Assembly (NCBI GenBank): GCA_023380795.1
Contig: JAMCSF010000022.1
Location: 1-40,337 of the forward strand
Direction: 5' to 3'
From: Candidatus Martarchaeota archaeon
Lineage (GTDB): Archaea; Micrarchaeota; Micrarchaeia; Micrarchaeales; Micrarchaeaceae
DNA: 40,337 nucleotides
The position numbers were made by a program, and so were the translations under genes. This document shows positions 1 to 40,337 of this stretch, one piece after another (position 1 is the first letter of the stretch; every line of letters begins with the position of its first letter). The notes beneath the pieces are model-generated. The model ran no database searches. It saw nothing but the letters and a program-made list of their open reading frames with translations, and was not told the origin of the DNA.

Positions 1-12
1 TGATAAAGCATT

Positions 13-1638
13 ATGGCCCTGCTTTCCATGGACGAGGATGTCTCCAAGCTGTACGAGCGCTCGGGTATCGAAGGGCTGATGTCAATAAGCGGCATAGGCA
101 AAGGCCTGGCAGGAAAGATAGAGGAATACATAAAGACCGGACACGTCAAGAAGCACGACGAGCTGAAGAAGAAATACCCTATAGATTTTGAGAACCTTAC
201 CAAAATAGAAGGGATGGGTGCAAAAAGGGCCATAATGCTTTATCAGAGGCTCGGTGTCACGGACATACAAAGCCTCAAAGAGGCAATATCATCGCACAAG
301 GTAATGTCCCTTGAAGGATTCGGGGAGAAGAGCGAGCAGCTGCTCGAAAAAGGCATAGAGATGCTCGAAGGCTCGAAGGGCAGGATGCTGCTAGGCTACG
401 CACTGCCTGTTGCCGAATCAATAGTCTCGGAGCTCTTGGGCTCTAAAAAGGTCGAGAAAGCGATAATATGCGGCTCAACAAGGCGCATGAAAGAGACGAT
501 AGGTGACATAGACATACTTGCAATATCGCAGCATCCAGAGGACGTAATGGACATGTTTGCAAAAATGAAAATGGTTACAAGCACCGTGGTAAAAGGGCCT
601 ACAAAAACCACCGTATGGCTTGATATTGGGACAACGTGCGACCTGAGGGTAATAGCTCCGGAAAGCTTCGGCGCCGCGATGCAGTACTTCACAGGCAGCA
701 AGGAGCACAACGTCGAGGTCAGAAAGATAGCGATATCCAAGGGCTACAAGCTGAACGAATACGGCCTCTTCGACAAAAACGACAAGGTAATATCCGCTAT
801 AGACGAAGCCGACATATACTCCAGGCTAGGCATGGATTGGATAGAGCCTGAAATGAGGGAAAACCGCGGCGAAATAGCGCTGTCGAAGAAGCACAAGCTG
901 CCAAAGCTAATAACGCTCGGAGACCTTAAGGGAGACCTGCATTCGCATACAAAAGAAACGGACGGCACCAACACGCTAGAAGAGATGGCCGAAGCAGCGA
1001 TTTCTCACGGGTTAAAATACCTCGCGGTAACCAACCACACAAAAAGCCTCAGGGTTGCAAAGGGGATGGACGAGAAGAAATTCGCCGAGTTCTTCAAAAG
1101 GGTAGATGCCCTGAACGAAAAGCTTGACGGAAGACTCAAACTCTTGAAAGGGGCCGAAGTCGACATACTGAAGGACGGCTCACTCGACCTCTCAGCCGCC
1201 TCGCTGAAGGGCATGGACTGCGTAGTTGCAGCCGTGCATTCGGGCTTCAGCATGAGCATCGACGAAATGACATCTAGAGTAATAAAAGCGATAGATTCCG
1301 GGTACGTAGACATACTTGCGCATCCCACTGGCAGGATAATAAACGAGAGGGAGCCGTACGCCATAGACATCAGAAAGGTCGCGGAAAAAGCGGAGGAGAA
1401 GGGCGTGGCGCTGGAGATAGACTCATACCCGAGCAGGCTTGACCTCAACGACGCCTCGATATTCGCCATACGCGATTACAAGGTAATGTTCTCGATAGAT
1501 TCAGACGCGCACAACGTATCGCATTTCAACTATCTCCGCTACGGCGTAGGGATGGCTAGAAGGGGCTGGCTTACGAAGGACAAGGTAATAAACACAATGC
1601 CTGCGAAGCACATAGCCAAGATGCTGGATCGCAAATAA
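13..1638 (+). CDS. polX: Family X DNA polymerase with C-terminal PHP domain (PolX-like); N-terminus looks short
   Basis: 541 aa. HhH motifs (SISGIGKGLAGKIEEY, KIEGMGAKRA), nucleotidyltransferase core (CGSTRRMKETIGDIDILA), FTGSKEHNVEVRKIA, PHP motifs (GDLHSHTKETDGTNTLEEM, VTNHT, HSGFS, DILAHPTGR, SIDSDAHN). Confidence 0.93.
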   Translation: MALLSMDEDVSKLYERSGIEGLMSISGIGKGLAGKIEEYIKTGHVKKHDELKKKYPIDFENLTKIEGMGAKRAIMLYQRLGVTDIQSLKEAISSHKVMSLEGFGEKSEQLLEKGIEMLEGSKGRMLLGYALPVAESIVSELLGSKKVEKAIICGSTRRMKETIGDIDILAISQHPEDVMDMFAKMKMVTSTVVKGPTKTTVWLDIGTTCDLRVIAPESFGAAMQYFTGSKEHNVEVRKIAISKGYKLNEYGLFDKNDKVISAIDEADIYSRLGMDWIEPEMRENRGEIALSKKHKLPKLITLGDLKGDLHSHTKETDGTNTLEEMAEAAISHGLKYLAVTNHTKSLRVAKGMDEKKFAEFFKRVDALNEKLDGRLKLLKGAEVDILKDGSLDLSAASLKGMDCVVAAVHSGFSMSIDEMTSRVIKAIDSGYVDILAHPTGRIINEREPYAIDIRKVAEKAEEKGVALEIDSYPSRLDLNDASIFAIRDYKVMFSIDSDAHNVSHFNYLRYGVGMARRGWLTKDKVINTMPAKHIAKMLDRK

Positions 1639-1640
1639 GC

Positions 1641-4600
1641 CTACATGAATTTGAGCAGGTTGAACTGCTTGTCGTCTTTTATTGGTATTGTCCCTACCTG
1701 CCCGAAAACAGCTTCTATCTCCTCTTTTAAGAGAAGTATCCTCTGTTTTATATAAGGCTCAAGCTCGTACCTGTCAGCCAGCTTTATCGCGGTGTTCAAA
1801 TACTTCTCTATTCCTCCTTTGGATATCGTGAGCAGGAGCTTGCCTCCGCATCTCGTGCATACCCCCTTTATGGGTATGCGCCTGTATTTTGCGTTGCACT
1901 GCACGCAGCGGAATCCCTGCCTTGAATATGAATGAAGGTTGCCCATAAGGTCGGGTATGAAATGGCTTAATATGAGCCTTCTGGCCGTGTCCCTCTTGTC
2001 TATGCTGTATAGCTTGTCCATAAGGCTGAACTGCATTTCTATCTTGTCGTTCATGGTCTTTAAGGTAGTGTAGGAGCTCCTCTTTGGAGCCTGCGCCACG
2101 GCGTTTATTCCGGAAAGGTGCGTAAACCGTATCCCAGAATATATCGAATCCTTCTGGAGCCTGTCGCCGACGATCTCGACCTTGACTTCTCCCGGGGCGG
2201 GATACGAATACGTCTTGTCGTAGAAATCTATGCCGTAGCTTTCTACCACTTCCATGGCATGTACTTCGTCGTCAACTTCCTCGGGCTTGACGTTTACCGT
2301 CAGTATGAGCGGAGCGTCCATGGTGCCTCCTACTGTGGTGGGCATGTAATGCTTCGAAAAATTCACGAGCGCATCAAGAAGCATCATCGTCGTGTCCTCG
2401 TCGCCGTCGCAGTTCCTTCTTCTTGCCGAAATCAGGTATGGGTGGGCAAATCCAACGCTCGCGTCGGTGAATCCTATAATCCTTCCAAGCACTCCCGCAG
2501 AGGTGTGCGGCGAAAGCGTTATCACGTAATGGCCTACCAAATCCTTCTGCTCGGACACGTTGTAAAATTTTTCCAGGCCGTAGAATTTCACCAGCATTTC
2601 ATCCATGAACTGGGTAACGTTCACGAAGTAGTCGGCTCCTCTCCTGTTCAATATTACGTCTTGGTGCATAAGCTCGACAAGCTGGTCCCCTCGCTCAAGC
2701 GGGTTCCCCTTATAATCCTTGTTATAGCCGAGCTTCTTTAAGCTCTCTACGCTTACCGATATCTCGTCGGGGTAGAAATGCGTTATCGGGACGTCGGTCG
2801 CGTCGAACCTGGATGTCCCGTCCTTGAATATGTATATTTTGTGAACGCTGCGGAGCAACCCCTTCTCCAGCGGCTCTGCCAGCTTGTCGGAATTCGAAAG
2901 ACCCTTTACTCCTTTCATGAGCTTGGGGAGCGAAGTCATCCCTATCCTTTCCATGGCCTTGTTTACCTCGGAAACTATGTTTATTTGCTTCATTTCTCCG
3001 CCTTCCATGGCTCCCCCGCATTTCTCGCATTTCAATCCGGTGCCGAAGTTTCCACAAAGCTTGCATTTGCGCATTATCTCTGCCCTGCACTTGTGCTCCT
3101 CGCAGTAAAACGAGTTTATGTATTCGCCACCCTTGGTGCACAGGTGCCTTGCCAGCTCCACATTTATGCTCTGCGAATTGAACTTCTTGCCCTGCAGTAT
3201 GTACGCCTTGGTTATGCTCCTCTCCTTGCCTCCGTATTCGCCTATCGGGAACAGTATGTGGGGCGCTGGCTTCATGAGCCTCTCCCTAGCCTTCTCAGGC
3301 CTCCCCATCCTTCCACCTACCTTCGTGGATCTCCTCATTATTTTGAATTTGGCGAGCTTGTTGAGCATATCTAAAGAGCTCTGTGCCCGCAGTGCGTCTT
3401 CAGGCAGCTCCCTGTTCTGTGCTATTCTGCCGTTGCTCACGAGCCCGAAGCTGGCCATAAGGGACTTGGCGGTTTCGCCCTCAATATCTATGCTCTCATT
3501 CTTGTCGATGTGCGGTATGCAGGCCCTTTCCAGCAGCTCCCTGGCCTTAGCCAGCCTTTCGCCGCTTATGGTGACCGAAGAAATTGCATCCAGGGTTTCT
3601 ATTTCTCCGAGATCGGCTTCCTTAAAAGCTTCTACAAGGAAGAGCATGTCCTCGGTGCTTATGTCCGAATAATCATATATGAACCTCGGATGCATGGGCA
3701 CGTTGTACTTTTCGGAAAGCTTCAGCGCATCGGCGAAATTCGATATCTCCGGGATTTCGCCGCACCCTGCCTTTTTGAGCTGAAGGGCCCAGTATTCCTC
3801 AACATAGCTCGTCGGGCTCAGCGGCGTATTCGTCTTTTTGAAGTCCCCGTACGTGACGAGCATGTCGCCAACAGACAGGATCTTTTTGATGTGAGGCTCG
3901 AGCCTCCTCGCCTCTTCTGCGTCCTTTATCCTGAATGCCTCGCCGGTATCCAGCTTGACGAAGGGCCCCTCTATGGTATCAACAGGGACTGCCACGCAAC
4001 CCTTTCCCGGCTTCTCGACCTTCAGCTGCGTTCCGGTGGCTATGAATTCGTCCATAAGGTACATGGTAGCAGGGCTGAAACCCTTTGAGGCTATGCCAGT
4101 AAACCTGCTCCTACCATATCTGAGCCTGAAGGCGCCCGAATGCTCCGGGTAAGCAAATATTGGCCTTCCCGCAACAAGCTCTTGAAGGAACACCACATCC
4201 TTCTTGGTCTCCTTCTGCTCGGTCTGCTGTGATTTCTCTACCCTTATTATCTGGTTGAGCCATGACCAGTCGAGCCCTGCTCCCTTGGTATATTTGAGCA
4301 CGCTCTTGGCCTTCTGTGCTATGCCCTCGCACGAAACAAGGCATATGCCGCTCCTTATCTTGTTCGATATCATCTGGGGCTTGCCCGCAGCGTCGAGCCT
4401 GTTTATGTTCCTGTGTATGCCTATCTCTATCTGCTCCGACGCAAGGCCATCAAGGCAGACAGGGCAGTTTTCAAATATGGTTCTTATATCTTGCTCAGGA
4501 GGAAGGTACTGAAGCCTTGCGACTCTGGAATTGTAAATCTGTATCTCCTCAAGGTATCTGTCTATCTCTGCCTTCGTGGCCTTGTAAGCGCCTATTCCTA

Positions 4601-5084
4601 ATATCCTCCTTCCATAATCGGCCAGCGCTACAGAAAGCGCAGCGGCAGTTCCCCCTGCTCCTCTTATCGGCCCGGCGTATATTATTGCGGCATAGTCTGT
4701 GCCATCCTGGTTTCTGTGAAGCTCTATCCCCTGCAGCCCCTCTGTCGGGGCCACGAGAATTCCTTCGGTGAGCACAGCCAGCCCGACTTTTGTGGCAAGC
4801 GAAAGCCTCTTGTCAATGTCGTCGTTGAACCTTTCGTTTGTACATACTTCCTTCACCATTGTAAAGGCGAGCTCCTGCCTCGATTTCCCTTCGGAATTTT
4901 TCTTTATGAGCTCTGACAATCCCTTTATGCCTATTATTCCCTCTACCCTGGTCGCGAGGTCAGGCGCAGGCAGTATCTCGACGAATGACTCAGGGTCGTA
5001 GCCCTTTTTCTTGGCTTCCGTGGCTACGCTGAATGCCCTTTCGAAATTTTTGTCAAGCTCTGAAAAATATTCGTGTATGTCCAT
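1641..5084 (-). CDS. polC: DNA polymerase II (PolD) large subunit DP2
   Basis: 1147 aa. Catalytic-region motif RRRNCDGDEDTTMMLLDALVNFSKHYMPTTVGGTMDAPLILT; zinc-finger motifs (CKLCGNFGTGLKCEKCGG; CVQCNAKYRRIPIKGVCTRCGG); adjacent to the DP1 gene. No intein seen. Confidence 0.96.
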   Translation of the reverse strand: MDIHEYFSELDKNFERAFSVATEAKKKGYDPESFVEILPAPDLATRVEGIIGIKGLSELIKKNSEGKSRQELAFTMVKEVCTNERFNDDIDKRLSLATKVGLAVLTEGILVAPTEGLQGIELHRNQDGTDYAAIIYAGPIRGAGGTAAALSVALADYGRRILGIGAYKATKAEIDRYLEEIQIYNSRVARLQYLPPEQDIRTIFENCPVCLDGLASEQIEIGIHRNINRLDAAGKPQMISNKIRSGICLVSCEGIAQKAKSVLKYTKGAGLDWSWLNQIIRVEKSQQTEQKETKKDVVFLQELVAGRPIFAYPEHSGAFRLRYGRSRFTGIASKGFSPATMYLMDEFIATGTQLKVEKPGKGCVAVPVDTIEGPFVKLDTGEAFRIKDAEEARRLEPHIKKILSVGDMLVTYGDFKKTNTPLSPTSYVEEYWALQLKKAGCGEIPEISNFADALKLSEKYNVPMHPRFIYDYSDISTEDMLFLVEAFKEADLGEIETLDAISSVTISGERLAKARELLERACIPHIDKNESIDIEGETAKSLMASFGLVSNGRIAQNRELPEDALRAQSSLDMLNKLAKFKIMRRSTKVGGRMGRPEKARERLMKPAPHILFPIGEYGGKERSITKAYILQGKKFNSQSINVELARHLCTKGGEYINSFYCEEHKCRAEIMRKCKLCGNFGTGLKCEKCGGAMEGGEMKQINIVSEVNKAMERIGMTSLPKLMKGVKGLSNSDKLAEPLEKGLLRSVHKIYIFKDGTSRFDATDVPITHFYPDEISVSVESLKKLGYNKDYKGNPLERGDQLVELMHQDVILNRRGADYFVNVTQFMDEMLVKFYGLEKFYNVSEQKDLVGHYVITLSPHTSAGVLGRIIGFTDASVGFAHPYLISARRRNCDGDEDTTMMLLDALVNFSKHYMPTTVGGTMDAPLILTVNVKPEEVDDEVHAMEVVESYGIDFYDKTYSYPAPGEVKVEIVGDRLQKDSIYSGIRFTHLSGINAVAQAPKRSSYTTLKTMNDKIEMQFSLMDKLYSIDKRDTARRLILSHFIPDLMGNLHSYSRQGFRCVQCNAKYRRIPIKGVCTRCGGKLLLTISKGGIEKYLNTAIKLADRYELEPYIKQRILLLKEEIEAVFGQVGTIPIKDDKQFNLLKFM

Positions 5085-5088
5085 TCGA

Positions 5089-6612
5089 CTACCTGTTGAA
5101 GTCTATAGATGTCACGCTGTAATCCTTGCTCCTGAAGACAGGCATTATGCATGGAGTCGGTATGTGCCCCTGCCTGACCTGGAAATCGGTCCTGCCCTGC
5201 CAGGTGCCGCTGTTTATGACCGTGACTCCGTGGTATTTCGTAGTGCCATTCTTGTGTATGTGGCCCATGTGCAGTATGTCAGGTATTGTGTCCATTACAA
5301 GGTTGTCGGTCTTCGACGGCACTATTATGTTGCCTCCGTATATGGGCGAAAGGTGCCTGCGCTTGAGCAGCTCCACCATCGCCTTCTCCGGCACCGAATA
5401 GCTGTTGTTTGGTATCGCGCTTATTATGGAATCGAGAGAAGTGCCGTGGTAGCCCAGCACTTCAAGCCCGTGCAGTGTCATGTACGAGGGATTGGAGACT
5501 ATGTGGACGTTGTCCTTCTTGAAATCCCCTATGAGCTCCTGCGGCAGCGGCGGTTGGGGCTCTGCCCTCTGCACCGCGTCGTGGTTTCCAGGCATTATAA
5601 AAACGTGGATGTAATCTGGTATTGCGTCGACGAAATCGAAGAGCATCTTGTACTGTGTGTACATGTCTGAAACGGCAAGGTCCCTGTCCTGGTTCGGATA
5701 GACTCCTATTCCGTCGGCATCGTCCCCGCTTATCACTATGTATTTTATGCTTCCTACCATATCCATCTGCGTGTGGTCGGCGTCGCCATTGAGCCATCTT
5801 ATCATTTTCGAGAAGTTCTTCTCCATGAACAGCTTGCTTCCCACATGTATGTCCGATAAGAAGGCTATGTTTATGTTTTCTTCAACTTTCTTCTGCTGCC
5901 TTATCGGGACGTCGGGCCACACTATCATGTTGGCTATGACAAAAGGCCCGGATATCTTGCCCCTTATTGCTATAACCTCATCGTTGGTTATGGAGTTTGC
6001 GTTGACGTAGAGCTCCTGTGCCTCCTTAGAGCTCCCGTTCATGAACATGACCTTGGCGTATCCCTCTTCATCTTCAAGCTCCAACATAAGGTTGTTGTTC
6101 TTGGTTATTATCTTCCTGTTCACTATGCCGAATATGTAAACCTCTCTCCCGGAAGCGTAATCATTTATGTGTTCCAGACTCTGCAGGAACTGGCCGTAGC
6201 TGCTGTGCTGGGATATTATCTGCCTCATCCTGGCAAGCCTGTCCCTGAAATACATTACGAAATCGCTTATGTTGCCATTTGTGTGCTCTACTTCCCTGCC
6301 CCTTATCTTGTACTGTGCGTCTATCTCGGCAGCTAGGGGCTTGAAGTCCGCGGACCTGCTTACCTCTATCTTTATCGGCTGCTTCTGCTCCATTATCTTG
6401 TCTATCGCCTTCTGGAGCTCCTCACTGCTCACTATGTGCAGCGTTTCCTCGGAATTCCTGCCCTCTATTAGCTCGTATGCCAGAGCCGAAGGATCTATGT
6501 CCTTCAGCATGTCCTCTTTTATGTCTCCCCCTACAAGCATCCCTGCCTTGGACAGGGCCGAGGCGAGCTGCTTGAGCGAACCCCTCGCGATTACCTCCTT
6601 TTCGCTCTCCAT
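5089..6612 (-). CDS. polB: DNA polymerase II (PolD) small subunit DP1, 3'-5' exonuclease
   Basis: 507 aa. OB-like region plus calcineurin-type phosphoesterase motifs FLSDIHVGS, ISGDDADG, MPGNHDA, GYHGTSLD, MGHIHKNG; 4 nt from the DP2 start codon on the same strand. Confidence 0.95.
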   Translation of the reverse strand: MESEKEVIARGSLKQLASALSKAGMLVGGDIKEDMLKDIDPSALAYELIEGRNSEETLHIVSSEELQKAIDKIMEQKQPIKIEVSRSADFKPLAAEIDAQYKIRGREVEHTNGNISDFVMYFRDRLARMRQIISQHSSYGQFLQSLEHINDYASGREVYIFGIVNRKIITKNNNLMLELEDEEGYAKVMFMNGSSKEAQELYVNANSITNDEVIAIRGKISGPFVIANMIVWPDVPIRQQKKVEENINIAFLSDIHVGSKLFMEKNFSKMIRWLNGDADHTQMDMVGSIKYIVISGDDADGIGVYPNQDRDLAVSDMYTQYKMLFDFVDAIPDYIHVFIMPGNHDAVQRAEPQPPLPQELIGDFKKDNVHIVSNPSYMTLHGLEVLGYHGTSLDSIISAIPNNSYSVPEKAMVELLKRRHLSPIYGGNIIVPSKTDNLVMDTIPDILHMGHIHKNGTTKYHGVTVINSGTWQGRTDFQVRQGHIPTPCIMPVFRSKDYSVTSIDFNR

Positions 6613-6622
6613 GTTATTGCTT

Positions 6623-6889
6623 TCAATCCTTTATCGATTCAAGTATGCTCAGCACTCCCCATATGATTGTCCTGGCCTGCGGCGGCAGGTTTATGTCGTT
6701 GCTCACAGAATCAAGGCTGTATATGGCGGAAGACGCCCTTACGGTGAATTCGCCCTCCTCGTTAAGCTTCGTTTTCGCCTCTCCGACCGCGCTCCTGACA
6801 TTCTTCGGCACGCTAGTGTCGCTTATAAGCATGTCCATCTGCATGTTCGCCTGCTTTATCAGCTCTAGCACTTCCTCTTTCTTTGGCAT
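6623..6889 (-). CDS. UPF0147 family protein
   Basis: Likely starts at the internal Met (MPKKEEVLELIKQANMQMD...SVPKNVRSAVGEAKTKL...PPQARTIIWGVLSILESI), with a GGTGAT motif just upstream; ORF extends to 6931. Confidence 0.8.
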   Translation of the reverse strand: MPKKEEVLELIKQANMQMDMLISDTSVPKNVRSAVGEAKTKLNEEGEFTVRASSAIYSLDSVSNDINLPPQARTIIWGVLSILESIKD

Positions 6890-7022
6890 ATTATCACCGA
6901 TAATTAGTACATTTACAGCTAGCATTGGCATTTAAGCTATTTATAGCTGAGCCTCTGCCCTTATTTTAGGCATCTTATACTGAAAGCAAAAACGCATAAA
7001 TACTTTGGCAGGGATAGAAGAT

Positions 7023-7577
7023 ATGCTTAGCCAAAAGCAAAGGGACTATGAACTTAGCGTTTATGTGCCAACTCCTGCTCCTGTCCCGGTTCACATCGGG
7101 AACAAAAAATATCTCAACCAGTCACTTGAGTTAAAGAATCCCAGGGAGGATTCCGTAAAGATTGCACTCCTAGACCTTGGCATACCTGCATACTACGAAT
7201 ACATGCGTTATCCACTGAGCAACGGCAAGGTGTACTATCCGGACTTCATAACCTCTATATATTTCGATGGCAGGCAGGTGGTTCTTGAGCCCCACAGCAC
7301 AGTGAGCGACAAAGGATACCTAAAAAAGCTTAACGAGTTCATAAACAGGTACAACTTCTACCTCATATTAATATCAAACAGGTCACACAGGAAGCTGGCA
7401 GAGCAGAATTCCGACCCTGAAAAATTCATAGACGAATACTGGTTTATAAACAACTTCTTGAACACCAAGGATTCGATAAAGCAGAATTCTGAAAACGTAA
7501 AGAAGAAGCTCAAGAAGCTCCTCCGCAATCCTGAAACTGAGATCATAAAAAGCAGCGACGCGTTTCTGCGCACATGA
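7023..7577 (+). CDS. Hypothetical protein, possible divergent PD-(D/E)XK nuclease-like fold
   Basis: ORF opens at TTG 7005; ATG at 7023 lies about 25 bp after an AT-rich box-A-like element. Motif YYPDFITSIYFDGRQVVLEPHS resembles PDF-x(n)-ExK spacing. Confidence 0.65.
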   Translation: MLSQKQRDYELSVYVPTPAPVPVHIGNKKYLNQSLELKNPREDSVKIALLDLGIPAYYEYMRYPLSNGKVYYPDFITSIYFDGRQVVLEPHSTVSDKGYLKKLNEFINRYNFYLILISNRSHRKLAEQNSDPEKFIDEYWFINNFLNTKDSIKQNSENVKKKLKKLLRNPETEIIKSSDAFLRT

Positions 7578-7633
7578 AAATTCCCCAATAAACGCATTCT
7601 TAAACTGCAAACCGCTTCATTTGGAAATAAAGG

Positions 7634-7705
7634 CGCCTCGGCCGGGATTCGAACCCGAGTCGCAACCGTGACAGGGTCGTATGCTAACCACTACACCACC
7701 GAGGC
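7634..7705 (-). tRNA. tRNA-Asp (anticodon GTC)
   Basis: Reverse complement GCCTCGGTGGTGTAGTGGTTAGCATACGACCCTGTCACGGTTGCGACTCGGGTTCGAATCCCGGCCGAGGC-G: 7-bp acceptor stem, GGTTCGAATCC T-arm, anticodon loop CTGTCAC, discriminator G. Confidence 0.95.
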
Positions 7706-7753
7706 TCTGCAGAATATTTCTGCATTATCAGCTATAAATAACTTCTTGTCGCG

Positions 7754-8221
7754 CTACTTTTTCATGAGTCCCAATATGCCCCCTATTATTCCTAATACCA
7801 TCCCTACCAGGAATCCGCCATCGCCCAGTATGCTTATGAGCGAGAATATTATCGCAACTATCGAGAATATCTTTAGCCTATTGCCTTTGGGGTTGTATGA
7901 CATGATTCCGCTAAGCATGACTATGATTCCGCATATTACGCCTATGGCTACTACCGCATATATAGCATCGTAAAGAGCTCCGCTGCTTACATAGCTGTTT
8001 ATGAGCTTTATCTCAGTGGCGTTGTGGGCGATTGCGGGGTTTGAAGCCGTAAGATTTGCTATTATTGAATTGGCAGAAACCGCATGTACTGCGCCAAGCT
8101 CATAGATTCCGCCTAAAAGTATGAGTATGCCGCCTATCAGCATGAAAATGAACGGTAGCGTGTGCTTCTGCTGCGCTGCAGACGGCGACATGAACTTTTC
8201 TGTTGCACTTTTTCCTTGCAT
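7754..8221 (-). CDS. Small multi-pass membrane protein, unknown function
   Basis: 155 aa with about 3-4 hydrophobic segments (FIFMLIGGILILLGGIYELGAV; YAVVAIGVICGIIVMLSGIM; IFSIVAIIFSLISILGDGGFLVGMVLGIIGGILGL); upstream of tRNA-Asp on the same strand. Confidence 0.75.
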   Translation of the reverse strand: MQGKSATEKFMSPSAAQQKHTLPFIFMLIGGILILLGGIYELGAVHAVSANSIIANLTASNPAIAHNATEIKLINSYVSSGALYDAIYAVVAIGVICGIIVMLSGIMSYNPKGNRLKIFSIVAIIFSLISILGDGGFLVGMVLGIIGGILGLMKK

Positions 8222-8235
8222 AATTACACCTTATT

Positions 8236-8329
8236 TCCCGTTGGAGCGAGTCGAACGCTCAACCTGCCGGTATCTTCTTGACGAAGAATCAAACTACAGC
8301 CGGCCGCTCTGCCATTGAGCTACAACGGG
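8236..8329 (-). tRNA. tRNA-Tyr (anticodon GTA) with a 22-nt intron at 37/38
   Basis: Reverse complement CCCGTTGTAGCTCAATGGCAGAGCGGCCGGCTGTAG[TTTGATTCTTCGTCAAGAAGAT]ACCGGCAGGTTGAGCGTTCGACTCGCTCCAACGGG-A. C1:G72 pair and A73 as expected for archaeal tRNA-Tyr; GCCGG/CCGGC anticodon stem closes only after intron removal. Intron 8272..8293. Confidence 0.93.
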
Positions 8330-8438
8330 CATAACACTTATTTCGGCAAGAATATTAATAAGTTTACCTTATAAATTTATCCTATCGCTACCCTAAATTT
8401 CTCCGGTCCGCGGCTCTGGTGATTAGATTACAAACATA

Positions 8439-9200
8439 TTGAAATCCTTCTACGAATCTGCTTTCGGGAAGGTACTTGCGGAGAAGTACAGCCATGGGGC
8501 AAGGATAAGGATAATAAAAAAGGGCCCGTACAAGGAGATGCTCTACAACAGTACGGTTTTTTCGCGCATAGTCGAGGGCCGGCTTCTCACCGGGAGCTAT
8601 TGGGACTACTTCCTTCCTCTTCCATCCCTGTTCGAGAGTCCTAAAATTCTGATAATAGGCCTAGGCGGTGGCACAATACCGTACCAAATCGAGTCTCTAT
8701 ACAGCAACGCCCGAATAGATGTGATAGAAATAGACGAGGCCATCGCGTCAATGTACAAAATATTCATAGGCAAGAGTCTGAAGTCAAACATAATACTCGG
8801 GGACGGCATAGAATACATGGAGTCCCACAGCAACACATACGATATAGTGATACTGGACGCATACGTGGATGACAACATGCCAGAAGAATTTTTCTCAGAC
8901 AAAATGATAAGTTCGGCAAGCTCATCGCTCAAGGAAAAGGGGGTCCTCGCGATAAACTATACGCTCACCTCGCTCGGGATAGCCAATTCGAAGAAGCTTA
9001 CGAAATCACTTGCAAGAATGTTCGAAGTGTACACCCTTTCAATGCCCCCAATATCCGGAAACAGGGTTGTCATATGCTCTAAGGGAGTTGATGCAGGAAG
9101 GCTGAAAGAGATAGGCGCAATGCCAAAGCTCAAGGAAGACCACGCATACATAATCAAGGCGTATTCCAACATGGACGAAGACAATCAGGAAGTAATTTAG
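8439..9200 (+). CDS. Spermidine-synthase-like / class I SAM-dependent methyltransferase-fold protein
   Basis: 253 aa, TTG start. Motifs KILIIGLGGGTIPYQIE, IDVIEIDEAI, LGDGIEYME, YDIVILDAYVDDNMPEEFFS, GVLAINY. Confidence 0.78.
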   Translation: MKSFYESAFGKVLAEKYSHGARIRIIKKGPYKEMLYNSTVFSRIVEGRLLTGSYWDYFLPLPSLFESPKILIIGLGGGTIPYQIESLYSNARIDVIEIDEAIASMYKIFIGKSLKSNIILGDGIEYMESHSNTYDIVILDAYVDDNMPEEFFSDKMISSASSSLKEKGVLAINYTLTSLGIANSKKLTKSLARMFEVYTLSMPPISGNRVVICSKGVDAGRLKEIGAMPKLKEDHAYIIKAYSNMDEDNQEVI

Positions 9201-9231
9201 CGTTGACCTAATAAATAAAATCGGTGCTGTT

Positions 9232-10701
9232 TTGCCTTCAATAAAGATGTACAATACCATGTCTCGCAGAATAGAAGACTTCAGGCCTTTGAATCCCCCA
9301 AAGGTAAGAATGTACGCCTGCGGGCCTACGGTTTATTTTTATGCCCACATAGGCAACATGCGCGCCTATGTGTTTGAGGACCTGCTCAGGAAGCTGCTGA
9401 TGCACGAGGGCTATGATGTAAATCATGTGATGAACCTTACAGACGTAGGCCATCTTGCGAGCGACGCCGATACTGGCGAAGACAAGATAAGGAGCGAAGC
9501 CTCAAAGGAGCATAAGAGTATGCCTGAGATTGCCGATTTCTATACAAAGGCCTTCATGAAAGACATATCAAGGCTTAACATAATGATGCCTACCACACTG
9601 GCAAAGGCCTCGGACCACGTCAACGAAATGCTTTCGCTAATAGGTACATTGGACAAGGAAGGCTATCTATATACGATAAAGGATTCAGGCAGTGGGGTGT
9701 ACATGGACACGTCCAAGGTGAAGGACTACGGGAAGCTTTCAGGAAGGACGTTCGAAGAGCTGAACAAGGGGCAGCAGGCTGGCGCCAGGGTCGACAGGCC
9801 AGAAGGGCTGAAAAACATAACGGATTTTGCAGTATGGCGTTTCGCCCCGGAAAGCTTGAAGGAGATGGTATGGGACTCGAAGTTCGGGAGGGGCTTTCCC
9901 GGATGGCACATAGAATGCAGCGCAATGAGCATGAAATACCTCGGAAATACGTTTGACATCCATTGCGGCGGAATAGACCACATACCAATCCATCACACAA
10001 ACGAGATAGCGCAGTCAGAATCGGCTACAGGGGCAACGTTTGTCGACTACTGGTTCCACGTCAATTTCCTGACTGTAGACGGCGAGAAGATGGCGAAATC
10101 GGTAGGCAACATATACACGCTGGATGACCTAGTCAAAAAGGGCTTCTCGCCGCTCGCTTACAGGTATTTCCTTCTCGGTTCTCATTACAGGAGCCAGCAG
10201 AATTTTACGTTTGACGCGCTGCAAAACGCGCAGAACACGATAAATTCCATATATGCAGTGGCGCAAAAGCTCACAAAGGTATCTGCGAAATTCGACAAGC
10301 TGGACAAGGAAACAATAAAGTTTGCAGAAAACATACGCGTCAAATTTTTCAGCGCCATAAGCAACGATTTCAACACTCCGGAAGCCCTTGCGGCAATGCA
10401 CGAGCTCGTATCCAAGGCTGCCAACCTCGTAGAAACAGGCAGCATAGGCATAGACGCATCGTCGCTTATTCTGAACGTGCTTCTTGATTTTGACTCAGTC
10501 CTTGGGATAAGCATAGACAATTACGCCAAGGAGAAAAGCCTTCCTGCAGGTGCTGAGGAACTTCTCAAGGCGCGCGACCAGGCGCGAGCATCCAAGGACT
10601 TCGCCAAGGCCGACGAGTTGCGCAAAGAGCTTGAAGAAAAGTTCGGAGTAGTGGTAGAAGATGCACAGGACGGCAGCAGATGGTTTTTGAAGGTGCAGTG
10701 A
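9232..10701 (+). CDS. cysS: Cysteinyl-tRNA synthetase
   Basis: 489 aa. YACGPTVYFYAHIGNMRAYVFEDLL (HIGH-type), GFPGWHIECSAMS, DIHCGGIDHIPIHHTNEIAQSE, GEKMAKSVGN (KMSKS-type). TTG start. Confidence 0.96.
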   Translation: MPSIKMYNTMSRRIEDFRPLNPPKVRMYACGPTVYFYAHIGNMRAYVFEDLLRKLLMHEGYDVNHVMNLTDVGHLASDADTGEDKIRSEASKEHKSMPEIADFYTKAFMKDISRLNIMMPTTLAKASDHVNEMLSLIGTLDKEGYLYTIKDSGSGVYMDTSKVKDYGKLSGRTFEELNKGQQAGARVDRPEGLKNITDFAVWRFAPESLKEMVWDSKFGRGFPGWHIECSAMSMKYLGNTFDIHCGGIDHIPIHHTNEIAQSESATGATFVDYWFHVNFLTVDGEKMAKSVGNIYTLDDLVKKGFSPLAYRYFLLGSHYRSQQNFTFDALQNAQNTINSIYAVAQKLTKVSAKFDKLDKETIKFAENIRVKFFSAISNDFNTPEALAAMHELVSKAANLVETGSIGIDASSLILNVLLDFDSVLGISIDNYAKEKSLPAGAEELLKARDQARASKDFAKADELRKELEEKFGVVVEDAQDGSRWFLKVQ

Positions 10702-10703
10702 AA

Positions 10704-11297
10704 ATGCGCGGAAAGGAGCCCAAGGACGAGAGCTTCGGTTTCTTCACCTCAAGGCTTTACAGGCTCTTTTCAAACACGTTCCCAAGCATGAAATCATTCT
10801 ACTCTTTCATAATCTCGGATATCGCGAATTATCGGTTCTCCTCGATGCTTGACATAGGCTGCGGCCCCGGAATTCTGGACGCAAAAATTGCGCGCATGTT
10901 TCCCAAAGCCAAAATATGCGGTATAGATCCGTCAAAAGACATGATAAAGCAGGCTTCCGCTCTGGCCAAGCGCGAAGGTATCGGCAATCTGGAATTCGCA
11001 ATAGGGAAAAATACAGAAATACCGTTAGATTTTAAATTTGACCTTGTAATAACTACCCTGTCATTCCACCACTGGGCCGTAAAGCGCGATGCCTTGGAAT
11101 ACATAGCAGGGCATCTTGCCGATGGCGGGAAAATAGCCATATACGAATTCCTCAAGCCTGAGAAAGGAATAGGGATTTCAGGCAGCCATTCGCTTAGCGT
11201 CAGGGAAGCCAACTCATACTCTGAAATTCCAAGGCTCAGGCCCGCAAGCGTCGCAACAGAAAAAGGTTTCATAAAAGTGGTTTTGGAAAAGGCCTAA
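10704..11297 (+). CDS. Class I SAM-dependent methyltransferase
   Basis: Motif I MLDIGCGPGILDAKIA, ICGIDPSKDMI, FDLVITTLSFHHW, GGKIAIYEFL. The ORF opens at 10680 inside cysS; ATG 10704 is 2 nt after the cysS stop codon. Confidence 0.85.
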   Translation: MRGKEPKDESFGFFTSRLYRLFSNTFPSMKSFYSFIISDIANYRFSSMLDIGCGPGILDAKIARMFPKAKICGIDPSKDMIKQASALAKREGIGNLEFAIGKNTEIPLDFKFDLVITTLSFHHWAVKRDALEYIAGHLADGGKIAIYEFLKPEKGIGISGSHSLSVREANSYSEIPRLRPASVATEKGFIKVVLEKA

Positions 11298-13693
11298 GAA
11301 GTGGAATTAGTATAGCTTATCTTGAATATTCTGCTGTCGGAGTTCCTGTAAATGAGTTTCATGCTTACCCCAGTGCCGTTTCCATAATCGCAGCCTGCTT
11401 TATTGCATCCATAAAGGAACTTGAACATGTTGCTCTTAGTAAAGTTTTCTCCCACGAGCGCAGCGCTTGTTATATTATGTCCCAAATAAGTCATGAAGAA
11501 TGTATAGTTTGCAGCTGCTCCGGTAACGTTGTGCTCTATATATGTGTCATTCGCGTAATTGTATAGGACAGTGTGCTTTAAGATCGTGTATCTGCCATTG
11601 CTTCCTATTCCTGTTTCGACATCGCTTGGATTGGAAAGATTCAGGAGCATAACTCCACTTAGCCCGCTGTTTCCCTGGGAGACGAAGAAGAGCCTTTCGA
11701 ATGTGCTGTTGCTCGTCTCGTTAACGCTGCTAAACACGTCATAGCCGTAAGTTGCTGCTATGGTGTTGCTAAGGTTGCCTTCGGTAGCTATGCCACCAAG
11801 CTCCTGCAGCCAATAATATCTTGCCAGTAGGTATTCAGGCCTGTGTGTCTCGTTAATCAGGTAGCGCGTATCTGGAGTCGTATTCAGTATGAATCTAGCG
11901 AAGCCTGCAATGAGTGTTGGGTTCTGGCCTCCGACGCTATCCATGGCACTTGTCCTGTTAGCCCAGCCCTCTATGACGGAGCCGTCTGGCCATACTGCAA
12001 GGAAAGTAGCATTGGTTGGGGTATTGTTCTTTACCCATGTAAGAGCTGAAAGAAAATTTGCGTTTATGCCATCAGCCTGCACTGACGTGAAAGATTCAAG
12101 GTTTGTCAAGTATAACATGTATACCAGTATGAATATTGCCACTGCTGCGAACACTAGCCTTCCGTAAGTCGCAATTCCTTTTTTCGCGTTCTTCAAGACA
12201 TCGTTGTCAAACCCTAATAATCTCCCTATCGCGTAAAGCCCGTACGCTGCAAATATTGCTATTGGCACTGCCACTATGGAATTGAATCTCACAGCATTGA
12301 TTTGTAGGTAAAAAGTTGCCACAAAATAAGCCAGCATTACTAAGAATTCAGGGGAAAAATTTAGCCTGTGCAATACTGTGTACTTCTGCTTAAGATATAT
12401 CCTGTTTGCAAAGAGCAGATACAGGATTATGCCAACTGGGGCAAGGAAGAGCTGGTATGCAAAGCTCGCCCAAAGGAACGCAAACGTCGGGGGTTGCAGC
12501 TCCTGTATAGTTACGTTTAAGTGGCTGCTCGCTATTACGAGCCCGCCGCCGCTCGCTATCTGCGCCAGAAATCCACCGAAAAATACTATTACTACTACCA
12601 GTGCAATAACCACTACTGCCACAATGAACTTTGCCCTGGCCAAAGTGTTCATCGTGAATTTTGGGAATTTTTCCCTGTTTTGTATGAAATAATAGCTCAG
12701 CAACGCCCCCATAACTATTGGCCCGTAGAATATGAAAAAGTGCAGGCTGGACAGTGCCTGCGTCGCCCTTACTATCGTAAGCGCCATCCACATGTGCTGC
12801 ATCGCATACGTAAGCAGAAGCGCAAAAGCGAGCACAAGCGAATCTTTGATGAGCTGCAAGTCTGCCGTTATGTAGCCAAGCACCGTTACGAATATGACTG
12901 CGAGCATATAGACTATTACCGTAAACGGAGCTCCGTTCCATACTGCAGTCCCAACCCCAAGCACGAAAGCCGCTAGCAGTGCGAACATTACCTTCTTTCT
13001 GAAGCTCTTGGCCCTGAATACTGCTATGAAGAATATGAGCGAAAGAATCATAAAAGAGGTTATAAATCCGTCTCCCCTGTATACGAGCGCAGCAGTCCTG
13101 GCAATGTCTCCGCTGGATATTGCCACAAAAAACATCGCAAGGAAGCCAAGCACCCTGCTTTTGGCGAAATACCTCACAATGTAATATGCCCCTATCGCGT
13201 CAAGCACTCCGAAGAGTATCGGCACCAGCCTCATCACAGTATAATAGCTGGCACCGAAGTACCTCAGTATTGCATACGGGAAAAGCGTGACGAAGTATAA
13301 GCCAAGCGGCTCTGAAATCTCGAAATGGGTGGGGAATCCTGAAAGAACCAAAGTCCTGGGTATAGCAAAATCATGCGTGACTGCAGCCCTTATGACAGAA
13401 AAATGGTAAAAGCCGTCTGGCTCAAAGAATCCGGCGTACTTCAGCATGCCGGTCCTTAGGTATATGTCGAGAATTATTATGATTATGAAAAGCGCTATTG
13501 CCGCATAGCCGTATTTGCTTATGGGGAGCATTGCCCTCGTGCCTTTGCTTTTGCTTGCATCGTGCCCTGCATCGGCGCCTGCGCTGGTTTCGGTGCTAAC
13601 CTTCGGTACGCTCTCTTCATGCTTCTCCGCAATCCCTACTTCTGCTTCCTGTCCAGAATCCATAAACAGACCAAACCTGCTAGCGAGAATCAA
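11294..13693 (-). CDS. aglB: STT3/AglB-family oligosaccharyltransferase (archaeal N-glycosylation)
   Basis: 799 aa, many TM segments, FFEPDGFYHFSVIRAAV first-loop acidic motif, ...ISEPLGLYFVTLFPY..., and a C-terminal WWDYG-equivalent AVWPDGSVIEGWANRTSAMDS. Alternative ATG at 13663. Confidence 0.85.
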   Translation of the reverse strand: MILASRFGLFMDSGQEAEVGIAEKHEESVPKVSTETSAGADAGHDASKSKGTRAMLPISKYGYAAIALFIIIIILDIYLRTGMLKYAGFFEPDGFYHFSVIRAAVTHDFAIPRTLVLSGFPTHFEISEPLGLYFVTLFPYAILRYFGASYYTVMRLVPILFGVLDAIGAYYIVRYFAKSRVLGFLAMFFVAISSGDIARTAALVYRGDGFITSFMILSLIFFIAVFRAKSFRKKVMFALLAAFVLGVGTAVWNGAPFTVIVYMLAVIFVTVLGYITADLQLIKDSLVLAFALLLTYAMQHMWMALTIVRATQALSSLHFFIFYGPIVMGALLSYYFIQNREKFPKFTMNTLARAKFIVAVVVIALVVVIVFFGGFLAQIASGGGLVIASSHLNVTIQELQPPTFAFLWASFAYQLFLAPVGIILYLLFANRIYLKQKYTVLHRLNFSPEFLVMLAYFVATFYLQINAVRFNSIVAVPIAIFAAYGLYAIGRLLGFDNDVLKNAKKGIATYGRLVFAAVAIFILVYMLYLTNLESFTSVQADGINANFLSALTWVKNNTPTNATFLAVWPDGSVIEGWANRTSAMDSVGGQNPTLIAGFARFILNTTPDTRYLINETHRPEYLLARYYWLQELGGIATEGNLSNTIAATYGYDVFSSVNETSNSTFERLFFVSQGNSGLSGVMLLNLSNPSDVETGIGSNGRYTILKHTVLYNYANDTYIEHNVTGAAANYTFFMTYLGHNITSAALVGENFTKSNMFKFLYGCNKAGCDYGNGTGVSMKLIYRNSDSRIFKISYTNSTS

Positions 13694-13798
13694 GTCAATA
13701 AAGCCTTTTTGTTATAAACTTTTTTAATGGTTATCCTATCATGCGAAGGCTCCGCCATAAAATCCACGGTAACCATAATGGCAAAGGGAATAAAAATA

Positions 13799-13817
13799 CT
13801 ACTAAATATATTAGTAG
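13799..13817. promoter_or_regulatory. Perfect 7-bp inverted repeat CTACTAA-ATATA-TTAGTAG overlapping an AT-rich promoter region
   Basis: Read directly: CTACTAA (13799-13805), ATATA spacer, TTAGTAG (13811-13817), about 43 bp before the likely ATG at 13861. Confidence 0.55.
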
Positions 13818-13860
13818 ATATATTATATGGAAACGCTGCTCGACCAAGCCTGGAGATATC

Positions 13861-15882
13861 ATGAATATCAAAAAATACAAAGCGATGGCCTTTGTTGCGC
13901 TTTTCGCGTTTATAATACTTGCATCCTATCCCTCATACTCTAACGCAAATACTGTAAGAGTAAATGCCTCAATAAACGCGGTGTGTCAGTTCGCCCTGTA
14001 CAATACCCATTCAGTTGTATATCCGTTGCTTTCAAACATTTCAGTAAGCTTCGCCTCCCAAGATCTTGCAAACTGCTCAATATCTAGCATGCCAGGCACC
14101 ATGGAAGTTTTTTACCCTAACGGCACCAAGGCATTAAATTTCAGCGCAGATTTCTATAATTTTACCAATTCCCAAACAGAGTATCATTTTCCTGCTTCTT
14201 TCAACAGTCTCAAGCAGGGCAATTACACAGCAAACATAACTCTCGAAGAGACTGCAACTTATAAAAATTCGACTACAATATCGCTGATACTTCTCAATCC
14301 TCCTAACGTTATAGCCAGCAACATGACAGTGGGCAATGTAAGCTATGGCTCTCAGCTTCCGGTTTCCTTAAGGCTACACAACAATGGCTCTTTGGCATCC
14401 AATACTGTCACGCTCTACATAAGGATAAACGGCACCGCTTCATTCAACAGAAGCTATGTTTTGAGCCCACTCGCCCCGAACCAGACTTTCCCGATAATAT
14501 TATCCCTAAGCAACGTCACTAATGTTCCGGGTCCATACAAAATATATGCATATGCTGGCTTCAGCTCATACGGCAGGGCATTCCTGTCCAATATCGTCAA
14601 AGCCAACTACACTGTCCCTTCTCCTCCGTCCACTTCAAAAATACCCTCGAACAGGACTACTACACCGATAGTAAAACCTCCATATGTGTATATAACAACA
14701 ATTCCGATATATTCTTCAATACCTTATGGCACGTCAGCAGTCTCATCGCTTGGGCTAAAGGACATAATAGCACAGCCAGAAACGATCACTCTAAGCATAA
14801 ACAGCACCTACTCAAACTTGATGAGTGTTTCGGCAACGTCGCTTTCGCTCAAGCCCAACCAGACTGAGCTCGTGCAGGTATATGCCAACGGAAAGACAAA
14901 TAAGCCCGGAAGCTACATAGTGCCAATAGGGATAAATGCCACCCTGGCCAACGGCACTTCGTCGTTGCAGACAGAATACGTGTCATTCACCGTCTACAAC
15001 AAGACCAACTCTACTGCTTCGATAAATTACAACGTCGCGCTGCAAAACGACACCACATCAGCACTGGGAACGGTCACCGTTTCCGGATCCGCCAATGCAA
15101 GCCTGAAGAACACAACCCTGCTCACCATAATACCTGAGGCCGAGGTCTCATCTGCCAACGACATAAACGCATACGGGCTGCCCAACAGGCTCGAAGTAGT
15201 CAACAACTCCTATTACATAATATGGAATATAAGCAGCATACCTGCATCAAAGCAGGTAATAGTATACTACTCGATAACGAATCCCAAAAGTCAGTCCCTT
15301 CTCAGCGACATACAAAACATACTGTATTCCCCGTCTGCAATATCTTTCCTTAAGCTTTTCAGGATAACTAGCCTGTCACTGCCAACGCTTTTCACCAACT
15401 CGCTTGGATTCATCAATGTCTCGGCAATATACACTGGGATGCTCCCTAGCACGGTTTCGCTTTATGTGGTAAGCTCTCCTGGCCTCAAGGTCACAAACGC
15501 CTCATATAGTCAGGGCATGGTTCCAAATCAGCAGATTTTCCACTCTTTCAAGATAGCTTCAGGGCCGGTTCCCGGGACGTATCTGCTGTACATGTACGCT
15601 TCTGCTGCAGGCATAAATTACAACTACACGCTGCCGCTGCTGGTTGAAAAGCTGACCCCTTCAACTACTGTGCTTACCACAGTGCCACCTACTCCAGTGC
15701 CTCAAAGAAGCTTATACGCCTACGCTGCTTATGCTGCCATAGCTATAACGCTGATAGCGGTTGTCACGTACGCTACATATAAATATAAAAACAAGCCTAA
15801 ATACAATCCGAAAGTGGCCAAGGAACTTGTCGAAATTACCAAAAACGAGCGTTCAAAGAAGGGCAGAGGTGCGTCGAAATGA
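13861..15882 (+). CDS. Secreted, membrane-anchored surface protein with CARDB/Ig-like beta domains
   Basis: ORF opens at 13741, but ATG 13861 begins a signal peptide (MNIKKYKAMAFVALFAFIILASYPSYSNA). N-x-S/T rich; C-terminal TM SLYAYAAYAAIAITLIAVVTYATYKY with a basic cytoplasmic tail. Confidence 0.8.
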   Translation: MNIKKYKAMAFVALFAFIILASYPSYSNANTVRVNASINAVCQFALYNTHSVVYPLLSNISVSFASQDLANCSISSMPGTMEVFYPNGTKALNFSADFYNFTNSQTEYHFPASFNSLKQGNYTANITLEETATYKNSTTISLILLNPPNVIASNMTVGNVSYGSQLPVSLRLHNNGSLASNTVTLYIRINGTASFNRSYVLSPLAPNQTFPIILSLSNVTNVPGPYKIYAYAGFSSYGRAFLSNIVKANYTVPSPPSTSKIPSNRTTTPIVKPPYVYITTIPIYSSIPYGTSAVSSLGLKDIIAQPETITLSINSTYSNLMSVSATSLSLKPNQTELVQVYANGKTNKPGSYIVPIGINATLANGTSSLQTEYVSFTVYNKTNSTASINYNVALQNDTTSALGTVTVSGSANASLKNTTLLTIIPEAEVSSANDINAYGLPNRLEVVNNSYYIIWNISSIPASKQVIVYYSITNPKSQSLLSDIQNILYSPSAISFLKLFRITSLSLPTLFTNSLGFINVSAIYTGMLPSTVSLYVVSSPGLKVTNASYSQGMVPNQQIFHSFKIASGPVPGTYLLYMYASAAGINYNYTLPLLVEKLTPSTTVLTTVPPTPVPQRSLYAYAAYAAIAITLIAVVTYATYKYKNKPKYNPKVAKELVEITKNERSKKGRGASK

Positions 15883-16625
15883 CCAAAACATCAAGCATAA
15901 TGGTGGCTTCCATAAAAGGCGGGGTAGGGAAGACCACTGTGGCTGTCAATCTCGCTGTGGCGCTCAGCATAGCAGGGTACAAAACCCTGCTCTATGAAAT
16001 GGATACCGTAAATCCTGGCGTGAGCTACCATCTGGGCAAGCTTGACGACGAATCCAGTGTCCAGGTGTACAAACCTACTGGCCTGCAATACTCCCCTGCG
16101 CGAGTGTCCGAATCTTATGGTGCTACCGAGCAGGAGCGGGCTTCACAGCTTGAATCGGAAATTAAAAGCGGCAATTATGATTTCGTTGTCATAGACACAC
16201 AATCGGCTGACAAGTCCCTGCTAAAGAGGCACTTTGACATGGGCTTAATAATAATAAATCCGGACGAGCAGTCATGCGCTGCAGGCATAATGGCTAAAGA
16301 CCTGCTGGAATCGTCTGGAGCCAAATGCAACATAATGCTGAACAGGGGGTTCGAAAAGCCTTATGCGCTGAGCGACAGGGAGATAGAAGAGATGTTCGGC
16401 ACCCCAATAATGGCCAAGGCCGAAGAGGACCTTTCGCTTCGCAAGAGCCTTCTGGAACACGTTCCCAACATAATAACTGAGAACGCTCCAAAGTTCAACT
16501 CCCAGATAAGCAATCTGGCAAGAGTATACGCTGCGATGATCGACGAAGATTATGCGCAAAAATTCGAAAATTTCGGCAAGGAACTCAACAGGGCAAAATC
16601 CGAAATCAAAAAATTGCAGCGATAA
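15879..16625 (+). CDS. MinD/ParA-family ATPase (deviant Walker A)
   Basis: 248 aa. MVASIKGGVGKTTVAVNLAVALSIAGYKTLLYEMD; DFVVIDTQSADKS; CNIMLNRGF; ATGA overlap with the upstream gene. Confidence 0.88.
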   Translation: MTKTSSIMVASIKGGVGKTTVAVNLAVALSIAGYKTLLYEMDTVNPGVSYHLGKLDDESSVQVYKPTGLQYSPARVSESYGATEQERASQLESEIKSGNYDFVVIDTQSADKSLLKRHFDMGLIIINPDEQSCAAGIMAKDLLESSGAKCNIMLNRGFEKPYALSDREIEEMFGTPIMAKAEEDLSLRKSLLEHVPNIITENAPKFNSQISNLARVYAAMIDEDYAQKFENFGKELNRAKSEIKKLQR

Positions 16626-16638
16626 ATCACATGGTCAA

Positions 16639-19600
16639 ATGAGGGACAAAACAGCTAATGCATCCACAACCTCTGCAAAGATGCAGCTAAGGCAGCAAAG
16701 TGCCATGGAATTCATACTCACATACGGCTGGGCCATACTGCTCATTGCCATAGTGCTGGGCGCGATGTATGCCGTCGGCCTTTTTAGGCCCAGCATACCT
16801 ACGACGTGCCTTCCTGATTCTGGATACCTGTGCGAATCCCCTATAATGAATACCAGCGGCTACGTTGCCGTCAAGTTCGGAACTGTCAACCAGCAAAACA
16901 TAATCATAACTGGCCTGGGGTGCTCGAACGGGGACGTTGTGCCTTCAAACATAAGCCTAACCAATACGCCTGTTTCTTCTGGCCAGGTAAAGGCTCTGGT
17001 CTTCAAGTGCCCGGTACACTCACATTCAATAAATTCCCATTTTACCGGAACCCTGTGGCTCCAGTACACTGCTGACGGCATACCTGGCCAGCTGGGTGAA
17101 ATCGGGACTCTCAGCGCCTCGGAGAGCACTCCGGACATAGTCGCAACCGCCTTTGTAAGTTCAAATTCCACATCAACGAGCACAAGCACAACTTCAACTT
17201 CTACATCCACAACCACAACCTCAACTTCAACGACTTCAACTTCCACAACTTCAACTTCTACTACTACTTCTACCTCTACAATTCCGTACGTGCCAATAAT
17301 ACTTAAAAATTCCCAGTCATCAAACACCCCTGCGCCGTTCCAGCAGATGGTCGTAGTCAACAGCACAAAATATTCGAGCTATATCTATCCTGGATGGTCT
17401 AATGTCGAATTCACTACTGGTCCAGCAGCTACGGGCAATACCATAAGCGCATGGATAGAAAGCAATGCCACAAACTCTTCCAAAAGTACTGTGGTGTGGC
17501 TCAAGCTGCCATCCGGAATAAGCGCAAACAGCCCTAGCTTGCTATATATGGATTTCATGCCGGCCAACGTGCTCTCATCCAACGGTCCTACTGGCGAAGC
17601 CCCTCAGCTCTCGCCCACTTACGCAGAATATGACGACGGCGCCAATGTGTTCAACAGCTACTGGAACTTCGCAGGGACGAGTCTGCCGAGCGGTTGGACA
17701 TCCGGCGGCTCAGTAACGGTGGATAATGGCATAAGTGTTGCATATAGCGGATATGCACAAACTGCTGCGGATTTCGGCTTAAATACGAGCCAAATATTTG
17801 ACGCTTACGGAGATCTTTCGGCTGCAACCTCCGGAAATAATGCCGGAGTTGGTTATGCGGCTTCGAACTCGTTCCCAATTGCTTCTGGCAATGGGGGAAT
17901 TATCTGGAACTTAAACAATAATGCAGAATCAACAAGCAATGCGTGGCTTATTACTTGGACCGGGAGCGCCTGGGCAGGCGAAACATCATTAACGGCTACT
18001 GGATATAACGTTTGGTCAATCTATTGGGCTTCTCCTTCATCTGCTTCTGGTTATGTTGATTATTCCTCATCTTACACAAGCACTACAGACATACCTTCGG
18101 TCAATCTTCCGATAGGCTTCTTCAACCTCCAGGGTTCCCAGTCAACAATAGGTCCTTTCTACTGGGCTCGCATGCGCGCATATCCTCCGAATGGCATTAT
18201 GCCATCCGTTACTTTCTGGAATCAGGACGGTGCACCATCATTGAAAATAGAAAAGAATACGACAGTTTATGCATCATCAAACGATATAATAAATGCAACC
18301 GCACTATTTTCAAACGCAAGCATCGAGCTTCTCAGGAACGGCAGCGTAATAGCTTCAGGCACCGGCAGTGTTTCATATACCATAAACTCGAATTCAAGCT
18401 CCATATGGGCTGCAGGCAAATATAAAATAACCGCTTATGAGCCAAATGCACTGGTAGCTAACAATACCGAAAATCTTACCGTAACAAAAGCATCTCCAGC
18501 AATAAACATAAGCACCAGCAATGCAAAATTCAGCATGGGCGCCATCAGCAATTACAGCATCACATACTCGGTAAATTCAATAAACAACCAGCTCAAGGCA
18601 TACCTGTCAGTAAATGGCGCCAATGTATCTTCGACGAATTCCGTGGCTACCTACACGATGAACATATCCAATACCACGACGTTCTACGCGTTCACCAACG
18701 GCAACGCAAACTATACCTCTTTAGCCATAAACAAAACAAGCGTGTATGTGGTAAGATATCCCTACTATGTACCTATAACGATATATAACAACCAGTCAAG
18801 CAATACTCCTGCGCCGTTCCAGCAGCTAATAAACATAAACGTGTCCAAATACGCTGATTATGTCAACGCCAACATGAGCAACATATTCTTCTTTTACGGG
18901 AACAAGACGATAGTGCCTTCATGGCGGGAAAGCGGCGCAACGGGTGCAACCTTCAATGGCAATCCGGCTTATCTGACTCAGGAAAAAGGATACACGTGGA
19001 TGAACAATGCTGCCCAGCACTTTACAATGTCCATTTGGGTTAATCCATCGTCTCCAAACGGGGTAATATTGGACGAACTGAACCAGAGCGCTTCGTGGCA
19101 CGACGCATGGCTGGACCTGGTGAATGGCAATGTATATATGAAGATATGGAATCTAGCCTGCGTGAATTTAGGCGCCATACCTGACAATCAGTGGAGCAAC
19201 ATAGTGATGGAATACAACGGCTCTACATACTCTGGATACATAAACGGCAACTTTGCAGGTTCAAGTACTGGCACACGTTCAGTTCTTGGGGGCTCGTATG
19301 CTTTTTCTTATGCCTTGGGCAAGAACGATACGACAAACTGCGGCTCAGGATCGGCCTTTGACGGGTCAATGCTTAACTATCAGATATACAACACTACGCT
19401 GCAGCCAAGCGGCATAGCCAGCATATACTCAAGCGGCAGGTATGGTATACCTCCGTTCAATGCTTCGGAAGGCCTCAGCGGTTGGTGGCAGCTTAAGTTC
19501 AATTCTACTGCAGGAGAAAGCAATGACAACCTCACATACAGCAACGTCAATTTCACTAGCATGCACTCCAGTTATTGGCTGAAGATAAACGGCGGCATTC

Positions 19601-22600
19601 CAGCGACGAGCTCCATAACCCTATACATGGGCTTTGCGAACAAGAGCGATTCTCTCCTCAATAAACTGACGACCGGCGAAGCCCCACAACTAAGTTCTAC
19701 TTATGCCCAATACGACGACGGTGCGGATGTGTTCAACAACTACTGGAACTTCGCAGGGACGAGTCTGCCTAGCGGATGGACATATGTATCCCAAGGAGGT
19801 TCATCGTATTCTGTAAATAATGGCATAACATTTAACACTGTAAATAACAATCCGAGTGGAGGTATTTATTCTTCAGTGTCTATATCCTCTCCAATAGTAA
19901 TAGATGCACTACAAAATATAGGAACAACCGCTGCAGAGCAAACAATTGGTCCAGAATTAAATAATTATGCGATAGCTTTTGGAAATGAGGGAGGTAGCGG
20001 TCCTGAGAGGGGTATCGGAACAGTAAGTTCTTCCACACCCGGACTAATAACTGGCTGGCTAGTTCAAACAACAACAAATCCCCCAACTGCAAATACTAAT
20101 TATATAAATACACTCTATTATGTTTCCGGAAGTTTAAATTATTCAGTAAATTACAAAAGCGTTTTGACAGCAACAAGCACAATATCTGGAAGTGAACCTC
20201 TCGCGATTTGGACTTATGCACCAGCAACAGGGACTGTATTTACACAATGGCTCCGCACACGTGCATATCCACCAAACGGCGTTATGCCTTCGTATAATAT
20301 CGGCTCGGTATACGCGCCTGGGGCGCCGGAGCTTACAATAAACAAATCCACCATACCATACGGCCAATCGGATGAGATAACTGCATCATCGCAGATAAGC
20401 GGCGACCAAGTTGAGCTTTCGATAAACGGCAATGTGGTTTCTGGACCAACGTCAAACACAATAAATTATGAGTTCCCTGTAACTATTCCAGGAATTTATG
20501 CAGTGAATGCCATAAATATCAACAATTCCAAGTTCACATCCGCACAAATACAGGTAATCAAAGCAGTTCCTGAGCTATACGCTCCAAAAAGCGGATTTTA
20601 CTCGAATCCGCTGAATTTCACATATTCAATATCTACTGTAGACAACCAGCTTACCGGAAAGTTATACCTTAACGGAACCGAAATATCCTCTACGGATTCT
20701 TCGAACTCAATTGTGCTTTCTGGTGTCGGTTCGACGTATTCGCTGCTGTTCAATACTTCAGGCGACGGGAACTACACCAATGCCTCAACAGGAACAATAG
20801 AAGTGCGTCTTGAAAAAGCTAGCAGCCCTTACAGGATACCTGCTGGCATTTACCACTACTCTCCTATTTACGTATACAATAACCAATCTGTCCCTACAAT
20901 TCCGCATCCGCAGGAATACATACAGATAAACGCGAGTGCATTTTCAAGCTATCTCACATACAACTACAGCAGCGCCAACCTTGAGTTTTTTACATCAAAC
21001 GGCACGATAATACCTGCTTGGATAGCAAGCAATTCTTCAGGGCGCATAACCATATGGTTAAAACTTCCGGAAAGCATTCCCCCGAAATCTAACATGACGC
21101 TGTATATGGGCTTTGCAAATAATACTGCAAATCTTTTATCAAATTCAGGGACAAGCGGTATAGGCGAAGCCCCGCAGCTCTCGCCCACTTACGCGGAATA
21201 CGACGACGGGGCTGGTGTCTTCCAAGCGTATTTCAACGCTGACACTCCTCTCTCAGATTTCATCATTCAAGGGGGCTATGGGGTAACCAAAGTATCTACA
21301 TATTGCACAACAGCGGCAAACTGCAGGTCCAAAACTGTCTATTACTTAGAAGTCACTGGCTCAGGAACAAGGTCGTTCGACATGGCTTACAACACTGCTT
21401 TTCCTGACAATGCAACATTGGCTCTTGGCTCAAACATAGGCACGAATCTTACCAACGAAGGCTTCGTCGGCCTCGGCGCAGCATCTGTCTCTTCGACTCC
21501 TGGGGTTGAAAATGCTGCTGGCAACGGCAACTCCATAGGGATCACGTGGCTGCAGAACGGAAATTTCGGCTATTCTCCTAGCGCGTCGTCAAATCTGCCT
21601 CCGAATTACGCTTATTACGAGATGAGCTACGTTCCTGGAGCCCCTAACGTAGTTGCCTCAATATATGAACAGAACGCATCAGTTAGCGAAACCAACTACA
21701 TACCTTCAGGATATGGCCCTGGGCTTTACATAGGGGTCGGAAGTGCAACGGAAAACATACAAGAGCTTGCCTATACTAGCTGGCAAGCCGCTGCCCAGTC
21801 CACAAGCACAGGGATATTTCCTACGGCTATAGTGATGCAGAACCCAAAACCATCAGGGTCCGCAGCGCTTTTCATCAACGGCAAGAGCCAAAACACTACG
21901 CTTAACTATTCTGTAATAAACATAACCGCGTCGCTACAATCAAGCGCATATTCTAACGATACGGTAAATCTTCTGCTGGATGGAAATACGCTGTGCACCG
22001 GAACGTTCTCATGCACATACGAGGGATACATAGCGGCATCTGCTACTGCATACAATGTGACTGCGGAGAACGTCCAAACTTCGTCAAGGCAAACCCTGAG
22101 CCTTAAGGTGGAAAAGAAAGTGCCTGACATAACAGAAACAGTTCCATATTATGGCGTCAACAACGGCACAGCATACTACTCTGTAAACACTGTAAACTCG
22201 CAGGTAAAGGCTTACCTGTATGCCAACGGAGTGGAAGTCTCCAATACGATTAGCGAATCAAGCTACACGGTAAACAGCATAGGCAATTACAGCTTTTACG
22301 CATATACTCCTGGCGACGAGAACTACACCAACTTCACAACTGCCACAAAAACGCTTCATATAATCCGCTCTCCCAAGTTTTATATCCCATTGCTTATAAC
22401 AAACAACCAGACAAGCAATACCCCTGCGCCGTTCCAGCAGGAGCTCACATTCAACAGCCTGGCATACAGGTATGCCGAAGCAGGGGACCTTGACAACATC
22501 ATGTTCTTCTATGCGAACGGCACAGCGATACCGTCTTGGCTTGAAGCAGGGAACACAAACACGAGCGCCAGCACGATATACTGGCTAAACATAAGCCATG

Positions 22601-25600
22601 GCATCCCAGCAAAGAGCTCGATAAAAATATACATGGGCATATTCGCGCAGAACATGAGCCTATTCAACAATTTATCGACGGGTGAAGCCCCTCAGCTGTC
22701 CACCCCATTCGGCAAATACAACGATATCGCTTACGTGATGAACAAAGGGCTATTATACCAGATATGGGGGTGGGGCGGCTCTGGCATACAGCCGCAGTAC
22801 GAATTATACCAGTCTAACATGACCCCAGGTTCTAGCTTTACTTTCGGATCCACTGCGGCAACTGCTTCTTCGACTTTGTATAACACAAACTTTACTGGCA
22901 TAACTGAAGATGTTGATGGTTCGCAGGAGCCATATGTGGTGATAAACTACCAAAACGGCTATTCCGGAGGGGTGCCGCCTCCGGATCCGCCAGTATCAAA
23001 CGACAATTTCTGGCTTCTCAAGGCAATAGGCTTCGTAAATTACACTTCTGGAGTGTCGCTCTACGGCATAGCGGACGATGCAATTGGCCTAGGGTACAGC
23101 CAATCCACAACTGGCAGCATAGGGTCATGGATCGGAGGGACAAACAATCCCAACAACACGATAAGCGCATGGAAGGGCGAAGGCGCAACAGTTTATTCTG
23201 GCACAATATCCAGCAGCGGGGATTATCCCATAGAGCTTGATTTCGAGAACCAGAACGGCCCAGGCTACGTGGGGATGTGGTCGAATTCTCCTCTTGAATA
23301 TTATTCCGCAGCATATCCTCCAAACGGGATTATGCCAAGCTCCAATGTCGAAGCCATAAACGGGCCGCCGGCGTTGAACATAACGGCCAACACTATAGCG
23401 TATTCGAATACGACTGATTATATATACGCTACCGCCCGCCCGTCAAACAACACCGTGGAAATACTCATAAACGGCAACGTGGTCGATACCGGCACCGGCA
23501 CCCTCAACTACACGCTTCCTGTACTGCCTGCAGGCATATACAGCATAGAGGCTTATGACGTAAACAAGAGCCTTTCGACCAACGGCACCGTAACAATAGT
23601 AAAGGCGGTGCCCAAAATAACGCAGACTAGCGGAGGCACATACTCAAACAATTATACTATCGGCTTTGCCTCAAACACTGTAAAAGACCAGCTAACTCTC
23701 AACCTTTATGTGGACAACGCCATAGTTGCATCCACGAATTCGGTTTCAGACTATCCTATAAACAATGTTGGCAACTACACGTTCTTCGCCGGAACTGCCG
23801 GCAATGCGAACTACACGGCGAGGAATCTTACTTTGCAGCAGCTCCATGTTATACCAAAACAGGTCCCATCGGTGGTTCCTAACGACATTGCTTACTATGT
23901 ACCGATAGTCATAGCTAACAATCAGCCAGTAGCTACGCCGGCGCCATTCCAGGAGATGCTAACGGTAGACAGTGCGCTGTATTCGCAATATGAGAATGGC
24001 TCGCTGGAAAACGTCAAATTCTTCTATTCAAACGGCACAACTGTCCCTTCATGGCTTTATTCGGGCAATTCCAACCGCAGCACATCTTCTGTATACTGGG
24101 TGAAGCTTTCCAACGGGATAGCTGCGGATTCTTATCAGACCATATTCATGGGATTCAGCACCATGGAAGCCGTAATAATGAACAACAGGACCACCGGCGA
24201 AGCACCCCAGCTAAGCAAGGTATATGGCCAGTACGACGACATAGCCGGAGTAATGAATCCTGGTTTGCTTTATGAAGTTTACTACAACGGCGCAATTACC
24301 GGGTGCGTTCCAAACGATACATATGCGTATGCTGCAGGGGTGTACAGTGGCTACTCCATAAACGGCTCATGCAGCCCGATAGCATCAAGCACGCTTCCGT
24401 CGCTCACGCCTCTTACCGGAACGTCACAGGCAGTTGACGGTTCCGGAGAAAACAACGTGCTGATAAACGTTGAGGGCGGCTATACCAGCGGCGCGCCATT
24501 CCCTAACCCGCCTGTTTCGGATTACTCACAGATAATAGTAACCAAGAGCATAGGGTTTGTGGATTCAAGGCATCCAATAAATTTCTATGTCCTAATAGAC
24601 GACGCAGGGCAGCTCGGGTACTCGAATTACACGCTTAACGGCTCGGAGGAGAACTGGCTCGGCAGCTATTCCAATTCCTACAATATAATCAACGAATGGC
24701 GCGCCGAGGGTGCAACTCAATACGAAGGGATAGTCACTGGCACCGGGGCATACCGCATACAATACGACTATGCCAACCAGGGAGGCCCAGGATATTGGAG
24801 CCTGTGGTCAAACTCAAGCGTTAGCTACTACAGCCCCTCTGCACAGCCCAACGGGGTAATGCCTGCTTACACTACCGGGCAGCTCGGCTACGGGATGAAC
24901 AGGCTCATAATAGCCAACGATCCTGCCCAATACCATGTCAAGAGCGGAGTCATAGCCGTGGGGCTAAACCTTACCAATTCCTTAGACATATACGTCAACG
25001 GCTCTCTTGTCAAAAGCGGCACTGGCATTGTCAACTACACCGAGGACAACCTCCCTCTGGGAAATTTCAGCGTCAAGAGCGTTAATCTGGCCACTAGCAA
25101 CACGATAACAGCGAACCTGCGCATAATACCAAACGACCCGTTCCTGATAATACAGTTCCCGCAGTCGCTCTACGGAGACCAGGACAACATAACCGGAATA
25201 TCAAATGTCACAGGCGACAGGATAGAGCTGCGCCTGGAGGACGGGGTCATATTGGCAGCAGCATCCAACACTGTTGTTTACGGTGGCAATACGCTAAAGC
25301 CGGGCAAGTACAACATAACCGCAATAGACCTAAATCAGCCTGCATATTCGCAAACGAAAAGCCTTATCATACTGCCCCCGAACGTGACTCTTAGCATACA
25401 GCACCAAACGGCGCTATATAATACCAATGACATTATTAACGCAACTACTTCGCAGACGCTAGACCATGTGACAATAGCGATAAACGGCACCGTCGTAGCC
25501 AATTCCACGGCAAAGGCCTCATATACCGAAAACTCGCTTCCTCTGGGGGTTTACCCAGTGCAGGCGTGCGACGCGGATTCGCTCACGTGCACAAATATAG

Positions 25601-28600
25601 AAAACCTCACTATAGCTCCAAACGACCCGCACATATCAATACAGAACAGGCTTGCAGAATTCGGCGAGAACGATACAATAACTGCTACGTCAAACGTTAC
25701 TGGAGACAATGTCAGCATAATCATAAACGGCAATGTCGTAGCTTCCGGCAAAGGCACAGCGCAGTTCAATACTGCATCGCTAGTGCCTGGCACATACAAC
25801 GCCACAGCAGAGGATACCGTGCAGCCGGCCTATTCGCAGCCCTTGCAATTCGAAGTGACTGGCCAGGTGGTTTCCCCTGCGGGAATACTAAGCTACGTCC
25901 CCATACTGATAACCAACAACCAGAGCACAGCAACAAAAGCGCCATTCCAGCAAATGATAGAGGTAAACGCGCAGAGCTACGCTTCGTATGAATCTGGGGG
26001 CATGCAAAATGTAGAATTCTCCTATGCAAATGGGACTATAATACCATCGTGGTTCGAAGGCAGCCTGGCAAACGAATCCAAAACAACATCCCTCAATGAG
26101 TCCGCAAGCGATGTTTATTGGCTGAAGATAGCAAATGGCATACCTGCAAAGAGCTCTATAACAGTATACATGGATTTCGCGGAAGTTGGCAAGAACCTGC
26201 TTAATCTAAATTCTACCGGCGAAGCCCCGCAGCTGTCTTCAACCTACGCCGAATACGACGACGGCGCAAATATATTCAACAGCTACTGGAACTTTAATGG
26301 GACATCGATGCCTAGCGGATTCACCGAATACTCGAACGGCGGTTCCACGAGCGTTGACAACGGCATTAACATTGATCTTGCAAGCAGCGGAGATTATCTT
26401 TCATTCGTCTACGATACTGCAATAAACTCAAACGACACGATAGTCGAAACCTACGATTCAGGCACAAGGGGCAACGGCCCGACAGACCTTGGGATATACC
26501 AGTCAAACAGCGACAGCGTCGGCGGCTATGCAGGGGTGGCAGACACGTGGGGATGGGGATACGGCACCATAAGCAGCGGCTACGGCAACATAGGCAGGCC
26601 TTTCGATATTTCCGACGGCAACGGGGTGGCAAGCATATACTGGATAGGCAGCGGCAACGAGGGCGTGGGATGGAACTACGATTTCGTTTCAAGCACAAAC
26701 ACCAACGAGGCGTTCCAGAACAGCGCGTATATGGCAATAGGGATAGGCTATGCGGCTCCAGGCTCTGACATCAATTACTACTGGCTTCGCACAAGGTACT
26801 ATCCGCCCGACGGCGTAATGCCGTCGGTTGACTTTGGGGCCGAAAGGTCTACGACTGGGGCTTACCTAAATATCCAGCACAACCCTTCGCTTTACAGGAC
26901 AAACGACACGTTAACCGCAATAGCCTCGAATGCCACTTATATAATAGAAATACTAAAGGATGGCACCCTTATTTCAAGGGGTACCGGCAGCACTTCATAT
27001 ACCGAAAATGATTTCTCCATAGGCACTTACAACATTACCGCGGACAACCTCAACACTGGCAATACAACAACGCTGAAACTTTCAGTGATACCTAACCCTC
27101 CAAGGCTGAGCATATCAAAGGCAAAGCTTCTATTCGGCCAGGAGGATACAATAAGCGCTTATTCCAACGTCACAGGCGACAAGATTGCGATAGAGATATC
27201 AAATTCAATAGTCTCTGAAGGGGTTAACAACGCCACATATGCCGAAACCAACCTGAGCATAGGCAATCACACTGTAGTGGCCGAAGACTTAAACTCCAGC
27301 AACTTGGCCCAGTCTGCTCCGCAGCTCATAACGGTCCTCAAGAACCCGCCAAAGCTCGAGATAGAATTTGCAAATTCGCCTTACGGCAAGGATGACAATA
27401 TTACTGCGATATCAAACGTCACGGGCAACAGGGTGCAGATACTTGTCAACAACGCCATAGTTGCCAACGCAACCGGCATAGCCACTTACAACGCCAATGC
27501 CCTTACTGTCGGCACATACAACATAACCGCAAGGGACATAAGCCCCAACGACACCTCCCAGGTGTCGAACGCCCTTACCATAACGCCTCCGAACATAGAG
27601 CTATATTTCACATCCAATCCTGGCTTCTACGGCAACAGGGACGAAATTGCTGCCGAAGCCTCGATAAGCATAGACAACGTAACGCTTAGCATAAACGGCA
27701 ACGTTGTGGCAAGCGGCGTGGGCAAGGCCAACTTAACCGAATCAAATTTCAGCTTGGGCAACTACACTGTCCAGGGCTGCGACACTACTGCAAAGTTCTG
27801 CACAGCCAACACTATCCTAGAAGTGGAGCCGAATCCTCCCCTATTGACAATCCAGCACAACCCTATGCTGTATGATGTTGACAACAACATAACTGCGAAG
27901 GCAAACAACACCGGCTCGGCTATAAAGCTCCTCATAAACGGCACAGTTGTGGAGAACGGGACAAACGAGGTCTTTTACAATGCAAAATCCCTCGCGCTCG
28001 GCACTTACAACATAACAGCAGAAAGCCAGAGCGACAATGCGCTTGCAGTAACCACCGAAAGGCTGGCAGTCAACAAGAACCTGCCAATACTCTCGATACA
28101 GAACCGCACCCCTCCGTACGGGAACACAAACCTCATATCTGTGCTGGCAAATGTCACCGGCTACCCTGTAGAGCTCCTGATAAACGGCACAGAAGTGGCG
28201 CAAGGGATAGGCAACATAACTTACGATGCCGATGCGCTTAAGCCTGGCAACTACACCGTGATAGCGGCAGACACGAACTCGTCCAACCCCTCAACGGTAA
28301 ATTCGACGATAAAGGTACTTGCCCCGAAGGTTTCTATAACTCCTGTGAAGGGGTCTCCAGAATACGGCATCAACTTCACTCTGGAGGCAAACACTACGCA
28401 GAAACTAGACACTGTCAACATGTCGATAAGCAACACCCTGATAGGCAGCTCAGTGTCGCACTTCTACTATACTGAAGACAATCTGAGCATAGGATCATAC
28501 AACGTTACTGCCTGCGACGTCAACGCAGGCGTATGTGCGAAGTACTTGCTCACAATATCAAAGAACTATCCATCGCTGAAGCTCACCCAAAATCCGTCTC

Positions 28601-31600
28601 CGTACGGAACTCCTAACTACGCTACAGTAAACACGTCTCTGCTAGGAAAGGAGGTAACACTTTCGATAAACGGCAACGTGGTGGCACATTCGCTCAACGG
28701 GCTATCATACAACCTGACAAATCTTACAACTGGCACCTACGGGCTGGTAGCCAAGGTGAACGACAGTTCAGACGACAACGCTACGACTTCGGTATCGCTT
28801 TCGGTAACCACTCCTCAGGCATACATAAAGATAAGCAATGACCCGGAGCTCTACAACCAGAGCGGCTACATAAACGCCTCGGCTTCGCTCAAGACTGCAC
28901 CTGTGGCGCTCTACATAAACGGAACCGAAGTGGCAAACTCTACAGGAAGCGTGTCGTACAGCGAGGCAAGGCTGAAGATAGGCAGCTATTCAATAAAGGC
29001 ATGCGACACGTATTCTGGCGCATGCTCGTACTCTTCATTGGTCGTGGTTCCGAACCCTCCTGGGCTTTCGGCGCAGTACTACAAGCCTTTGTACAACCAG
29101 AACGATACAGTGGCAGCAGCAACCAACATAAGCAGCTACGGGATACAGGTAAAGCTCAACGGGAACGTCATAGCAAACGATACCAAATTCTACAGCTTCA
29201 ACACCAAGGGCTTTGCCCCAGGGCTCTACAACGTTACTGCTACCGAGCTGGATGCCAATGACTCATATGCGGAATCCACTGTCTTAATAACGGTAGAGAA
29301 GCCTGCGATAAGCCTAAGCTTAACCAGCAATACTCCCTACTATTCTGCAACTGACGCGATAAACGCAACCACGTCGCAGCCTTCAGACTACATAGATCTA
29401 TACATAAACGGCAACGTTGTTTCTAAGTCGAAGGCCAGCGTCTCTTACGCTGAGAACAGCCTAGCCATAGGCAGATATAACGTTACTGCCTGCGACGTCA
29501 ACGCAAGCTCCTGCGCTTCGGCAAATCTGTCCGTGGTTCCAAACCCGCCGATACTTGCAATAAGGAAGAGCCCTGAGCTCTACAGCGCAAACGACACCAT
29601 AACAGCCACTGCAAACGTCACGGGCAACAGGGTGCAGATACTTGTCAACAACGCCATAGTTGCCAACGCAACCGGCATAGCCACTTACAACGCAAATGTA
29701 CTATCCACTGGTACATACAACATAACCGCAAGGGACATAAGCCCCAACGACACCTCCCAGGTGTCGAGGCAGTTGGACGTCATACCAAACCCACCGCTAT
29801 TGACAATCCAGCACAATCCTGACGTCTATTCGAGGAACGACACTATAAGCGCCAGGTCTAACCTGAGCCTAAACAGGGTTTCATTATTCATCAACGGGAA
29901 GGCGGTTGTATCGGATGCGATAAACGCCACATATGATGCCAACACTCTTGCAGTCGGCACTTACAACATAACAGCGGAGGACGTCAACGCCAGCAACATA
30001 GCCTATTCAACCGAATACCTCTCAATAGTGCCGAATCCTCCATTATTGACAATCCAGCACAACCCGGCCTTGTACGGGGTCAACGATTCAATAAGGCTGG
30101 AATCCAACATAACCGGAAATCCTGTTGCCTTATACATAAACGGAACCGAAGTGGCAAACGCAATAGATAATCTAACCTATATGGAGGATGCACTGGCAAT
30201 AGGCAATTACATAATAACAGTAAAAGACATGAGCCCAAACAATACCGCAAGCTTCAACACCACTCTGCACATATTGCCTAACAAACCTCTGCTCAAAGTA
30301 CAGGGCAATCCGGCCATGCCAGGGCAGAACGACACTATAAGCGCCATAGCCAATAGGAGCGGGGATTCGGTAGAGCTCCTGATAAATGGCACAGAGGTAG
30401 CCTCGGGCACCGGAACCGTCAATTACGACACTAACAGGCTTGCTGTAGGGTACTATTCAATAGTTGCTGTCGACACGGTGCAGCCTGCATACTCAAAGAA
30501 GCTGGTATTTGCAGTGGCCAACGCCCCTATTGCGCCTACGAACATAACTTCGCTTATACCGATACTGATAACCAACAACCAGAGCGTCCCTACGCTGCCG
30601 CAGTTCCAGCAGCTCCTTCACATAAACAGCAGCGCCTATTCAACTGCCGAAAAGGCCAATCTCTCCAACGTGGAGTTCTTCTATGCTAACGGAACAGTAA
30701 TTCCAGCATGGATAGAGCAGAACGCTACGTCGTCATCGAAGCAGACTGCGTACTGGATAAAGCTGCTCTCCAGCATACCTGCAAAAGGCAGGCAGATAGT
30801 GTACATGGGCTTCTCAAACTTAAACATATTCTCGCAGCACATAACCGGAGAGGCGCCACAGCTAAGCTCTACCTATGCACGCTATGACAACGGCCAGAAC
30901 GTGTTCAACTATTATACCGACTTCGCAGGCACAAGCGCCAACACAAGCCAGTACACAATAAACGGGATAGCAGCTATAGACAACGGGCTGGTCCTACCCC
31001 CAAGCAACAAGACCAGCTACGTTTCTAGCGTTAAGGAATATGATGCTGCCACAAACGAGTCGGACATATACTGGGACGCGACCACGCCCCTCAAGAACGC
31101 AATAACGCTTGGATACAACGCCTCGCACGCTGTCACTGTGGTAAACGCTTTGTTCTGGGCCATAAACAAAGACAACGACAGGCTTTTCACGGCAAAGAGC
31201 ATATTCAACAATTTCGAGAACGGGCTAAACCTTTCAGGCAATTACGTGTTTTCCAACTACAACGTAGGCAACAGGAGCTACGGCTCGTATTCCAGCCTGG
31301 CTCAGGAGCAGAACTATACTTCATACAATACGTCAACATACTCATTTAACGGCAAGGCTTTCCTGCAGGTCGAGAATAACCCGAACAACAGGAGCACTGG
31401 AGTTTCAGCCGACGTGTACTGGATGAGGACAAGGTCAACGCCTCCTAACGGCGTAATGCCATTCGCGAGCTACGGGCTTCTTCACGCGCACTCGATAGGC
31501 AGCTGCAACATAACCGCTTCGACAAGCACAATAAGCCTCGGCACGCTGTTCGCGAATACCAGCGAGGCCACAAAAGAGCCTATAACAATTACTAACCACG

Positions 31601-31863
31601 GCAATTCAACCGCATACATATACGCATATGGCAGCAAATGGGTGTCGCAGTCCAACTACTTCGGCCCTACGAATACTACTTATGCCAACCTTACAGGAGT
31701 TCCTTGGGCTCTCGCAGGTAAAATATTTGACATACAGAGGAACTGGATAGTGAGCATAGCCCCGGGATCAGCAGCAACCGTGTACATAGGCGCAGACATA
31801 CCGAATGCCACCTATGAGGGCAACTACTCCCAGAGCATATACTTCGTGAGCGACTGCGCCTGA
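16639..31863 (+). CDS. Giant (about 5,074 aa) surface protein: class III (type IV pilin-like) signal, Ser/Thr linker, 7 DUF2341-type modules, Ig-like repeat arrays
   Basis: Continuous ORF; ATG 16639 lies 13 nt after the MinD stop codon. N-terminus KMQLRQQSAMEFILTYGWAILLIAIVLGAMYAVGLF (QSAxEF plus hydrophobic helix). Seven copies of YVPIxIxNNQSxxTPAPFQQ followed by TGEAPQLSxTYAxYDDGA; many LLINGTxVAxGTGxxxYxxxxLxxGTYNITAxD repeats. Confidence 0.92.
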   Translation: MRDKTANASTTSAKMQLRQQSAMEFILTYGWAILLIAIVLGAMYAVGLFRPSIPTTCLPDSGYLCESPIMNTSGYVAVKFGTVNQQNIIITGLGCSNGDVVPSNISLTNTPVSSGQVKALVFKCPVHSHSINSHFTGTLWLQYTADGIPGQLGEIGTLSASESTPDIVATAFVSSNSTSTSTSTTSTSTSTTTTSTSTTSTSTTSTSTTTSTSTIPYVPIILKNSQSSNTPAPFQQMVVVNSTKYSSYIYPGWSNVEFTTGPAATGNTISAWIESNATNSSKSTVVWLKLPSGISANSPSLLYMDFMPANVLSSNGPTGEAPQLSPTYAEYDDGANVFNSYWNFAGTSLPSGWTSGGSVTVDNGISVAYSGYAQTAADFGLNTSQIFDAYGDLSAATSGNNAGVGYAASNSFPIASGNGGIIWNLNNNAESTSNAWLITWTGSAWAGETSLTATGYNVWSIYWASPSSASGYVDYSSSYTSTTDIPSVNLPIGFFNLQGSQSTIGPFYWARMRAYPPNGIMPSVTFWNQDGAPSLKIEKNTTVYASSNDIINATALFSNASIELLRNGSVIASGTGSVSYTINSNSSSIWAAGKYKITAYEPNALVANNTENLTVTKASPAINISTSNAKFSMGAISNYSITYSVNSINNQLKAYLSVNGANVSSTNSVATYTMNISNTTTFYAFTNGNANYTSLAINKTSVYVVRYPYYVPITIYNNQSSNTPAPFQQLININVSKYADYVNANMSNIFFFYGNKTIVPSWRESGATGATFNGNPAYLTQEKGYTWMNNAAQHFTMSIWVNPSSPNGVILDELNQSASWHDAWLDLVNGNVYMKIWNLACVNLGAIPDNQWSNIVMEYNGSTYSGYINGNFAGSSTGTRSVLGGSYAFSYALGKNDTTNCGSGSAFDGSMLNYQIYNTTLQPSGIASIYSSGRYGIPPFNASEGLSGWWQLKFNSTAGESNDNLTYSNVNFTSMHSSYWLKINGGIPATSSITLYMGFANKSDSLLNKLTTGEAPQLSSTYAQYDDGADVFNNYWNFAGTSLPSGWTYVSQGGSSYSVNNGITFNTVNNNPSGGIYSSVSISSPIVIDALQNIGTTAAEQTIGPELNNYAIAFGNEGGSGPERGIGTVSSSTPGLITGWLVQTTTNPPTANTNYINTLYYVSGSLNYSVNYKSVLTATSTISGSEPLAIWTYAPATGTVFTQWLRTRAYPPNGVMPSYNIGSVYAPGAPELTINKSTIPYGQSDEITASSQISGDQVELSINGNVVSGPTSNTINYEFPVTIPGIYAVNAININNSKFTSAQIQVIKAVPELYAPKSGFYSNPLNFTYSISTVDNQLTGKLYLNGTEISSTDSSNSIVLSGVGSTYSLLFNTSGDGNYTNASTGTIEVRLEKASSPYRIPAGIYHYSPIYVYNNQSVPTIPHPQEYIQINASAFSSYLTYNYSSANLEFFTSNGTIIPAWIASNSSGRITIWLKLPESIPPKSNMTLYMGFANNTANLLSNSGTSGIGEAPQLSPTYAEYDDGAGVFQAYFNADTPLSDFIIQGGYGVTKVSTYCTTAANCRSKTVYYLEVTGSGTRSFDMAYNTAFPDNATLALGSNIGTNLTNEGFVGLGAASVSSTPGVENAAGNGNSIGITWLQNGNFGYSPSASSNLPPNYAYYEMSYVPGAPNVVASIYEQNASVSETNYIPSGYGPGLYIGVGSATENIQELAYTSWQAAAQSTSTGIFPTAIVMQNPKPSGSAALFINGKSQNTTLNYSVINITASLQSSAYSNDTVNLLLDGNTLCTGTFSCTYEGYIAASATAYNVTAENVQTSSRQTLSLKVEKKVPDITETVPYYGVNNGTAYYSVNTVNSQVKAYLYANGVEVSNTISESSYTVNSIGNYSFYAYTPGDENYTNFTTATKTLHIIRSPKFYIPLLITNNQTSNTPAPFQQELTFNSLAYRYAEAGDLDNIMFFYANGTAIPSWLEAGNTNTSASTIYWLNISHGIPAKSSIKIYMGIFAQNMSLFNNLSTGEAPQLSTPFGKYNDIAYVMNKGLLYQIWGWGGSGIQPQYELYQSNMTPGSSFTFGSTAATASSTLYNTNFTGITEDVDGSQEPYVVINYQNGYSGGVPPPDPPVSNDNFWLLKAIGFVNYTSGVSLYGIADDAIGLGYSQSTTGSIGSWIGGTNNPNNTISAWKGEGATVYSGTISSSGDYPIELDFENQNGPGYVGMWSNSPLEYYSAAYPPNGIMPSSNVEAINGPPALNITANTIAYSNTTDYIYATARPSNNTVEILINGNVVDTGTGTLNYTLPVLPAGIYSIEAYDVNKSLSTNGTVTIVKAVPKITQTSGGTYSNNYTIGFASNTVKDQLTLNLYVDNAIVASTNSVSDYPINNVGNYTFFAGTAGNANYTARNLTLQQLHVIPKQVPSVVPNDIAYYVPIVIANNQPVATPAPFQEMLTVDSALYSQYENGSLENVKFFYSNGTTVPSWLYSGNSNRSTSSVYWVKLSNGIAADSYQTIFMGFSTMEAVIMNNRTTGEAPQLSKVYGQYDDIAGVMNPGLLYEVYYNGAITGCVPNDTYAYAAGVYSGYSINGSCSPIASSTLPSLTPLTGTSQAVDGSGENNVLINVEGGYTSGAPFPNPPVSDYSQIIVTKSIGFVDSRHPINFYVLIDDAGQLGYSNYTLNGSEENWLGSYSNSYNIINEWRAEGATQYEGIVTGTGAYRIQYDYANQGGPGYWSLWSNSSVSYYSPSAQPNGVMPAYTTGQLGYGMNRLIIANDPAQYHVKSGVIAVGLNLTNSLDIYVNGSLVKSGTGIVNYTEDNLPLGNFSVKSVNLATSNTITANLRIIPNDPFLIIQFPQSLYGDQDNITGISNVTGDRIELRLEDGVILAAASNTVVYGGNTLKPGKYNITAIDLNQPAYSQTKSLIILPPNVTLSIQHQTALYNTNDIINATTSQTLDHVTIAINGTVVANSTAKASYTENSLPLGVYPVQACDADSLTCTNIENLTIAPNDPHISIQNRLAEFGENDTITATSNVTGDNVSIIINGNVVASGKGTAQFNTASLVPGTYNATAEDTVQPAYSQPLQFEVTGQVVSPAGILSYVPILITNNQSTATKAPFQQMIEVNAQSYASYESGGMQNVEFSYANGTIIPSWFEGSLANESKTTSLNESASDVYWLKIANGIPAKSSITVYMDFAEVGKNLLNLNSTGEAPQLSSTYAEYDDGANIFNSYWNFNGTSMPSGFTEYSNGGSTSVDNGINIDLASSGDYLSFVYDTAINSNDTIVETYDSGTRGNGPTDLGIYQSNSDSVGGYAGVADTWGWGYGTISSGYGNIGRPFDISDGNGVASIYWIGSGNEGVGWNYDFVSSTNTNEAFQNSAYMAIGIGYAAPGSDINYYWLRTRYYPPDGVMPSVDFGAERSTTGAYLNIQHNPSLYRTNDTLTAIASNATYIIEILKDGTLISRGTGSTSYTENDFSIGTYNITADNLNTGNTTTLKLSVIPNPPRLSISKAKLLFGQEDTISAYSNVTGDKIAIEISNSIVSEGVNNATYAETNLSIGNHTVVAEDLNSSNLAQSAPQLITVLKNPPKLEIEFANSPYGKDDNITAISNVTGNRVQILVNNAIVANATGIATYNANALTVGTYNITARDISPNDTSQVSNALTITPPNIELYFTSNPGFYGNRDEIAAEASISIDNVTLSINGNVVASGVGKANLTESNFSLGNYTVQGCDTTAKFCTANTILEVEPNPPLLTIQHNPMLYDVDNNITAKANNTGSAIKLLINGTVVENGTNEVFYNAKSLALGTYNITAESQSDNALAVTTERLAVNKNLPILSIQNRTPPYGNTNLISVLANVTGYPVELLINGTEVAQGIGNITYDADALKPGNYTVIAADTNSSNPSTVNSTIKVLAPKVSITPVKGSPEYGINFTLEANTTQKLDTVNMSISNTLIGSSVSHFYYTEDNLSIGSYNVTACDVNAGVCAKYLLTISKNYPSLKLTQNPSPYGTPNYATVNTSLLGKEVTLSINGNVVAHSLNGLSYNLTNLTTGTYGLVAKVNDSSDDNATTSVSLSVTTPQAYIKISNDPELYNQSGYINASASLKTAPVALYINGTEVANSTGSVSYSEARLKIGSYSIKACDTYSGACSYSSLVVVPNPPGLSAQYYKPLYNQNDTVAAATNISSYGIQVKLNGNVIANDTKFYSFNTKGFAPGLYNVTATELDANDSYAESTVLITVEKPAISLSLTSNTPYYSATDAINATTSQPSDYIDLYINGNVVSKSKASVSYAENSLAIGRYNVTACDVNASSCASANLSVVPNPPILAIRKSPELYSANDTITATANVTGNRVQILVNNAIVANATGIATYNANVLSTGTYNITARDISPNDTSQVSRQLDVIPNPPLLTIQHNPDVYSRNDTISARSNLSLNRVSLFINGKAVVSDAINATYDANTLAVGTYNITAEDVNASNIAYSTEYLSIVPNPPLLTIQHNPALYGVNDSIRLESNITGNPVALYINGTEVANAIDNLTYMEDALAIGNYIITVKDMSPNNTASFNTTLHILPNKPLLKVQGNPAMPGQNDTISAIANRSGDSVELLINGTEVASGTGTVNYDTNRLAVGYYSIVAVDTVQPAYSKKLVFAVANAPIAPTNITSLIPILITNNQSVPTLPQFQQLLHINSSAYSTAEKANLSNVEFFYANGTVIPAWIEQNATSSSKQTAYWIKLLSSIPAKGRQIVYMGFSNLNIFSQHITGEAPQLSSTYARYDNGQNVFNYYTDFAGTSANTSQYTINGIAAIDNGLVLPPSNKTSYVSSVKEYDAATNESDIYWDATTPLKNAITLGYNASHAVTVVNALFWAINKDNDRLFTAKSIFNNFENGLNLSGNYVFSNYNVGNRSYGSYSSLAQEQNYTSYNTSTYSFNGKAFLQVENNPNNRSTGVSADVYWMRTRSTPPNGVMPFASYGLLHAHSIGSCNITASTSTISLGTLFANTSEATKEPITITNHGNSTAYIYAYGSKWVSQSNYFGPTNTTYANLTGVPWALAGKIFDIQRNWIVSIAPGSAATVYIGADIPNATYEGNYSQSIYFVSDCA
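17160..17282 (+). repeat. Low-complexity Ser/Thr-coding tract in the giant gene
   Basis: Encodes SNSTSTSTSTTSTSTSTTTTSTSTTSTSTTSTSTTTSTST between the N-terminal helix domain and the first DUF2341 module; TCAACT/TCTACT-like microrepeats. Confidence 0.9.
18940..19545 (+). other. LamG/concanavalin-like domain inserted within the second DUF2341 module
   Basis: GYTWMNNAAQHFTMSIWVNPSSPNGVILDELNQ...AWLDLVNGNVYMKIW...NQWSNIVMEYNGSTYSGYINGNFAGSSTGTRS...FDGSMLNYQIYNTTLQPSGIASIYSSGRYG, between FFYGNKTIVPSW and YWLKINGGIPATSSITLYMGFANK. Confidence 0.75.
27414..27568 (+). repeat. Near-identical intragenic repeat, copy A (partner 29613..29767)
   Basis: Same 155-nt length; long identical blocks aaacgtcacgggcaacagggtgcagatacttgtcaacaacgccatagttgccaacgcaaccggcatagccacttacaacgc and acatacaacataaccgcaagggacataagccccaacgacacctcccaggtgtcga. 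Confidence 0.9.
29613..29767 (+). repeat. Near-identical intragenic repeat, copy B (partner 27414..27568)
   Basis: See copy A; differences sit mainly in a short central stretch (AATGTACTATCCACTGGT versus AATGCCCTTACTGTCGGC). Confidence 0.9.
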
Positions 31864-32167
31864 TGCTTGAATGCTTACCTATTCCCATTCTCTGCGAGAG
31901 GTGTGACGCAAGCCGCAATATAATATACTATTAATATAATTGCCTTTCAATGCAGAAAAGTGCCTAAGTTATACTGCTGCAGTGCATAAGTAAACTTTAC
32001 AGCATTTTCGCACGATTAACTGCGTCAGAGAACGGCTCCTGCTACGCCGCCAATGCCCTCAAATGCACAAATGTTGAAAAATGCCATAAAAACGGAAAAT
32101 CTGTGTTTCGAGGCACAAATCCGTTGATAAAAGAAACCAACCCTGACAATCAACGTAGTTCGGTATT

Positions 32168-32250
32168 AAACGTATAAAACGAATTTTAAATAAGTCCAAA
32201 GCTTTAAATACTTTTCATAAAATGGTATTCACAAACAAACGTGTAAAACG
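32168..32250 (+). promoter_or_regulatory. S-layer gene promoter region with two box-A-like elements flanked by a 14-bp direct repeat
   Basis: TTTTAAATA at 32184-32192 and TTTAAATA at 32203-32210; AAACGTATAAAACG (32168-32181) and AAACGTGTAAAACG (32237-32250) differ at one base. Confidence 0.55.
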
Positions 32251-35197
32251 TTTAAGTGATAGAATGAAAAGTCTAAACCCAAAGAGGATAGCAGCTGTCG
32301 TAGGAGGCGCAGCTTTGTTAGCGACAGGCCTTGCGTTCGCAGGACCGATCTCCTTCCAGAACGTACCTATAATAAGCAATAGCGGGCAACCACTAGTGCA
32401 GATAGTCGTAGGAACATTGGCAAAACCATCGGACGGAGTAGCAGCGGCAAACATTGCAGCAGCGATAGGAAACCTTGCATACACGAGCGTACCGGTAACC
32501 GCAAGCGTCAACACGACGCAGGCAGCGAAGGGACGCTCTGGTTGTTGGTTATCAAGCGCAAAGTACTCGCTCACGAACCAGCAGGTCTACTTCAACGAGA
32601 GCACAACTGCCTACATAAGCGGAACCTATTCGTTCAGCGCATTGATTGGCTCAGTGTTCAACAGGGGAGTAAAGACTAACCAGTACGGAGCAACTAAGAC
32701 GCTTCAGAGCTCATCGCAGTACACATACCCAGAAGAAGATGTGATATCTCCAAGTGGGGTATCAATGCCAAGCCCATTCACTACATATGGCAGCGTACCA
32801 TTTGAGTACTCTGTGACTGCAAGCACAAGCGGCGGTGGAGTTTCATTCTCATCATTTTCAGTGGGGACGAACGACAACATACTTAGGGTAACATCATCCC
32901 AGCTTCCAGCATTGGCAAGCAACATGGGCGCTAACCTAGAAAGCGAGTACCTGTGGCTTACAGGCATGCCAGTATTTGACCAGGGAAGCAACAACAACAT
33001 AAATCAGTTCAACCTGACAAACGTTGGCGGTGCATACCAGGCAGTATTCGGCAACCCGATAGAATTCAGGAGCTCATCCAATGGTGTAAATAACGCACAG
33101 CTACAGCTATTCGGCCAGAACTGGACTATAATAAACTACATGCTTCCGGGCACCAGTGCGTACAACAGCACAAGCGGCGTAAAAACAACAACGTCATTGG
33201 ATACAGTGTCAGGAGGAGGCCTAAGCCTTGCTTCATCGCTTGAGCCAGAAAAGACTGTTTACGTAGGCCAGAACTACTCAACAGGTGGAGCTGAAAACTT
33301 CACAGTACAAGTGGCAGACATTGGACAGCCTAACAGCAACGGCATAAGCCCTGCTGCATTGAAAGTATACCTGAACGGCGCACTCTACAACGTTTCAGCA
33401 GTAAATCCAGGCACAACTGCAAAGTTCAACGACTCTGGGCACAACCTTTACGTAAAGGTATACCAGACATTTGCAGGACTGTACGCATATGAAAAGTATG
33501 CAAAGATACAGCTGTACTCCAACGTTGTAAACGTAACGAGCGGAAACGAGTTCAACAGCACATATGACAAGGGCTGGAACATCGATCTGCTTTGGACAAA
33601 CACATCAAGCACAACTTCAGCAGGCAACGCAATAGCACTGCAGAGCATAGTAGTGTTCAACACAACCCCAACATACCTGACACCAGGACAGAGCTTTGGC
33701 TTCATAGGAAATCCAAAAGCATACAAACTAACATTCGAGCAGCCAAGCTTTGGAAGCGGAACATACACACCAGTAACACTATCAACGAGCGAGTCCAACG
33801 TCAAGTACATAAACCCAGGGAGCTTTGGTGAGAACATAACAGAGCCAGTGCAGATGCTCACAGTATCGGCACCATCCTCATTGAGCAACGCTTTCACAGT
33901 TGGCGGAGTTCCATCGAGCAGCGTAACATACGACTTGATACCTCTGTCATTCAGTAGCACCGCTTCGACATCAAACGCACTGACAGTAACTGGCGCGCTA
34001 TCTGCAGCTACAGATTTCGAAAACCAGATAAGCTCAACGCATCCGCTGACTATTAAGTTCCAGGGACTTACAACCTCAAACACACTGGTTACAGCTACGA
34101 ACACACTGACGAGCTATTCCGAACCGTTTACCCCAACATTCCCGCAGTCCATAACAGAAATAACAAACATAACGGTAAGCTACGTACTTCCGGAGATGAC
34201 GGTATCAGGCACGTTCGGCACAGGAGGCAGTGCAGCGCTGTCATATTCGGCAACCCCTGACGAGATGTACTTAAGGTCTGGACAGTCCAACTACAACCTA
34301 ATAACCATATCAGGCAACCAGGTTCAGTTCAACCAGAACAACGGGCAGAGGCCGAACTTCGACATGAACGCAGAGGCAAATTTCAATCCGGTTGGCCACT
34401 CCTACGAGCTGTTCAACTACTCCATGTCGGAATACCCAGTACCTGCAAATCAGACATCGACAGACAGCTTCACAGTGGGACTAGTAAACTCAAGCAGCGC
34501 AAACCCAACAAGCCCGTTCATCCTGAACTACTCTGCACCGATATCCGGTTCGATAGCACATGACAATGTTACATACACTACAAACACGCAGGGTTCAACT
34601 GTAAGTCTGAACGCCGCACAGGGCTTCTATTCCGAGAAGGGAAGCGAAGTGGCTTCGATATCGCCAGGCTCAGTGACAATCAACTTCGCAAGGGGAGTTG
34701 ACATGCTGAACTTCGTGGTAAGCCCGTACAACATAACTGCAGTGTCGAAAAACTACAAGACAGTTGGCCCAGTAGGCATAGGACAGCCAGTGCCGAACGT
34801 CCCGAACGTGACTGTAGAAAGCGTAACAGCTAACATATCGGTCAGCAACGCAAGTGGTGCAACAGTGACTGGAATAAGCAACCTGACGGCCATACCATCA
34901 GTATCGAGCGCAACGACTCCGGTCTTGCTGAAGAACCTGACAACATCGCCTTTGGCAGTGTTGAACAGCACAGCAAACCCGAGCAGCAACCTGATATTGA
35001 TAGGAAGCGGATTCGTCAACGGACTGAGCGCACAGTTGCAGGCATCGAACAACATAACGTTCACGCCAACAAGCGCACCTGTATTGCAGGCGTTCGGATC
35101 AAACAGGATCCTGATAGCCGGATACTCAGCCAACCAGACAACTGCGGAAGCAAACAAGTTCATACAGGACCTGTACGCATCGGCGAGCACGAGCTAA
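32222..35197 (+). CDS. S-layer protein
   Basis: 991 aa. Signal peptide region MKSLNPKRIAAVVGGAALLATGLAFAG; N-terminal VQIVVGTLAKPSDGVAAANIAAAIGNLAY and C-terminal SNRILIAGYSANQTTAEANKFIQDL resemble methanococcal S-layer N and C domains. Alternative ATG at 32264 preceded by GTGAT. Confidence 0.86.
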   Translation: MVFTNKRVKRLSDRMKSLNPKRIAAVVGGAALLATGLAFAGPISFQNVPIISNSGQPLVQIVVGTLAKPSDGVAAANIAAAIGNLAYTSVPVTASVNTTQAAKGRSGCWLSSAKYSLTNQQVYFNESTTAYISGTYSFSALIGSVFNRGVKTNQYGATKTLQSSSQYTYPEEDVISPSGVSMPSPFTTYGSVPFEYSVTASTSGGGVSFSSFSVGTNDNILRVTSSQLPALASNMGANLESEYLWLTGMPVFDQGSNNNINQFNLTNVGGAYQAVFGNPIEFRSSSNGVNNAQLQLFGQNWTIINYMLPGTSAYNSTSGVKTTTSLDTVSGGGLSLASSLEPEKTVYVGQNYSTGGAENFTVQVADIGQPNSNGISPAALKVYLNGALYNVSAVNPGTTAKFNDSGHNLYVKVYQTFAGLYAYEKYAKIQLYSNVVNVTSGNEFNSTYDKGWNIDLLWTNTSSTTSAGNAIALQSIVVFNTTPTYLTPGQSFGFIGNPKAYKLTFEQPSFGSGTYTPVTLSTSESNVKYINPGSFGENITEPVQMLTVSAPSSLSNAFTVGGVPSSSVTYDLIPLSFSSTASTSNALTVTGALSAATDFENQISSTHPLTIKFQGLTTSNTLVTATNTLTSYSEPFTPTFPQSITEITNITVSYVLPEMTVSGTFGTGGSAALSYSATPDEMYLRSGQSNYNLITISGNQVQFNQNNGQRPNFDMNAEANFNPVGHSYELFNYSMSEYPVPANQTSTDSFTVGLVNSSSANPTSPFILNYSAPISGSIAHDNVTYTTNTQGSTVSLNAAQGFYSEKGSEVASISPGSVTINFARGVDMLNFVVSPYNITAVSKNYKTVGPVGIGQPVPNVPNVTVESVTANISVSNASGATVTGISNLTAIPSVSSATTPVLLKNLTTSPLAVLNSTANPSSNLILIGSGFVNGLSAQLQASNNITFTPTSAPVLQAFGSNRILIAGYSANQTTAEANKFIQDLYASASTS

Positions 35198-35227
35198 TCG
35201 CATTAGCTTGACACAACAAGTGGTTTA

Positions 35228-35270
35228 GAAAGGCGTTTTGCCTTTCCCATTTTCTTATTCTTTTTATTTC
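35228..35270 (+). terminator. Hairpin plus T-rich tract downstream of the S-layer gene
   Basis: GAAAGGC-GTTTT-GCCTTTC (35228-35246), perfect 7-bp stem, then cccattttcttattctttttatttc. Confidence 0.6.
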
Positions 35271-35392
35271 CCTGCATTCAAGCGTGAGCTCTCTTTGTTT
35301 CTTGTTATACTTTCTTTTTCCATGGAAGATTTTTCCTGGCATTGCGTGATATCTTTATAAATATTGCTTCGGAATAATTACATGGTGCGACC

Positions 35393-37519
35393 ATGCGTAA
35401 TTACGTTTACGTTCCTCTGTTACTGATGCTGCTCGTCGGAGTTTCAGCTGCTGGCACAACGCCGCAGCTTTCCTCATATCTGTCCTCGTATGTTCCAAAT
35501 TCAGTCATAGCGAATTCCACGTTCACAAACATGAGCTACGGAACTGGAACTTACGCGCTGATGCACATAAGCGTCTCCCAGAACATACTGATAAACACTA
35601 CAAACGGGCATTATTCGATAGTGACAAACAACGCTACGGCGTATTCGATACTAGCTCCGTATCTGAAAAAGGAATATTCGCCCACCGCATCGCTAATAAG
35701 CAGGGTTAATTCCACAATTGCGCTTTACCAGAAGCAGGCGAATCCGCCACTTGCAGACTGCTTAATAGAGACAGGTGTCGGGAGGCTAAATCTTCTCAAT
35801 ACTACAAGCCTCAATAACAATACAGCAACTCAGGCCTGCTTTTACGTGCCCGAGTGCAGGAAGAGCTTCTACAATTACAGCGGAGAGACCGGCCCCCTGA
35901 TTGCGGGCATACGCGACTTCGGCACTCAGTACATAAACATGAACAACAGCTACCGCAGCTTCTATGAGCTTGCATCTACGCTTAACGTCAGCGATTTCTA
36001 TTCCAACGTCGAAGGAATGCTGAAAGACATAGGAAATCTTACCACAATACAGAAGACAATGCCCACAAATCCAATATTCCCTCTGCCTTCGAATTTCAAC
36101 CCATCTCTCTTGGCAAACTGCCAGAACTACGACGAGAACAGCCCCAACATGCCTTATTACTGCCAGGACATAGGAGACTGCGAATACACTACATTCAACG
36201 CGACGACGCTCAACGACGCGTATGCGCAGGTTTCGGGGCTTCTTTCACTGCCCGTATACAACAAGACCATACAGACATATGCTGACAACGCGACCGCTAC
36301 CGCGACAAGCTACATAGAGCCCGTTATAATAAAGCAGAATACAACTGAGCTTGATGCCTTCCTTAACGCAACGCTCCCGAAGTACAACTCTACGGTATCG
36401 AATGCAACCTTCGCCCTTTCGAAGATATCAAATTCATCGCTGCCGCTCATGCTTTCCTCGTTAAAGTCCGAGATGTCGAGCATACTAAGCGCAGGCATAT
36501 ACCAGAACATAAGCGAGGCCAATGCAGTGATAAGCTCAGATATTGGCAACGTGTCAAAGCTCACATCTGCGCTGATGCTGCCCTATAATGAGCTCATAGC
36601 AAGCTCGCAGAACGCAACCGCAACCATAACGCTCAAGCAGCTCGACTACAAAGTGCCTCCGGAAGAGGCATCATTCCTGGCAATACAGCAGCAGAAGCTC
36701 GGCTCCGAGATAAACTCTGGGCAGATGAACAAGAGCGAAATATTGTCGCTGATGGCAAAGAGCTCATCGCTGTCAAGCAAGGCATCTTCTATCCCGGAGC
36801 CTTTCAGCCTCGCGGCTTTCGTAAAGGGCGTCGACGGGGGCTTGGTGTCTGCGATGCTGTACGGCAGCTCGGCAAGCGTCGCGTCCAAGGAGGGCAGCGC
36901 TCCGCTATACGCTGCGCTGTTATCTTTCATAATAGCCCTTGTGCTCATACTTGTGTTTTACGGCCTGACGTACGCAAGGCTTTCGCACAAGCACAAGCTC
37001 AAGAACAGCAAAAGGGTAAAGAGGGCATGGCTCTTCCTGTTCATCGGGCTTCTTGTGATAGGGCTAATATACGCCGCAATAACCTACAGCATAGCCAGCT
37101 CTGCGTCTTCGTTCCTGCCAGTAAGCTCGTTCATGGCAAGCGCGGCATCAAGCAACACTGTGCTTATAGCCATAAACGGCACGAACACGCTTAGCCTGAG
37201 CGGCATAAGCACTGGCTCGCTAGGGTGCGCAGGATCGCTGGAGCAGACGCTTAAGAACGCAGGCAAGCGCACAGGCATCATAGCAGTGCAGAACTATACC
37301 TGCACTGTAAGCAACGTGACGAGCTCAAGCGACGGCGCCTCGTGCTATAACAACATACTAGGATCAGGAACCCCGCTCATACAGATAGACCAGGCAAACT
37401 CAAGCTACGTGAGCTACAAGGGCATGTACGGAACCGTGCTGTATGCCTCTGGCCCCGCAGCAACAGGGACGGACTGCTACCTCAACACTATGCTCGAGCA
37501 GGCAATATCCAAGCAATAA
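35393..37519 (+). CDS. Membrane-anchored surface protein, unknown function
   Basis: 708 aa; signal peptide (MRNYVYVPLLLMLLVGVSAAG), N-glycosylation sequons, two hydrophobic segments near aa 505-570 (LYAALLSFIIALVLILVFYGL; AWLFLFIGLLVIGLIYAAITYSIA) and a Cys-containing C-terminal domain. Box A tttataaata at 35354-35363. Confidence 0.78.
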   Translation: MRNYVYVPLLLMLLVGVSAAGTTPQLSSYLSSYVPNSVIANSTFTNMSYGTGTYALMHISVSQNILINTTNGHYSIVTNNATAYSILAPYLKKEYSPTASLISRVNSTIALYQKQANPPLADCLIETGVGRLNLLNTTSLNNNTATQACFYVPECRKSFYNYSGETGPLIAGIRDFGTQYINMNNSYRSFYELASTLNVSDFYSNVEGMLKDIGNLTTIQKTMPTNPIFPLPSNFNPSLLANCQNYDENSPNMPYYCQDIGDCEYTTFNATTLNDAYAQVSGLLSLPVYNKTIQTYADNATATATSYIEPVIIKQNTTELDAFLNATLPKYNSTVSNATFALSKISNSSLPLMLSSLKSEMSSILSAGIYQNISEANAVISSDIGNVSKLTSALMLPYNELIASSQNATATITLKQLDYKVPPEEASFLAIQQQKLGSEINSGQMNKSEILSLMAKSSSLSSKASSIPEPFSLAAFVKGVDGGLVSAMLYGSSASVASKEGSAPLYAALLSFIIALVLILVFYGLTYARLSHKHKLKNSKRVKRAWLFLFIGLLVIGLIYAAITYSIASSASSFLPVSSFMASAASSNTVLIAINGTNTLSLSGISTGSLGCAGSLEQTLKNAGKRTGIIAVQNYTCTVSNVTSSSDGASCYNNILGSGTPLIQIDQANSSYVSYKGMYGTVLYASGPAATGTDCYLNTMLEQAISKQ

Positions 37520-37528
37520 GGTGTTTTT

Positions 37529-38122
37529 TTGGCATCAAAGAACGATTCGGAGAAGAGGGGCAAAGCATCAGAGCGCAAGCTGCGCAAGGCAGCATCACCC
37601 AAGCAGAATGACGTTCCGGCAGACAATTCCAAAAAATACATAGCCGTGATAGGGGCCATAATAATAGTGATAATCTTTGCCGGGGCCATAGTCTTCGGGC
37701 TCAAGTCCCAGGCGCCGCCATCGTCGCAGGCAAGCCTTTCAACGTTCGAGCATAATTTCGAAAGCGCAAACGCAATAGGCGTATATGCCACCTACCCGAC
37801 CAATGTGTCGTTTTCAGCTGTGATAGGCTGCTCTACTGCTCTAGTAGAAGCCATAGCCGGAAACAGCGCAGTGCACAAAAGCTTCTCGCAGATACACTAC
37901 TTCGTAATAAACCAGACCTCATGCACGTCTGCCACGCTTGGCCCGAACTCCACTACCACCGTCGGAGCCATAAGCAACTGCACCGCGTTCAGCAACAGCC
38001 ACCCAAGCATATTCGTGAACTACAGCACGTTCACAAAGACTGTCATAAAGCCGGACGCGCTTTACTTCTACGGAAACTCAACGAGCCTGCTGGAGTGCGG
38101 CATAGCGAGCCAGATATCTTAA
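37529..38122 (+). CDS. Single-pass membrane protein with Cys-containing extracellular domain
   Basis: 197 aa; TTG start 9 nt after the upstream stop, GGTG motif overlapping the junction; basic N-terminus, TM YIAVIGAIIIVIIFAGAIVFGL, extracellular domain with Cys. Confidence 0.72.
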   Translation: MASKNDSEKRGKASERKLRKAASPKQNDVPADNSKKYIAVIGAIIIVIIFAGAIVFGLKSQAPPSSQASLSTFEHNFESANAIGVYATYPTNVSFSAVIGCSTALVEAIAGNSAVHKSFSQIHYFVINQTSCTSATLGPNSTTTVGAISNCTAFSNSHPSIFVNYSTFTKTVIKPDALYFYGNSTSLLECGIASQIS

Positions 38123-38439
38123 CCAATATGGCTTTTTGGGCCGAAAATGGCCATTTACTTGCATACCTACGCAAAAGAAGTAACATATTTAAACCTTCAT
38201 ATTAAATTTTCAATAGAAGTTTTATAATAAGAAGGTGAAAAAATGATGGGAGGAAGCCAGTAAATAGATATATAGCCCATGTTTAATATTGTTGAAAAAG
38301 ATCTGGGCTCTGCGTTCTCTTTCTAAGGGGTGTGGAATATTTTCCTTGAATTCCCTATCTATGGTGTTCTCTCTTAATATCCCTATTCTATAACCGCATT
38401 CGTGCATCCTGTTCGTCTATCGGCTTTTGCCCTTAATAT

Positions 38440-38477
38440 CAGATAATCAGTATCACTGCAGATAACCAGTGTCACTG
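38440..38477. repeat. Tandem 19-bp direct repeat spanning the stop codon of the Lrp-like regulator
   Basis: CAGATAATCAGTATCACTG (38440-38458) followed immediately by CAGATAACCAGTGTCACTG (38459-38477), 2 mismatches. Confidence 0.85.
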
Positions 38478-39866
38478 TGATTCCTCCGGATCCTTTTCGC
38501 CCTTCTTATTTCTCTTAGCGTCAGCGTTTTCCATGTTAATGAGTCTCTTGTATGTCATGGATTCGTTCATCTTGAACCTCCTGTAGCCCAGGCCCCCGAC
38601 GAGCACCTTGGTTATCAAAGAGGTCCTGACATCGCTGCCCTTGGCTGTGGAAGCAACCTCTCCCTGCAGCTTCTCAAGCTCGCCCTCGTCGAATATCGGG
38701 GCTAGAAGTATGAACCCGTATGGGGCTGATACGTCCTCCACCTGGGCATACTTGTCGCAGGGGTGAAGCGATTCCTCTATGACGGTGCGAAGGTATTCCT
38801 TCCTGTGGCGGTTGAAAATGGATATATCCTTCTGGACTACGTAGAAAAACGCCACGTATCTCATGGGCAGGTAGCCCATGGCTATCGTGGGCCTCTTTAT
38901 GGTCTTCCTCTCGAGCAGCCTTTCGAAGGTGTAATAGGCGTTCCCTCCCTTGAGGCCGTACAGCCTGTCTATGTCGCTGAACTTTATGCTTGCGTCATGG
39001 TTCAGCTCCTTCATTACTGCGTACTCGCTCTCGAGCAGCTGGTCCTTAGCCCTCCTCGGAGTTTCCCTGCTCCTGTGCCACACCTTCTCCTTCATGAGGT
39101 TGAAGAATTCGTCGCGGAAAGGTATGTACCAGGTCTCGGATTCGGAAGTGTAGCCGATGTTCCATATCGCCTTGCAGTTGCTGAATATTGGGTTGCTTCT
39201 CATCTCGTATATGAGGTTTTCCAGCGTAACGTTGTTCTCGGCGAGCAGGTATACCAGCACGCTGTAGTATCCGCTGAGCGAAGCCACAAACTGTATCCTG
39301 GGCTCGCTGCCGAACAGTTTTTCCATATCCTCCTGGCTCGGTGCGCCGCGTATGAACCGTATGGTTATGAAGTACCTCTCGAACCCGAATGTGCCAGGCC
39401 TTAGCTCTATTGTGTACCTTATGCTGTAGAGCCTCTCGAGCTTCTTTATCCTGTATTCCACCGTGTTGGGGTTGAGATCCAGCTTTTTTGCTATGGAATA
39501 AGAAGACGCCTTTGAATCCATGCTTATCTCTGTTAATATGGCCCTGTCGACCGAATCAGGGTATATGAGCTCGGCAACCTCGGAAGGTCTTTCTGTTTCC
39601 TTTCCGGACCCTATATATTCATCAAGGCTCCTTGCCCTTGTGTTAAGGAACCTGTGCCTGGCCTCCGAGAAACTCCCCTTGCTGTCTGCCTTTCCCAAAT
39701 AAAAGGATATCTTCTTTTGCCCATACTCTCCGTTCTCGAAAGTATATTCATAGATGTAATAGCCGCCCCTTATCAATTTTACCTCTATATGGTATTTCGA
39801 CTTGGCCTTCAGCCTCTCAACCAGCTTCCTGACGTTTTCAGGCAGCTCCCTTTTGACGTTTTTCAT
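38472..39866 (-). CDS. Lrp/AsnC-like transcriptional regulator with duplicated HTH/RAM-like halves and an N-terminal extension
   Basis: 464 aa. HTH SVDRAILTEISMDSKASSYSIAKKLDLNPNTVEYRIKKLERL followed by a RAM-like region; a second HTH-like segment (LLESEYAVMKELNHDASIKFSDIDRLYGLKGGNAYYTFERLLERKTI); N-terminal YYIYEYTFENGEYGQKKISFYLGKADSKG. Confidence 0.75.
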   Translation of the reverse strand: MKNVKRELPENVRKLVERLKAKSKYHIEVKLIRGGYYIYEYTFENGEYGQKKISFYLGKADSKGSFSEARHRFLNTRARSLDEYIGSGKETERPSEVAELIYPDSVDRAILTEISMDSKASSYSIAKKLDLNPNTVEYRIKKLERLYSIRYTIELRPGTFGFERYFITIRFIRGAPSQEDMEKLFGSEPRIQFVASLSGYYSVLVYLLAENNVTLENLIYEMRSNPIFSNCKAIWNIGYTSESETWYIPFRDEFFNLMKEKVWHRSRETPRRAKDQLLESEYAVMKELNHDASIKFSDIDRLYGLKGGNAYYTFERLLERKTIKRPTIAMGYLPMRYVAFFYVVQKDISIFNRHRKEYLRTVIEESLHPCDKYAQVEDVSAPYGFILLAPIFDEGELEKLQGEVASTAKGSDVRTSLITKVLVGGLGYRRFKMNESMTYKRLINMENADAKRNKKGEKDPEESQ

Positions 39867-40062
39867 CTTAATATATAAAGATTATGATAAATATAAATTC
39901 ATTACTATTATTAAAATAACTCTTTATATAATCCTAAAATTACGAATTTACGAATTTTTATTAAATATTTTAGTAATCATATACAAAGGAATGTTTAAAA
40001 TATCACGAACGGTATTTATACCCGTAAGTGCATATTATATATCGAGCCAGGGGGTAGAAAAA

Positions 40063-40215
40063 ATGGAAGAGAAATCAGAAATATTAAGTTACGATTTTTC
40101 TTATCCCGAGTTTTACCCCACCAATAACGCCCTCTGGCTTCCCACCCCTAAAAAGCGCATGTCGCTTTTCGCTTCTGTTTCTTCATTCATGCTTAACTTC
40201 TTAAGGCGCATATAA
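40063..40215 (+). CDS. Small 50-aa protein of unknown function
   Basis: ATG preceded by cagggggtagaaaaa; box-A-like tatttata at about 40013-40020; MEEKSEILSYDFSYPEFYPTNNALWLPTPKKRMSLFASVSSFMLNFLRRI; stop overlaps the next start (TAATG). Confidence 0.5.
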   Translation: MEEKSEILSYDFSYPEFYPTNNALWLPTPKKRMSLFASVSSFMLNFLRRI

Positions 40216-40337
40216 TGAATGGGAATAAAAAGAATAGCTATAGAAAATATGGTCTTGATGTCGTTTCAGACGATATGCACGGGTTCTTCTTCATAAAGCC
40301 AAAGGATGGCACGAGCGCCAACGAGCTCGCAAGCAGG
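40215..40337 (+). CDS. 5' fragment of a CDS running off the window
   Basis: ATG at 40215 overlaps the previous stop by 1 nt; open to the end: MNGNKKNSYRKYGLDVVSDDMHGFFFIKPKDGTSANELASR... Confidence 0.55.
   Translation, partial: MNGNKKNSYRKYGLDVVSDDMHGFFFIKPKDGTSANELASR

Follow-up and report, generated by a model that had tools for sequence, protein, structure and literature searches.

Beside a canonical AglB, a whole archaeal order of the Micrarchaeota keeps an STT3-fold paralogue in which WPDGS, just as fixed, takes the place of the WWDYG motif. WWDYG has been described as strictly conserved in N-oligosaccharyltransferases (OSTs) and as the reason for the +2 Ser/Thr (PMC3527161, PMC8342417, PMC3703281). 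The paralogue is probably, at a moderate level of confidence, a second and anciently diverged OST of the STT3/AglB family, specific to the order, tied to an S-layer/surface-protein locus, and provided with a rebuilt +2 pocket next to the canonical enzyme. If active as an OST, it would contradict the published rule that the Ser/Thr pocket is of a single type among the OST paralogues of an organism (PMC3703281), and it would represent a natural experiment on pocket rebuilding.

The window (i.e., the whole stretch of DNA that was analysed, 40,337 nucleotides) is contig C22 of the genome (658 kb, 72% complete) of a tiny, acidophilic micrarchaeote, whose nearest named relative, Ca. Micrarchaeum sp. 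A_DKE, encodes an STT3 paralogue that is ~86% identical. The protein has an N-terminal membrane domain and a C-terminal extracellular domain, its open reading frame translation includes NATFLAVWPDGSVIEGWANRTSAMDSVGGQ, and Pfam PF02516 matches the 799-aa product with an E-value of 8.8e-10. The gene and its motif are laid out as follows:

11294..13693, minus strand: STT3-family (GT-C) paralogue of the "WPDG clade", 799 aa counted from the first TTG (start as called)
11978..11995, minus strand: V567-W-P-D-G-S572, positional equivalent of W-W-D-Y-G-Y/H/D in ungapped profile alignments
11993-11995, minus strand: V567 codon
11990-11992, minus strand: W568 codon
11987-11989, minus strand: P569 codon
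11984-11986, minus strand: D570 codon
11981-11983, minus strand: G571 codon

The earlier note had placed a V-W-P-D-G segment of an STT3 homologue at 11981-11995 on the minus strand; all five codons agree exactly with that placement, and the PF02516 match confirms the homology. A family profile aligned with human STT3A pairs a 25-residue stretch with NTPANATVLALWPDGSVVEGWANRT without gaps, and over a wider stretch NTPANATVLALWPDGSVVEGWANRTSVMDS is paired with 30 residues, gapless through the motif region. Profile–profile alignment to the canonical AglB of Micrarchaeota gives the same WWDYG register. Position by position, the first Trp is replaced by Val, Leu, or Ile, the second Trp is kept, Asp is replaced by Pro, Tyr is replaced by Asp, and Gly is kept. 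The earlier wording of the change as Trp-to-Pro and Tyr-to-Gly is wrong, since the ungapped profile alignments give Trp-to-Val, Trp retained, Asp-to-Pro, Tyr-to-Asp, and Gly retained for the window protein. A canonical WWDYG elsewhere in the protein, which the earlier note had allowed for, is not present: pattern searches return neither WWDYG nor W-x-DYG in the rest of the 799 residues, and all reading frames of the window lack W[WFY]D[YFWH]G.

WPDGS occurs in 30 of the 32 aligned orthologues, the remaining two carrying WIDGS and WTEGS, while W568, G571, and S572 are invariant among 25 divergent sequences with identities down to 32%. The dN/dS ratio against four orthologues, approximate in that synonymous sites are close to saturation, is 0.07–0.09 (about 0.08), which indicates strong purifying selection and rules out a pseudogene. 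The motif codons themselves show synonymous differences between close relatives, with the amino acids unchanged. Fixation of the motif in 32 orthologues, with codons that change synonymously, rules out sequencing error and chance. For the same reason "degenerate", the term first applied to the motif, does not fit; being fixed throughout an order while its codons change synonymously, WPDGS is a signature of its clade.

The AlphaFold model of the paralogue has a pLDDT of 81.7 (87–93 in the motif region) and a pTM of 0.77. Its 19 best PDB matches are all STT3, AglB, or PglB structures with TM scores of about 0.6, followed at lower scores by DPY19, ArnT, and PMT; normalized to the query, the model reaches up to 0.66 for STT3/AglB versus 0.51 for DPY19, 0.38 for ArnT, and 0.35 for PMT. 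By its modelled fold and most of its motifs, the paralogue is a member of the STT3 superfamily. It is not filed as an ordinary AglB because WWDYG is missing and, less certainly, because of its second DXD motif. The remaining active-site motifs are the following:

13415..13423, minus strand: first DXD motif, E91-P92-D93; D93 is aligned with the metal-binding Asp and invariant, and the motif pairs with E-F-D of canonical AglB
13070..13081, minus strand: Y205-R206-G207-D208 at the second DXD motif, invariant, pairing with Y-D-N-E of human STT3A
12500..12511, minus strand: TIXE motif T395-I-Q-E398 of external loop 5; E398 is invariant, and the motif pairs with TVxE/SVSE
12287..12289, minus strand: R469, equivalent of the phosphate-site Arg, invariant and aligned to human STT3A and canonical AglB
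11801..11821, minus strand: R625-YYWLQ-E631 at the expected DK site; R625 is invariant, the register less certain

In AglB, the metal ligands are the Asp of the first DXD motif and two side chains of the second; TIXE aligns with the sequon backbone, and WWDYG together with DK or MI makes up the Ser/Thr pocket (PMC8342417). The second DXD motif of the paralogue has Arg at the first acidic position and Asp at the third, in a pairing of columns that is less certain than at WPDG. Because only the third position of R206-G-D208 is acidic, the first metal ligand of this motif appears to be lost, in an uncertain register. Neither a DxxKxxx(M/I) nor a MxxIxxx(V/I/M) pattern is found for the DK/MI motif in the paralogue, where an insertion-bearing variant would be hard to see without a structure; DK variants with an insertion are difficult to recognise in this way (PMC3703281). 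Set against the roles of the AglB motifs, this inventory suggests that the parts serving the acceptor backbone and the chemistry are mostly kept and that the +2 pocket is replaced.

The paralogue would most likely transfer a lipid-linked glycan to Asn of surface proteins. Together with a metal ion, the Asp of the first DXD motif and the TIXE Glu would activate the acceptor Asn, the backbone of the acceptor would be held by the TIXE strand, and R469, which is conserved, would hold the lipid phosphate. The +2 pocket would be rebuilt on Trp568-Pro-Asp570-Gly-Ser572, replacing Trp-Trp-Asp plus the DK or MI residue, and the enzyme may still take N-x-T/S or be more permissive. The Arg at the first acid of the second DXD motif and the unrecognisable DK/MI motif speak against this reading. 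Activity of the paralogue cannot be assumed, since single changes in the WWDYG motif of Campylobacter jejuni PglB (Y460N, G461D) abolish its activity (PMC3527161).

A GT-C glycosyltransferase that has departed from N-glycosylation, placing sugar on Ser/Thr, Trp, or a glycolipid in the manner of PMT, DPY19, and ArnT, might also be expected to lack WWDYG and the first acid of the second DXD motif. DPY19 and ArnT are indeed the next fold matches; however, STT3 structures match clearly better than either, and the paralogue retains TIXE, the motif of STT3 for the acceptor backbone, which makes such an enzyme quite improbable. The Arg at a metal-ligand position, the lost pocket, and the near-constant presence of a canonical AglB beside the paralogue would likewise suit an STT3-like protein that lacks catalysis and serves as a partner to canonical AglB or in S-layer assembly, binding lipid-linked glycan or sequons and transferring no sugar. 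This is very unlikely, as invariance of the Asp of the first DXD motif, the TIXE Glu, and the phosphate-site Arg is what an active enzyme would be expected to show.

The role of WWDYG-type AglB in the genome is filled not by the window protein but by a copy on another contig (G000:C24:23066-26461; L131:1513-4971). This protein of 1152 aa contains WWDYG, EFD, and a D...K element, and its motif region reads VLAWWDYGDWINWFG. It was found, in the search for a second AglB that the earlier note had proposed, with a profile made from other Micrarchaeota AglBs. PF02516 detects only the window protein as STT3 in the source genome and does not recognise the canonical AglB, on which PF21436 and PF22627 score below their cut-offs; annotation pipelines are likely to miss the canonical AglB and to name the paralogue as the sole STT3. 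An organism with WPDG alone, at first believed because PF02516 finds a single STT3, is ruled out by the canonical copy recovered with the phylum-AglB profile. The complete A_DKE genome encodes one WWDYG and one WPDGS protein, and WWDYG is kept in 10 of 10 further canonical copies from the order. Of separate note, the second DXD region of the order's canonical AglBs (e.g., L131 and L117) reads GEQLxEPW, so that their first metal-ligand position may be non-acidic too.

A WPDG profile matches 65 of 85 genomes of the window's family and 66 of 79 of its sister family (131 of 164 for the order), while beyond the order, among 137 other Micrarchaeota genomes, it returns only three marginal matches (E 6e-6 to 9e-6). 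Canonical AglB is present in 78 of 85 and 77 of 79 genomes of the two families, respectively, and both paralogues in 125 genomes; the genomes are drafts, and gene absences in either count are not firm. Nearly all proteins examined from other Micrarchaeota families have SWWDYGHW-type motifs. In a maximum-likelihood tree (quick search, midpoint root), the 32 WPDG proteins form one group (SH-aLRT 100), and the canonical AglBs of the order form a separate group (100) amid the AglBs of other families. Since the two groups are separate, a recent duplication of the local AglB is not supported. WPDGS defines a monophyletic lineage of STT3 paralogues, one that most likely diverged anciently. The "divergent clade" suggested earlier therefore holds in a stronger form than proposed, with a support of 100 for the WPDGS lineage.

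Other divergent forms were encountered along the way. A further STT3-like paralogue (L050:10569-12344, minus strand) has both a WPDG gene and an S-layer gene in its vicinity; it has SSEADGTAIQYWGDRKT at the motif position, where the Trp is gone as well and the D-G-S/T core alone is left, and it has no Pfam match. A PF02516-matching protein of family f15 (L115:1162-2922, plus strand, genome G093) has neither WWDYG nor WPDG (SIWSFRISPMAEFMTGRK) and represents another divergent STT3-like lineage. Short AglB-like proteins of the same family (L002, L003, L006) have WWDYS replacing WWDYG.

The paralogue is linked to genes for surface proteins, of which the window contains the following:

32222..35197, plus strand: S-layer protein, likely partner or substrate (PF05124, E 7.1e-17), linked to the paralogue across the order and bearing conserved N-x-S/T sequons
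13741..15882, plus strand: adjacent, divergently transcribed exported protein of 713 aa with a weak CARDB match and a very high content of N-x-T (20 forward versus 2 reverse), found near the paralogue in the distant locus L046
35393..37519, plus strand: membrane/exported protein whose gene comes after that for the S-layer in relatives, with synteny in L037-L039 and L042
37529..38122, plus strand: small membrane-anchored protein belonging to this S-layer cluster, syntenic in L037, L039, and L042

The S-layer and STT3 genes are about 18.5 kb apart in the window and are neighbours, usually divergent, in relatives. Among the matches listed, they share a contig in 61 of the 83 order genomes that have both, at a distance of ≤5 kb in 42 of these 61 (36 divergent) and ≤20 kb in 55. 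For canonical AglB, the matches listed comprise 49 genomes that also have the S-layer gene, with the two on one contig in 5 and within 20 kb in none of the 49. Most other families, which lack the paralogue, have PF05124 S-layers as well; the paralogue is therefore an order-specific addition rather than an S-layer requirement. In distant members (L044, L050), it adjoins genes for UDP-galactopyranose mutase (GLF), GT2, RGP-like, and epimerase proteins. The S-layer linkage points to a specific candidate substrate in an organism that is in culture, Ca. Micrarchaeum harzensis A_DKE. Gfrerer et al. (AEM 2022) reportedly found the S-layer of A_DKE to be apparently glycosylated.

The window also encodes a giant surface protein of 5103 aa (16552-31863, plus strand) with a class-III-signal-like hydrophobic segment at the N-terminus (QQSAMEFILTYGWAILLIAIV), Thr/Ser-rich linkers, and a strong N-x-T excess (131 forward vs 61 reverse). 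Both here (13741-31863, plus strand) and in a distantly related genome (L046:12425-18292), the WPDG STT3 gene has near it a block of a surface protein, a MinD/ParA-like ATPase, and a large surface protein, which suggests a conserved surface-protein module.

Sequons are enriched in exported proteins, as counted with simple heuristics for gene calling and export prediction. The 88 exported proteins of A_DKE (37.7 kaa) have 721 N-x-T versus 314 reversed T-x-N and 557 N-x-S versus 384 reversed, while its cytosolic proteins show no excess (308/337 for Thr and 519/522 for Ser, forward/reversed). The forward/reverse ratios are 2.32 (Thr) and 1.57 (Ser) in a second paralogue-bearing genome, compared with 1.76/1.43 and 2.77/1.41 (Thr/Ser) in canonical-only genomes. 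In the exported proteins of the two paralogue-bearing genomes, enrichment at the +2 position after Asn is confined to Thr and Ser. A sequon altered proteome-wide is rejected, because Thr and Ser are the only +2 preferences and are comparable whether or not a genome has the paralogue. A clade-specific preference of Thr over Ser, hinted at by the S-layer proteins, is also rejected, as such a preference is stronger across the proteome of the canonical-only genome G090. All of these sequons could be glycosylated by canonical AglB on its own, and canonical-only genomes have the same kind of enrichment as well as PF05124 S-layers; both points weigh against the favoured reading of the paralogue as a second OST.

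The altered sequon recognition that the earlier note had inferred from the motif accordingly finds no support in the proteome, where the paralogue makes no consistent difference; it may still apply to this single enzyme, whose Trp-Trp-Asp pocket has lost two of its three residues. A functional OST with a truly different acceptor rule, in which the need for +2 Ser/Thr is removed or changed by the loss of the first Trp, the Asp, and the DK/MI residue and a few non-sequon Asn of the S-layer or other surface proteins are modified, is rather unlikely. The two replaced pocket residues, the fixation of the new motif, and the S-layer linkage are consistent with it. In six S-layer orthologues, roughly a dozen N-x-S/T sites are conserved, with Ser and Thr replacing one another (e.g., N351, N390, N403, N756, and N769), and several Asn outside sequons are conserved in 6/6 of them (e.g., N77, N147, N219, and N978). 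However, these Asn may simply be structural, and in both paralogue-bearing genomes the exported proteins show a +2 enrichment of Thr/Ser alone. The specific case of an OST without the WWDYG pocket that glycosylates S-layer Asn by a rule other than N-x-S/T, alongside canonical AglB, is unlikely.

Among known systems, Archaeoglobus fulgidus AglB-Long (PDB 5GMY, 7E9S) and archaeal AglB share with the paralogue the fold, the Asp of the first DXD motif, TIXE, the Arg, and a C-terminal domain with the motif at the same position. In contrast to them, the paralogue has VWPDG for WWDYG, no recognisable DK, and Arg at the first acid of the second DXD motif, and it coexists with a canonical AglB and is linked to an S-layer gene. 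The canonical Micrarchaeota AglB (AWWDYGDW in the 1152-aa copy) belongs to the same superfamily and the same organism; yet the two families are only about 13% identical over 527 aligned columns and fall into separate clades, and the canonical form has WWDYG and the D...K element and no S-layer-gene linkage. Among solved structures, eukaryotic STT3A/STT3B are the best sequence match (E 1.8e-11), with the motif flanks NTPxxAxV..W..G....ANRT common to both, but they have WWDYG, SVSE, and DK where the paralogue has WPDGS, TIQE, and no recognisable DK. The AglB-Short paralogues (A. fulgidus AglB-S1/S2 and the short forms of Micrarchaeota family f15) are likewise paralogous OSTs within one organism; they retain WWDY(G/S), whereas the WPDG clade does not.
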